In this document: positions 1 to 64,000 of the stretch, one piece after another
Numbering within the stretch: position 1 is the stretch's first letter
Layout: every line of letters starts with the position of its first letter
Source: Bremia lactucae
Taxonomy: Eukaryota; Oomycota; Peronosporomycetes; Peronosporales; Peronosporaceae
NCBI RefSeq assembly: GCF_004359215.1
Contig: NC_090611.1
Span: 2,819,447-2,883,446, forward strand
DNA length: 64,000 bases
Direction of reading: 5' to 3'
Translations under genes and position numbers: made by a program
The notes under the pieces: model-generated
The model's database searches: none
What the model was told of the DNA's origin: nothing
Seen by the model: the letters and a program-made list of their open reading frames with translations, nothing else

Positions 1-931
1 GTTTGAGACGTTCGTGCTCGGACAACGAAAGGTCGCGTCCGAGGCACGAAGCCATGCTGCGGCGGAGTCCGTTACTCAGACTCAGGATGAGCTGAGGCAT
101 GAGCAGGCTCGGAGCGAGGCTCTCAACAGGACTGTTGAGATGCTATCTGCCCGGCCGCATCAGCCGAGGCCCATTCGGATGGACCCGCCCAAGTTTCGAT
201 GGAACTGCAGCGCACAAGATTGTCCTCTGGCTGTTAGCCGTGTGGCAATGCGGTGTCGCGATGCTCATCGAGGACGACAGCCGGATGGTGTCGTACGCCA
301 TGTCGCGCCTGCGTGGTAAGGCCTCAGAGTGGGCTTACCCGGCGCTTATGGCGGACGTAAAGGCGTTCCCTACATGGACGATCTTTAAGACAAAGATTCG
401 CTCCATGTACTAGCCGCCGAACAACGAAGTGATCTTCAGGCGCGCTTCTTTGGAGCGCTTTAGGCGAAGCGATCTCTGCAAGAGTATGTGCAAGAGATGC
501 GCTCGCTGTCGGTGTCTTACCGTAGGTCCGATTCCGGAGCACGTTAAGATGCCCACGTTTATGGATGGACTACAGCATGGCCCATCTTGATAGGCCGTTT
601 TCAGATAGGCCGTCGACGATCGTAGAGGCAATCCAAATTGCCTTCGTTGAGGAGCAATCCCTACAACAGTGCCTCGGCGACAGCTTGGTATAAGCCGTCG
701 GCCGAGAAGTCAGATACCACTCCCATGGAGTTGGGCAATGCAGACGTAGTCTGCTATAAATGCGGCAAGCGCAGTCATATGATGGCTCGCTGCTATGCCA
801 GGGTCCCTGCTGGTGCGAAGACGCCTAGCAAGAGGTCTCCCTACACAAAGGGCGATGGCAAGAACCAGCGTGCGAGACGCATGAGTTCTGCAATGACCAC
901 TGAGGGGTCGGGAAATGCAGGAGCGCAGTAG
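1..931 (+). pseudogene. Gypsy family A gag (decayed, 5' end off window)
   Basis: Nucleocapsid/capsid precursor of a Ty3/Gypsy element. A Glu/Ala-rich helical stretch (bases 14-150) leads into a retrotransposon-gag core (PKFDG near base 190, then KASEWAY near 330 and FPTW near 370), a second core part after a stop at 412 (ARFFGA, LQEYVQEMRSL), and a zinc knuckle near 755-800 (CYKCGKRSHMMARC, C-x2-C-x4-H-x4-C). The pieces lie in at least three frames with stops, so no intact protein is made. The start is outside the window. Pol follows on the same strand. Other family A gag copies near 48.2-48.8, 52.6-53.2, 55.2 and 59.4-59.9 kb confirm the order. Confidence 0.9.
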
Positions 932-984
932 GGGCGGGATGTTCTACTGACACGGACTCTGAAGCTACCCCTAAGTTCAGAGTT

Positions 985-1668
985 GTGGAACAAATGGGTA
1001 GCATAGTCGCTGAGGTCTCGGAATTTCGGACCTCAACCCTGCTGGTCTATAGCGCTCATGTAAGAGGCTATGACCAGGTGATGACCCTCCTAGTGAATTC
1101 GGGTGCATCACAAAATTTTGTGAAACTCGTGGCTCTAAAACAGAGACCGGCGACGTTTGAGTCGCTTTCCCAGGATGGCAAGCGAGAAGAAGCGACCGTT
1201 CATTTAGCGAACGGCGCATTCGATAAGTCTGAGGGAGTTCATGTAGAACTCGCCTGCATCATTAGTGACTTATTTTGTAGAGAGAAGTTCACATTACTAG
1301 GTATGGAGAATCCGTATGACCTCATCCTTGGCATACCATGGTTAACAAAACACCAACCATGGATAGACTGGCGTACACGCACAGTTGCGAACTCTATGCA
1401 GGACACCGAAAAGGATGTGCTCCTGCGAGAGTCGTATGCAACTGATGTCGTGTCGAATACAGTTGAGGGCTCGTTGGCGGGATGTCTAACGTCTCCAAAA
1501 CCTACCCAGCTCGTGGAGACTGGGGTAGTGAAAAGGACGATAACAAGTAGTCATGCGTCCAAATGTCCTGCACAGAGCCAAAAGCCTGTGGCAGTAGAGA
1601 AAAGCAATGACACCCGCTTCCCAGTCAAAGGTCGTGGAGACTCATCGAACGAGTACCCGACAGCTTAG
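985..1668 (+). pseudogene. Gypsy family A aspartic protease and linker, copy 1
   Basis: Retropepsin-like segment of 227 open codons. The active-site region reads LLVNSGASQNFV where functional members have Asp-Ser/Thr-Gly, so the catalytic Asp is replaced by Asn. Downstream LGMENPYDLILGIPWL and HQPWIDWRT are the usual family A flap and helix region. It would release gag and pol products during particle maturation. The frame closes at 1668 and continues in other frames as the protease-RT linker. Confidence 0.85.
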
Positions 1669-2900
1669 GACGATCAAAGGCACATCTAAACGAGTGACCT
1701 TTGGATCAGTATCGATTAAAGAAGACGGGCCTTCGAACGAGGTGTTTGAGGCCGTCAAAGATAAAATTGCGGAGGTATCCTCCGTTGAGATGCTCCGGCA
1801 AGTCTTAGAATCTGCTAAGGAGATAGTAAATTTCCCGGAGATGTCGTGGGATCTGTTTCTTGCCAAATTAAAGGAATGAAAGATCCACGAAATAGTCGCA
1901 CCAGTTCCAGAAGAGAACTTGGTGGACTGTTGCTCGTCGTCCACAATGGACGAGAGCGTCCTAGAAACGGACAAAAAGAAGCGGTTCGCTGCTCAAGGCT
2001 CGAATGCCTTGAGATACAGTCCAATCTTTGAGGTTCTGTGGAAACATCGCGATGTGTTCCCAGAAGAAGTGCCGAGCCGCCTACACCAGATAGGGGCATC
2101 AAGCACGAGATTGATCTCGAACCTGGCACCAAGTATTGTGCGACCAGGCAATGGTCGTTGCCGAAGAACAAGTCAATTACATCGATGAGTTCTTCGACAA
2201 ACGAGCCAAGGCGGGACATGTGCGTGAGAGCAAATCGCCTTACTGCAGCCCGACCTTTTATGTGCGTAAAGCTACAGGTGGATGGCGCGTGGTTCATGCT
2301 TACAATAAGCTGAAAACGGCAACCATACCGGCGCAAACATCAATCCCGGGGAAAGATGTCTTGTTGAACTCCATGGAAAAGTCACCTATCTTATCCGCGT
2401 TGGATTTTAAGGATGGCTTCTTTCAGGTAAACATGAGAGAGTCCGATGTAGTCAAAACGGCAGTAGGCACCCCAAGCGGTAGGCTTTGGGACTGGATTGT
2501 GATGCTTCAAGGGTTCAAAAAAGGAACCGGCGACATTCAACCGAGTGGTGGCTCACGTGATGCGTCAGCACAGTGCCTACTCGCTCCATTACTTTGACGA
2601 TGTATTCGTGCATTGTAGGGACGAGGACGGGCTGACCGTAATAGAGACGCACAAGCGTCATTTAGACATTTAGACGCTGTGTTGCAGACTTTGAAGGACG
2701 CCCAATTGTACGTCAACTTGCAAAAGTGCGTCAAAGGGGTCCCTGGGAAACCTATGCTGGGTTGCATCGTAGGTACACATGGTGTACGAGCAGACCCAGA
2801 CAAGGTAAAATCAGTAAAGGAATGGCCAATTCCACGGCATTTGAAAGATTAGCGCCAGTTCCTTGGGCTCGCTAATTACTTGCATTGCTTTAGCAAGAAT
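1669..2900 (+). pseudogene. Gypsy family A reverse transcriptase, copy 1 (truncated)
   Basis: The linker (1669-2130) is followed by RT fingers/palm: HVRESKSPYCSPTF, GGWRVVHAYNKL and LDFKDGFFQVNM between 2136 and 2450, then the catalytic YFDDVFVH after a frameshift near 2590 and GCIVGTHGVRADP near 2760-2800. Several frameshifts and a stop near 2850 break it. Sequence ends at the N (2901) before the RNase H region. Confidence 0.88.
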
Positions 2901-2901
2901 N

Positions 2902-3076
2902 TAAATGCGGCAAGCGCGGCCATATGATGGCTCGCTGCTATGCCAGGGTCCCTGCTGGGGCAAAGATGCCCAGCAAGAGGACTCCCTTCCCAAAGGGCGA
3001 TGGCAAGAACCAGCGTGCGAGACGCATGAGTTCTGCATCGACCACTGAGGGGTCGGGAAATGCAGGAGCGCAGTAG
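2902..3076 (+). pseudogene. Partial gag zinc-knuckle end, start of duplicated unit
   Basis: Begins in the middle of the knuckle (KCGKRGHMMARC; here with the canonical Gly-His) and ends at the same TAG as the first copy. It lacks the rest of gag because the duplication starts here. Confidence 0.85.
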
Positions 3077-3129
3077 GGGCGGGATGCCCTACTGACGCGG
3101 ACTCTGAAGCTACCCCTAAGTTCAGAGTT

Positions 3130-3813
3130 GTGGAACAAATGGGTAGCATAGTCGCTGAGGTCTCGGAATTTCGGACCTCAACCCTGCTGGTCTATAGCGC
3201 TCATGTAAGAGGCTATGACCAGGTGATGACCCTCCTAGTGAATTCGGGTGCATCACAAAATTTTGTGAAACTCGTGGCTCTAAAACAGAGACCGGCGACG
3301 TTTGAGTCGCTTTCCCAGGATGGCAAGCGAGAAGAAGCGACCGTTCATTTAGCGAACGGCGCATTCGATAAGTCTGAGGGAGTTCATGTAGAACTCGCCT
3401 GCATCATTAGTGACTTATTTTGTAGAGAGAAGTTCACATTACTAGGTATGGAGAATCCGTATGACCTCATCCTTGGCATACCATGGTTAACAAAACACCA
3501 ACCATGGATAGACTGGCGTACACGCACAGTTGCGAACTCTATGCAGGACACCGAAAAGGATGTGCTCCTGCGAGAGTCGTATGCAACTGATGTCGTGTCG
3601 AATACAGTTGAGGGCTCGTTGGCGGGATGTCTAACGTCTCCAAAACCTACCCAGCTCGTGGAGACTGGGGTAGTGAAAAGGACGATAACAAGTAGTCATG
3701 CGTCCAAATGTCCTGCACAGAGCCAAAAGCCTGTGGCAGTAGAGAAAAGCAATGACACCCGCTTCCCAGTCAAAGGTCGTGGAGACTCATCGAACGAGTA
3801 CCCGACAGCTTAG
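3130..3813 (+). pseudogene. Gypsy family A aspartic protease and linker, copy 2
   Basis: The 227-codon open stretch matches copy 1 residue for residue, including the Asn-Ser-Gly active site. The shared lesion shows the substitution predates the duplication (or that the second copy is an assembly duplicate). Followed directly by the linker and RT of copy 2. Confidence 0.85.
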
Positions 3814-5045
3814 GACGATCAAAGGCACATCTAAACGAGTGACCTTTGGATCAGTATCGATTAAAGAAGACGGGCCTTCGAACGAGGTGTTTGAGGCCGT
3901 CAAAGATAAAATTGCGGAGGTATCCTCCGTTGAGATGCTCCGGCAAGTCTTAGAATCTGCTAAGGAGATAGTAAATTTCCCGGAGATGTCGTGGGATCTG
4001 TTTCTTGCCAAATTAAAGGAATGAAAGATCCACGAAATAGTCGCACCAGTTCCAGAAGAGAACTTGGTGGACTGTTGCTCGTCGTCCACAATGGACGAGA
4101 GCGTCCTAGAAACGGACAAAAAGAAGCGGTACGCTGCTCAAGGCTGGGATGCCTTGAGATACAGTCCGATCTTTGAGGTTCTGTGGAAACATCGCGATGT
4201 GTTCCCAGAAGAAGTGCCGAGCCGCCTACACCAGATAGGGGCATCAAGCACGAGATTGATCTCGAACCTGGCACCAAGTATTGTGCGACCAGGCAATGGT
4301 CGTTGCCGAAGAACAAGTCAATTACATCGATGAGTTCTTCGACAAACGAGCCAAGGCGGGACATGTGCGTGAGAGCAAATCGCCTTACTGCAGCCCGACC
4401 TTTTATGTGCGTAAAGCTACAGGTGGATGGCGCGTGGTTCATGCTTACAATAAGCTGAAAACGGCAACCATACCGGCGCAAACATCAATCCCGGGGAAAG
4501 ATGTCTTGTTGAACTCCATGGAAAAGTCACCTATCTTATCCGCGTTGGATTTTAAGGATGGCTTCTTTCAGGTAAACATGAGAGAGTCCGATGTAGTCAA
4601 AACGGCAGTAGGCACCCCAAGCGGTAGGCTTTGGGACTGGATTGTGATGCTTCAAGGGTTCAAAAAAGGAACCGGCGACATTCAACCGAGTGGTGGCTCA
4701 CGTGATGCGTCGGCACAGTGCCTACTCGCTCCATTACTTTGACGATGTATTCGTGCATTGTAGGGACGAGGACGGGCTGACCGTAATAGAGACGCACAAG
4801 CGTCATTTAGACATTTAGACGCTGTGTTGCAGACTTTGAAGGACGCCCAATTGTACGTCAACTTGCAAAAGTGCGTCAAAGGGGTCCCTGGGAAACCTAT
4901 GCTGGGTTGCATCGTAGGTACACATGGTGTACGAGCAGACCCAGACAAGGTAAAATCAGTAAAGGAATGGCCAATTCCACGGCATTTGAAAGATTAGCGC
5001 CAGTTCCTTGGGCTCGCTAATTACTTGCATTGCTTTAGCAAGAAT
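3814..5045 (+). pseudogene. Gypsy family A reverse transcriptase, copy 2
   Basis: Same domain order and lesions as copy 1 (LDFKDGFF near 4545, YFDDVFVH near 4735-4760 in a shifted frame). Unlike copy 1 it runs on into RNase H at 5046, so this copy is the one joined to the rest of pol. Confidence 0.88.
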
Positions 5046-5605
5046 TATGCTGAGAAAATCAAGCTCTTGTCTGACCACCTTAAAAAGGACGCATAATGAG
5101 TTTGGTTGTAAGGTCAAGAAAATGCTTTCACATCGGTGAAGCAATATCTTATATAGACGCCGGTCTTGGCATTGCCAGACGCGATAAGCCCTTTAGCGTC
5201 GTCTGCGATACAACATTTTTTGAAATAGGCAGCGCGCTCATGCAGAAGGATGACGACGGCGTTGACCGTGTCATCTCTCATCAGTCCCGGCTTTTAAAAG
5301 CCGCGGAAGTGAATTACCCTGTGCATGACAAAGAGCTACATTCAATAAAGTATGCTATTGTCAAGTTTCGGGTGTGCACCGAACCATTTGTGGTTAATAC
5401 GGATCACGCATCACTGCGGACCGCAATAAACTCACCACACCTCTCGCCTAGAATGGCAAGATCGCTTATATTCTTCTCTGCATTTAAATTCAAAGTTGAA
5501 TATAAGCCGGGTAAGTCGAATGTCTTGGCTGACGCTTTATCGCGCAGACCAGGCTCTGAGGTAAGACACCAGGAAAGAGTGTCTAGTGCTAAAGTGCAAT
5601 TATAG
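5046..5605 (+). pseudogene. Gypsy family A RNase H
   Basis: A 169-codon open stretch (from 5096) with the RT-linked RNase H pattern VVCDTTFFEIGSAL, YPVHDKELHSIKYA, TDHASLRT and NVLADALSRRPG. It would remove the RNA strand during reverse transcription. The first catalytic Asp is retained (VVCD). The end merges into the RNase H-integrase connection domain. Confidence 0.9.
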
Positions 5606-7260
5606 CCGTCAACTTTGGCAGCCATGAAGGTATACCACGTGACAAGCTCGTTAGCCTCAGATATACAAGAGAGCTACAGTAAGAATAAACATTGTCGTCT
5701 GCTGTTGGATCACTTCGGCAGACGAAAGGTTACCCTTTCGTCGCGCCTGAAGGCTAAGCTAAATCGCTTTAGCTACAGCGATCGACTGTAATGGCATTAG
5801 CTGTCACCTTGATCCCTTGAGAATCTATGTTCCCCATGACACGGATCTCAAGCTGATGATCCTTGCATCATCAGCTGTCACCTTGTGATCCCTTGAGAAT
5901 CTATGTACCCCATGACACAGATCTCAAGCTGATGATCCTTCACGAGCTCTATGATGCGCCATCTAGTGGGCATCTTCGCCGTGAAAAGACATTATTGCGA
6001 GAGTCAGAGGAATTTGGGTGGCCACACTTATATAGATGGGTGGCCAACTACATTCGCTCTTGCGAATAGCGTCAGCGCGTTAACCTTGCACCGTCCAGCT
6101 ACTGAAGCGCTACCGATTCCAACGGATTGTTCGAAGTCAGTAAGTCTAAATTTCATGTTTGGAATGCCGCCCGAACACAATTGTCGGATGGAGCGCGTCG
6201 TCTTTGTAGACAGACTGATCAAGATGGTGCATTTAGCACCATGTAAAACATTGATCACAGACAAGGAGGCAGCAACTCTCTTGTGTCTGGGTAACGTATA
6301 CTGACTTCACGGGATGCCCGAGTCCATAGTATCGGACCCCGGGATCCACGTTTTACGTCTGGTTTTTGGCACATGTGCTTGAACTGCTACGAAGCAGGCT
6401 TCGCATATCGACTGCAGATCATCCCTTGACCGATGGCCAAACAGAACGTGCCAATTGGGTCGTGGCGAATGTATTACGCTCGATAGCGACTCTTAAAGAA
6501 TGGAGGAAACAATTGCCCTTTGTGGAGTTCGCTATAAATAACAGTGTCCGCGCCAGTCCGGGTGAGACCGTTTTATATTAATGGACTGCGCCATCCTCGG
6601 ACGCCAGTCTTAGTGGGGGAGGACCCCTCACTATGCTCGGTGCGAAAGAAGGACAATGTTTTGTCAATATGACGATGACCCGCGAGGGTATCATGTCAAA
6701 GACAGAAGCTTGCAATAGGGAATTTAATGGTTTGGCAGTGGTCAGTATGGAGTCACCGCAAGGAATGCCTGTGCTCCAAAATAATAACGATGTTTTGTTA
6801 ATGTCAACTACGTCCTGTGAACGACAATTAGGCGGTGTAGTAGGCTTTTTGGATGCCAAAAGTGTGAGCGAAGCTCAACGTTTTGTGGATTAGCGATTAG
6901 CCATTACACGAAAAGTTCGTGACGCGATGGCAAGCGCACAGGAGAAACAAAAAGGATTTGCTGACCGATATGGTCGCAGAAAAAATGGGCGCTTTGATGT
7001 TGGACATAAAGTACTGTTAAGTACTGCTACTTTACCTAAAATGCAATTTCTGTACTACCTGGAGGTAATACGAAATTATTACCACGTTGCATTGGGCCAT
7101 TTACTATGGTGGAGACCTAAGTTATAGGCTCACCCTCCCGCCATACGTGAAGACGCTACATGGGTCGTCTTACATGAAGACGCAACCCGTCTCTTACGTG
7201 GGCCGTCTTACATGAAGACGCAACCCGTATTTTACGTGGGACGTTTAAAACGTAATGTAA
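5606..7260 (+). pseudogene. Gypsy family A integrase with GPY/F-like C-terminus
   Basis: Zinc-binding N-domain near 5935-6069 (LHELYDAPSSGH ... CE). Core motifs follow in shifting frames: FMFGMPPE near 6150 (preceded by Asn where sister copies have the first catalytic Asp) and DGQTERAN near 6435. A C-terminal RLTLPPY-type segment follows near 7125-7150. A 58-bp stretch (5862-5919) repeats sequence just upstream (5807-5861). The segment near 7150-7240 has a triplicated Lys-Thr-His/Gln-Pro-type motif. Multiple stops. It would insert the cDNA into the host genome. Confidence 0.85.
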
Positions 7261-7559
7261 ACCCAAATGAGTCACATATCCCAAACAGATGGTGGAGAGG
7301 AGCGAGGCGTAAGACTTGCCTCCGATTTCCTCTCTCCATGGGAACGTAAAGTACTTGGAGAGCGAGGGATCCAGCATCAATTTCTCCAAGATGTCCAGCC
7401 GAAGTTTTAAACGTTCATTACCTTGACAATCCTTCGCGCGGACATCATTAAGATCCGAGGTCAGTCGCAAAGCTTGACCCTCGAGATCCCCAATACGTCG
7501 TTCAGCAGCGTTTAACGCCTGCGACTGAGTGGACAAAGGTTAGACAGCCGCGAGTAGGT

Positions 7560-7800
7560 TGGCGAATTCGACACTCCTATCGGGCGCCGCCTGCACTGAT
7601 GGATGCAGGTGGGAACCAACGCTTCCTTGTTGGGAGGTTGCTTGCCCACCGCTCCGTGAGGCAAAGTATCAAATCCTCGTCCAGTAGAGAGGTTTTCCGA
7701 AGCGTTTTGACTCTTGGGAGCCGATCGATACCCTACGTATTGAAGTGCCCGGCTTGATGGCTGCCTATGAAAAGGAGTACCAGCTGAGGTCTCTTCCTAG
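7560..7800 (+). pseudogene. Chromodomain at the end of family A pol
   Basis: Plus-strand reading gives YRAPPALMDAGG, RFLVGRLLAHRS, ILVQ-stop-RGFPKRFDSWEPID and VPGLMAAYEKEYQL, the usual chromodomain plan (aromatic strand, W/KG..., SWEP). One stop replaces the Trp of the QW motif and one indel shifts frame. Chromovirus integrases use such a tail to target heterochromatin. Differences from the copy at 53334 are mostly third-position on this strand, supporting plus-strand coding. Confidence 0.75.
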
Positions 7801-8104
7801 TCTCAAATGGACTAGCAGGAGTAGCGTAGTGAGAAGAAACAGGGGGTACAGTACCACCCATGATTTCAAGCGGGCGAAATTAATTCGCTGACACCGCTGT
7901 TTCATCGCATCGTAATGCGGTTGGAAGCGGCGCGTAAGTCCAACGCCTATTGATCGGGCGTTTTATTTGAGCGCAACATGACCAGGATCGGACGCCCAAG
8001 CGATTTCCCCTGAGACTTCCAAGAATTATGGACCGCATAATAATTATGAGCATCTGCAATATCGCGCTCTAGGAGCGACGCTCAAGGCCCATTGGCATTT
8101 GTCA

Positions 8105-8490
8105 ATTTCATCGAGCGGGAACTCAGCCGACGATATTCGAGGTAAGTCAACATCATCGTGTTGACAGCTCGCCGTCATTATTATAGCGTGCATGCTGCCA
8201 AACGTAGATCTCTGCTCGGATGTCTCTATTTGCATCGCCACTGTAGTCGTTACCGACGGCTGTGCACAAGCACAGACCGCGTCGAAGGTCCACCATGCCT
8301 GTTTAAATTGCCGTACTTATTTTGCCTGTTCGAATTGCCATACTAATTTTGCCTGTTTCAATTCCCATACTAGTGTTATTGTATAGGAGTGAGCTGGGTG
8401 AGAAGGTATGCTAAAGGATTTTAAGTACCTTTGCTGTTAAAACCGAGCTTAATTCGACAGCTTTAGTATAGAAGATTAAATACATTGAGT
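8105..8490. repeat. Copy-specific insertion with short tandem repeats
   Basis: This stretch is absent from the homologous region at 53.9 kb, where flanking sequences are contiguous. It holds about three copies of a ~24-bp unit (TTTTGCCTGTT plus A/T-rich tail) between 8297 and 8375. Either an insertion here or a deletion in the other copy. Confidence 0.5.
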
Positions 8491-9164
8491 CGGAGGGGGC
8501 ATGAGTCATTCACATAGCCACGTTCGATACGACTGGCTAGTGACACCGACTGATTACGTTCACGTGTCGTCAGCGGAGCTTTAGGCTCAGGCTCTTCTAT
8601 GTCGGAACCATTATGATAATGGTGTGAGTATAAGACGTTGAGGTTTCACCCAACGGAGAAGCATCTGCATCTCTATGGGCAGTGCTCTCATTCATGGTCA
8701 CTGCGCTAGCCAGCGCAGACGAAGAGACAGGATTAGTAAATGTTGCTGTCTCAAAACGGGTTGAGATGGGAGACGATTGGATGCGCGTTGACGCGCCACC
8801 ACGCGCTTATCATCACTACGCAGAGAAGGAGTCTATTTATTGTAATCGACAATGAGCGACGGATCTACATCTGCACTGCGTAAGTGAGATAAATCCTTGA
8901 GCCCAGTAACGCGACAGCGGAAGTAGCTGTCGGCGTTTCAACTGAGGTATTAGGCCCCGGCGGCGTGTTAGCGCGGCGCGCGCGCATCGCGCGTGGTTAT
9001 GTGGCTGTCTTTGCCGACGACCCACCAGCTTTGCCCCTTTGAGGTAGCATATTCTGCACCGTGTGAAACACAGGTAGCAAGATAGAATGAGAGAACCAAG
9101 CGGCGCGTAAAGCAGCTCGCTGTTTCTCGGTCCAATTTGACGAATTTGCTAAGTGTAATTCGCT

Positions 9165-9179
9165 TTTAAAGAGGGATGC
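9165..9179 (+). promoter_or_regulatory. Polypurine tract
   Basis: A purine run (AAAGAGGGA) sits directly before the LTR start TGTAACGGGC, as expected for the plus-strand primer of an LTR element. It fixes 9180-9740 as a 3' LTR of the plus-strand element. Confidence 0.7.
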
Positions 9180-9740
9180 TGTAACGGGCTAACGCCCTAT
9201 GTTACACAATCCGCGTTAAGTACACTTTGCGTACTTAAGGGGTGACCAATTACTTAAGGGGTGACCAATTACTTAAGTGATGTAATTGTACCTACCACTT
9301 GGTTTTGGTTCACATTGTGAACCCACCTTTGTGTATGTGATGTCCCTGCGGCATTCACATTAGCGGGGTTGACGGCTAGCGTCATCCGTTATGTGAGGTA
9401 TTCAGAAAGATATGCTCTCATGCATATCAGTCTCTCGCATATCAGTGTCTATCTACAGAGATGGAATTTTAGGACTGTTAAAAATAGGAATTTATAGTTA
9501 ATACAATTTAAATATAAATCAGTCTGAAAACTACCTCCTTGTTCACAAGTGCACACGTGGAGCCGGATTACCTCTCCCGTGACTTCACTTAAACTAAGGC
9601 ACTTAGTTTGTGAGTGAGGTCGCTTAGGCGCCCACCAACATCCTCACTGCATGTGAAAGAATACGCTCAAACCGCTTCTACGCTGTGCTAAGGTGTGAGC
9701 TTAAGTACAGCGTGGCCGCATTAAGACGTGCCCGCCTACA
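9180..9740 (+). repeat. LTR, family A (3' LTR of the first element)
   Basis: 561 bp starting TGTAACGGGC and ending CCCGCCTACA (TG...CA). Homologous to 54622-55145 and 61365-61888. Contains two direct copies of GGGGTGACCAATTACTTAA near 9239-9276. Immediately downstream the sequence is the broken pol of a minus-strand B element, so element A appears inserted in, or recombined with, that element. Confidence 0.88.
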
Positions 9741-10327
9741 GCAATGGTTTTGTAATACAGAAGCTCATTGCGTTGTTAAGGATCTGCACAATTTCGACAA
9801 TCCTTCTAAGGAATGTTGGGATAGATATTTAAGGCAATCCATCAACCCTTTAGGAGCCTTATCTTCTTTATAAGCTCGTCTAAGTCAACGAGTAGTGTTG
9901 AAGACGGAACACTTATTGTTGCAACAGTGGCCTTATGCTCACTGTTGATTTGCGCAGCCGGCTCAAAATCGGGCCGACGCAAAAGAGCATCAGCGACAAC
10001 GTTATGTCGTCCTGGTTTACACTGTACGGAGAAGTTATCATCCGCGAAGAATGACAACCATCTCGCCTTTCTTTGCAGGAGGTGTCGACTGTTTACGGCC
10101 GTGCGTAAAGACGCATCATCCGTATATATAATGAACGGTATATCTCCCAAGAGATAGACCCTAAACTTAGCCAGTGCGTAGGCGAAGAGTTCTTTCTCAT
10201 GCACTGGATAGTTGGGTTTAGCTGGTTGAAGCTGTCGCAATTGATAATAAACGACGCGCTCTGCGCCGTCTGTGTCATATTGCATTAACGCACAGCCGAG
10301 TGCAAAATCGCTGGCGTCATAGACCAA
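9741..10327 (-). pseudogene. Gypsy family B RNase H, 3'-truncated
   Basis: Minus-strand frame of 161 codons from 10327 to 9842: VYDASDFALGCALMQYD, YPVHEKELFAYALAKFRVYLLG, YTDDASLRTAVNS and NVVADALLRRPDFEP. This is the connected RNase H domain of pol. Integrase is missing because the family A LTR begins at 9740. Confidence 0.9.
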
Positions 10328-10342
10328 ATGAAAAGGTCGGTC

Positions 10343-11260
10343 TTAATCAGCAATCGCCAGGATTGGCGATTGCATCAAGCTTTGCTTGGTACACTCAAAT
10401 GAACGCTGACAATCAGCGTTCCATGACCACTTTACGTTCTCTTCAACAAAGAAGAAAGATGTGCTCTCACTTCGGCGTAATTGCGGGAGTACTTGTGGAA
10501 GTACGCCGCTAAGCCGAGCAATTTTCGAAGTCCCTTTACATCGACTGGCACAGGTCAATCGGTAATCGCCTTGAACTTTTCCGGATCCGGGCTTACACCA
10601 TATTGACCCAAGAAGTAATATTTCGCTTGCAGCGAATATACACTTCTTGAGATTTGCATATAACTTGTGCTTATGCATAAGCGTAAGAACCTTTCGGACA
10701 TGGGTACGATGTACTTCAACGTCCGACTTTCCGTTCATGGCTCTGCTATGAACGAAGATACCATCAAAATAACTCGGTGCGAAATCCCGCACGATCTTAA
10801 CAGATTGGTAACACATCTGTTAAAATGTCGCAGGGGTACTACTAAGTCCCTGTGGCATAACTAGCCACTCGCTTAGCATTCCGCGTGAGGTGCTTACTGC
10901 TGTGAACGGGATAATCTTTTCACGCATAAGGATTTGATAGAATTCATCCATCAGATCCATTGACGAAAAGATAGATCTCTTTGACATACCATCAACGATT
11001 ACGTTCTTTCAAGGTATCGGCGTTTGAGCCGGTACCGTTGCAGCGTTCGATTTATTGAATGCATACACAATCCGCCATCCTCCTGTTGCTTTACGCATAC
11101 AGAAGGTCGGAGATCTATGCGGGGAAGTTGATTTTCTCACATGGCCCGCTGCTAAGCGACCGGCAAAGAATTTGTCGATCGCTATTACTTGTTCACGAGA
11201 CAATGGCCATTGCTTCATGACACAGTATTTCGAAGCTAAAATGAGGTAGATTTAGTGTCG
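10343..11260 (-). pseudogene. Gypsy family B reverse transcriptase
   Basis: Minus-strand pieces: HVRKSTSPHRSPTF and GGWRIVYAFNKSNAATVPAQ (11218-11009), then after a frameshift the catalytic loop near 10760, which reads YFDGIFVHSRA. The second Asp of the YFDD motif is Gly, so even a repaired frame would lack a metal ligand. The thumb region with KLYANLKKC follows. Dense short inverted repeats run through it. Confidence 0.88.
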
Positions 11261-12600
11261 AGCGCCTTTATCCTTAGGCAACTCGCGCGGTACTAATTTA
11301 GGGAAGTCATCCTTAAATTCTATTAAATCGTTATATAGAGGGTTTGTCTTCAATACTTCCAGGATTGGGACATAAATTTTAAATCCGAGTCTTCTCATCG
11401 AGGACACTTTCGCCCATCGATGAGCTGCTGAGAACCCGTTCGTTCTCTGGAAAAAATACCGCTGACCGAATGTCGGTTACGTAATCGTCCTCTGTGACGA
11501 GTACGCAGATCTGCTTGAATTTACCACCATGCAGATCTCTCAAGAACCGCTTAGGTTCTAGAGTTGGTAATTGAGTTATCTCCGAAAATAACTTTGGAGG
11601 CGCATACAGATCAAGAATATGAGCGCCTACTCTTAAAACGTTATTAACCAAGACATTTAATGTCTCGGTTTCTTCCTGGGGTTTATCCACATGCTGCCGA
11701 GGGATTAATCCCTCGGGATCTTGAAGTCTAGAAACTTCAACTATTTGAGGAGATTTCTTCTCAAGTACGTGGGGACCTCTTACCTCAACGTCTTCCGAGT
11801 GTGATTGCGCAATCACAGTCGGGTCCTCTACGGTCGACTCTCTACTCGACCTAGGATCGTCGTGTTGTCCCTTTGGGGCAACCGGCATACTCCTTGAATG
11901 TCGACCGCCAGGCGTACATTCATGTCTCAATCCACTCGACTTCTTGGAGTGGTGGACCTTCGGCGTTGCCTGTGCATTAGCACAGCCGCCGGCAGCTGAC
12001 TCCACATTGTGATTGGTAATCACACTGTGATCTTGTGCGGTTGTACTAACGACCGTACCACAAGTGAGGCCATCGCACTCACTCGTAGTACATCCACACG
12101 CTTGTGGACGCTCCAAGACGTTCATCAGATGGCCATCTGATGAAAAGGTGGCGCGCATCTTTACGGATCGATGCTGCCAGCTGATCCTTGGCTCGTATTT
12201 TCTGGGCCAAGGTAAACCTAGGATGACATCAATTTGTCATCCAAATCCAGTACGATGAAAATATCATCATACTGTAATCTCTTCACGTGTAGTGAAATTT
12301 CACTACGCGTTTCATTACTGTTATCGATGCGCCTGTCGCTAGACGCACCGTCATCCTCGTTGGAGGGATGTCGCGCTCAACATATTTGAGCCTACGACCC
12401 TCTAGTGACTGGCGACGAATTTTTAAAGTTATTCGACGCTTCGCAGTCCACAAGGGCTCGGAGTGACAAATCATTTGTCACTTTTAACTTCAAGGTGATG
12501 AGGGATACCTCATCACCAGGTGCAGAGACACATAATGATTGTGTGTCTGGAGCAACTTTAGTCAAGAGATTTGCAAATTCTCTTGAGGTTGCTGGATCAG
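11261..12600 (-). pseudogene. Gypsy family B protease and long protease-RT linker
   Basis: The protease part (12600-12160) keeps LVDC before the frame breaks (sister copy at 14.7 kb reads LVDCGASHNF) and RMTVRLATGASITV. It is followed by a 259-codon open stretch (12158-11379), Ser/Glu/Asp-rich, with LPTLEPKRFLRDLHGG and CVLVTEDDYVT. The linker is unusually intact compared with neighbouring domains. Confidence 0.75.
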
Positions 12601-12615
12601 TAGGGCGTTGCGCCC

Positions 12616-13646
12616 CTACTGACCCCGACCGTTTTTTGGCGGTCCGCCTCGCTGTTGCGATTTCGCAACAACGTCGGACCCGCGACCGTTGCCCTTTTTG
12701 GCATACGGTCCAAAATTACGTTCAGTACCTTTCGGTGCTGGGCGTGGGGCACTACACTCATGAGCGTAGTGTCCTAATTTTTGGCAGCGATTGCATTTCT
12801 GCAATCGCTTATTGCTCGAAAAGCGAGGTTTCTCGCTTTCGACATAAGAGAGGTCCATAGGTTCTGGACCTCCCAGTTCGTGTCGTCTTGGAGGACGATA
12901 TGATGACGAACTAGCTTGAGCCTGTCTCAAGCTAAAGTCCTCCTGTTCCTTAACGGATATTTCTTCTTCAAGCGTATCCAGTTCCAAGCAGAACAGGTGG
13001 TCTCTACGGGACTATCCGTAAGACCTTGCATGAACACCGTAATCAACGTGTGTTCATGAACTGGGTTGTTCGTGATACAATCCGCTATGAGTCGGATGGG
13101 CTGGGCATAAGCGTGAACATCACGCTTGCCTTGCTTGAGTTTCAGAAGCTCTGATCGAGCTGTGAACTCAGCCCTAGGTGGTTCAAACGTCTTTTTAAGC
13201 CGGTCTTTAAAAGCCTCTAGCAACCCAAAGACATATGGTTCGCGCAATTTAAGGCCTAATGCCCAAGTTTTGGCACGACCTGCCAAATTTGACTGAGCGA
13301 ATGCGACTTGCAACTGCTCGTCGACGATGTGACGTGCCCTTATGGCATCGTCCAACTCGACAACCCATCTCAAGAGGGAGTCTTTTTCGACTCCGCCATA
13401 CTTAGTGATGTCAATCTTTAAGGTTTCGGGACGATGCGTGTGCGTCATCCCAGGTACAGGGGTCTGTACCTGTTGTAACCACAACAGTTCTGCCTGTTGA
13501 GACCCTTGCTGATATAGCAAGGCTACCTTTTCCTTCACATCGTCAAGTTCATGTTGTATGAACTTGGCGATGACTGAATGGAAGGCATCACTGTCCAAAT
13601 TGGACAGCATTGCCAAGATTGCATCGTTTTCTACGGTCGAACTCAT
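12616..13646 (-). pseudogene. Gypsy family B gag (one frameshift)
   Basis: Starts at ATG 13646 (MSSTVENDAILAML). An N-terminal coiled coil (VKEKVALLYQQGSQQAELL) leads into the capsid-type core AGRAKTWALGLKL ... FEPPRAEFTARSELLKLKQGKRDVHAYAQ ... HEHTLITVFMQGL, then a frameshift near 12985. The second frame gives ELDTLEEEISVKEQEDFSLRQAQ and a perfect zinc knuckle CNRCQKLGHYAHEC (C-x2-C-x4-H-x4-C). A single indel separates it from an intact gag of about 360 residues. The PBS and 5' LTR lie just upstream, so the start is well supported. Confidence 0.92.
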
Positions 13647-13773
13647 TCGTTCGACCGCACTCCTTTCTATGTCTTTTAGAAAGGAGTAGCTTTCGCGAAA
13701 ACGTGATGCGTATTCCCACTATCATCTAACATGTCCATGTAAGATGAAGGAAATGTGGTCCTTGGACGGTCTA

Positions 13774-13786
13774 CAAAGTGCTACCA
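13774..13786 (-). promoter_or_regulatory. Primer-binding site, family B
   Basis: Minus strand reads TGGTAGCACTTTG two bases after the LTR end. TGG complements a tRNA CCA tail. The AGC...GCT-A-CCA acceptor pattern it implies fits eukaryotic initiator tRNA-Met (inference). Confidence 0.7.
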
Positions 13787-13788
13787 GG

Positions 13789-14240
13789 TGTAACGGGGTA
13801 CTACGACTTGTAATGCTTCAGGACAAGTCCACTTCGCACTGCTTCAGTTGCGAGTGGTGCCTTACGTCACTTCACATACACTAGTACGTGCAGAGGAAGA
13901 CTTCTCTTCAAGACAACTAGCTTAAAGAGGGTAAATTGAAAAGTGTATTAATATAATTAAGTTTTTCTTTTTTCTATCTGTTAGCTCTAACTTACTTATA
14001 ACTAATACTAAACATGCAGCTGAATTCTTATCTTAACTTATCTGTCTATCTCTTTTGTTTATCTCTACAGCCGATTCGTCTGCGGAATAAATAGATATAA
14101 CGGTCTATACCTATTTATGGATAAGAATTCTGAACATTACTATATAAAGTAATATCCTCCAAATATTATCTATATTTTAGATAATATATTAATTAATAAC
14201 CTTTAAGTGTTAATTTCATGTAGCGATACACCCCGTTACA
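13789..14240 (-). repeat. LTR, family B (5' LTR of the minus-strand element)
   Basis: 452 bp bounded by a perfect 11-bp inverted terminal repeat: TGTAACGGGGT at one end, ACCCCGTTACA at the other. Followed on the minus strand by PBS and gag. Beyond 14240 lies the protease of another element, which this LTR truncates. Confidence 0.88.
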
Positions 14241-14860
14241 GTCGGGATCTAACTCCACAATGTGTTGGGTATTCACACTGAGGTCTTGCGCATTCATGCA
14301 AACGACCGATCCACAAGTGAGACCGTCATATTCACTTCTAGGACACCACACGCTTGTGGATGCTTCAAGACGTTTATCAGTTGTCCATCTGATGAACAAG
14401 AGACAGGCACCATCACGGCTTGATGCTGCCAATTTATACATGGCTCGTACTTTCTGAGCCATGGTAATCCAAGGATGAAATCAAATTTGTGTCATTCAAT
14501 TTTAGTACGATGAAATCATCATCGTACTGTTTACCCTTTAATGTATTTTGGATATCAACTACACGTTTCTTAATCGTTACAGATGCGCCTGTCGCTAGGC
14601 GCACTGTCATCCTCGTTAGAGGTATATCGCGCTCATGAACTTGAGCCTGCGATTCTAGCGATTGGCGTCGAATAAAATTATGCGACGCCCCACAATCGAC
14701 TAGAGGCAACTTATTTGACACTTTTATTTTCAGGGTGATGAGGTTAACCTCATCACCTGGGGCAGTTACATAAATGGTGGTGTGCGAGGAGCAACTTTCG
14801 TCAAAAGGCCTGCAAATTCTTTTGACGTTGCTGGATCAGTAGGGTGCTCCGCACCTACTG
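14241..14860 (-). pseudogene. Gypsy family E protease, truncated by an LTR
   Basis: Minus-strand open stretch 14721-14434 with LVDCGASHNFIRRQSLE (active site Asp-Cys-Gly), HERDIPLTRMTVRLATGASVTIKKRVV and FIVLKLNDTN. It is a diverged relative of the family B protease. The rest of pol is missing because the B LTR starts at 14240. Dense inverted repeats resemble those of family B. Confidence 0.85.
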
Positions 14861-15865
14861 ACCCGACCGTTTTTTTTGACGATCGGCCTCGCCGTTGCGA
14901 TTTTGCAACAGCGTCGGATCTAATCATTCGCTGTTTCTAGCAGGAGGTCGATATTTTCGTGAAGCCCTACTCTCATAGGCGTAGTGGCCCGTCTATTGAC
15001 AACGATTACACTTTTGTAATCGTTTGTAACTTGAAGAGCGAAGTTTCTTGCTCTCTACATACGAGAGGTCCATGGGTTCTGGACCTCTGTTTTCTTGTCT
15101 CGGTGGACGATATGCACCTGAGCGGACGAAAGCCTATTTAAGGCTGAAGTCTCTCTGTTCCGCTATAGAGATCGCTTGGTCGAGCGACTCTAACTCTAGC
15201 TGGAAGAGGTGGGTCTTAAAGGACTATCTGCAAGACCTTGAATCACCATACCTGTGTTTGTTCATCAATTGGATGACTAACGATACAACTGACCAGGTAT
15301 CGTGTATATTGGGCATAAGCGTGAATGTCACACTTGCCTTGCTTCAAATCCAGGAGATCGGCTCGAGCGCTGAATTCGACACGTGACGGCTCAAATGTTT
15401 GTCTGAGACGGGTCTTAAAGACCTCATACGACCCAAAGACTAATAAGTCGTGAAGTTTGAGCCCCAATGCCCAAGTTTTGGCACGTCCGGCTAAGTTGGA
15501 CATGCCGAATTTCACTTTCGTCGCATCATCACTGATAAGACGAGCTCCTATGGCGTCGTCTAATTCGACGAAACATCTCAAAAAGGAGTCGCCTTTGACT
15601 GCCTTAAACTTAGCGATTTCTTTTTTAAGCTTTCGGGTCGACGCGGAAGCGTGCCCACTAGCAGCATTTACATACTGCCGTCTGAACATTTCCAATTGTT
15701 GAGCACCCTGTTTCTGAACACCGAGCGTATTGAGAGCCTTACTTCTTTCTCTCGGGCCGCGTCGAGTATGTGTTGTTTGAACTCGGCTATGGCCGCATGC
15801 TGTTCATCTCTTCCGTGAGTGTACAGCAGGGCGCCAATGGCTGGCCCGCCTACGACCGAACTCAT
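14861..15865 (-). pseudogene. Gypsy family E gag
   Basis: Starts at ATG 15865 (MSSVVGGPAIGALLYT). The core is open from 15695 to 15243: SFLRCFVELDDAIGARLI, SNLAGRAKTWALGLKLHD, FEPSRVEFSARADLLDLKQGKCDIHAYAQ. The zinc-knuckle region near 14990-15010 is decayed. Clearly homologous to family B gag but diverged, making the pair useful for covariation tests. Confidence 0.88.
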
Positions 15866-16031
15866 TCGTTCGATCGGTCTTCATTCAAGGTCGCTCAAAT
15901 GAGTAAATCCTTCACGCGTGGCGTGATAACTTTCTTGAGGGGCTAAGAAGCTCCCTTCTTCTTCACCCTACATGTCCTTGCTGGATGGAACGTGCGTCAG
16001 GTCGTTGAACGGACTACGAAGTACTTCCAGG

Positions 16032-16330
16032 TGTAACGGGGCACCCTTCACTAGTACTGATCAGTACTCGTTAACCTTGCACTGATTACAGTGTAGGTTA
16101 GGAGCCTTGAAATTTCACGTGCACAAAGGTACATATGAAAGTTTCTTAGGAAGCTAAGGGTCTTTAGCTTAAAGGTCTAGACTAAAGCTTTAGAATAGAG
16201 AAAAGAAAAATTATATTAATAGATAAAGTTTCGTACGTAACGATCTTCTATACGCTACTGAACTTATATATTATTATTAAATAAGTAAGTGTGGCGCGTC
16301 CTTGCGCACCGCACAATCGTGTCTTGTAAC
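16032..16330 (-). repeat. LTR, family E (5' LTR; outer boundary approximate)
   Basis: Inner end is TGTAACGGGGCACCC at 16032, preceded (minus-strand sense: followed) by a PBS-like TGGAAGTACTTCG at 16017-16029. The interior shares the cytidine/adenine-rich and GTGCA-repeat layout of LTR B. The outer end is not sharply visible. Confidence 0.5.
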
Positions 16331-16697
16331 GATCGCGCGGGGTTGACAAAGACTCAAATCAACTAATCAATAAAGCTAACGTCTTATTGCATCAATATTA
16401 CCGAATTTGGTAATATTGGAACAATTCTAGTCAAATTTATAAAGATAATGATTTCGTACTTCTTAATTTATTTCCTCTCGTAGGTACTAATATTTATTAT
16501 TTCTCTTATAGCAAACAATACTTATGTAATGGGACACCCTTACAACAACTTTTCACGAAAGACATCGCGGTGGCGAAATTACCACGGTCTGGAGTGATGC
16601 GGACCACTGGGTCGGCAACGAACTCGATAGGTGGAGCACACGCAGACAGCAAATTCACGAGGTCCGCCTGACAGCAAGTATCTACCGGCGATCCTAG
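16331..16697. other. Unassigned spacer with a minus-strand open stretch
   Basis: Between LTR E and LTR C. A 75-codon minus-strand frame (16733-16506) has a Cys-rich segment (DTCCQADLVNLLSACAPPIEF ending ...SCCKG). I do not recognise it. Its first residues come from LTR C sequence, so it may be a chance fusion. Confidence 0.3.
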
Positions 16698-17052
16698 TTT
16701 AAGGGATTCAGGGTTCGTTGAACCAAGTGGCAACTAGTGCTCGAGGGTATGTACCTTAAAAGGGCTACCATTTCTCACACATCAATGCGCAAGCCTTAGG
16801 AAAGCACTAGACGCTTTAATATCAAAAGGGGGACTGCACTTTATTTTATTATATGATCTAGAACCTTACCCTAGCTAATTATTAAATAGATTCCGGTCGC
16901 CAGATTTATATCTGGCGGCTAACATATGTTGTTACCCATAATAAATGGGATTTTAGTAATTAACTATTTTAGAATAGGATAAAAGGGTATTTACCCATAA
17001 AGTAAATGTACCACAACAACGGTTCTCCAACTGATGTGAGCCCCATTACACC
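16698..17052 (-). repeat. LTR, family C (3' LTR of the minus-strand element, truncated)
   Basis: Minus-strand start TGTAATGGGGC at 17052. About 300 bp match, in inverted orientation, the copy at 22897-23323. It diverges from that copy at about 16697, so the distal part is lost or replaced. Confidence 0.75.
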
Positions 17053-17066
17053 CCCCCCATCAAACT
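17053..17066 (-). promoter_or_regulatory. Polypurine tract, family C
   Basis: Minus strand reads a TTTGATGGGGGGGG-type run immediately before TGTAATGGGG. This orients the C element (minus strand) and shows the plus-strand frame at 17162 lies just inside its 3' LTR. Confidence 0.7.
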
Positions 17067-17161
17067 ATTGATATCGAGTGACAAAATTCGCTTCATTTCC
17101 TCTTTATGGTTGAAACATAAGCAGCTAACCGTTTGGTTGTTTTTGCATTCCTAATTGTCCC

Positions 17162-17930
17162 ATGACAATTAAGCGTGAGTCACAGACTCTTAGCACCGAC
17201 CTCGACGATGAGGGAATGGTGGACTTTGAAAGTCACGCTCAATCAGAGGATGCGGAACAAGGGCGTCGATCTTATACGCCTTCTCTTCCGGATGAACGTC
17301 GGCGGGCTCCGAATCCATTTCCAGAACGTGGTGTCGCTGATGTCGTAACTGCATTCAGGACACAGAACCCTGAGTCCAACATTATTCCGAATCCGCTCGA
17401 TGAAGAGCTAGATCGGGCAGTCCTCATAGAGGAACAAGCTCGTCGTCGAGCTGCAGAGATAGCGAAAGCTAAAACTCATAGCGAATACAGATCACCCCAC
17501 CTAGAACTGAAGAGCGTCTCAAAGAGATCGCAGGTCACAGGACGGCAAGGGCGCCGGAGGAGCTCGCTGCTCGCGACGCTCTTCGTGAGCGATACCTTAC
17601 GCCAAAGGTAATGACGCGAAGTGAGTATCTGACGCGTTTACGTGATCAAGCCCGTGAAGATTCGGTGACCTCAATGAGAGAGTTTCCGATCGTTTTGTTT
17701 CCAAACAAATCAAGAAGTGAAAACGAAGTTTCATTTGAGAATTGAGTCCATCGGGCCCGCCGCCTCCGCAATATTTGGAATATAAGAGAATCTGCGGATG
17801 TAGTTGATGCTCGCTTGAAACGGAAGCTTCACTTCGATTTCGCCAAGCTTAAGGCCAAACTCCGTTACGGTCGGCATTTATGCCACAAAACGAAGAAAGG
17901 CCAAGTCGATATTTCAGTGCTTCGGTTGAC
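17162..17930 (+). pseudogene. Antisense accessory reading frame of family C element
   Basis: Plus-strand frame from ATG 17162 (MTIKRESQTLST), 149 codons open, then continued after one frameshift near 17515 (ARAPEELAARDALRERYLTP, YLTRLRDQAREDS) and past one stop near 17744 (RRLRNIWNIRES, RLKRKLHFDFAKLKAKL). It is charged and predicted helical, with an early acidic segment containing VDF. It occupies the same place, opposite strand to gag-pol and next to the 3' LTR, as the family A and B antisense frames. No known domain recognised. Confidence 0.55.
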
Positions 17931-19600
17931 CGTGCAACCATGTATCGAAGCCGCACTGGGGGTATAGATCCACCTAATCCCACTTCTAGTGGTGTGAAGC
18001 GTTGTTTGACGCGAGTTGACGGAAGCATTTGATGCTCTAAAGCACGAAGTGCAACTTCTTCGTGGGAGCTTTGCTCGGGTTGAGGGCTCTTTTGAGGCAG
18101 TCCAGAGCCCTCTTTCGATGCTGAAACGTCAGTAACTTCGTTTCGAGGGCCAGCTGGATATCCTGGTGAGGATGCAGCAATCTGCGGCACGACCGCCTGT
18201 CTCGGCGCAAGCGCCTTTAAGTCCACGTGGGAAGGGTCCCGATATGGCTTAATCAAGCCGATGTAGAACACTGGGTGTACGCAGCTTGCTAGGAAGGTTT
18301 AGCGTGTAAGCTAGGCCCTTCTTGACCACGGCCGTAAACGGCCCAATAAAGCGCGGGCGCAATTTCGTCTTGAAGATTGTGGAAACCAAGTTAGTAGGTA
18401 GATTTTTAGCGTTTGATAAACTCGGTCTCCGACCACATAAGAATTAATACAGCGTCTGCTTTGGCATCTGCTTGTTCTTTTTGTTTGTCTTGGCTATGAG
18501 CCATCGTGTCACGTACATACCTGAAAACACTAAATCACGTCGCGAGAAATTCGCTAAATTGTTTACGAATGGTAACAGGGCTGATTTGAGCAAGCCTATC
18601 GGCTAATTCTCTCCCACCAAGCCGTGAGCCACGTATTGGTATCGTTAACGGAACGCGTGGGTGGGTGATACCGTTGACATAGAGCCGGGAAAAGCCTGTA
18701 GAGGCATGGACAGCGTTATTTACCGCAAATTATACCATTGTGAGCATTGAGCTCCAGTGCTTTGGTGTCTGAGCACACACTGCGTAAAACGTCTTTAATG
18801 ACGCGGTTGACACGTTCATTTGACCATCGGTCTGCGGTTGGTCCGCGGTGGACATGTCCATTCTGTAGCCAAGCACTCGAAAAATCGATTTCCAGAATTT
18901 ATCCGTGAAACAGGGGTCTCGATCAGAGGCAATCGCCACTGGCAAACCGTGTTGTCGAAACATGAGTCGATGAAAAGCCTTGCTGTACCTTCACCATAAA
19001 TGGTATCCGGCACAGTCAGTCGCTAAGTGAGCCATTTTGCTCAATTGGTCAACAAAGACCACTATGCTGGTTTAACCGGCCGAATCTTTCGGTTGACCGA
19101 AAACAAAATCCATACTAATAGACTCCCAACACCCTGTGGGTACAAGCAGACTTGCCAGCGGTGCAGCAGCATGCGCCGAGAGTTAATCCCGTTGGCAAGT
19201 TTTGCATGTGCGAACGTATGTGCTAACCCATTTGTAAAGTTTAAGCCACCAATAAATCTGGCTTATAGAGCCGTAGGTCTTTTCTCTACCGAGTGACCAC
19301 CAAGGGCAGTATCGTGTGCCTCATAGAGGAATCAATACTTCAAATTCTCATCATGAGGAACAACGACGCGCGCAGAATCCGCAGCGTCTGTGCAATAAAG
19401 TAAAAGGTCCTTATCGATAGAAATCGATGTAATTTTGCACGCAAACATGCCGACAATTTAAAGCCTGATTCATTGCTCTTTAGAGCTCGTAGCAGAGCTA
19501 CACACTGTTCATCCTTGGCGTAAGTCGAACGGATTAAGTCAGGAATAGGCGACATGATAGTCGTTAAATGAGAGAGCTCATAATCCGGCCTGCGTGATAA
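17931..19600 (-). pseudogene. Gypsy family C integrase
   Basis: Minus strand: core motif IASDRDPCFT and FWKSIFRVLGYRMDMSTADQPQTDGQ (18963-18800). A frameshift then hides the NERVNR continuation carrying the catalytic Glu. The C-terminus near 18270 reads FYIGLIKPYRDPS, the usual end of oomycete Gypsy integrases, followed by a low-complexity Pro/Ser/Glu tail overlapping the antisense frame. Zinc-domain remnants lie near 19170-19260. Confidence 0.85.
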
Positions 19601-20033
19601 CTCATCGGCCAAAGCATTTTGCTTGCAGGCTTATACCTCACCTCAAATTTGTATTCCGCGAAAAAGAGTAGCCATCGGGCCATTCTCTGTGAGAGATGGG
19701 GCGACTTAGTTGCAGTGCGTAACGACGCGTGGTCTGTATCTATCACAAACGGCTTAGAGCCTAGCAGATGAACTCTGAATTTGACAAGAGCATACTTCAT
19801 TGCAAGTAACTCTTTTCATGAACTGGGTAGCTCTTTTCCTCAGCTTTAAGCTGTCTAGACTCGACCGCAATTACACGTTCACGCCCATCACCATATGTTT
19901 GTAGCAGAGCGCTGGCAGGATCCGATGCGTCACAGACGACACTGAAAGGCCAATTTGGATTTGTCGGTGCCAGAATCGGGGCATGGATAAGACAATCCTT
20001 TAATGCTTGAAAAGCATTATTTTCGGTGCTCAT
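19564..20033 (-). pseudogene. Gypsy family C RNase H
   Basis: Minus strand, two frames: FSVVCDASDPASALLQTYGDGRERVIAVESRQLK with YPVHEKS (20033-19797), then MKYALVKFRVHLLGSKPFVIDTDHASLRTAT ... RMARWLLFFAEYKFEVRYKP (19800-19564), ending in DELSRRPDYE. Catalytic Asp of VVCD and TDH retained. Confidence 0.9.
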
Positions 20034-21080
20034 TCAGCACTATTTTTGTATTTTTTTAAGGAGATTAGATAATGGCCTAGCCATATCATCGTAATTTTCG
20101 CTGTATTTTGTAAATATTTGGCGAGACTCAACCACTTACGCAAATCCTTTTGTTTTTTAGGAACTGGCCAATCTACTATGGTTTTTACCTTAGCGGGATC
20201 CGCCTTAAGGCCTGCTTCCCAATGAAGCACGCTAAGAAAGGAATTTCTTCTGCACCAAAAATGTATTTAGATGCATTGGCATGCAATTGATTCGTGCGCA
20301 TACACTCGAACGCTGCTCGCAAATGGTCTATATGGTTTTCCACATCCGACCGACCCTGCTCCGCACGCCTACGGACAAAAATGTCATCAAAATAAGTCAG
20401 TGCATAACATCGATGAGGCGGAACATTTGCGTCACGAGACGATTAAATGTTGCGGGGCGTTAGCAAGCCCTTGTAGCATAACCAAGCATTCCCATAGCAT
20501 ACCGCTTGGGGTGCTAACCGCTGTAAGCGGGATATCGCTAGCTCGCATGGGCAGTTGGTAATAATTATCGACTAAGTAAAGTGCACTGTACATTGTACAT
20601 CCCACCATATTATTCTGAAAACATTCTTTCTAGCTATGGGGGTTTGTGCTGGTAAAGTGGCAGCATGAAGCTTATTATAAGCATGTACAATGCGCCATTT
20701 ACCATTCGACTTTTTGACACAAAACGTCGGTGTAAAATGGGGAAATTTGCTCTCTCGTACCATTCCAGCCTCGTTTTTAGCACGGAAGAAATCGTCATTG
20801 ACGTCACACTGTTCCTTTGGTAAACGCCACTAGTATTTGGTTCCAGGAACCAAGTCAATTTCATGACGGACACCTCTATATGGGGGTAAAACAGATGGTA
20901 GATTGGTACATGCCATATCTTGAAATTTCTTAATCAAGGAATAAAATGGATCCGTGGGATCTTTAAGGATCGATGACCCACTCCGCGTACTTAGTGCAGC
21001 TTTTGTGTCATCCAGGACAGCTTCGTCCAGAAGTGACGATGAGTTTAACTCAATCACAGGTCGAATGACCACCATCCAAG
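20034..21080 (-). pseudogene. Gypsy family C reverse transcriptase
   Basis: Minus strand from [12 protein letters not shown] (near 20840) through FPHFTPTFCVKKSNGKWRIVHAYNKL (20760-20665) to the catalytic YFDDIFV near 20380-20400 and thumb KVKTIVDWPVPKKQKDLRKWL (20200-20110). Split by frameshifts. YFDD is intact, unlike family B. Confidence 0.88.
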
Positions 21081-22242
21081 ATAGGTCGCCAGGATTTCTC
21101 GGCCGTACTCATCGATAAACATTTCGTCTAGCTTTAAAAGAGGATGTAACGAAGGGATTGCCGCAAGACTAACTTCTCCCTCGATGTTACCGGTAGCACC
21201 ATATAAGCATATGTAATTGCTCACTCGTATCACTTGTAAAAGTATAGACGTTTGCGTCTCCCCTGTCTCGGAGTAGAGACAATACGCCTCTTAGAGGCCA
21301 AGACATTAACGTCTAAAAAAATTTCAGCCTGTATTGGTTCTATACCAGAGATGGTGCCTAATTCGACATCAAACAAGGAGTTAGGTAGCTCAACTTCCTT
21401 GTCCAGCGACCGTTTACGTGTCATTTCAAGTGCATCAGAGGGGTATATCCTGGCGAACCGCCAATAGTGTCACTACTGACACTCAGTATGGTGCCACCTC
21501 GGCCGACAACGCATCCCAGGGATATTACACCCTTGACGACTCGTCCTTAGGCCTACAATGCTTTCAGCATTCAGTGATGAATCATTATTTCAACGAGTGT
21601 CACTCGACGGAGTACGTGCTGCTCCACACTCTTTTTCTGAGTCGGGCTTAAAAGCAAAGTTTACAACATTGGAGTTTATTAACACATACATTCCAATATC
21701 GAAAACACTGACAGACTCAGTTGGTGATCCGCGCCAATAGCGCTTTTGTTGCCTAGCAAAGGTGGATTCATGACTTCCGAAACTTTGCTAGGAATATTGC
21801 GTGGCGCCTTAGGTATTAGACCTCCAAACGATCCGTGGCTCATGGTGTTCAAACCAGGCCATACCAAGGATGAGATCATATCTCGAATCCAAATCAAGGA
21901 CGAGGAAGCGTTCCACACTGTCAAAGACCAGAAACTTTATGCCTAAGTTCAACGGAACTTTAGGAACAGCGACACGAGTCCTAGTCGCTAAGCGAACATC
22001 GATTGTATCACTTCATGTGCTTTAAACACCTCAACGTATTGTTGATTTTTCTCAAGGGAAGACGTCGAACATGATTGCAAGACGTTCCTGAGTCAATTAA
22101 ATTTGCCATGGCTTATCAAAGCCCTTCACAGTCGCTTGAGCGACTAACAAGCAAGGCTTGAACTCACGCCCAGCGCCATTACGCACCGCGCTAATTGGGG
22201 CTAGGTCCTGCTTACTACCACCTCCTAGAGGCTCAGTAGAGC
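21081..22242 (-). pseudogene. Gypsy family C protease and linker (heavily decayed)
   Basis: Minus strand remnants: ELGTISGIEPIQAEIFLDVNVL (21424-21300) in the linker, and near 21900 a WIRDMISSLVWPGLNTMSHGSF remnant corresponding to the FDMILG.PW.. protease segment. The active-site region is not readable. Inverted repeats with 10-bp arms (CCTAGCAAAG at 21754-21763 with its complement near 21786-21795). Confidence 0.6.
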
Positions 22243-22896
22243 CTAGGTCTCCCAGTAGGGCGCCTCGCACCTACTAGATATCGACGTTTTTTCGCACCGT
22301 TCCTGAATTCTGGAATAGGTTGGAATTGATGCTCTTTCGAGCTTTACGCGTATTGCGTAGGGGACAGGCCGGACGTAAATGTTTCGTGCTTCCGCACATA
22401 TAACATCGACGGATGTTCTTATGCTGTTCCACCGCTTGAAGTGCCTCTTCTCCTCCTCAACGAGGCTTAGATCCATGGGTTCGTTCTATTAGACGGAACC
22501 CATGTGCTCGAAGAGCTTGTTCGGTAAACAGGCGTGCTAACACGAGCAGACTTAAAGTCGAACTCAGCGCGTAGCGCTATGACAACTGCCTCTTTGAAAG
22601 TAGCAGGACGAGTTCGGAATAATTCCGTCCAGGCAACGCCTCATTGAGACCCCCCCATAAAGATGGTTACGAGAATTGCTTCTTGCACCGGGTCTTGATG
22701 CATAGACGCAATGAGAGTTCTCAACTTCTGGACAAAGTCCCCTAGGGTTCTTTTACCCTGTCGAGTCGCTAGGAGCCGTGCTCGCATGCGAAAAGCCTGA
22801 TCAGGCGGTGCAAACATGCTGGTCATTTGCTATTCTAGCGTATCCCACGAGGAAAAGCGTCGTCTATGGACGTACTGCACGATAGTGCCCACTCGA
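22243..22896 (-). pseudogene. Gypsy family C gag, 5'-truncated
   Basis: Minus strand: SMFAPPDQAFRMRARLLATRQGKRTLGDFVQKLRTL and EAILVTIFMGG (22830-22641), with a decayed zinc knuckle near 22390. The upstream end is cut at 22896, where an oppositely oriented family C LTR starts; the missing gag half resembles the plus-strand fragment at 23383-23830. Confidence 0.82.
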
Positions 22897-23323
22897 TGGG
22901 TAACATACCCTTTTATCCTTTTCCAAAATAGTTCATTACTAAAATTCCATTTATTGTAGGTAACAAATGTGGTCGCCGCCAGATTCATATCTGGCGGCCG
23001 AAATCTATTTTTATATTAGCTAGGGTAAGGTTTTAGATTATATTATTAAATAAAGTGCAATTCCCCTTTTGATCTTAAAGCGTCTAGTGCTTTCCTAAGG
23101 CTTGCGCATTGATTTGTGAGAAATTGTTGCCTATTTAAGGTACACTCTCGGGCACTAGTTGCCACTTGGTTCTACGAATCCTGAATTCCTTAGACTGATT
23201 CATTAAGCTTTAATAGTTTGTACGACTCCCTGAGTTGTTAAGCCCTTTAATTCTTTAAAACTAAGAGACTCTTTAAATCTATAAGTCTTCCTCTGACTTA
23301 AGGAGCGAGGTAGCTCCGCTAGA
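22897..23323 (+). repeat. LTR, family C (5' LTR copy in plus orientation, start truncated)
   Basis: Matches 16698-17000 in inverted orientation (ATGGGTAACATACCC, then the TCTGGCGGC palindromic segment and GCTAGGGTAAGG). It ends just before a PBS at 23326. The first ~60 bp of the LTR are missing at the junction with the minus-strand gag. Confidence 0.8.
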
Positions 23324-23325
23324 CC

Positions 23326-23336
23326 TGGTAGCACTG
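23326..23336 (+). promoter_or_regulatory. Primer-binding site, family C
   Basis: TGGTAGCACTG directly after the LTR end, matching the PBS of families A, B and D. Confidence 0.65.
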
Positions 23337-23382
23337 GTAGTCACTCTATGCCTGAGTCTTTATAAGACTACGCCTTCACTGA

Positions 23383-23830
23383 AATGGAAGAATTGCCAGA
23401 ACTTTTAGAGGCGCAACGCGCAGCTTATGAGAAGTACAAAACTCTATTTGGGCTTGAACATATAGAATTCATAATATTCCAAGCATGCAAGGCTTGAAGC
23501 CTTCATGCGATATGGATCCTCCCCGATCGGCCAGGTACAAGATCACATTGCGGCATCGATGCCAACCCGGTACATATCTGTACCTGATTCAGAGTCAATG
23601 GCTCGCCCTCTAGCTGTCAATGTAAGGACATTTGAAGGAAAAGAGGGAAAAAAATCTCCCTTTTTGAATTAAGCAGAGGGAAATGTCCGTTGACTCCGCC
23701 TTGTTCTTAACAGAACGGCAAAAGGTGGCTATGGACATTTCCAAACTCGGAGGTAAAGCCATGAAGTAAATGTACCATAGCGGCACAACTACCGGCGACA
23801 TAAAAGCACTGTAGGAGGGCTTTTTCGGGA
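23383..23830 (+). pseudogene. Gypsy family C gag N-terminal fragment
   Basis: Starts ATG 23383 with MEELPELLEAQRAAYEKYKT, then in shifted frames [42 protein letters not shown] and CGGTTGD, the N-terminal half of the family C gag core. It ends abruptly before 23830, giving way to the flank of the host gene. Confidence 0.75.
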
Positions 23831-24105
23831 AAAGGCCTTTTTTTTAAATTTCCCGAGTTAGTGTTGGTATGTCGGAGCTTTCAACTCAATGGCTGCAACT
23901 TTTCACAGCGCCGCTTACCCAAGAGTATAATTTATTGAGAATGCAGTTCCACTTAGACACTCTGTCTCGTCCTCTGCGACGCGCAAGCTTAGCAATACGC
24001 ATGATCGAGATGACCACCGCCTTCCTCGCGTTTTTTCATCTAATGGAAATTAAAAATTACGACTAGAGAAAATTGTGTACACCGTCTCTGCACAATTACA
24101 GGAAG

Positions 24106-24360
24106 CTACGTCATTTGATCTATATGCAGGTAAGGTAATTCTAATTCAGCTAACTTTTCTTGCATACCTGTGTGCCCCACTATTGAGTTTTCAAAGGCAC
24201 TGATTGTGCTATAAGCCCGTCGCATCTCAGCAGCGTACAATTTTAACTTGCACCTACAACAAGCATGGATTCTGTTGGCAGTTATCGAGGTAACTTTTGA
24301 CGCAGCATTGCCAACACAACGTTGACGCAGCATCGCCAACACAACCTCGCTAGCGACCAT
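24106..24360 (-). CDS. Hypothetical small protein (uncertain)
   Basis: 84 codons from an ATG at 24360 with a Cys-Cys-Arg-Cys cluster and an amphipathic C-terminal half. Its N-terminal third overlaps the 25-bp tandem repeat. It is divergent to the NPC1-like gene. No family recognised; could be chance. Confidence 0.15.
   Translation of the reverse strand: MVASEVVLAMLRQRCVGNAASKVTSITANRIHACCRCKLKLYAAEMRRAYSTISAFENSIVGHTGMQEKLAELELPYLHIDQMT
24296..24346. repeat. Two-copy tandem repeat (~25 bp)
   Basis: TTGACGCAGCA(T/C) followed by TGCCAACACAAC or CGCCAACACAAC occurs twice in tandem. Confidence 0.75.
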
Positions 24361-24624
24361 TACTTATGTAGGAGTTGTCTGTGATCCCCGATTCACTGCA
24401 TCATGCCGCACAAAAGAGCCGGGCGAAGGGGGATCTATCCGACCAGCAGCTTTGTATTTGTTCGTTTCTTTGATAAAACAATCGTGCGTTTCACAAAGAT
24501 AAAACGAAAAATCTCAACTATATATTCTATTCAATTTGTTTTGAAAGGCTTGTACAGTATGTGTGGCTCGTGCATTTCTGATCTTGATCAACGTCTTTTT
24601 GCATATCTACATGGATTGGCGAGG

Positions 24625-24650
24625 ATTCACCACTCCCACTTTCCAACTCA
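24625..24650 (+). promoter_or_regulatory. Candidate oomycete Inr/FPR transcription start
   Basis: TTCACCACTCCCACTTTCC resembles the oomycete initiator plus flanking promoter region (CAWTTTYC-like; one mismatch in CACTTTCC). It lies ~165 bp before the ATG at 24814, a plausible 5' UTR length. Motif match only. Confidence 0.35.
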
Positions 24651-24813
24651 AGTAGCATTTTTACGCTGCCAGTGGCAGTGCCACCTCGATCTAGACACGC
24701 TCACAAAAAAATCTACCTACTTAACTTACCATCCAGCGGATATTGAGAGGCTTTTTAGCGGAATTGAGTGCGCTGCTCGCCATTAGTTGTTATACCTACC
24801 GAACAAGTCCTCA

Positions 24814-27800
24814 ATGCGCGTTTCAGCCTTCTCAACGCTGCTGCTACCTGCAGCTATGGTTTCTCAGACAGCAACGGCGACCAGCCCCAGCTCTCCAGTC
24901 ATAGCCTCTTCGAGTACCTCGTCTGTCTCCGGCCACGTGCCATGGACGCTCTCCGATAACGCATCTGTATTGGCCGGTATTAGGTCGCAACTCACCACTT
25001 GCAGCTACTCAAAAGTCAAGGAATGTTTACACGATCCCGCCCTTATGCGTGAGCTGGGATTGCTAGTGCGTGCCCCTGGCCACTGCGTAGCTTTTGATTC
25101 ATCCTACGTCAACGTGACAACCCCTAGCGCCGCTATCCCAAACCGATACTACCCAACGTCTGTCGAAGACGCTTACAGAGCTGGCTTTGCCAATAAATTT
25201 TCCGAGTGGTCTGATTCCAATCGTGAGCAGTTCCAAGTAGATTGCCCCATACTTTATAACCAGCTGAGCGACCAAGGAGACGATATGCTCTGCTGCACAG
25301 AGTTTCAGTACACGGGTTTGTCAACGCAGGTCCGCATGATCCCCGGTCTGTGTTCGGCCTGCAAGGAAAATCTACGCAATATATTTTGTCAGATGACTTG
25401 CAGCCCTAACAATAGTCTGTTTCTGGACGTGAAAGAGATCCGCATTATGAACGGCGATGACGAGCATCCTGACGCGGTGTTTCCTGCTATAGAGGAGCTC
25501 ACATACTATGTAGGTAACGACTGGATTCGTGATATCTATGACTTTTGCGAGGACGACAGCTCCTTTTCTCTCTTGTGCAACCCCAACCAGAATTGTCGCG
25601 ATGGCTACGGTCTCATGGACTTTATGGGCAAATATGCGCTCAATAGTATTGGCTCGCCACTTCAAATCAATGTGACGACCATGGATACAATGCCGGAAGA
25701 GATGCAGGCAAAACGGTTTTGTCACTGTGACAATGCAAACTTGACAAATTGCATTTTACCCATGAATGAACAAATGACTTCTTGTGTTGGAGTGTGCGGT
25801 TCTTTGTGTTCCGTTGGCTCAGACGATTCTCGCGTATATAGCGAGTCTTGCTACGGTGCCGTCAGTGGGATAACATCTAGAACATCAGGCAGCAGAAGCA
25901 CTATTTCTGATCCGACCTGGGCCGAGCTTAATGCATACTTATCTTCTAATATTTCTGTGACCGACTGGACACCACTCAATTATTTTCTCGTGATTTTTGG
26001 TGCGCTTCTTGCGTTCATTATCATATCAGGCTTCGTCGCCGCTGCCTTTTGCGAGCGTAGACCTCTTGCTCCAACCCCACATACTGGCACATCCCGTGTT
26101 GGACCGTATATACCCGAAATTTACGGTGCTGCGTACGCAGTGGAAACAAACACTGGTCGCTTGAGTTACGTCGACGAACTTATGACGAACAAGTTGCGCG
26201 TTTGGGCTGTTTTTGTTTCGACTGGAAACCAACCGAAGAAGGTCATTCTAGTTGTGCTCTCCGTTGTTGCCGTCTGCGTCCTTGGCCTGTACAATATAGA
26301 AATTGAAACAGACCCTATAAAATTATGGGTTTCTACGTCTAGTACATCGTACCAGAAGCGTCAGCATTACGGTAAACTCTTCAACCCATTCTACCGCACC
26401 GAGCAGGTCATACTGGTGCCTAAGGATGGTGGCAACATCTACCGCTCTTCGATTATGAAAGAGGCTATTCGCGTTCAAAATGTGGCGGCAGATGTGATTT
26501 ACACCTCCGCTGATGACGTTGAGACAATAACTTTGAATGATATATGCTGGAAGGCCACGGGTACAGGATGCACTATCAATTCAGTCACTCAGTACTTCCA
26601 GAACAACATGGAGCATTTCGAAATTTATGAAAAATATGGACTTGATATGAAGCATTTTAGCAATTGTTTATACTCGCCTACAACATCGGATGTGGCACTC
26701 TGTACTGAGCTAAAAAGTGCGTTGGAGGGTGAAGACTCACTTCCGTCTACAATGAGCGATTGCCCGTGCTTGTCAACTTTTGGTTCACCCATGAATTTAT
26801 ACAATACGTATCTTGGGGGATTTCCTGACGGCGCTGAGAGCAACTACACACTGTTTTTAGATTCTCTAGCTTTTGTGTCGTCCATTTTGAACTACAATTA
26901 TGCCGACGATGACAAGAACGAGCCTGCGATTAAGTGGGAGCGTGAATACATTAAGGCGATGAAGAAGGAGGCAAAGTCTAATGCAGTGTTTGACATCTTT
27001 TTTTTTGCTGACATTTCGGTTCAGGATGAGGTTGATGCTGAATCGAGCAATGGCATGGGTCCTGTGGCAATAAGTTACTGTTTAATGATCATTTACATTG
27101 CGCTCGGAATCAATCGCTTAAAGTATGGTCGTGATTTTTTTATTTCTTCAAAGATTTTAGCTGGCTTTTGTGGAGTGATGAGTATTGTCTGTGGTGTGGC
27201 GTCAACTATTGGACTATTCATGTGGTTTGGAGTTAAGCTTCAGCTCATTATAATGGAAGTGGTTCCGTTTTTGTCGCTTGCTATTGGAGTGGATAATATT
27301 TTCTTGCTTATTCATGCAATGACTGAGAAAGAAGATCAACTTCGACGTGAGCAGCCAAGTATCTTTGTTGGTCTTGGGCAGAATCCAAAGGAAATTGAGG
27401 CGATAACAACGACGATCGTATCCGAGAGTCTAGCGTACATTGGTCCCAGTATTTTTATGGCTTCTGTCGCTGAATCTGTAGCTTTCGCCTTCGGCTCGAT
27501 CTCTGCGATGCCAGTGGTGCTGTGGTTTGCAGCTATGGCGAGCTGCGCTGTGGCGGTTAACTTTTGCTTGCAAATAACCTTGTTCCTATCTATCCTTACT
27601 CTTGATAAACGCCGAGAACTTAGTGGTAAATACGACATCATTTTTCGACGCTCCTCGTCTGTAGCAGAACCCGCACCTGCTGGCGGCCTGCAGATCATGC
27701 AGCCGGCACCAAATACGGTGTCACAGGAATCAAAGACCCCTGGATCTGAAGATGCCCGCCATTCTGCACTGGAGAACCGCACACTTGCACATCTTCTTGG

Positions 27801-29259
27801 CTATTGTATAAATGTATACGCGTCTTTTTTGACCTACAAACTTGTCAAGCTGATTGTTTTGCTGGTATTTCTTATGTGGACGCTTTTGTCGATCTACTCG
27901 ATGGAGTCACTTGAACAAGGCCTTCCGCAGAAGGAGGCAATGCCGTCGAATTCTTACATGATTGAATACTTTAATGCGCTTGACGTGTACCTTGCGACTG
28001 GTGTACCCGTGTACTTTATTGTCGAAACAGGTTACGGCAGGAATCCAGATAATTGGTTACTGAACAAGGAAAGTGTCGAAAGGATATTTTGCAAGTCAAA
28101 AGATGTTTGTGATACCTACTCGATCCCTAACATTATTAATGCACTTGCCAATCATGGCGACAAGCTTATCACTCACATCAGTCCTGGTACGACATACTCG
28201 TGGATGGACGATTTTTGGGGCTTTGTGAACCCCGATAGTGAATGTTGTCGTGTAAATTCTGAAAATGCATACCTACCACTCGAACGCGGCAATAATACTT
28301 ATACGACATTGCGATCAGAAGCCAACACGTGTTTGTCGACGTCTGTGACTGTACCGCCTGTATCGGATGCTCAGTACATGTCGCTCTTCAGCATGTTCGC
28401 GACAGCCAGTGCTGGCTCATCATGCTCATACGGTGGTGGCTCCATTTACCGTGGCCAGTTTAGCATTGATGATGAGCCGATCCCAACGGTCAACGCTTCG
28501 ACTCCAGCGGTGACGCTTGATAGCAATGGCTACGGCGACCAAATCACAGCGTGGTCGTACATGGTGACGGGTACTTCAAACCCAACACAGCAGCATTACA
28601 TTGACTCGTACAAGCAAAACCTTGCTGCTGCCGAGTGGATTAGCAAAAAGACTGGTGTGGATGTCTGGGTATACTCGCTTACCTATGTCTACTTTGAGCA
28701 GTATTTGACTGTGATCAATGATGCATACAGACTTATTGGTCTTGCGCTCGCTGCTATCTTTGTTATCACGATGCTATACTTGGGCAGCATCTTTTACGCA
28801 CTGATCATCGCTTTCATGGCGACAAACCTAGTAGCGCTTCTGCTAGGGCTGATGCAGCCACTAAACATAATGCTGAATGGTCTGTCGATTGTAAATTTGA
28901 TCATTGCAGCCGGCATCGCGGTGGAATTTTGCGGTCACTACGTCCGATTCTTTGCAAAGGCGCATGGTACGGGTGACGAGCGTGCTCGTGCAGCTCTACA
29001 CCAGGTATTCACGTCGGTCATTTTTGGCATCACGTTAACAAAAATCATTGGTCTTAGTGTCTTGACCCTGGCCGACTCGCGCGTATTTAAGAAGTACTAC
29101 TTTCGCATGTACATGATGGTGGTACTTTGTGGCGTGCTTAACGGCATGCTGCTGCTTCCTGTGGTACTTAGCACCATCACCGACGTGAAAAACTTTTTCT
29201 CAAGCTGGCATTCGCGCAAAGCCTCATTGTCTTCGGCACCAATGACACGGGCTGAATAA
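24814..29259 (+). CDS. NPC1: NPC1-like sterol transporter (Niemann-Pick C1 family, RND superfamily)
   Basis: An uninterrupted 1481-codon gene, no intron seen. I start at ATG 24814; the frame is open nine codons further but only from a TTG, and 24814 gives a good signal peptide (MRVSAFSTLLLPAAMVSQ). Domains: NPC1 N-terminal sterol-binding domain, residues ~90-215 (HCVAF at 90, CCTEFQ at 160, CSPNNSLF at ~196, many Cys); TM1 ~390-413; TM2 ~477-497 followed by TDPIKLW at ~499; lumenal middle domain; sterol-sensing domain ~751-920 with GVDNIFLL at 825; a further TM ~1005; lumenal C-domain; last TM cluster ~1309-1450 with GIAVEFCGHYVRFF at 1367. Family members move sterol from the endolysosomal lumen into the membrane. 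Peronosporales cannot make sterols, so a role in handling host sterol is a reasonable inference. Longer than human NPC1 (1278 residues). No tail sorting motif like LLNF seen. Confidence 0.95.
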   Translation: MRVSAFSTLLLPAAMVSQTATATSPSSPVIASSSTSSVSGHVPWTLSDNASVLAGIRSQLTTCSYSKVKECLHDPALMRELGLLVRAPGHCVAFDSSYVNVTTPSAAIPNRYYPTSVEDAYRAGFANKFSEWSDSNREQFQVDCPILYNQLSDQGDDMLCCTEFQYTGLSTQVRMIPGLCSACKENLRNIFCQMTCSPNNSLFLDVKEIRIMNGDDEHPDAVFPAIEELTYYVGNDWIRDIYDFCEDDSSFSLLCNPNQNCRDGYGLMDFMGKYALNSIGSPLQINVTTMDTMPEEMQAKRFCHCDNANLTNCILPMNEQMTSCVGVCGSLCSVGSDDSRVYSESCYGAVSGITSRTSGSRSTISDPTWAELNAYLSSNISVTDWTPLNYFLVIFGALLAFIIISGFVAAAFCERRPLAPTPHTGTSRVGPYIPEIYGAAYAVETNTGRLSYVDELMTNKLRVWAVFVSTGNQPKKVILVVLSVVAVCVLGLYNIEIETDPIKLWVSTSSTSYQKRQHYGKLFNPFYRTEQVILVPKDGGNIYRSSIMKEAIRVQNVAADVIYTSADDVETITLNDICWKATGTGCTINSVTQYFQNNMEHFEIYEKYGLDMKHFSNCLYSPTTSDVALCTELKSALEGEDSLPSTMSDCPCLSTFGSPMNLYNTYLGGFPDGAESNYTLFLDSLAFVSSILNYNYADDDKNEPAIKWEREYIKAMKKEAKSNAVFDIFFFADISVQDEVDAESSNGMGPVAISYCLMIIYIALGINRLKYGRDFFISSKILAGFCGVMSIVCGVASTIGLFMWFGVKLQLIIMEVVPFLSLAIGVDNIFLLIHAMTEKEDQLRREQPSIFVGLGQNPKEIEAITTTIVSESLAYIGPSIFMASVAESVAFAFGSISAMPVVLWFAAMASCAVAVNFCLQITLFLSILTLDKRRELSGKYDIIFRRSSSVAEPAPAGGLQIMQPAPNTVSQESKTPGSEDARHSALENRTLAHLLGYCINVYASFLTYKLVKLIVLLVFLMWTLLSIYSMESLEQGLPQKEAMPSNSYMIEYFNALDVYLATGVPVYFIVETGYGRNPDNWLLNKESVERIFCKSKDVCDTYSIPNIINALANHGDKLITHISPGTTYSWMDDFWGFVNPDSECCRVNSENAYLPLERGNNTYTTLRSEANTCLSTSVTVPPVSDAQYMSLFSMFATASAGSSCSYGGGSIYRGQFSIDDEPIPTVNASTPAVTLDSNGYGDQITAWSYMVTGTSNPTQQHYIDSYKQNLAAAEWISKKTGVDVWVYSLTYVYFEQYLTVINDAYRLIGLALAAIFVITMLYLGSIFYALIIAFMATNLVALLLGLMQPLNIMLNGLSIVNLIIAAGIAVEFCGHYVRFFAKAHGTGDERARAALHQVFTSVIFGITLTKIIGLSVLTLADSRVFKKYYFRMYMMVVLCGVLNGMLLLPVVLSTITDVKNFFSSWHSRKASLSSAPMTRAE

Positions 29260-29580
29260 TTTGACAAAAATAGCTGCGCTTTAATGCACCTTTTTCGTGA
29301 AAGAATTGGCACCAAAAAGCAACAAATTAGTTCCATAACATCAACGGAGAGGGGACATGAAAGTTTAGGATAGCTAGACAAATTTAGGGAGCCGGTATCA
29401 CCACACACCTCTTTTGGTATAGCTACACCCCCGTCTGTATTGAATAAGACGTCATATATAATATTTTAACTGTATGGTTCCACTGCATTCAAGATCCAAC
29501 AGTTATTTCTTTAGAGTCGTCTTAAGATCGCCTTTTGGCCTTACCCCTAAATTAAATTAGAAAATCGCTAGAGCCAGACA
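29260..29580. other. 3' flank of the NPC1-like gene
   Basis: No gene. Contains GGTATAGCTACACCCCC near 29417, close to the terminal repeat of the Mutator-like element at 36427. The B-family gag relic begins at 29583. Confidence 0.5.
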
Positions 29581-29582
29581 CC

Positions 29583-30737
29583 CTAATTATCTCGCTGTTG
29601 CGATTTCGCAACAATGTCGGACCCGAAACCGTTGCCCTTTTTGGCATTCGGTCCATAATTACGTTCAGTACTTTTCGGTACTGGGCGTGGAGCACTACAC
29701 TCATGAGCGTTGTGTCCTAACTTTCGACATCGATTGCATTTCTGCAATCGCTTATTGCTCGAAAAGCGAGGTTTCTCGCTTTCGACATAAGAGAGGTCCA
29801 TAGGTTCTGGACCTCCCAGTTCGTGTCGTCTTGGAGGACGACATGATGACGAACTAACTTGAGCCTGTTTCAAGCTAAAGTCCTCCTGTTCCGCAACGGA
29901 TATTGCTTCCTCAAGCGTATCCAGTTCCAAGCGGAACAGGTGGTCTCTACGGGACCATCCGTAAGACCTTGCATGAACACCGTAATCAACGTGTGTTCAT
30001 GAACTGGGTTGTTCGTGATACAATCCGCTATGAGTCGGATGTGCTGGGCATAAGCGTGAACATCGCGCTTGCCTTGCTTGAGTTTCAGAAGCTCTGATCG
30101 AGCTCTGAACTCAGCCCTAGGTGGTTCAAACGTCTTTTTAAGCCGGTCTTTTACAGCCTCTAGCAACCCAAAGACATATGGTTCGCGCAACTTAAGGCCT
30201 AATGTCCAAGTTTTGGCTCGACCTGCCAAATTTGACTGAGCGAATCCGACTTGCATTTGCTCGTCGACGATGTGACGAGCCCTTATGGTATCGTCCAACT
30301 CGACAAACTATCTTAAGAGGGAGTCTTCCTCGACTCTCCTATACTTAGAGGTGTCAATCTTTAAGGTTTCGGGGCCGCGTGTGCGTGAGCGAATCCGACT
30401 TGCATTTGCTCGTCGACGATGTGACGAGCCCTTATGGTATCGTCCAACTCGACAAACCATCTTAAGAGGGAGTCTTCTTCGACTCCTGTATACTTAGAGA
30501 TGGCAATCTTTAAGGTTTCGGGACGACGCTGTGCGTCATCCCGGCTACAGGGGTCTGTACCTGTTGTAACCTCAACAGTTCTGCCTGTTGAGAGCCTTGC
30601 TGATTCAGCAAGGCTACCTTCTCGTTCATCTCGTCAAGTTCATCTTGTATGAACTTGGCGTAGGCTGAATGGAGGGCATCTCTGTCCAAACCGGACAGCA
30701 TGGCCAAGATGGCATCGTCTCCTACGGTCGAACTCAT
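29583..30737 (-). pseudogene. Gypsy family B gag, second copy
   Basis: Starts at ATG 30737 (MSSTVGDDAILAMLSGL). Core 30298-29870 (AGRAKTWTLGLKL, EPPRAEFRARSELLKLKQGKRDVHAYAQHIRL). Zinc knuckle CNRCRKLGHNAHEC near 29735. Closely matches the gag at 12616-13646. Interrupted by a 149-bp internal tandem duplication and a frameshift at the same place as the first copy. Truncated after the knuckle at ~29583, so no pol follows. Confidence 0.9.
30240..30537. repeat. 149-bp tandem duplication inside gag
   Basis: GCGAATCCGACTTGC at 30240 recurs at 30389 and the two units stay alignable to ~30537 with a few substitutions. The gag at 13.3 kb has this segment once, so the duplication is specific to this copy. 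Confidence 0.9.
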
Positions 30738-30865
30738 TTGTTCGACCGCACTCCTTTCTATGTCACTTAGAAAGGAGTAGCTATCACGCGAAACGTGATG
30801 CGAACTTCCATTATCACATAACATGTCCATGTTAGATAATGGAACTGTGGTCCTTGGATGGACTA

Positions 30866-30878
30866 CAAAGTGCTTCCA
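30866..30878 (-). promoter_or_regulatory. Primer-binding site, family B (one substitution)
   Basis: Minus strand TGGAAGCACTTTG directly after the LTR; T to A at position 4 relative to the copy at 13774. Confidence 0.6.
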
Positions 30879-30880
30879 GG

Positions 30881-31314
30881 TATAACGGGGAACTGCCGAC
30901 TTGTACTGCTTCAGTACAAGTCCACTTGGCACTACCTCAATGCAAGTGGTGCCTCACGTCACTTCACGTACACTAGTACGTGCAGAGGAAGACTCTCTTT
31001 AATACACTTGCTTCAGAGAGGGTTAAATGAGAATTGTATTAATATAATTAAGCTCTTCTTGTCTATCTACTTAATACTAACTTGATTAAAAACTAATACA
31101 AAACATGTACTAAAAGTCTTATTCGTCTTTCTCTTTGCACGCGCCCAGCGCTGACTGGACCGCGGAGAAAGTAGATATAATAGTCTATATCTACGAATGG
31201 ATAAGCTTTTAGAATATTACCATGTAAAGTAATATTCTCCAAATAGTATCTACCTTTTAGATTATATATTAATTAATAACCTTTAAGTGTTAATTTCATG
31301 TAACGATACACCCT
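30881..31314 (-). repeat. LTR, family B (5' LTR of gag copy 2)
   Basis: Homologous throughout to 13789-14240. The inner terminus has decayed (TATAACGGGG) and the outer end stops at ACACCC, missing the last bases of the inverted terminal repeat. Confidence 0.85.
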
Positions 31315-32080
31315 TTCAGTTTTGATATTATCGGACCACTGCCACTCTCGCACTACAAAGAAAAATTGTACGATAGGTTGCAGCGTGAACCATTTTACAC
31401 ATCGCATATGCCTATACATTGTATTAACAATAAGCATCTGGCCTTATTTTTAATACAATGTATGGGTGTGCGATTCAGCATTAGCAATGACGCGTAACAC
31501 AGCACAACGGCTTGAAATGCGTGTTAGTAGTGTAAAAGTTTAACTTCGGTCTAAATTGCTTATATATGTTATCTTATATATGTTATTTTACTGGTCAAAG
31601 CAAAGTTAAAGTGATTTACTAGTCTTTGACTGGCTTGTATTCGAAAGCCTCCTCATGCCAAGCCATATAACAAACCTAATTTAAAAAATATATCGTGTAT
31701 GGATTCAAAGCTAACAATGATTTGAATATTCTTTCAAAATGACCTCAATTCTGGAAAGTTTAACAGCAAGGAAACATAAAAAAATAAATATCAATTTGAG
31801 CAGCTCAAGTAATTTTTGAGCTTGTGTCGGCTTGAGTTCACAGCGAAAGAATTTGCGTAATATCGTTTGATCGCGTAATCAGTGCTCATTAACTTTCAGA
31901 ACCCTTGTGATATAAAAATACATATTTTTCTATTCTGAGCTTCACAGGCAATCTTTTAATGTGTCAATTAAGTATATTTGAGATATCCTGAGTTAAAACG
32001 TAGATAACTCACGTCAAAATACGCGAAATTGCATTTACTGTGAAATCTAGAGATAAGAATTTGTCTAAATAGCTAATACT
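31315..32080. other. A/T-rich stretch without recognisable features
   Basis: No open frame over 60 codons with sensible composition, and no retroelement motif. Likely old repeat remnant. Confidence 0.5.
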
Positions 32081-32084
32081 ACTC

Positions 32085-32165
32085 CAGTACTAGCCGACTT
32101 GCATTGATAACAGTGAAAATGAGGTGCCTCCACGTACACGACGTGCAGAGGAAGATGTTAAGTTG
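32085..32165 (-). repeat. LTR relic, family B-like
   Basis: GTGCCTCCACGTACAC...ACGTGCAGAGGAAGA matches the inner third of LTR B. The rest is not recognisable. Orientation as in the B LTRs at 13.8 and 30.9 kb. Confidence 0.5.
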
Positions 32166-32283
32166 CTAAGCTTGGCTTAGTAACTGAGTGACAGAGAGCT
32201 CTATTGTCTCTCTCTGTAAAGGAGTAATGTTCGCTTTTTTAGTTTTTACTTCTTAGCACATGGTAACAAAGCCCATACCCGTC

Positions 32284-33106
32284 GCCTCTAAGGTGTTGAA
32301 ACTGCAGGCTACACGACTAAGTGTAGCTGCTTATGAAGCTGACTCAAGAGAAGCCGCTCAGGCGTCTACAGCGGTAAGACCTCGCCTCTAACTCCGATTG
32401 GGGGCATATTTTTCGAGCCTGACTCAACGTCGGGCTTGAAGACAACCAGAAAGGCCTCCGGTTCGCCTGGGACCGATTCCGTCAAATCAAGGAGTTCAGA
32501 CGAGACAGCTTAAGTATTGATTTCCGAGATGTTCGAGTCGTCGATTCTTTTCTTGGTGAAGAGTTATAATGTGATGACTTCGGAAAAAAGAACGGTAATT
32601 TTGATGCTGTAATACACCACCAGAAACGAGTGATCTTAAAGATCACTTCAAAGTTATGTTAGCTTAGTTGCTAACATTAGCCAAAGAAAGCCGGACCGCA
32701 ATACGCTGCGTGTCGCTCCCGAATAGAAATCTTGGTTGTCCACTAAGGGCAACATAATTCGTTGGTCATTCCAGACCAACAAACGATACAAAAAAAATTC
32801 GTTCTTCGACACATTCAGGCTTCACAAACATGGTGAGGATAAAACGAATTCTTCATCGAAACCTTTTTCTGGCATCAGTAGTTCACTGTTAAGCGTGCTA
32901 AGGATGTGAATCCTTTGTATCAGAAATGCTTTATACAAAATTTGCAAAGAATAGGCCGCGATGCCTTGACAGAATGGTTACAGCACGTGGCCGGTTTGAA
33001 GAACGAGGTGCACGCTAAAAGCTGCACCGTTTGTCGAGAGAGGCATGTCCCTGCTGCGTTAAGAGTGCAGTTCATTCTATTAGGGTGGCGTACTCACCAA
33101 AAATAA
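32284..33106 (+). pseudogene. Antisense accessory frame of a B-like element (relic)
   Basis: Three plus-strand fragments: KVLKLQATRLSVAAYEADSR (32290-32350), SWLSTKGNIIRW followed by SFFDTFRLHKHGEDK (32725-32845), and KCFIQNLQRIGRDALTEWL (32925-32985). The last two align in order with the frame at the window end (PWLLPKRLINSL, PLFIATKLHGLDPSAK, SAFIRNVKDIGREAWLQKL). It lies downstream of an LTR B relic, as at 63 kb. Frameshifts and stops throughout. Confidence 0.5.
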
Positions 33107-33222
33107 TAATAATAGAATGCTTGCCTCACTTCTGTAATGCGCGAACGGATTGATAATCTGCAAGTCCTTAACGAGCGCGCGAAGCGCTCTTATACCGATG
33201 GTTCCTCGGGATCATAGAATGG

Positions 33223-33578
33223 GTCAGAAACGCTTTCTAGTCGAGTGCTTCTTGAATTATCGCGAGGTGAAAGTACTCAAACGAGTTATCTCATTTGATG
33301 GCCAAACTTGCATGATAGTTAAATGCCTCGCTCTAATTTCTAATGAAACATTTAATTAAAAATTAGAGCGAGGCTTTTAAATATCATGCAAGTTTGGATA
33401 CACTCGCCATATAGTTGAAAGCCTCGCTCTAATTAATGAAACATCTAATTTAACATTAGAGCGAGGCTTTCAACTATCATGCAAGGTTGCATACCCTCGC
33501 CCTTAAACGAGATAATTCGTTCGAGTACTTTCACCTCGCGGTAATTCAAGAAGCACTCGACTAGATAGCGCTTCTGAC
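33223..33578. mobile_element. Fold-back (long inverted-repeat) element
   Basis: Left edge GTCAGAAACGCTTTCTAGTCGAG and right edge CTCGACTAGATAGCGCTTCTGAC are inverted copies (near-match). The arms run inward past GTGCTTCTTGAATTA to the GCCTCGCTCTAATT segment. That inner segment occurs four times in alternating orientation, so the whole 356 bp folds into a branched hairpin. No transposase frame. Confidence 0.8.
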
Positions 33579-33640
33579 AATTCAAGTCCATAAAAGGATG
33601 GTGAGGAGGGTAAGTCCGGGATCGACTTACTCGTCTGGCC
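33445..33640 (-). pseudogene. Possible chromodomain remnant
   Basis: Minus strand: NCQKRYLVECFLNYREVKVLERIISFKG resembles the first half of the chromodomain that ends Gypsy pol (Y-L-V-E...L..R). A second copy of the segment exists in the left arm of the fold-back on the plus strand. Weak similarity only. Confidence 0.35.
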
Positions 33641-33799
33641 CGACTGTTCGCCAACATGATTATCACAGTCGCGACTTTTGGCGATTGCTTGAGTACGTGG
33701 GTCATGAGCGTCACTGTTGCTGTGACTTGCAGACGACAGTGAACAATCTTTGCATCAATGGGGCGAGTGATCAAGCGAAGATTGCGGCTGATCAATTGG

Positions 33800-34630
33800 C
33801 AACCGAACGGGCTGGCGACAGCTCGTCGATAGACGCATTAGTTGTACCGTCTGGCCCGAAACCATCAACTCTGGCGGATGATTTTAGAATCGTTTCGGTG
33901 CTGACTCACAACTTGATAAGCCTCGTACTGGTACTAAGGGCGGAGACAACTCGATCGAGCTGCATTACCCTGGCGGTGCAATATAGCAAAACGGGTCCAT
34001 GTAATTGCCAAGTAATCTTTACTGCCCACATTTGTCACTACATATTCGGGTAGGTATACCGTTGCCAGTAGAACAAGATCACTAACTTAAGATTAAAGAA
34101 CATTTGCTATTCCACTTTGATCAGCATCTTGTTTCTGTCAGTCCTTCGCATCATTAAAGGAATCCAGCCCGAAGCATACCACTGCTTCTCGAGCAGCAGA
34201 AATTATCCTGCATACTCGATTTTTATTGTGTTCAGTGCGGTCGGTGTGCACTGCGGATATAGAATTCTCCTCTTCAGTGAGAGCTTAATTGCTCTCACTG
34301 GTACCACCAGTATCGATGCTGTGTGCATCAGTATCGTTATAAAAAAGCAACAGCCTTGTTGCTATTACCATATACATACGTTGTCTTGGAATCGAATAAA
34401 AATCGGCTAGATATACACCTATTATAAATGTTCACACACAAGAAGTTTAATACGACAAAGAGTCCACCTTAGCCCCAATCCCACAGCTATGTTTTAAAAA
34501 AAACATTTCAAGCTTAAATTGAAACAAACCGCTCCCAAGTTTAAAAAAGACGTAACGCTTAACAACTTTGAGTTCAGTGTAGCGTAGGCCTGACAGGCCA
34601 TCACTCTCCGACGTTGATGGTTTGAAAGGC
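33800..34630. other. No supported feature
   Basis: Plus-strand open stretch to 34053 and short frames after it show no recognisable motif. Probably decayed linker of the element around 34.6-36.1 kb. Confidence 0.4.
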
Positions 34631-34637
34631 AGTTCCG

Positions 34638-36098
34638 ATGACTGCCGTCATTGCCAAAGAGTATGCTTGGGAGTGGCCGCCGATGCTACGAAGACAATCG
34701 ATTTCTGGCAACATTTTCCTGCCCGGTCGTGAACGAATTCCGACCCATGAGGAGGTACAACCTCAGACGTACTTCGATGATATAGGTGTACATAGCCGAG
34801 GCGAGGACAATGTGCCAAACGTAACGAAGCAAACGGGCATTTAAGAGTGAGTTTGCTTAAAGAGCTCAATTGACTGTCATTAGCGTCGAAGATATCTCGT
34901 TGCGTGATCCATAAGGGGTAGCACGAATTTTTAAAATCAAAACCGGCAAAAATTAAGCTACTAAAGCGTGAGGTACCGGGAGTGCTTAACTAACTTCTAT
35001 TTCGCTGCGAGCGAGATACCACTTCTTGCGTGCATCGTGAGCAAACCCGGTCTACGCACTGAACCAGGCAATCATCGACTGGCACCGGCCAGTCAGTGAT
35101 CGCCTTGACTAAATTCGTAATATTCTCGACTTAGCGGCGTACTTCCAAAAGTACGCCAGTACAAATCTCTTGTTAGTTAAGAAGAATATAATGCTCATGG
35201 AACGCTGATTGTCAGGATTCCTTTATAGAGTATCAAGCAAAGCTTGATGCAATCGCCAAGATTGGTGGTTGCAGACCGAGATAGACCATTTCACGTGGTC
35301 TGTGAAGCCAGCAATTTTGCAATCGGCTGAGCGATTATGCAAAATGATACAAACCGCGTAGAGCGCGCGCAACAAGTCGCGTTATCTACTGGATCGCAAG
35401 TATAAATTCGTGCGCAAGTCCATTCGTGCTTGCGAGGTTTGTCAAGGGGTGAAGCCTAGTCCTTCATCCCGTGCTTCCGTTTCAATCTCTGCCTGCGTCG
35501 GCAGAGTGTCGGCAGTCCGTAACAACGGACTTGTCTTTGGAATTTCCGAAGGCGATCACAAGACTAATGGTATCTCTTGTGTTCGTAAATCGGTTCATCT
35601 TGTTGCAGTCCGGAGTCGATCACATCCAAAGCCTGCGCTCGCGTAGTTGTCGATATCATGTTTCGTCTCCATAAGTTGACCCGTGAACTGGTTTCCGAGC
35701 GAGACCGGGGTCACGGTGGAGTTTTGGCAATATGTGTTTCGTTCAGATTTAATATATCAAAACCTACAATTCTAAAACAAACGGTCGGAATGAACGTGCA
35801 AATAATGTCGGCTTCGAGGATATGTCCACTCCTCTTACGAATTGGAGTGAATCCTGCCGTAGTAGATTCTGCCATCAACAATTCGGTGCCTGCATCAACA
35901 AAGCATACACCATTCATTGGTAATGGCTATCGCCATCTACGCCTACCCGCCTTGTTAGAATGTGACTTTAATTCAAGTGGGGAGGGACTCGCTCGAGGAA
36001 AAACTGATCCGGCCCTTGCTCTTTACACATTGACTGTGAAAGATACTGATAATGATCTAATCAAAATCAAAGACGGCAAACTCAGCATACCATTTTGA
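34638..36098 (+). pseudogene. Gypsy pol fragment (RT, RNase H, integrase remnants)
   Basis: Plus strand: YFDDIGVHSRGED near 34770 (RT active site), sequence from the RT thumb in both directions at 35050-35300, CEVCQGVKPSPSSRA near 35430 (integrase zinc Cys pair), FVNRF near 35590, MFRLHKLTRELVSERDRG near 35660 and AINNSVPASTKHTPFIGNGYRHLRLP near 35870 (end of integrase core). The segment 35060-35300 is rearranged: it reads RT motifs on the minus strand. Thoroughly broken. Confidence 0.7.
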
Positions 36099-36130
36099 AG
36101 TCCTTCATCAGTCCTGCCTCCATTTGGCCA

Positions 36131-36238
36131 CAAGGAACAAATAGCATGGTCACAGGAGGCCTGTTATCAAGCGTTCGACAGTTTCAGTTGTCGAACGCTT
36201 GATAACACGTCTCCTGTGACCATGCTATTTGTTCCTTG
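36131..36238. repeat. Near-perfect 50-bp hairpin with 8-nt loop
   Basis: Bases 36131-36180 are the reverse complement of 36189-36238 with two mismatches around the middle. The loop is GTTTCAGT. No open frame depends on it. Confidence 0.95.
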
Positions 36239-36444
36239 TCTTGCACGTCTCTTGAAAAAATGATACTCCGATATGAAATACTTTCTTTGAAAGCGCGATA
36301 ATTAAATCACCGTCGACATCGCCTAGACATTAGAAATATAACTCGTAACTATAGCTCGATCTAAGTATGTAGATTTATTAGCTCTAATCAATATGAATCC
36401 ATGGCTCGTGTGCTTTTAATTAAGAGCGTCGGTATAGCGACACC

Positions 36445-36512
36445 CCCATTTTCGTATAGCGAGACCCCACTTCTGTACCAGCAGAAGTGGGGTCTCGCTA
36501 TACGAAAATGGG
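36445..36512. repeat. Perfect 31-bp palindrome inside the left MULE terminus
   Basis: 36445-36475 is the exact reverse complement of 36482-36512 with a 6-nt loop (TACCAG). The arm is part of the terminal inverted repeat, so the left end carries its own inverted copy. Confidence 0.95.
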
Positions 36513-36662
36513 TACAGCTATTTTGATATATACTATGCACCAAAACAGAATTATGCTTCAAATAACTCACTCAAATAACTCATCCCATTTTTGTAGTTGC
36601 ATAATCTTCTTCCACTGCAATAATGTCTCTTAACTCACCTTCAAACTGCAACCTATTTTTCC

Positions 36663-37284
36663 CTTGAGCTTGCAGAGGACGCAGTAAAAAACCTCGCCTT
36701 GCAGGAGGGTTATTCAATTAAGAGAAGCAGGTCCAAAAAGGATAGTTCTGACGATGTTAGGAAAGTTTGGCTTGGTTGTGCCCATGGTGGAACACACCAA
36801 CCAATGGTTGAACAAGTTCGGAAGACAAGCACTCCATGTCTAGCTTGTCCCTGATCAACCATCCTCCAGAGGAGAAGCCAAGATGAATCGACTGCCTCTG
36901 TTGCCAATGGCGAGCATAACCATGCAGCAGCAGCAAATGTGGCAGCTTACCCTGAGGCTCGCACTTTTACATCACAACAAGTGAATACTGTTGCATTGAT
37001 CAGTAAAAGTGGGGCCAAACCACTTGTTATTATGAAGGCACTAAAAGCATCGATCAAACCTGTAGAGCCATTGGACAGGATATTTACAACATCAGAAAGC
37101 AGGAGCTACAACAATTTTTACGGTTAGAACACCACTGGAAGCTCTTCTTGACACCCTTGGAGAAGAAGATGTTTACCATGTATTTGAGAGAAATTCAACA
37201 GGAATACTCTCAAACCTTTTCATTGCCCCCAAAATATCCCATATTCCATTCTCAAAGATTTTGCCTCCGCCGATATTCTGCTAA
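36663..37284 (+). pseudogene. MULE transposase N-terminal part (FAR1-like zinc-finger region)
   Basis: Plus strand: EDAVKNLALQEGYSIKRSRS, VRKVWLGCAHGG, TSTPCLACP then a stop (36854), and ANGEHNH near 36908. This is the C...C...HxH layout of the FAR1/WRKY-GCM-type DNA-binding domain of MULE transposases. After a stop at 37125 another frame gives LEALLDTLGEEDVYHVFERN, which in relatives precedes the DDE domain. The frame then runs into the right terminal repeat. Confidence 0.7.
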
Positions 37285-37399
37285 AAATTTATTAAGTAGA
37301 TTGAATAGCTGTAGAGAACCCTTCCAAGAAGATACACAGACTTTAGCACAAAATAGCTGTACCAGCTGTTGGTACAGAAGTGGGGTGTCGCCAACCAAA

Positions 37400-37481
37400 A
37401 TGGGGGTGTCGCTATACCGACGGCCTTTATTAATTGATACAATGGGGGTGTCGCTATACCGACGGCCTTTATTAATTGATA
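37400..37481. repeat. Tandem pair of MULE end sequence, 42-bp period
   Basis: ATGGGGGTGTCGCTATACCG... through TTAATTGATA at 37400-37439 recurs exactly at 37442-37481. Confidence 0.95.
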
Positions 37482-37489
37482 AAAGGAAA

Positions 37490-38070
37490 CGTTGATGGTA
37501 TATTTTAAAGTGAGTACGTTCACGGTCCTTCGTTCACTCAATCGATGGAACTTTTGGCCAATCGTTTTACCTACTCTGTAATTACGCATCATCAAACAAG
37601 TAAAAATCAGCAAAAATATTAACTATGGAAGGGGACGGGACCTCGAGGGGGCGGGGTGATCTCTAAACACCAGTGACCGGATTCAAATGTTCCATGGTGG
37701 GGATCAAACTTATACCAAGTAGTCAAAACGCTAAATTCCCGCATGTTGACCACACGCTTCGTATTTTTCCATAGTACGTATGCACTTTATGCAGCTTTGA
37801 CAGCAATCCACAGAAAGCATCATCTTCATCACTCTTCCTATCATGCACACGTGCATGCCATCCATTCACACCATTCACCTAAAGCCTGAAGAAGCAGAAC
37901 TTGATGAAGTTCGTTTGCTTCACTCGTCCTAGAGCTTTTGTTAACCCGACCGCGATCACTGCATCCGTTGACTTGTAATCGAGTGCATTGTCACCGTTTT
38001 CGACTAGTAAGTGATTTACATGGACCACCGTGACGAGTTTGGGGACGTACAACATTCAGATAAGACATTT
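37490..38070. other. No supported feature
   Basis: Mixed-composition sequence without recognisable coding or repeat structure between the MULE relic and the Copia relic. Confidence 0.5.
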
Positions 38071-38560
38071 TTACTGCCCAAAGCGCTTTACGGCACATAG
38101 CAAGCCGCAAGTGAGTGCAACAATCGAATCAGCTTGCAACTTCGAAAATAAGGATTTCGATGGACGCGGCAGATCTTTGTGTTTCCATTGGCGCTCGAAA
38201 GAAGATCCAGCTTTGTCATCCTTCTCACGAAAAAAGTGAAGATTGATGTCTATGTGCTTCGTCCGCGTAAGAAAGACTGGGTTCTTGGCAAGCGCGATGC
38301 AACCGTGATTGTCTTCGATTTTTGTGGTCGCCATTTCTTTTTCGCAGGCGATATCTTTCAGGAGTAGACTAAGCCATATTACTTCCTGCATTGCGGAGTA
38401 CTGCGCCACGTGCTCAGCTTCGGTGCTGCATGTCGCTACTTTCTTCAGCTTTCAAGACGCTGTCAATAAAGAAGAAGACGCTTTCTGAGTGGAGCTTGCG
38501 AGAAACTAGGTCATGCCCATGACGTCTCCGCATAACCCATGATGCTTCCTTAATTTCGAC
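38071..38560 (-). pseudogene. Copia RNase H end of pol
   Basis: Minus strand: STEAEHVAQYSAMQEVIWLSLLL, IEDNHGCIALAKNP and TRTKHIDINLHFFREK, the strongly conserved end of Ty1/Copia RNase H (A-E-Y..., DN.. A..L..N, R.KHI...H). Upstream part (GY.D..W, RKST) is frameshifted near 38480-38530. Confidence 0.9.
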
Positions 38561-38872
38561 GTATTGGGGGGATGCAGTGTCGAAGGAAACATTCTCGACC
38601 AGCAGATCTTTTCTGCCGCGTGAGCAGGCACGACGTTAATTAATTCATTGCGTTCCACTGCTGCGAACGTTTTGAAATTTTAGATATCTGGACGTTACAA
38701 AAAAAATTGTTGCAACGAGTCGAGCCTTAAGCTTAGAATTTTACCGCATGACTCACGCTTCATCCGAAAAAAACCACTTGTATTCAACCTCTTTTTGTTT
38801 GTTGTTTTTGAATCGTTAACGATCATCGGTGGCGTCTTGTACTCTTCTTCAAATATTGGCTGGTAATGTTCG

Positions 38873-39229
38873 TTATGGCGTGTGCTGCTGCTTTACCATT
38901 TTATTTGATTCGTGCTCTGCAATTGTCACGCTTCGCGATATCAAAATTGCACCCGTGGCCTCGTCCAGCAGTCGATATGTGTTGCTCAGTTTTGTGTATT
39001 CAAACATCAAACACCGTATTCCTGATATGTCAAGTCTCGTCCGCACTATTTTTGCTGCATGTGCGTAGCATTGGCTACCGAATACGCACATATGCTCGAT
39101 GCATGGTTTCGCTTGAATATGAACTCGAAGGGACTTGTGCTTGGACTCGAGGCACTAGGCAAAATATTGCGAATGTCCACGGCAGTCATGATTGCCATGC
39201 ATCAGTATATCTTGCTAATAATAAAATCG
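38873..39229 (-). pseudogene. Copia integrase C-terminal part
   Basis: Minus strand: TSPFEFIFKRNHASS near 39120, then CVFGSQCYAHAAKIVRTRLDISGIRCLMFEYTKLSNTYRLLD and GAILISRSVTIAEHE, the L-R-V-F-G-C-Y.H / G.F.GY...YR.. region of Copia integrases. RT is missing between this and the RNase H piece. Cut at 39229 by the Gypsy D insertion. Confidence 0.85.
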
Positions 39230-39234
39230 CTCAG

Positions 39235-39483
39235 TGTAAGGACCAGTCAACTCGCTAAGCCCTTGACCAATCATTTCGATTTATCATTTAAGCTATTCAT
39301 TTTCTTTAATTCAATTATTCACATGCGCCATACTAAAAACAAGTAAAAAGGTTTGCGCAATTAGGAGAGATGATACTCAGTTTGAATTAGATTTACGATA
39401 GGCGATACCTTAACGAGTATACCAAAAGTATCGATTAGTAAGACTAATTTTAATTCAGTCGTAATATACCCTCATTCCTGACA
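39235..39483 (+). repeat. 5' LTR, Gypsy D
   Basis: Starts TGTAAGGACC, ends CATTCCTGACA. Aligns along its length with 44872-45119. Confidence 0.95.
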
Positions 39484-39485
39484 GG

Positions 39486-39498
39486 TGGTAGCACTTGA
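39486..39498 (+). promoter_or_regulatory. Primer-binding site, Gypsy D
   Basis: TGGTAGCACTTGA two bases after the LTR end, matching family A's PBS exactly although the LTRs are unrelated. Confidence 0.8.
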
Positions 39499-39501
39499 TG
39501 G

Positions 39502-39765
39502 TCTTCCGCTTGCTTCTCCGCCGTCCGCCCGCTTCTTCGCCGTCCGCTCGCTTCTTCGCCGTCCGCTCGCTTCCACGCCGTACGCTCACTTCTTCGCCGT
39601 TTGCGCTTCGTTGGACTGCACTGCGTTGGATTGCCCGGTACTGCTTGTAGCGTGAGAGATTCCGCTCGCAGCCAGTAACTTCCTGCTTGTAGCGTGAGAG
39701 ATTCCGCTCGCAGCCAGTAACGTACTGCTTGTAGCGTGGGAATTTCCGCTCGCAGTCAACTGCTC
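39502..39765. repeat. Two sets of tandem repeats in the Gypsy D leader
   Basis: 39511-39600: about four ~20-bp units of the CTTCTTCGCCGTCCGCTCG type. 39639-39757: three ~42-bp units of ACTGCTTGTAGCGTGAGAG plus CGCTCGCAGCC. Both lie between PBS and gag, where packaging signals usually sit (inference). Confidence 0.85.
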
Positions 39766-39960
39766 CATTCCTTCGAAGCGCTGCGTAGCAGTTTTGAGTG
39801 TGTGGCTTTCAGTATCCCCTGTAAATCTAAGCGTCTGCCTGGCAGATATACTCGCTTAGTCTGTTTGAGGTAAGGTCCGGCTTAACTCGGTGAAACAGTT
39901 AAGCCATCTAGGATAAGGTTGAATCTCTAACGCATTACGCCTAAGGGCTAAAGTAAGTCG

Positions 39961-41440
39961 TTGATTTCTACGAGCAAGAAGAGAAAGGCTACTACTCAGA
40001 TTCCATTCGACTGTAGTAAAACTTTCCTCTTTAAGTACGGTGAGAAGTCTGCAAAGACTGCGAATGATCTGCTTGCGCCTTTACAAAAGACCCGGCGCAT
40101 TGCAAAGACCTTAGCAAGCAACTCACCAAGGAGAAAGCCTGCCTGCCCAAGCAAGGGTCCACCTTATCAGCTCCGCTAGACGAAGTAGACGCGCTTTTGG
40201 AAGAAGCCGAGCGCACTATCTTAAAGGATCTTCGGTTTTACTTAAGAGGCATAAATAAACTAAACAACAAAGTCTTTCAAAAGTCTCAAACACATCTTTC
40301 TTCCATTATGGGCCAACCCTCAAACGCCGAGCTAATGCAGCAAATGATGCATATGCTACAGCAACAACAAGAGTTAATCAAATCATTGACTAATTTCCAA
40401 AACGAAGATGGGCTTACGGTGGACGGGCTAAGAATACCGACGTATAGCGAAAGAAGTGAAGAGTCGCTTCTACTTCATTACGCGCAAGTACAGCAATATT
40501 TTATTGCGCGCGGTACGAAGTGGAAAGAGGACGCAATGGCTCCTCAAGTACTTGCCGTACTAGGAAGTTCATGCGAGGACCAGCAGCACAATGGTTCTTG
40601 CTGCATCGATCATAAATTCACTCAGTCGACGAGTTTTTCTAGCAGTGGAAAAGGAATTCATTCCTGCGGATCTACAACAACGTCTTCGAGACGACCTGCA
40701 TCGGCTGAGACAAGCCAATTGCAAAGGCTTAATGGATTATATTGCGAAATTTCGACACATTATTTCGCAAGTTGAGGACATGACTGAAATAGACCAAGTT
40801 ATCTATATTCAACGAGGGTCAATAACAAGAACGCAAGAAGAAGTTCAATACCGACCGGGAAACACACTGTCGGAGGCTATTACGGTGGCGCTCGACTTTG
40901 AACGCGCACTTTCAGTTGGTTATAATCACCACACCGCTACAACCCCTCGTCCTGGTCCACTAAATGTGGTCAGAGAATTAAATAATGAGATTCCTGTACT
41001 GGGCTGCATCGTCGGTACACATGCCAGAGCTGATGGAAATTGGCAATGCTCGGCCATTTTATAGGTCTTCTCGCGTCTATAACCGACGTCCAAATAAACC
41101 AAAGTGTGCATACTGCAAAGAACTGGGATACACGATTCAGCAGTGTTACAAGCGCAGGAACCAGCAAACTAGTCGCGGCAACGGAAATCGTCGCGATCGT
41201 GCAAACGTCAACTATTTCGAGAATGAGTCAGTCGAAGAAGAAACCATCGCGACTGTGTCAAATGAAACTATCACCACACTAAGTGAAGCTGACTTTGCTT
41301 CCTTCACGGGAAAAGATTTGATCGTCAAAAAGGGTCATCTTGACGATCGTGCTGTTAATAGAATGCTCGATTCTGGCGCCACATGCAATGTGGTGAAGCC
41401 GGGGTCGCTGCAACGCGTCACGTCTGAAGTGGCAATTTAA
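39961..41440 (+). pseudogene. Gypsy D gag with start of protease
   Basis: Pieces in three frames: basic N-terminus (STSKKRKATTQ), coiled coil near 40330 (ELMQQMMHMLQQQQELIKSL), core LRIPTYSERSEESLLLHYAQVQQYF, then VEKEFIPADLQQRLRDDLHRLRQ and DYIAKFRHIISQVEDM. The knuckle near 41105 reads CAYCKELGYTIQQC, with Tyr where the zinc-binding His should be. It ends in DSGATCNVVKPGSL, an intact protease active site near 41370. A short copy of the family A GCIVGTH segment appears near 41000. Confidence 0.85.
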
Positions 41441-42760
41441 GTTGCTCGTTTCAACGGCACTAATACCACCAAAAAGACAGTGAAGAAAGGAGTCGCAAAT
41501 ATCTCTTTTGATGGTAATCCATTTTCTGACGTTCCGGTCATTGAGTGACCAATGAGCAATTCCCATGATGTAATTCTGGGTAAGCCTTGGTTTACTGCGC
41601 ACGAACCAATCATAAATTGGCGTACTCATCAAGTTTCGTTCAAATGTGGTGACATACCACATGATAAGGTTTTTGAACCGGTCATTATTTCCTCTGCCGA
41701 CTTTTCAACGAATTGAAGACATCACAATACGAAGAAGTCTATCGTGTCAGAATTTATCAAGAATCGGAATCTACAAAACCTCGGGAAAAACGGTGAAAAG
41801 CTTTACTCGACTCCTATAAAGATGTATTTCTGGAAAAGTTACCGAATTCATTGCCTCCTCATCGGTCGATTGAGTTTAAAATCAATATGCAACCCGGTGC
41901 GCAACCGAGTAATCGTCCGTTGTTTCGACTTTCACAAGTTGAACAAAAGGCTTTGCAGAAATTTGTCGATGAGAACCTTTCACGCGGATGGATCGAACTT
42001 TCAGACTCGCCTTGGGTATCAAACATCTTTGGCATTCCTAAAAAGGGCCCAACAACCGGTACGAGTGTATCTCGTTCGGAATGGATTCGATCCGGAAACG
42101 CGAGCATTTTGCTTCGTTGGGTGATTGACTTTCGTTGCGTCAACTCAAAGTCAGTCGCCCCTAAAATACCTTTGCCGCGAATCGATGAATTATTCGATAA
42201 GATGCAAGGTATGAGCTATTTCACAGTCATTGACTTAGCTCAAGGGTACCTTCAGATGGTATTCATCCGGATAGCAAAAATACACTGCGCTTCGTACATT
42301 AAAGAGACGTATCAGCGGTGCGTTGCTCCGATGGGCCTTGCTGGAATGCCTGGCATTTGCTCGCGCTTGATGCGTGTTCTTTTTCGAAAGTTCCCATTTG
42401 TTGTGGTATATTTGGATGATATATGCATCTTTTTCGTCTCTTATGACGAGCATCTTGGCCATCTTGCTATCGCGTTCAACGTTAAACGCAAGAAAACACT
42501 ATTCGCTCACATCGGCAAGTGCAAGTTTGCGCGTAAAGAGATCAGCTTTGAGGGCATACTGTCTCTGGCAAAGGATCATCCGTTTTTTATACGAAGACGG
42601 AAGCAATCGCTAAGTGGCCACCACCTACCTCCGTAAAGGAATTGCAAAGTTTTCTTGGTCTTGATGGTTCTTATCGCCGCTTTATTTATCAGTTTGCGCA
42701 CATAGTTCTGCCGTTGAGCCATCTCGTTAAGAAAGATTCTTCATGAGCCTGGAATGCAGA
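41441..42760 (+). pseudogene. Gypsy D protease end and reverse transcriptase
   Basis: The protease flap part (MSNSHDVILGKPWF near 41560) is followed by RT: IEFKINMQPGAQPSNRPLFRLS, LSRGWIELSDSPWVSNIF, VIDFRCVNSKSVAPKIPLPRIDELFDKM, FTVIDLAQGYLQM and the catalytic VVYLDDICIF near 42405. RT motifs are open from 41851 to 42636; the thumb FLGLDGSYRRFI follows in another frame. Confidence 0.9.
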
Positions 42761-43200
42761 ACAAGTGGATTCGTTCGTAAGGCTGAAGTCTGCCTTACAA
42801 GCCGCACCTGTGCTGACTTTGCCCAACTTTACATGCCCGTTTGTTCTCACGAAGGATGCACTAGGGTCGTGCGTGGGATGTGTTTTATCGCAATTTCTCA
42901 ACGGACATGACCATCCAGTAGCGTTTTATTCAAAGAAGCTTGGAGTCCATGAGATTAATTGGCCTGCTCATGAAAAGGACCTATTTGCAATCAAAGCGGG
43001 GTTAGACAAATGGCGTCATTACCTTTATGGTCATCCGTTTGAGATTTTCACAGACAATAGTGCATGCTCTTGGCTGCTTCATCATCCGAAAGTCTCGCCG
43101 AAGTTGGACACCTTCGCTCAATATACGTTTACTATACACCACATCAATGGTGCTTTAAACGTCGTAGCTGATGCGCTTTTGCGCCGGACTGATGATACTG
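42761..43200 (+). pseudogene. Gypsy D RNase H
   Basis: Open frame from 42765: FVLTKDALGSCVGCVLSQ, PVAFYSKKLGVHEINWPAHEKDL, HPFEIFTDNSACSWLL and NVVADALLRRTD. The first catalytic Asp is retained (TKDA). Continuous with the connection domain up to ~43600. Confidence 0.9.
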
Positions 43201-44876
43201 TCGTGGACAATATCCACTTTCATAAGTGCGATTCTAGTTGCCAACAGCGAAGTACACGTATACTTTGCTCGCCCTCGGTGCCAACTCTGTCCCGGGAGGA
43301 GGCTGAGGCTTTGCAAGTTGCCACTTTAATAACAGAGTCGTATGTTGAGTTGTCACCAAAAGTTCGTAAGCTACTTGAACAAGGCTACGCCAGAGATGCC
43401 GAGTTTGAAGAAGCATGGAAAAGCTCCGAAACAAGTTCACTGTTTGTCAAGCAAGAAGAATTGTTGTTGTTGCGCAAATCAAATAAGCTTACACGTCTTT
43501 GCGTGCCCACCAACAACCGTTTGCGAACGAAAGTAATATCGGAATATCATGATTCGGCAATAGCTGCTCATCCGGACAATCGCAGAACATACTTGCGAGT
43601 GGCTCAGTGGTATTACTCGAAATCGTTGCAGAAAGACGTCAAGAATATGTCAAAACCTGTGAAATCTGCGCACGTTGGAAACATGATTATCAACGAAAAA
43701 ACGGATTACTTATGCCAATTTCAATACCGGATGCTTGCTGGCAAGTTGTGTCAATGGACTTCATACAGGGCTTCCTGTGTCCAATGGATTTGATGCCATC
43801 CTAACTGTTGTCGATAAGTTTTTCAAACGGACGAAGTACGCAGCAGTGCTCGTTAAGGACGATGCATGCACAACAGCAAAAGTATTTTTCGATGCTGTAG
43901 TTTGACACCATGGTCCTCCCGAAGTTACCATCAGTGACCGAAATAGCAAGTTCACGTCCATGTTTTGGAAGTCTTTGATGACGATCATCGGTGTTTGTCT
44001 AAGTATGACAACCGCTCATCGGGCTCAAGCCGATGGACAGACCGACCGCCAGAACCTTGTCGTAGAGGACGCGCTCAGATGCATGGTATCTTACCATGAC
44101 ACTGACTGGACCGAATACTTGGGAAGCATAGTGTATGCACACTCTACACTGGTTAGTGCATTTACTGGATGCTCTCCCTTTGAAATAGATACGGGAAGAA
44201 AGGAACGCTCTACATGGCAAAATGTACTGGGCTGATATAGCGAACCAAAGGAGATTGACATATACGCAAAAGAGTTTATCGAAGAACGAGCAAAGATCAT
44301 CGATCAGGCTCGCAGAAATCTTTTAAAGGCACAAGCTTCGCAAAAGCAATATTAAGATCAAAGCGCCGAATAAATATAGTTGAATTCAAGGTTGGAGATC
44401 TAGTTATGCTTGATACTCGCAGAATATCGTTGAAACACGCTGCGAAAGATATGGGGACACCAAGAGCTAAGTTTGCGGCAAGAAAGGTGGGGCCTTTCCA
44501 AATTATCAAAATGTTTAATCCTAATGTGGCAAGTCTTAAGTTACCACAAAGTATGAACAGGATTAATCCAACCTTTAATGTCGATGTTCTATCAAAGAAT
44601 GATGAACCGACACCGGAAAAGTTTTGAAGTCGTCCGATACCGAAAGCATCAAAATTCGTGGATAACGGCATAGCAGATCATCTTCAAGTTATTGAACGTC
44701 TCTTGGAGAAAAGCCGATTCAATCGTCAGCCATACTGGCTCGTACAATGGCATGGTGAAACTTAGGAAGAAGCCAGCTGGGAAAAAGAGAAACAAAATCG
44801 TTATGTCTCCCACTGGAAGGAGCTCGTCGCAGATTTCAATCAGCGTCAACGAGAGATCAAATTGGGGAGAATGTAA
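43201..44876 (+). pseudogene. Gypsy D integrase and chromodomain
   Basis: Zinc domain (YHDSAIAAHP ... CEICARWK, 43545-43665). Core: VSMDFIQGF near 43755, VTISDRNSKF near 43930 and DGQTDRQNLVVED near 44035. The GPY/F-like region reads RKVGPFQIIKMF near 44485. The chromodomain near 44670-44790 reads HLQVIERLLEKSRFNRQPYWLVQWHGET-stop-EEASWE. The stop codon TAA of pol overlaps the 3' LTR start by five bases. Confidence 0.88.
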
Positions 44877-45119
44877 GGACCAGTCAAGTCGCTGAACTCT
44901 TGACCACTCATTTCGATTTATCTTTTAAACCATTCAATTTCTTTGATTTAATTTTTCACATGCACCATAATAAAAACAAGTAAAAAGGTTTGCGCAATTA
45001 AGAGAGATGATACTTAATACGAATTAAATTTAGGATAGGCGATACCTACAGGAGTATACCAAAAGTATCGGCTAGTAAGCTAATTTTAATTAAGTCGGAA
45101 TTTACCCTCATTCCTGACA
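44872..45119 (+). repeat. 3' LTR, Gypsy D
   Basis: TGTAAGGACC...TTCCTGACA, preceded by a purine tract (TTGGGGAGAA) and followed by the target duplication CTCAG. Confidence 0.95.
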
Positions 45120-45124
45120 CTCAG

Positions 45125-45365
45125 CATGCAGCGTGCCGGATGCATTTAATAAGTATTATAACATCATGATCGAGTGCGGCATCGATGTGAAGGTATTGTG
45201 CAGCGACAACGGTGGAGGATATCGGAAAACGAAGACGGAGCGGATCTGCGGCGCAAGATATTCAAGCAATTATCACGGTGCCACATCTTGAATAAAAAAG
45301 AATGGCAGAGCGAGTGAACTGGACGTTGCTCAAGATGTCACGTCACCTTTTTAAGCAGCAAGTGT
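45125..45365 (+). pseudogene. Copia integrase core segment, inverted
   Basis: Plus strand: CGIDVKVLCSDNGGGY near 45175 and, after an indel, AERVNWTLLKMSRHLF near 45310-45345, the DNGGE and NGxAERxN motifs of Copia integrase. The Copia pieces on either side are on the minus strand, so this ~240-bp part is inverted relative to them. Confidence 0.75.
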
Positions 45366-46140
45366 ATATAAGTGTATCGACTCTTCGTACTTAAGAAATT
45401 CGTACCCACAATGGAAGCCGGCGCAATCGATCTCAGCACATTCTATCACACGGTGGGGTCCACGTGGCAGCTCTCCCTTGTAGTTAGCTCATTTCTACGC
45501 TCATGAACATCTTTCGACCTTGCTTTGTGGTTGCGTACACGTCGCACACTCTGCAGCGTTCAAGCACTCTCTGCTAATGCTGCCACTCTTAATGAGTGTT
45601 GATTATCGAAAATGACACGCATCCGAGCCGACGATGTCAAAGCTCCGCTTCGTCTTGAACGACGTGGTGCTCGTTATTTTTAACGATGTTTCGTAAAATA
45701 TCAGTATCCTTCGTTGCGACGACTTGACCCCCTTTGATCACGATGCATTCTTTTCGTGTTATTTTCGATCTATATCCCGCAACCCACTGCCGTCGACAGT
45801 GGAAACAGGTTCCTGTTGAGATCTTAAATACGGAGCGCATTTTTCAGACGCGCGTCCGCCCAGTGCATGCCGCTCTAAACGCGTAGAGCCACTGTCCCTT
45901 GTCTAAGTATTGTTAGCCACCGGCCGTTTTCTGCCTTAGGCACGATGTGTGTTGTCGTGTCTTCGGCATATTCGACATACGCTTCCCAGATATACACTTA
46001 TGTGCCGTCGCTCCACAGTCAATATTCCAGCAGTTGCTCCTGCTTCCTTTAACGGCATCAAGTGCCACGTTCGAGCGGTCGTTGCTTTTTTCGCAACTTC
46101 CGCTTGACTTTCCCGTCTCTCTTGGCGCCTCTCCACGTTA
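45366..46140 (-). pseudogene. Copia protease to integrase N-terminal part
   Basis: Minus strand: NIDCGATAHKCISGKRMSNM near 46020-45960 (protease, W..D.GA..H type), GYRSKITRKECIVIKGGQVVATKD near 45770-45700 and SRYTYIHLLLKK near 45350-45385 (start of integrase core). Same element as 38071-39229, split by Gypsy D. Confidence 0.75.
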
Positions 46141-46629
46141 AGTTTTTCTCTTACTTAATGTGTGCCGAATTTGTTTTGCACTTTCTCGACGATCAACTTG
46201 CTGAAGAGGTCATTAAGGCTGAAAAGTGTGAGCTTATTCGAAATGCCTATACTAAGCTCTTATACGAGGCCGACAGGCTATGCGACAGTGTCCGACCTAA
46301 GTCTTCCTCATTCGGCGGCAATTCGCTCCCTTCATTCCAGGACAACTCTTGACGTGCGCGCTCACCGATGATGGGGTAAACTTAAATGACGAAAGAGTTT
46401 CCTTGAGAAAGAGCAAATTGGCGTCCGATGACAAACTTTAAGCACCATCTAAGCCTCCCGCGCGCTCCCGTAACCGATAACATGCTTGAGCTGGGCGTCG
46501 CTCAGATTAAGAACAATAGCCACGTCCGCTTGCTGCTCCAGGCCGTAACAACTTCCGAACCGTTAGCCACGACCTTCTATGGTACAATCGAACACTGATT
46601 ATGACATGAGACACACTTCTGGTAGCTTG
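46141..46629. other. No supported feature
   Basis: Short plus-strand open stretches (to 46371) without a recognised motif. Possibly the gag side of the Copia relic. Confidence 0.4.
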
Positions 46630-46758
46630 TGTAACGGGGCATTCCTGGCATGTACTGCTTCAGTACAAGCCCACTTTGCATTCCTTCAGCGCGAGTGGTA
46701 CTTCACGTACCATAGTACGTGCAGAGCAAGACTCTCTTTACAACATTTGTTTTAAAGA
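46630..46758 (-). repeat. LTR, family B, partial
   Basis: TGTAACGGGGCATTCC through the TACTGCTTCAGTACAAG and ACGTACCATAGTACGTGCAGAG segments, oriented like the LTR at 13789. It stops where an oppositely oriented LTR B begins. Confidence 0.8.
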
Positions 46759-47223
46759 TGTAACGGGGTGTATCGTTACATGAAATCAACACTTAAAGGT
46801 CATTATTTATTATATTATATAAAAGGTAGATACTATTTGGAGAATATTACTTTACATGGTAATATTCTAAAAGCTTATCCATTCGTAGATATAGACTGTT
46901 ATATATACTTTCTCCGCGGTCCAGTCAGCGCTGGGCGCGTGCAAAGAGAAAGACAAATAAGACTTTTAGTACATGTTTTGTATTAGTTTATAATTAAGTT
47001 AGTATTAAGTAGATAGACAAGAAAACTTTATTATATAAATACAGTTTTCATTTAACCCTCTCTGAAGCAAGTGTATTAAAGAGAGTCTTCCTCTGCACGT
47101 ACTAGTGTACGTTAAGTGACGTGAGGCACCACTTGCACTGAGGTAGTGCGAAGTGGACTTGCACTGAGGTAGTGCGAAGTGGACTTGCACTGAAGCAGTC
47201 TAAGTTGGCAGTGCCACGTTACA
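46759..47223 (+). repeat. LTR, family B, plus orientation
   Basis: TGTAACGGGGTGTATCG to CCACGTTACA, full length. Contains an extra ~26-bp tandem unit (GTGGACTTGCACTGAGGTAGTGCGAA type) at 47136-47195 not seen in other copies. It directly abuts 46630-46758, forming a head-to-head LTR pair. Confidence 0.88.
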
Positions 47224-47284
47224 AAAACTAAAAAAAATAAAAGAGGTCGAAGGTTAGATTCTAAAGGGTTCATGTCTGTGGGTA

Positions 47285-47712
47285 TGTTACGGGCTAAAGT
47301 TGCCCTAATGTTACACAGTCCCCGTTAAGTACAATTGTTGTACTTAAGGGGATGGTCAATTACTAAATTAAGTAATTAAACCCAGCACTCGGCTGTGGTG
47401 CATATATGTGATGTATGTGACGCATATAGGTGCATTCACATTAGGAGGGATGACGCCCAGCGTCATCCGTGATGACGGCTAGCGTCATCCGTTACGCGAG
47501 GTATCTAGAAAGATACGCTCGCAATACATTAAGTGTTATCTATAAAGATGACATTTGATTAATAAAAATAGGTATTTATATTTAATACGATTAAATATAA
47601 AATCAGTCTGAAGACTACTTCCTACTTGGTAAGTGCGCACGAGGAGCCGGATTACCGCTCCCGTGACGACACTTAACTAAAGTATTTAGTGCGTTGAGTG
47701 AGGTCTCTCGGC
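47285..47712 (+). repeat. LTR, family A, 3'-truncated
   Basis: Begins TGTTACGGGCTAAAG and follows the family A LTR to the GTGCGTTGAGTGAGG segment, then passes into integrase sequence. An extra GATGACG repeat is present near 47449-47485. Confidence 0.85.
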
Positions 47713-48190
47713 GGTATCATAGGCGATTTTGATGCTAAAAGCGTGAGCGAGGCTCAACGCTTTGTGGATGAGCGATTAACCATCACACGTAAAGTCCGTG
47801 ACGCAATGGCAAGCGCACAGGACAAACAAAAAGAGATGAGGACCGAAATGGTCGCAAAAAAATGAACGCTATAGAGTGGGTGAAAAAGTACTATTAAGTA
47901 CTGCTTTCCTACCTAAAAATGCAATTTCTGTACTACCTAGAGTACTACGAAGTTGTTGCCGCGTTTCATTGGGCCCTTTACGGTGGTAGAAGAGGATGGA
48001 GACCTTAAGTATAGGCTCACCCTTCCCCCGTATATGAAGACGCACTCCGTATTTTACGTGGGTCGTCTGAAACAATGTGTAGACCCAAATGAGGTCACAT
48101 ATCCCCATCCGTCTAAGGATACCGATGGTGACGCCGACTGTGAGTCGAGCGTCATTTGGGTGAGGGGGACGGTGAAGGCGAAAATCTATC
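47713..48190 (+). pseudogene. Gypsy family A integrase C-terminal fragment
   Basis: Plus strand: DAKSVSEAQRFVDERL, then in another frame RLTLPPYMKTHSVFYVGRLKQCVDPNEVTYPHPSKD. This is the clearest copy of the family A integrase end. It is cut at ~48190, where minus-strand gag begins. Confidence 0.85.
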
Positions 48191-48790
48191 GGACTGGTAT
48201 ATCGCGCAAATCTTTTCCTTAAGGATCGCCCATGTAGGGAACGCCTTTCTGTCCGACATAAGCGCCGTGTAAGCCCACTCTGAGGCCTTATCGCTCAGAT
48301 GCGACATGGCAAACGACACCATCCGGCTGTCGTCCTCGATGAGCTGCGCGACACCGCATTGCTCCACGGCTAACAGCTAGTGGACAATCGTGTAGGCTGA
48401 AGCTCCATCGAACGTGGGCGTGTCCATCCAAATGGGTCACGGCTGATGCGCCAGGGCAGAGAGCATCTCAACAGTCTTGTCGAGAGCCTCGCTCCGAGCC
48501 TGCTCATGCCTCAGCTCATCCTGAGTCTGAGTGACGGACTCCGCCGAAGCATGGTTCTGTGCCTCGGACGCGGCCCTCCGCTGTCCGAGCACGAATTCCT
48601 CAAACTGCTCCAACTGAGCAACATGTTGCTCAAGAGGACTACCCAGGAGCCTGACCTGCGCCATAAGACCTGCCACCTCCCGATGATGTTCGGGGAGGTG
48701 GGGGAAATGAGCCCAATCAAAACTGAGGCTCATCCTCACGTACACACGCAGAGATGCGGGTCGTGGGAAGGATTTCAAGGGCTACCAAGT
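48191..48790 (-). pseudogene. Gypsy family A gag, N-terminal half
   Basis: Minus strand from 48778: PRPASLRVYVRMSLSFDWAHFPHLPEHHREVAGLMAQ, EQFEEFVLGQRRAASEAQ, then a frameshift and QCGVAQLIEDDSRMVSFAMSHL ... FPTWAILKEKI ending at ~48200. It follows an LTR A end and PBS-like CTTGGTAGCCCTTG on the minus strand, so this is the gag start. Confidence 0.88.
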
Positions 48791-48913
48791 GTTGGCGGGC
48801 ACGTCGTAATGCGGCCACGCTCTACTTATACACACACCCTAGCACAGCGAGGAAGCGGTTTAACCAGCTTCTCTTGCGTGCAGTAAGGTAGTTGTGGTGG
48901 GCGCGTTAGCGGT
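48791..48913 (-). repeat. LTR, family A, end fragment
   Basis: Reverse complement of the last ~120 bp of LTR A, ending CCCGCCAACA next to the gag start. The outer part is replaced by minus-strand integrase at 48914. Confidence 0.85.
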
Positions 48914-49862
48914 CGTTCATAAGGCGTGTTTTATTGACTACTGCTAAACTGGCAGGGTCACGAGGGCAAGTTTCTGTCTTTGAGATGATACCCTCAAGGG
49001 TCATCGTCATGTTGACGAAACTATGTTTCTCTTCCGCACCGAGCATAGTGAGGGACCCTCCCGTACTAAGACTCGGGCTGCGCACATACGACACTGCGTC
49101 CGAGGATGGCGCAGTCCGTTAATTAAAACGGTGTCTCACCCATACTAGCGTGGACACTGTTATTTATAGCGAACTCCACAAAGGGCACTAGCTTGCTCCA
49201 CTCTTTGGGAGTTGCTATAGTGCGTAAGACATCCGCCACGACCCGAGTGGCACGTTCTATTTGACCAACGGTCTGGGGATGATCTGTGGTCGACATGTGG
49301 AGCTTGCTACCTAGCAGCTCGAACATATGTCGCCAGGAAAACAGACGTGAAACGTGGACCCCGGTCCGATACTATGGACTCAGGCATCTCGTGTAGTCGG
49401 AAACATGATCCAGGAACAAGAGAGCTGCCTCCTTGCCTGTGATCGATTATATGGTGCTAAATGCACCATTTTGCTCAGTCTGTCTACAAAGACGACTAGC
49501 CCCGTCCAGTTTTTATGATCGGGCGGCATGCCAAACATGAAGTCCAGACCTATGACTTCCAACAGTTAATTGGAGTCGGTAGCGGCTTCAGTGGCGCACT
49601 GCTGGACGGTGCAGGCTAAATGCGCTGACACTGTTCGCAAGAGCAAATATAGTAGGAAACCCATCCATATAGGTGTGGCCACCAAAATTCCTCTGACACT
49701 CGTAAAAATGTCTTTTCACGGCCCAGATGCCCACTAGATGGCGCACCATGGAGCTAGTGAAGGATCATAGCTTGAGATCTGTGTCATGGGGTACATAGAT
49801 TCTCAAGGGATCATAAGATGACAGCTGATGCCATGACAGGCCATCGCTGTAGCTTAAGCGAT
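48914..49862 (-). pseudogene. Gypsy family A integrase, element A2
   Basis: Minus strand: VIGLDFMFGMPPDHKNWTGLVVFVDRLSKMVHLAP (49562-49450, first catalytic Asp present), HMSTTDHPQTVGQIERATRVVADVLRTIATPKEW and LVPFVEFAINNSVHASMGETPF (49300-49123). DGQTER has become VGQIER. The C-terminal end is missing. Confidence 0.9.
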
Positions 49863-50480
49863 TTAGCTGTGCGACGGAAGGGAAACCTTTCGTCCACTGA
49901 AGTGATCCAACAGCAGACGACAGTGGTCGTCCTGACTGTATCTCTCTTTAATCTCAGAGGCCAATGAGCTCGTCACGTGGTATGTCTTCATGGCTGCCAA
50001 CGTCGACGGCTGAAATTGTGCTTTCGCACGAGACACACTTTTCTGGTGTCTAATTTCGAAGTCTGGTCTGCGCGATAAAGCGTCAGCCAAGACATTCGAC
50101 TTATTCGGCTTATATTCAACTTTGAAATTAAATTTAGAGAAGAATGTGAGCCATCTATCCATTCTAGGTGAGAGGTGCGGTGAGTTTATTGCGGTCCGCA
50201 ATGATGCACGATCCGTGTAAACCACAAATTGTTCGGTGCCCAGTAGGTGCACACGAAATTTGACAAAAGCTTACTTTATTAAAAGTAGCTCTTTGTCATG
50301 CACAGGGTAATTCAGTTCCGCGGCTTTTAAAAGCCGGGACTGATAAGAGATGACACGGTCAAAGCCGTCGTCATCCTTCTGCATGAGCGCGCTGCCGATT
50401 GCAAAATTACTTGCATCGCAGACGACGCTAAAGGGCTTATCCGCGTCTGGCAATGCCAAGACCGGTGCCTCTACAAGAGA
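49863..50480 (-). pseudogene. Gypsy family A RNase H, element A2
   Basis: Minus strand: ADKPFSVVCDASNFAIGSALMQKDDDGFDRVISYQSRLLK, YPVHDKELL, then after one frameshift HLLGTEQFVVYTDRASLRTAINS and NVLADALSRRPDFE. One indel from continuous coding. Confidence 0.92.
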
Positions 50481-51400
50481 TTGCTTCACTGATGTGAACG
50501 CATCTTCTTGTTCTTTTAACCAAACCCATTCTGTGTCCTTTTTAAGGAGATCAGATAATGGTTTAGTTTGCTCCGCATAATTCTTGCTATACTTATGCAA
50601 GTAATTAGCGAGCCCTAGGAATTGGCGCAAATCCTTCACATGCCGTGGGATTGGCCATTCCTTTACTGATTTTACCTTGTCTGGGTCTGCTCGTACACCA
50701 TGTGTACCAACGATGCAGCCCAGTACAGGTATCTCAGGGACCCCTATGACGCACTTTTGCAAGTTGACGTACAATTGGGCGTCCTTTAAAGTCTGCAACA
50801 CAGCGTCTAAATGACGCTTGTGCGACTCTATTGCGCTCAGCCCGTCCTCGGCCCTACTATGCACGAATACATCGTCAAAGTAATGAGGCGCGTAGGCACG
50901 GTGCTGACGCATCACGTGAGCCACCACTCGGTTGAATGTCGCTGGTGCGTTTTTCAAACCTTGGGGCATCACAAGCCACTCCCAAAGCATACCGCTTGGG
51001 GTGCTTACTGCCGTTTTGGCTACATCGGACTCTCTCATGAGTACCTGATACTAGCCATCCTTCAAATTCAACGGGAAAAGATAGTTGACTTTCCCATGGA
51101 GTTCAACAAGACATCTGTCCGCGGGATTGGCGCTTGCGCCGGTACGGTCGCCGTATTCAGCTTATTGTAAGCATGAACCACGCGCCATCCACCTGTGGCT
51201 TTACGCACACAAAAGGTCGGGCTGCAGTGAGGCGATTTGCTCTCACGCACATGTCCCGCCTTGGCTCGCTTCTCGAAGAACTCATCGATATAATCGACTT
51301 GTTCTTTCGGCAACGGCCATTGCCTGGTTACACAATACTTGGTACCAGGTTCGAGGTCTATCTCGTGCCCGATGCCCCTATCTGCTAGTAGGCGGCTCGG
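50481..51400 (-). pseudogene. Gypsy family A reverse transcriptase, element A2
   Basis: The best-preserved RT in the window. One frame (51625-51068) covers the linker through EIDLEPGTKYCVTRQWPLPKEQ, HVRESKSPHCSPTFCVRKATGG and VLLNSMGKS. The next (51038-50271, 255 codons) holds MPQGLKNAPATFNRV, HYFDDVFVHSRAEDG, VLGCIVGTHGVRADPDKVKS and FLGLANYLHKYSKNYAEQTKPLSDLL. Only the segment near 51040-51070 (expected LDLKDG) is disrupted. Confidence 0.92.
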
Positions 51401-52560
51401 CACATCTTCTGGGAGGACATTGCGAAGTTCCCACAGAACCTTAAATAACGGACAGTCTCTCCAGATATCCCATCCTTGAGCAGCGAACCGTTTCTTTTTG
51501 TCCGTTTCTAGGACGCTCTCGTCCATTGTGGACGACGAGCAACACTCCACCAAGTTCTCTTCTGGAACTGGTGTGACTATTTTTGGATCTTTCCTTCCTT
51601 TAATTCGGCAAGGGACCGATCTCACGACATATCCGGGAGATTTACTATCTCCTCGGCAGATTTAAAGACTTGCCAAGCACCTCAACTGAGGATGCCTTCG
51701 CAATTTCGTCTTTGACGGCCTTGAACACCTCGTTCGAAGGCCCGTCCTCTTTATTTAAGACTGAATTAAAGGTCACTCGTTTAGACGTGCCTTTGATCGT
51801 CCTAATCTGTCGGGTACTCGTTCTTCGAGTCACCATGGTCTTTTTCTGGGAAGCGGGCCGTTGCACTCCTGGCTAACGCACCCCTTCCAATCGCACCAGG
51901 CTCTAGGCACTGTGCCGATTCAAGCGACGCATGACTTCCTGTCAGCTCGCCGTCTACTGCAACAGGCTTTTATCTCTGTGCAGGACATTCGGACGCATGA
52001 CTACTTGTCATCGTCTTTTTCACTACCCCAGTCTCCACAAGCTGTGTAGGAATTCGTGACGTTTGACATTCCGTCAACACACCCTCAACTGTGGTTGACA
52101 CGACATCAGTTGCATACGCCTCTCGCAGGAGCACATCCTTTCTGATTTCCTGCGAAGAGTTCGCAGCTGTGTGTGTACGCCAGTCTATCCAAGGTCGGTG
52201 TTTTGCCAACCATGGCATGCGTAGCATGAGGTCATACGAACTCTCCATACCTAGTACTGTGAACTTATCTTTACAACATAAGTCACTAAAGCTGAAGGCG
52301 AGTTCTACCTGAACTTCGTCAGACTTAACGAGCGCGCCGTTTGCTAAACGAACAGTCGTCTCTTCTCGCTTGCCATCCTGGGAAAGCGACTCAAACATCG
52401 CCAGTCTCTTTCTTAGAGCTGCGAGTTTCACAAACTTTTGTGATGCACCCGAATCGGGTCATCACCTGGTCATAGCGTCTTACATGAGCGCTATAGACCA
52501 GCAGGGTTGAGGTCCGAAATTTCGAGACCTCAGCGACTATGCTACCCATTTGTTCCACAA
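51401..52560 (-). pseudogene. Gypsy family A protease and linker, element A2
   Basis: Minus strand: protease body RLAMFESLSQDGKREETTVRLANG ... LGMESSYDLMLRMPWLAKHRPWIDWRT (52400-52170). The active-site LLVDSGAS segment near 52450 carries a short deletion relative to copy 1080-1130. Linker STRQIRTIKGTSKRVTFNSV near 51830-51770. Confidence 0.85.
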
Positions 52561-52592
52561 CTCTGAACTTAGGAGTAGCTTCAGAGTCCGTG

Positions 52593-53165
52593 TCAGTAGA
52601 ACATCCCGCCCCTACTGCGCTCCTGCATTCCCGACCCCTCAGTGGTCGATGCAGAACTCATGCGTCTCGCACGCTGGTTCTTGCCATCGCCCTTTGTGCA
52701 GGGAGTCCTCTTGCTAGGCGTCTTCGCACCAGCAAGGACCCTTGCATAGCAGCGAGCCATCATATGGCCGTGCTTGCCGCATTTGTAACAGGCAACGTTT
52801 GCTTTGCCCAACTCCATGGGAGTGGCATCTGACCTCTCGGTCGACGGCTTATACAAAGCTGTCGCCGAGGCACTGTTGTAGAATTTCTCCTCAACCAAGG
52901 CAATTTAGATTGCCTCTTCCACCGTCGATGGCACCTTTCCGAAAAGGGTCTGTCGCGAGGGGCCATGCCGTAGTCCCTTAAGGTGCTCCGGAATCGGATT
53001 AATGGTAATGGACGCCGACAGCGAGCGCATCTCTTGCACATACTCTTGTAGATATCGCTTCGCCTGTCGCGCTCCAAAGAAGCGCGCCTGAAGCAACACT
53101 TCGTGGTTCAGCGGCTGACGCCTCCCACAAAAAACAGAACTTGAAGAGCGAGGGACATCACGCAT
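52593..53165 (-). pseudogene. Gypsy family A gag, C-terminal half (element A2)
   Basis: Minus strand: PLNHEVLLQARFFGARQAKRYLQEYVQEMRSLSASI (53110-53010), GLRHGPSRQTLFGKVPSTVEEAI, ALYKPSTERSDATPMELGKANVACYKCGKHGHMMARC (knuckle intact). The N-terminal half is missing; the sequence beyond ~53110 belongs to the antisense/chromodomain block. Confidence 0.9.
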
Positions 53166-54489
53166 GCAACGCGGATCCCTTCCTTAGCATTATCCTTTCA
53201 AAGAAGTCCAAGCGAGTCTTCAGGCGTTCATAACCCTGACGAGCCTTCGCTCGGACATCAACAAGATCCGAGGTCAGTCGCGAGACTTGACCCTCGAGAT
53301 CCTCAACACGTCGTTCAGCAGCGCTGAACGCCTGTGACTGAACAGACGAAGGTAACACAGCCGCGAGTAGTTGGGCGAGATCGCCACTCCTATCGGGTGC
53401 CGCCTGCACTAATGGATGCGGGTGGCAACCAACGCTTCCTTGTTGGAAGGTTGCTTGCTCACTGCTCCTTGAGGCAAGGGTATCAGATCCTTGTCCAATG
53501 GAAAGGTTCCCCAAAGAGGTTTGACTCTTGGGAACCGATCGATACCTACGTATTGATGTGCCTGGCTTGGTTGCTGCCTATGAATAGGAGCACCAGCTGA
53601 GGCCTCTTCGCTAGTCTCAAATGGACTAGCAGGAGTAGCGTTGTGAGAAGAAACAGGGGGTACAGTACCGCCCATGATGCCTTTCCCACGCAAGCGGGCG
53701 AAAATAATTCGCTGCGGATGAATGCGGCGCAGGAATTCCGCCTCGTATTAGTCGGGCGTTTCATTCGAACGCAACACGACCGGGATCGGGAAAATACGCC
53801 TAACGATTTTCTCTGAGCCCTCCATGATTTAAAGACGTCATAATAATTATGTGCGTCTACAAGAGCGCGCTCTAGGAGCGACGCTCTTGCCCGTTTACAC
53901 GAGGCCATATAGATGGAGGGGGCATCAATGATATGTCAACCGTCACATAGCCACGTTCAAAACGACTCGTTCACGTGTCATCGGTGGAGCTTTAGACTCC
54001 GAATCTTCTATGTCAGAACCATTATGGATTATGGTCTGAGCATAAGGCGTTATGGTTATACATAACGGAGAAGCAGCTGCGACGTTATGGTACAGCGCTC
54101 TCATTATCTGCCGCTGCGCTATCCAGCGCAGACGACGAGACAGCATTCGTAAATGTTGCTGTCTCCATGTTGTGAGCCATGAGAGAAGTTTGAATGGGCA
54201 GTAATGGACAATCATCCTTCCACATGAGCTCGTTGTCTGCATCACTACTATGAGGTGACGGCAACGGTGTCGACTCGTTGTAGTCGACAATGAGCGACGG
54301 ATCAGCATCCTCACTGTTAAAGTGGGATGGATCCTTAAGCCCCGTTAATGCGACAGCAGCAGTAGCTGTCGGCGTTTCGACAAAGGCATCGGACACGACC
54401 AGCGAGACAACGCGGCGCGTGCGCTTGGTGCGAGGTTGAGTGGGCGTCTTCGCAGACGACCCACCAACATGGCCCCTTTTAGGTGGCAT
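53160..54489 (-). pseudogene. Antisense accessory reading frame of family A element (copy 2)
   Basis: Minus strand from ATG 54489: MPPKRGHVGGSSAKT and a basic PRTKRTRRVV, then VETPTATAAVALTGLKDPSH, DPSLIVDYNESTPLPS, an acidic/Ser-rich part to 54085; a frameshifted LLERALVDAHNYYDVFKSWR (53880-53810), GKGIMGGTVPPVSSHNATPASP (53690-53620), and a C-terminal coiled coil AAERRVEDLEGQVSRLTSDL ... ERLKTRLDFFERIM (53320-53190). It reads toward pol from just inside the LTR at 54622, opposite to the LTR's own sense. Two or three frameshifts separate it from a ~430-residue protein. No known family. Confidence 0.6.
53334..53600 (+). pseudogene. Chromodomain of family A pol (copy 2)
   Basis: Plus strand: HSYRVPPALMDAGGNQRFLV, LLAHCSLRQGYQILVQWKGS and PKRFDSWEPIDT, a readable chromodomain with the aromatic cage-type residues (Y, W, W). 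A stop sits just upstream (53325), and no integrase precedes it on this strand, so the piece is orphaned. It overlaps the antisense frame on the other strand. Confidence 0.75.
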
Positions 54490-54605
54490 CTTTGGCGCCG
54501 TGTATGGAAACACAGGTCGCTAGAGTGATTGAGTGAACTAGCGGCGCGTGAAGCTGCTCGTAGTTCCTCGCTCCTCTTTGACGAATTTCAAATGTAAACT
54601 CGTTT

Positions 54606-54621
54606 TTTAAGGGGGGGATGG
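54606..54621 (+). promoter_or_regulatory. Polypurine tract, family A
   Basis: TTAAGGGGGGGATGG directly before the LTR start. It marks 54622-55145 as a 3'-type LTR in plus orientation. Confidence 0.65.
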
Positions 54622-55145
54622 AGTAACGGGCTAAAGTTGTTCTAAATGTTACACTGTCCCCATTAAGTACACTTGGTGTACTTTTCAGGATGGTCAATTA
54701 CTAAATTAAGTAATTAAACCCAGCACTCGGGAGTGGTTCACATACGTGATGTATGTGATGCATATAGGTGCATTCACATTAGGAGGGATGACGCCTAGAC
54801 GTCATCCGTTACGCAAGGTATCTAGAAAGATACGCTCGCAATACATATTAAGTGTTATCTATAGAGATGACATTTGATTGGTAAAAATAGGTATTTTTAT
54901 TTAATACGATTAAATAAAAAATCAGTCTGAAAACTACTTCCTACTTCGTAAATGTGCACGAGGAGTCGGATAACCGCTCCCGTGACAACACTTAACTTAA
55001 GTCCTTAGTGCGTTGGGTGAGGTCGCTAACGCGCCCACCACAACTACCTCACTGCACGCAAGAGAAGCTCGTTAAACCGCTTCCTCGCTGTGCTAGGGTG
55101 TGTGTCTAAGTAGAGCGTGGCCGCATTACGACGTGCCCGCCTACA
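54622..55145 (+). repeat. LTR, family A
   Basis: 524 bp, start decayed to AGTAACGGGC, end CCCGCCTACA. I saw no difference from 61365-61888. Followed by a PBS and gag, so it also serves as a 5' LTR in position. Confidence 0.92.
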
Positions 55146-55147
55146 CT

Positions 55148-55160
55148 TGGTAGCACTTGA
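55148..55160 (+). promoter_or_regulatory. Primer-binding site, family A
   Basis: TGGTAGCACTTGA two bases after the LTR end. Confidence 0.75.
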
Positions 55161-55435
55161 AATCCTTCCCACGACCCGCATCTCTGCGTGTGTACGTGAG
55201 GATGAGCCTCAATATTGATTGGGCTCATTTTCCCCACCTCTCCGAACATCATCGGGAGGTGGCAGGGCTTATGGCGCAGGGACTTGGTGAACAAGCCCTG
55301 GCCAGGCTCCTGGGTAGTCCTCCTGAGCAACATGTTGCTCAGTTGGAGCAGTTTGAGGCATTCGTGCTCGGACAGCGGAGGGCCGCGTCCGAGGCACAGA
55401 ACCATGCTGCGGCGGAGTCCGTCACTTCTCCAATC
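55161..55435 (+). pseudogene. Gypsy family A gag N-terminal fragment
   Basis: Plus strand: FPRPASLRVYVRMSLNIDWAHFPHLSEHHREVAGLMAQG then EQHVAQLEQFEAFVLGQRRAASEAQNHAAAESV. It ends at ~55430, where minus-strand integrase begins. Best copy of the gag start. Confidence 0.88.
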
Positions 55436-56650
55436 TCCTCGACCACAGTAAATGGCCCAATATTACGTGGCAATAGTTTCGTAGTACCTCCAGGTAGTAC
55501 AGAAACTACGATTTTAGGTAGAGTAGCAGTATTTAATAGTACTTTGTCTCCAACACTGAAGCATTCATTGTTTTTGCGACCATTTCGGTCAGCGTATTCT
55601 TTTTGTTTGTCCTCCGCGCCTGCATCGCGTCGCGGACTTTTCGTGTGCTGGCTAATCGCTAATCGCTCATCCACAAAGCGTTGAGCTTCGCTCACGCTTT
55701 TTGCATCTAACTTGCCTACGACGCCACCGAAAGGTCGGTCATAGGACGTAGTTGACAGTAACGGAACATCGTTGTTATTTGGGAGCACAGGCATTCCTTG
55801 CCGTGACTCCTTACTGACCACTGCCAAGTCGGCGGGGAGCTAGGGCAAGTTTCTGTCTAACATGATACCCTTGCGGGTCATCGTCATATTGACGAAACTA
55901 TGTCCCTCTTTCGCACTGAGCATAGTGAGGGGTCCTCCCCCGCTAAGTCTCGAGCTGCGCACAAACGAGACTAGCGTCCGAGGATAGCGCAGTTCGTTAC
56001 CATAAAAAGGTGTCTCACCCGTACTGGCGTGGACACTGTTATTTACAGCGAACTCCACAAAGGGCATTTGCTTGCTCCAATCTTTGGGAGTTGCTATAGT
56101 GCGTAATACATCCGCCACGACCCGATTGGCACGTTCTGTTTGGCCATCGGTCTGGGGATGATCGGCGGTCGATATGTGGAGCTTGCTACCTAGCGGCTCA
56201 AACACATGTCGCCAAGACCAGACGTAAAACGTGGATCCAGGTCCGATATTATGGACTTGGACATCCCGTGTAGTCGGTATATATGATTCAGAAACAAGAG
56301 AGCTGCTTCCTTGCGTGTGATCGGTGTTTTGAATGGTGCTGGATGCACCATTTTGCTCAGCCGGTCTACACATACGACGAACCCGTCCGACCTTGTCGTC
56401 GGGCGGCATTCCAAACGTGAAGTCCAGACTTACTGACTTCTAACAATCCGTTAAAATCGGTAGCGGCTTCAGTGACGCACTGCTGGACGGTGCAGGGGGT
56501 TAATGCGCTGACACTGTTCGCAAGAGCGAACACAGTTGGCCACCCGTATATATAAATGTGGCCATCAAATTCCTCAGTCACTCGTAAGAATGTCTTTTCA
56601 CGACCCGGATGCCCACTAGATGGCGTATCATCGAGATCGTGAAGGTTCAT
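55436..56650 (-). pseudogene. Gypsy family A integrase, element A3
   Basis: Minus strand, three frames: zinc domain DDTPSSGHPGREKTFLRVTEEF (56640-56560), core DRLSKMVHPAPFKTPITRKEAALLFLNHIYRLHGM and HISTADHPQTDGQTERANRVVADVLRTIATPKDW with MPFVEFAVNNSVHASTGETPFYG (56180-55990), then the C-terminal DAKSVSEAQRFVDERLAIS and ECFSVGDKVLLNTATLP ... IGPFTVVEE (55730-55440). Confidence 0.92.
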
Positions 56651-57350
56651 CAGCTTGAGATCTGTGTCACATCGATTCTCAAGGGATCACAAGGTGATAG
56701 CTGATGCCATAACAGGCCATCGCTGTAGCTACAGCGATTAAGCTTAGCTTTCAGTTGCAATGGAAAGGAAACCTTTAGTCCATCGAAGTGATCCAACAGC
56801 AGGCGACAATGTTCGTCCTGACTGTAGCTCTCTTGTATATCAGAGGCTAACAAACTCGTCACGTGGTATGCCTTCATGGCTGCCAACGTTGACGGCTGAA
56901 ATTGTGCTTTAACACTAGACACATATTTTTTGGTGCCCTACCTCGAAGTCTGGTCTGCGCGATAAAGCGTCAGACAAGACATTAATCTTAAGCGGCTTGT
57001 ATTTAATTTGAAATTAAATTCAGAGAAGAATGTAAGCCACCTTGTCATTCTAGGCGAGAGGTGCGCTAAGTTTTTTGCGGTCCACAATGTTGCGTGGTCT
57101 GTATAAATCACAAATGGTTCGGTGCTCAATAGGTGCACTTTAAACTTGATAAGAGCATATCTTAGTGAAAGTAGCTCTTTGTCATGCACAGGGTAATTCA
57201 GCTCCGCGTCTTTTGAAAGCCGGGACTGATAAGAGATGACACGGCCAACGCCGTCGTCATCCTTCTGCATGAGCGCGCTGGCGAGTGCAAAATTACTTGC
57301 ATCGCAGACGACGCTAAAGGGCTTATCCGCGCCTGGCAATGCCAGACCGG
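56651..57350 (-). pseudogene. Gypsy family A RNase H, element A3
   Basis: Minus strand: ADKPFSVVCDASNFALASALMQKDDDGVGRVISYQSRLSK, YPVHDKELLSLRYALIKFKVHLLSTEPFVIYTDHATLWTA, TRWLTFFSEFNF. Decays near 56980 before NVLADALSRR. Confidence 0.9.
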
Positions 57351-58340
57351 TGCCTCTACAAGAGATTATTCTTCACTGATGTGAATGCATCTTCTTGTTC
57401 TTTTAACCAAACCCATTCTGTGTTCTTTTTAAGGAGACCAGATAATGGCTTAGTTTGCTCAGCATAATTCTTGCTATGCTTATGCAAGTACTTAGCGAGC
57501 CCTAGGAATTGGCGCAAATCCTTCACATGCTGTGGGATTGCCCGTTCCTTTACTGGTTTTACCTTGCCTGGGTCTGCTCGTACACAATGGGTACCTACGA
57601 TGCAACCCAGCACAGGTATCTCAGGGACCCTTATGACGCACTTTTGCAAGTTGGCGTACAATTGGGCGTCCTTTAAAGTTTGCAAAAAGCGTCTGAATGA
57701 CGCTTGTGCGACTCTATTGCGCTCAGCCCGTCCTCGGCCCTACTATGCACGAATCTTCGTCAAAGTAATGCGGCGCGTAGGCACGGTGCTGACGCATCAC
57801 GTGAGCCACTCAGTTGAATGTCGCTGGTGCATTTTTAAACCTTGGGGCATCACAAGCCACACCCAAAGCATACCGCTTGGGGTGCTTACTGCCGTTTTGG
57901 CTACATCGGACTATTTCATGAGTACCTGATAGTAGCCATCCTTCAAATCCAACGCGGAAAAGATTGTTGACTTTCCCATGGAGTTCAACAAGTATCTTTC
58001 CGCGGAATTGGCGTTTGCGCCGGTATAATCGCCGTGTTCAGCTTATTGTAAGCATGTACCACGCGTCGTCCACCTGTGGCTTTATGCGCACAAAAGGTCG
58101 GGCTGCAGTGAGTTGATTTGCTCTCACGCACATGCCCCGCCTTGGCTCGTTTGTCGAAGAACTAATCAATATAATCAACTTGTTCTTTCGGCAACGGCCA
58201 TTGCCTGCTCACACAATACTTGGTGCCAGGTTCGAGGTCTATTTCGTGTCCGATGCTTCTATCTGCTGGTAGGCGGCTCGGCACTTCTTCTGGGAACACA
58301 TCGCAATGTTTCCACAGAACCTTAAAGAACGTGCTGTCTC
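57351..58340 (-). pseudogene. Gypsy family A reverse transcriptase, element A3
   Basis: Minus strand: thumb QLYANLQKCVIRVPEIPVLGCIVGTHCVRADPGKVK and FLGLAKYLHKHSKNYAEQTKPLSGLLKKN (57685-57400). The palm is fragmented (YFDD near 57760 disrupted by a deletion). EIDLEPGTKYCVSRQWPLPKEQVDYID lies at 58240-58165. Confidence 0.88.
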
Positions 58341-59340
58341 TCAAGGCATCCGAGCATTGGGCAGCAAACATTTCCTTTTTGTTCGTTTCTAGGACGCTCT
58401 CGTCCATTGTAGACGACGAGCAACAGTCCACCAAGTTCTCTTCTGGAAGTGGTGCGACTACTTTGTGGATCTTTCCTTTCTTTAATTTGGCAAGGAACAG
58501 ATCCCACGACATCTCCGGGAGATTTACTATCTTCTCGGCAATTTTAAAGACTGTCGGAGCACATCAACTGAGGATGCCTCCGCATTTTTGTCTTTGACGG
58601 CCTCGAACACCTCGTTCGAAGGCCCGTCCTCTTCAATAGGATCTGAAACAAAGGTCACTCGTTAAGACGTGCCTTTGATCGTCCTAATTTGTCGGGTACT
58701 AGTTCATCGAGTCCCCACAACCTTTGACTGGGAAGCGGATGCCGTTGCTCTCCTAGCTAACGCACCCCTTCAAAAAATCGCAACAGGCTCTAGGTTCTGT
58801 GCCGGTTCATGCGACGCTTGATTTCCTGTCAGCTCGCTGTCTACTGCCACAGACTCTCGGCTCTGTGCAGGACTATGGGACACTACTTGTCATTGTCCTT
58901 TTTCTACCTCAGTCTCCACGAGCTGGGTAGAATTGGTGACGTTTGACATCCCGTCAACGCACCCTCAACTGCGCTCGACACGACATCAATTGCAAACGCC
59001 TCTCGCAGGAGCGCATCCTTTCCGGTAACCTGCGTAGAGTTCGCAATTGTGCGTGTTCGCCAGTCTTTCCAAGGTTGGCAAAACACAACTCATGGCATGC
59101 CTAGGATGAGGTCGTAAGAACTCTCCATACCTAGCACTGTGAGCTTCTCTTTACAAGAGAAGTCATTAAAGCTGAAGGCGAGTTCAACTTGAACTCCCTC
59201 AAACTTAACGAGCGCGCCGTTCGTTAGCCGAACGGTCGCAAATCTCTAGTTTAGAGCCGCGAGTTTAACAAAATTTGTGATGCACTCGAATTCACTCGGT
59301 GGGTCGTCACCTGGTCATAGCCTCGTCCTTTGGCGCTATA
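58341..59340 (-). pseudogene. Gypsy family A protease and linker, element A3
   Basis: Minus strand: MSWDLFLAKLKKGKIHKVVAPLPEENLVDCCSSSTMDESV (58512-58395), then linker and protease remnants TRTIANSTQVTGKDALLREAFAIDVVS near 59060-58970. The active-site region near 59250-59280 is broken. Confidence 0.8.
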
Positions 59341-59353
59341 GGGCATCCCGCCC

Positions 59354-59908
59354 CTACTGCGCTCCTGCATTTCCCGACCCCTCAGTGGTCGATGCAGAAC
59401 TCATGCGTCTCGCACGCTGGTTCTTGCCATCGCCCTTTGTGCAGGGAGTCCTCTTGCTAGGCGTCTTCGCACCAGCAAGGACCCTTGCATAGCAGCGAGC
59501 CATCATATGGCCGTGCTTGCCGCATTTGTAACAGGCAACGTTTGCTTTGCCCAACTCCATGGGAGTGGCATCTGACCTCTCGGTCGACGGCTTATACAAA
59601 GCTGTCGCCGAGGCACTGTTGTAGAATTTCTCCTCAACCAAGGCAATTTAGATTGCCTCTTCCACCGTCGATGGCACCTTTCCGAAAAGGGTCTGTCGCG
59701 AGGGGCCATGCCGTAGTCCCTTAAGGTGCTCCGGAATCGGATTAATGGTAATGGACGCCGACAGCGAGCGCATCTCTTGCACATACTCTTGTAGATATCG
59801 CTTCGCCTGTCGCGCTCCAAAGAAGCGCGCCTGAAGCAACACTTCGTGGTTCAGCGGCTGACGCCTCCCACAAAAAACAGAACTTGAAGAGCGAGGGACA
59901 TCACGCAT
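59354..59908 (-). pseudogene. Gypsy family A gag C-terminal half (element A3)
   Basis: Same residues as 52593-53165, including the intact zinc knuckle; only the 3' end differs (one extra base restores GSGNAGAQ and stop). Followed on the minus strand by the A3 protease. Confidence 0.9.
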
Positions 59909-61232
59909 GCAACGCGGATCCCTTCCTTAGCATTATCCTTTCAAAGAAGTCCAAGCGAGTCTTCAGGCGTTCATAACCCTGACGAGCCTTCGCTCGGACA
60001 TCAACAAGATCCGAGGTCAGTCGCGAGACTTGACCCTCGAGATCCTCAACACGTCGTTCAGCAGCGCTGAACGCCTGTGACTGAACAGACGAAGGTAACA
60101 CAGCCGCGAGTAGTTGGGCGAGATCGCCACTCCTATCGGGTGCCGCCTGCACTAATGGATGCGGGTGGCAACCAACGCTTCCTTGTTGGAAGGTTGCTTG
60201 CTCACTGCTCCTTGAGGCAAGGGTATCAGATCCTTGTCCAATGGAAAGGTTCCCCAAAGAGGTTTGACTCTTGGGAACCGATCGATACCTACGTATTGAT
60301 GTGCCTGGCTTGGTTGCTGCCTATGAATAGGAGCACCAGCTGAGGCCTCTTCGCTAGTCTCAAATGGACTAGCAGGAGTAGCGTTGTGAGAAGAAACAGG
60401 GGGTACAGTACCGCCCATGATGCCTTTCCCACGCAAGCGGGCGAAAATAATTCGCTGCGGATGAATGCGGCGCAGGAATTCCGCCTCGTATTAGTCGGGC
60501 GTTTCATTCGAACGCAACACGACCGGGATCGGGAAAATACGCCTAACGATTTTCTCTGAGCCCTCCATGATTTAAAGACGTCATAATAATTATGTGCGTC
60601 TACAAGAGCGCGCTCTAGGAGCGACGCTCTTGCCCGTTTACACGAGGCCATATAGATGGAGGGGGCATCAATGATATGTCAACCGTCACATAGCCACGTT
60701 CAAAACGACTCGTTCACGTGTCATCGGTGGAGCTTTAGACTCCGAATCTTCTATGTCAGAACCATTATGGATTATGGTCTGAGCATAAGGCGTTATGGTT
60801 ATACATAACGGAGAAGCAGCTGCGACGTTATGGTACAGCGCTCTCATTATCTGCCGCTGCGCTATCCAGCGCAGACGACGAGACAGCATTCGTAAATGTT
60901 GCTGTCTCCATGTTGTGAGCCATGAGAGAAGTTTGAATGGGCAGTAATGGACAATCATCCTTCCACATGAGCTCGTTGTCTGCATCACTACTATGAGGTG
61001 ACGGCAACGGTGTCGACTCGTTGTAGTCGACAATGAGCGACGGATCAGCATCCTCACTGTTAAAGTGGGATGGATCCTTAAGCCCCGTTAATGCGACAGC
61101 AGCAGTAGCTGTCGGCGTTTCGACAAAGGCATCGGACACGACCAGCGAGACAACGCGGCGCGTGCGCTTGGTGCGAGGTTGAGTGGGCGTCTTCGCAGAC
61201 GACCCACCAACATGGCCCCTTTTAGGTGGCAT
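59903..61232 (-). pseudogene. Antisense accessory reading frame of family A (duplicate of copy 2)
   Basis: Same sequence as 53160-54489 with ATG at 61232, so it adds no independent evidence for conservation. Same frameshifts. Confidence 0.6.
60077..60343 (+). pseudogene. Chromodomain (duplicate of copy 2)
   Basis: Same sequence as 53334-53600 on the plus strand. Confidence 0.72.
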
Positions 61233-61364
61233 CTTTGGCGCCGTGTATGGAAACACAGGTCGCTAGAGTGATTGAGTGAACTAGCGGCGCGTGAAGCTGC
61301 TCGTAGTTCCTCGCTCCTCTTTGACGAATTTCAAATGTAAACTCGTTTTTTAAGGGGGGGATGG

Positions 61365-61888
61365 AGTAACGGGCTAAAGTTGTTCTAAATGTTACACTGT
61401 CCCCATTAAGTACACTTGGTGTACTTTTCAGGATGGTCAATTACTAAATTAAGTAATTAAACCCAGCACTCGGGAGTGGTTCACATACGTGATGTATGTG
61501 ATGCATATAGGTGCATTCACATTAGGAGGGATGACGCCTAGACGTCATCCGTTACGCAAGGTATCTAGAAAGATACGCTCGCAATACATATTAAGTGTTA
61601 TCTATAGAGATGACATTTGATTGGTAAAAATAGGTATTTTTATTTAATACGATTAAATAAAAAATCAGTCTGAAAACTACTTCCTACTTCGTAAATGTGC
61701 ACGAGGAGTCGGATAACCGCTCCCGTGACAACACTTAACTTAAGTCCTTAGTGCGTTGGGTGAGGTCGCTAACGCGCCCACCACAACTACCTCACTGCAC
61801 GCAAGAGAAGCTCGTTAAACCGCTTCCTCGCTGTGCTAGGGTGTGTGTCTAAGTAGAGCGTGGCCGCATTACGACGTGCCCGCCTACA
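61365..61888 (+). repeat. LTR, family A
   Basis: Duplicate of 54622-55145 with the same decayed start. After CCTACA the sequence (GGGTAACCTCG) is not a PBS, so the block ends here. Confidence 0.92.
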
Positions 61889-62642
61889 GGGTAACCTCGT
61901 TTCATATTTGGATTGCCCCACATTATAACTCCAACATCGAGCTTCATTTAATTTTTCTTAGTGTTTTTAAAAGTATACATATCGTGCAGATTTCAAGGAA
62001 TTTCATTATGTAATATTACACGAAAAATGTGCCGCCGTAGACTCTACAGCTAACGCCGGGATAGTTTTACAGTGTATATTTTTTGCCAGGTTGACGCAAG
62101 GGAAGCGAGTGGTCTTCATCGCATTTTCTTACATGACGCCTCTAGCAGTATTACTCATGAGCTTCAAGATGAGATCGTCTCATCCAAAATTAAACAGTTT
62201 ACAGGACACGTTGATAACGAAGAGGGACTTCTTTATGTGCAATGGACAATATGCACTGTTAATAAACAACCGTTTTTTATCTGTGGTTAAGCAGAAATCC
62301 CAAAGTCGTATAAAAAAGAACATTTGAGCTTTGACTGCGATCTTTCTTTGGTACCAATGAATAATTGATCTTGAAGCCGTGAGCCTCTGTAATTTTTATA
62401 GAAGGCGTAGTTCTTTTCACCTTAGGTATGAGCTTCCACCCCACTTAAATATTGCGTAACCCTGAATTTCAAGCGTCACACTATCATAATAAGCAATCTC
62501 GTAACCAGCAGGTTAACAATTGTCGTAGAGCTGCATTCTATTCAACCATTGCTCTACTCGCCGCAACCCGTCTCGAATGGTGTTCATACCTATTTTGCTG
62601 GATCTCTGTTCAATAAAAATAATAATGATCAAATTTACCATG
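61889..62642. other. Unassigned spacer
   Basis: No recognised gene. A plus-strand open stretch at 62072-62290 (DAREASGLHRIFLHDASSS, FTGHVDNEEGLLYVQWTI) has protein-like composition but matches nothing I know. Confidence 0.35.
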
Positions 62643-63083
62643 TGTAACGGGTAACTACGACTTGTGCTGCTTCAGTACAAGTCCACTTCGCACTGCTTCA
62701 GTTGCGAGTGGCGCCTTACGTTATTTCACGTACTCTAAAACGTGCAGAGGAAGACTTCTCTTTAAGGCAACTAGCTTAAAGAGTGTTAAATGAAAATTGT
62801 ATTAATATAATTAAGTATCTCTTCTTTCTATCTGTTAATGCTAACTTAATTATAAACTAATACAAAAATGCAATTGAAATCTTATCTGTTACTCTCTTTA
62901 TTTACGTTTACAGCTAACTAGTCTACGGGATAAATAGATATAATGACCTATACCTATTTATGGATAAGATTTCTGAACATTCCTATATAACGTAATATCC
63001 TCCAAATACTATGTACCTTTTAGAAAATATATTAATTAACAACCTTTAAGGTTTAATTTCATGTAACGATACACCCCGTTACA
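62643..63083 (-). repeat. LTR, family B (3' LTR of a minus-strand element leaving the window)
   Basis: Homologous to 13789-14240, with termini TGTAACGGGT and ACCCCGTTACA. The purine tract at 63084 sets the orientation: the internal region extends to the right, beyond 64000. Confidence 0.88.
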
Positions 63084-63099
63084 TCACCCCTCCCTTAAA
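63084..63099 (-). promoter_or_regulatory. Polypurine tract, family B
   Basis: Minus strand reads TTTAAGGGAGGGGTGA directly before the LTR start TGTAACGGGG. Confidence 0.7.
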
Positions 63100-63165
63100 C
63101 GACAATCACTCTGACTGTCATTGGATGGGGTGGTCACTATGTGACCACTTAATTTAAAAAAAACG

Positions 63166-64000
63166 ATGTTGTATGGTCAGAACCATCATTTAAAATTCCA
63201 TCGCATGAAGAGCAAATTCATGCGGGGTGCTGATAGTGCGGCGCCTTCGGCTGCGGTTCGTGCAGCCGCGGGTGACGCACTGTTATCTCTTGCGCCAGAC
63301 GGAACGTCTGCCGTAGCATCTTCTACTCGCGCAACACTAGATGTTGCGGGTGCACGTGGTGATTCACCACGTGAGTTCGACCCCTCTTTTGAGGTCGACT
63401 ACAAATGCGAGTCGGACGAAATGGCCGACTCGGGGAGAATAGAACAGTCGCCTGATAGACGTCAGGCGGCTGACTATGAGCCTTCGAATGAGAGGGCTCA
63501 TTCTGATAGACGAGTAAATAGTCTCTTTGGATCCGACGATGAGGATGATCCCTCATCGCCCGTACGATCTCCCATACGGCTGCACGTGTTTCTGTGCAAG
63601 GTGTCGACGATAGCGTAAGCCATCGTAAGAAAAGTTCTTGTGGTACCCCTGCTTCAGTGGGTACCACTCAGGGGAGTGAAGACAATAAAATGTCTCATCT
63701 CGCCCCTATAAAGAAGCCGTGGCTTTTGCCAAAACGGCTTATCAATAGCTTGTCTGGAGAAACTACTCCTCACAATAAATATCCCTTATTTATTGCGACA
63801 AAGCTACATGGCCTTGATCCCAGCGCGAAGAACTTTCGCGCTGAGGAAGATTTCTATCTCGATGCTTTTCTAAAGCATCGATGGTTTAGTGGCAATAATA
63901 AGCGAGATAAAGTCTCGCTTATGCAAGCTTGGAGTGCGTTCATTCGCAATGTTAAAGACATTGGACGCGAAGCTTGGCTTCAAAAACTTAACGCGAATCG
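63166..64000 (+). pseudogene. Antisense accessory reading frame of family B element (runs off window)
   Basis: Plus-strand frame from ATG 63166 (an in-frame ATG at 63205 is an alternative start): Ala/Ser-rich start, then FDPSFEVDYKCESDEMADSG near 63375-63425 and an acidic DDEDDPSSPV near 63535. One frameshift near 63580 leads to a second frame open to the window edge: APIKKPWLLPKRLINSLSGE, YPLFIATKLHGLDPSAKNF, FYLDAFLKHRWFSG, MQAWSAFIRNVKDIGREAWL. So ~275 codons with a single slip, opposite in strand to the element's gag-pol. DPS..VDY is shared with family A's frame; the C-terminal part aligns with the relic at 32284-33106. The DNA holds at least nine perfect inverted repeats with arms of 7 bp or more. 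Function unknown. Confidence 0.6.

Follow-up and report, generated by a model that had tools for sequence, protein, structure and literature searches.

An antisense gene beside the 3' LTR of three Gypsy retrotransposon families in Bremia lactucae

In the 64,000-nucleotide stretch of the Bremia lactucae genome analysed in this study (hereafter, the window), a reading frame at 53160-54489 lies next to an LTR of a Gypsy retrotransposon and runs on the strand opposite to it. Is this frame a gene of the retrotransposon, and what might its protein do there? A sequence-only reading of the window had placed such frames, on the strand opposite to gag-pol, between the integrase-chromodomain region and the 3' LTR in three families (A, B and C). 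As described below, this layout holds in tblastn comparisons, in one family A element of the window (A1) and in the genome copies, and we regard it as nearly certain that the gene itself is real in these Gypsy families. Antisense genes of this general kind are known; what is new here is the host group and the protein families, and the gene overlaps the chromodomain end of pol.

Layout of the antisense gene and its elements

The copies of the antisense gene in the window, located by tblastn with database proteins, are as follows.

53182..54489, minus strand: family A antisense gene, broken (copy A2); matched by P0017, P0018, P0019 and P0020 with up to 70% identity and E to 1.5e-51
59925..61232, minus strand: another broken copy of the family A antisense gene (A3), within a stretch 99.96% identical to A2
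7366..9050, minus strand: family A antisense gene, broken, in element A1 with pol on the plus strand; P0017, E 1.6e-54, and block order
17162..18249, plus strand: family C antisense gene, broken, with an internal deletion; P0036, E 1.9e-48
63220..64000, plus strand: first part of the family B antisense gene, in two frames; P0002, 85-91% identity, E 1.6e-108
32658..33199, plus strand: relic of a family B-type antisense gene; P0006, E 7.9e-12

Every copy in the window is disrupted by stops or frameshifts, and the family B copy also leaves the window. The gene in A2 has its ATG at 54489 and its coiled-coil end near 53182, while the family C copy has lost some sequence, the other copies being about 200 bases longer between query positions 1021 and 1021-1099. 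These places agree with the coordinates given earlier from the sequence alone, except that the family B gene begins at 63220, the ATG in common with its relatives, and not at 63166; also, copy A3 (61232-59925, minus strand) was absent from the earlier list. Beside the B-type relic, no LTR was found at 31300-32700 in comparison with the LTRs of the window and with seven loci. Immediately after this relic, the stretch 33223-33578 is palindrome-like and 79% self-complementary.

Upstream of its ATG, the gene adjoins an LTR.

54623..55145, plus strand (the sense strand): LTR of family A adjoining antisense copy A2; direct repeats, and block order in genome copies
61366..61889, plus strand: LTR of family A adjoining antisense copy A3; direct repeats
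9351..9741, plus strand: 3' LTR of element A1; repeat comparison and block mapping
62636..63077, minus strand: 3' LTR of the family B element, 88.9% identical to a 5' LTR past the window
16697..16999, minus strand: probable 3' LTR of the family C copy (candidate with approximate boundaries); 87% inverted match to 22896-23196

In the genome copy L036, the homology of the family C candidate runs on into the antisense gene. The distance from LTR to ATG is about 134 nt in family A, 143 nt in family B and, with the putative LTR, 163 nt in family C, and the three genes are thus alike in place, strand and LTR-ATG distance. The gag of family B is on the minus strand to the right of the antisense gene. 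Beside the family C frame at 17162-18249 (plus strand), an integrase end is recognizable by eye on the minus strand, and the family C copy L040 has a chromodomain on the strand opposite to the antisense gene. In all three families, indeed, the later part of the antisense gene has the chromodomain frame on its opposite strand, and the end of the locus is therefore read on both strands. The sense features next to copy A2 are the following.

53442..53543, plus strand: sense chromodomain ending the integrase, opposite the antisense gene; PF00385, E 2.8e-5, 24.4 bits (cut-off 25.1)
48963..52458, minus strand: pol block of A2 (RT, RNase H) with RVT_1 and RT_RNaseH matches, inverted relative to the LTR and chromodomain

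The PF00385 chromodomain is clear in the genome copy L014 (E 1.6e-9). With LTRs, gag, RT, RNase H, an integrase after RNase H and a C-terminal chromodomain, these elements are of the Ty3/Gypsy type with chromodomain; the domain set was gathered across several copies, since the frames are broken.

Element A1 (1-9741) carries RT, RNase H and, below cut-off, an RVP_2 protease, all on the plus strand; the chromodomain stretch comes next, then the antisense frame and then the LTR, which is the unrearranged order. In A2 and A3 (47286-61889), RT and RNase H are instead on the minus strand; relative to the LTR, the chromodomain stretch and the antisense frame, the PR-RT-IN block has the direction opposite to that in A1, and the protease (PR) region of A2 extends from the pol block to 53116. 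The frame at 53160-54489, which had been described as antisense to gag-pol, is accordingly antisense to the LTR and the chromodomain but shares its strand with the local, inverted RT, so that the description is right for the former and wrong for the latter.

We judged the usual order of family A from the 20 best of 46 non-window matches in the genome (116 Mb, 220 contigs), on each of which 12 blocks were mapped. The chromodomain stretch was beside the antisense gene in 20 of the 20 loci, a count that is nearly built in because the query covered most of this stretch. The LTR followed the antisense gene in the same relation in 18 loci, and the IN block was upstream in sense orientation in 15; among the remaining five, four had no IN match there (with runs of N in some loci) and one (L025) had an inverted RT piece. 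In one family A copy (L010), furthermore, the gag domain PF03732 is upstream of the protease in sense orientation. Because of the block order in these 20 loci, the antisense order is the usual one for family A, and A2 and A3 bear a secondary inversion of pol.

Some further features of the family A copies may be noted. The region 47286-61889 is a tandem pair of family A elements with one LTR in common and with both pol blocks inverted. The stretches 52602-55145 and 59344-61888 in this pair are 99.96% identical, while the pol blocks of A2 and A3 are only 86.7% identical; this near-identity beside diverged pol suggests a recent conversion or duplication. Inverted pieces are also present in L019, L025 and L028. 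Element A1 has an internal tandem duplication, in which 757-2900 is repeated at 2902-5045 with 99.1% identity, and a 146-codon frame is found beside the family A copy L013 at 2287-2724 of its reverse complement.

A fourth Gypsy family in the window serves as a control without the antisense gene.

39235..45119, plus strand: family D Gypsy element; LTR pair 88%, with RT, RNase H and the IN zinc-binding domain

The last sense frame of family D stops at 44873, just within the 3' LTR (44872-45119), and there is therefore no room for an antisense gene. The integrase has an SH3 domain in 44259-44627 and then a tail that looks chromodomain-like by eye with no match in Pfam. While a 126-codon stretch on the minus strand opposite the integrase (44297-44677) is open, it gave no tblastn match to the antisense proteins of A, B or C. 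Also in the window, between retrotransposons, is a frame of 1490 codons (24787-29259) in which NPC1 N-terminal, NPC1 middle luminal and sterol-sensing domains were recognized.

Open copies, relatives and selection on the antisense frame

Outside the window, open copies of the gene were found. The family B copy L039 has an open antisense frame of 608 codons, the last of which run beyond the end common to the relatives; of the five B copies first read (L033, L034, L037, L038 and L039), the other four had breaks or were truncated, either at the window end or by N. The sequence-only reading had proposed to compare the frame with shuffled controls, and in three open copies (392, 410 and 608 codons) it is indeed more open: 2000 dinucleotide shuffles of each gave no frame as long, the longest being 298 codons. 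These copies were selected and not random, as two had been listed without stops and the third (L039) was already known to be open.

The database was searched with three queries: the open frame of B, an open piece of A (L013) and a piece of C (L040). At least 14 relatives were obtained for B, 18 for A and 24 for C, and the longest have 430-593 amino acids; the B search scored the best 7995 candidates by common words. The named sources were Peronospora effusa, P. farinosa, P. matthiolae and Hyaloperonospora arabidopsidis. The long relatives are 33-69% identical to the query, or 82% in the case of P0002. When a Peronospora B protein was searched against the Bremia lactucae genome, at least 91 matches were found, 20 of those listed having no stop.

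For family B, selection was examined with eight open copies (seven from no-stop matches and L039), all of which were picked for openness; their pairwise dN/dS was 0.14-0.64 with a median of 0.48. The comparison of the six frames covered residues 180-560. At residues 180-390 (L039 numbering), a part that is not opposite the integrase-chromodomain frame, the antisense frame had a dN/dS of 0.369 and no stops in 1691 codons, while the five other frames had 21, 162, 37, 96 and 67 stops with dN/dS of 1.15, 0.73, 0.96, 0.96 and 0.45, respectively. The control with the lowest value (0.453) is a sense frame having its third codon positions in common with the antisense frame; therefore, dN/dS by itself leaves the coding strand of family B undecided, and it is the stop counts that decide it. 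At residues 391-560, the antisense frame had a dN/dS of 0.573 with no stops in 1089 codons and the sense frames 0.64-1.08, including an open one (0.694, 4 stops in 1079 codons) and another with 66 stops (0.637).

In eight copies of family C, the antisense frame at residues 1-290 had a dN/dS of 0.42 and 5 stops in 1366 codons, in comparison with 0.46-1.34 and 34-115 stops in the other frames; at residues 290-451, the antisense frame (0.58) was equaled by a sense frame (0.58). Third positions were the most variable in these parts of B (residues 180-390) and C (residues 1-290), and no open sense frame that could explain the conservation, as the earlier reading had demanded for its refutation, runs over these constrained parts. 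Constraint on the antisense gene is thus seen in family B and, for family C, in residues 1-290.

The depletion of stops and the low dN/dS that had been expected of the antisense frame were, therefore, found in B and in C residues 1-290, whereas family A did not follow in its dN/dS. In 20 copies, this was 0.58 (residues 1-150), 0.73 (150-290), 1.1 (290-380) and 0.50 (381-450), and over residues 1-380 the value of 0.76 was no lower than those of the control frames (0.73-0.96); at residues 290-380, it is the sense chromodomain frame that is constrained (0.55). Stops numbered 24 in 4589 antisense codons vs 189-332 in the controls, a count favoured by the placement filter, which prefers conserved residues and hence lets fewer antisense stops be counted. 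These 20 copies are out of 21 (L020 was unplaced), and L024 had been left out beforehand as like L023. As far as it goes, the dN/dS of family A runs against the reading as a gene, and old, decaying copies may dilute the signal; the case for a family A gene is made because long relatives with about 50% identity are found in other species.

Antisense proteins and kinship of the three families

The protein has about 430-590 amino acids in a single frame and consists of a mostly acidic N-terminus, a conserved middle and a C-terminal coiled coil. HBZ, encoded by an antisense gene of a human T-lymphotropic virus, likewise has an acidic N-terminus and then a C-terminal coiled coil, an order recognized in the oomycete protein from sequence and models. 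Nine of the ten proteins computed have a net acidic charge over their first 100 residues (the exception, P0017, is +1), and family A proteins are basic overall with pI 9.7-10.0. None of the ten proteins computed has a membrane span; the largest 19-residue hydropathy mean, 1.36, is too low. The N-terminus contains a motif, D-P-x-L-x-V-D-Y, of which family C has variants. That A and B have DPS..VDY in common, as noticed from the window alone, was borne out by an 11-residue stretch, DPxLxVDYxxES, found in both. The alignments took in 14 of 14 matches for B, 10 of 18 plus P0016 for A and 14 of 24 for C, and that of B has 24 invariant columns including C-x(2)-W-x-D-x-C-P-x-C.

No Pfam family was above cut-off in the A, B and C proteins scanned, the sub-threshold matches being mostly to coiled coils; in particular, these scans gave no DNA-binding or bZIP family above cut-off (for C, among the 25 families listed out of 32). 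TRP28 (PF04195) did not appear when eight proteins of A and B were run through hmmscan (E up to 10), nor among the 25 families listed, out of 32, for 14 C proteins. Neither B nor C had a convincing match by sequence among solved structures, and the fold search with the B model gave no match. The AlphaFold models made for A and B are of low overall quality, with a mean pLDDT of about 45; nonetheless, they agree in having little N-terminal structure, a helical middle and, at the C-terminus, a long helix, which is the confident part with a pLDDT per block of about 75-94 in B and 78-89 in A.

In profile comparison (hhalign), A and C align over 217 columns with a probability of 95.4, E of 1.8e-8 and 23% identity, pairing the IPVVL..NET-like and the INFA/FDFAKLKAKG-like stretches. 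From this alignment, we consider the A and C antisense proteins to be homologous. The same comparison gave no match of A with B or of B with C, and B is tied to A and C only by position, layout and the short VDY motif. The RNase H domains of A, B and C are mutually 53-61% identical and 27-38% identical to that of family D. The simplest history is one gain of the gene before the split of A, B and C; a separate gain in B is also possible.

Possible expression, role and alternatives

How might the gene be expressed? The oomycete initiator has the consensus YCAYTYY according to the available part of PMC3599244, and matches to it lie upstream of the ATG in all three families.

54522..54528, minus strand: YCAYTYY initiator match of family A, 39 nt before the antisense ATG
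63106..63112, plus strand: initiator match TCACTCT of family B, 114 nt before the ATG at 63220
17093..17099, plus strand: YCAYTYY initiator match of family C, upstream of the antisense gene

An initiator match is present in the family A leader of 15 of the 19 further copies that aligned, out of 21 given. In family B the match is present in five of five copies, and a second one, TCATTTT, is nearer the ATG in four of the five and absent in the window copy; in family C a match is present in four of seven aligned copies (eight given), at two positions. Matches occur by chance at about one per 1024 bases, and the copies of a family are not independent; the evidence therefore amounts to three tests at about 0.1 each. 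These sequence matches hint at an antisense start, and because of them we propose that an antisense mRNA would start from a promoter lying in the 3' LTR or a short way inside it. The protein would then self-associate through its coiled coil and act in the nucleus, regulating the element's own expression or its chromatin targeting. Such a regulatory role has been proposed for the antisense proteins of plant Retand elements and reported for HBZ. Taken as a whole, the statement that A, B and C carry an antisense gene with an LTR-driven mRNA and a nuclear self-associating regulator appears somewhat probable, and the regulatory role of the protein in itself is put forward tentatively.

The likeness to the antisense genes of plant Tat-lineage elements and of deltaretroviruses, which had already been pointed out, is apt in view of what PMC11963269 describes in its available part. 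There, the plant Retand elements, a non-chromovirus lineage with a pol-3' LTR region of 2.9-6.6 kb, are reported to encode antisense ORFs in this region in all clusters studied, with the TRP28 domain (PF04195) in 97% of clusters; these ORFs are kept across species, a regulatory role is proposed for them, and some match Smc models (PMC11963269). Coiled coils may give such Smc matches. Like those of Retand, the oomycete ORF is antisense to gag-pol in the pol-3' LTR interval and has relatives in other species (known as proteins alone); unlike them, it is only about 1.3-1.8 kb, overlaps the chromodomain end of pol and shows no TRP28 in the proteins scanned. In being an antisense gene of a retroelement, it also resembles HBZ and APH-2 of the human T-lymphotropic viruses (PMC11963269, in part), but the oomycete proteins have no bZIP match in the Pfam scans and the host is unrelated. 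Chronos elements are likewise oomycete Gypsy elements with a chromodomain, and the part of PMC5348765 available describes in them an additional RNase H of archaeal/plant type, whereas no PF00075 was found in the pol frames scanned here, which are broken and cover part of the intervals. The words antisense, opposite and accessory are absent from that text of PMC5348765. In Ectocarpus, a stramenopile mobile element with an opposite-strand gene is described (PMC12477816, in part), but that case, with a ParB/methyltransferase protein, belongs to the Sola DNA transposons and not to the Gypsy elements. The earlier statement that no oomycete case had been described agrees with the matches listed in open-access full texts, among which there was none (subscription journals being outside).

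It is possible, albeit rather doubtful, that antisense-encoded regulators of retroelements arose a third time, independently of HBZ and of TRP28/Retand; in this parallel system, a nuclear self-associating protein would be expressed from an antisense promoter at the 3' LTR and have its coiled-coil end encoded opposite the integrase end. If this were true, one DNA stretch would code for both the targeting end of the integrase and its regulator.

Among the alternatives, we regard it as unlikely that the protein blocks host silencing, for instance by binding small RNAs or Argonaute, instead of regulating transcription. Gypsy elements are targets of silencing in Phytophthora infestans, where small RNAs of both strands map to them, as the available part of PMC3522703 describes, and a protein with no membrane span that is basic overall in family A would suit such a role; nonetheless, no likeness to a known silencing suppressor was among the Pfam matches. 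Capture of a host gene that is carried with no role in transposition is compatible with the named relatives being all oomycete. However, three families with RNase H domains that differ by 39-47% all have the gene at one position and in one orientation, it is constrained in B and C, and 18 of 20 A copies adjoin the LTR, so that such a passenger is improbable. Slightly less probable still is a structural or particle protein, either Env-like or a second Gag-like product. Retroviral env genes sit between pol and the 3' LTR, the very place of this gene, and a long coiled coil is present in the models, but the protein has no membrane span and is encoded on the strand opposite to gag-pol; also, the A, B and C profiles, which are shallow, had no match to the single sequence used for gag, that of family B in the window.

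The frame might, alternatively, be a by-product, the sequence being conserved by sense coding or by an antisense RNA and not by a protein. Its last part does lie opposite the integrase/chromodomain, and the sense frame there is open and constrained in family A; nonetheless, in residues 180-390 of B and 1-290 of C it is the antisense frame that lacks stops, none of the sense frames is open and variation is greatest at third positions; also, the proteins are conserved in other species. This explanation is largely refuted for B and C, and overall we deem it very improbable. That the arrangement at 53160-54489 is a rearrangement artefact, namely a gag displaced onto the strand of pol, is hardly credible: while the local pol is on the same strand as the frame, the chromodomain is on the opposite one and the frame has no similarity to the one gag sequence compared. 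The displaced gag is refuted by the canonical block order in the 20 genome loci and by the sense PF03732 upstream of the protease in L010.

We accordingly retain the reading as an antisense gene of the elements. A conserved gene of this kind in oomycete Gypsy elements, unrelated to those of Retand and the deltaretroviruses, suggests that the antisense layout evolved repeatedly and has a use, and it provides a comparative test of what this layout serves. Also, it suggests that downy mildew protein families annotated as uncharacterized or unnamed are retroelement genes and not host genes. One database protein matching family C, P0058, has a piece of the integrase core fused in one frame to the C-terminal part of the antisense protein, and judging from this sequence it may derive from a rearranged copy, like the A2/A3 inversion, in another sequence.
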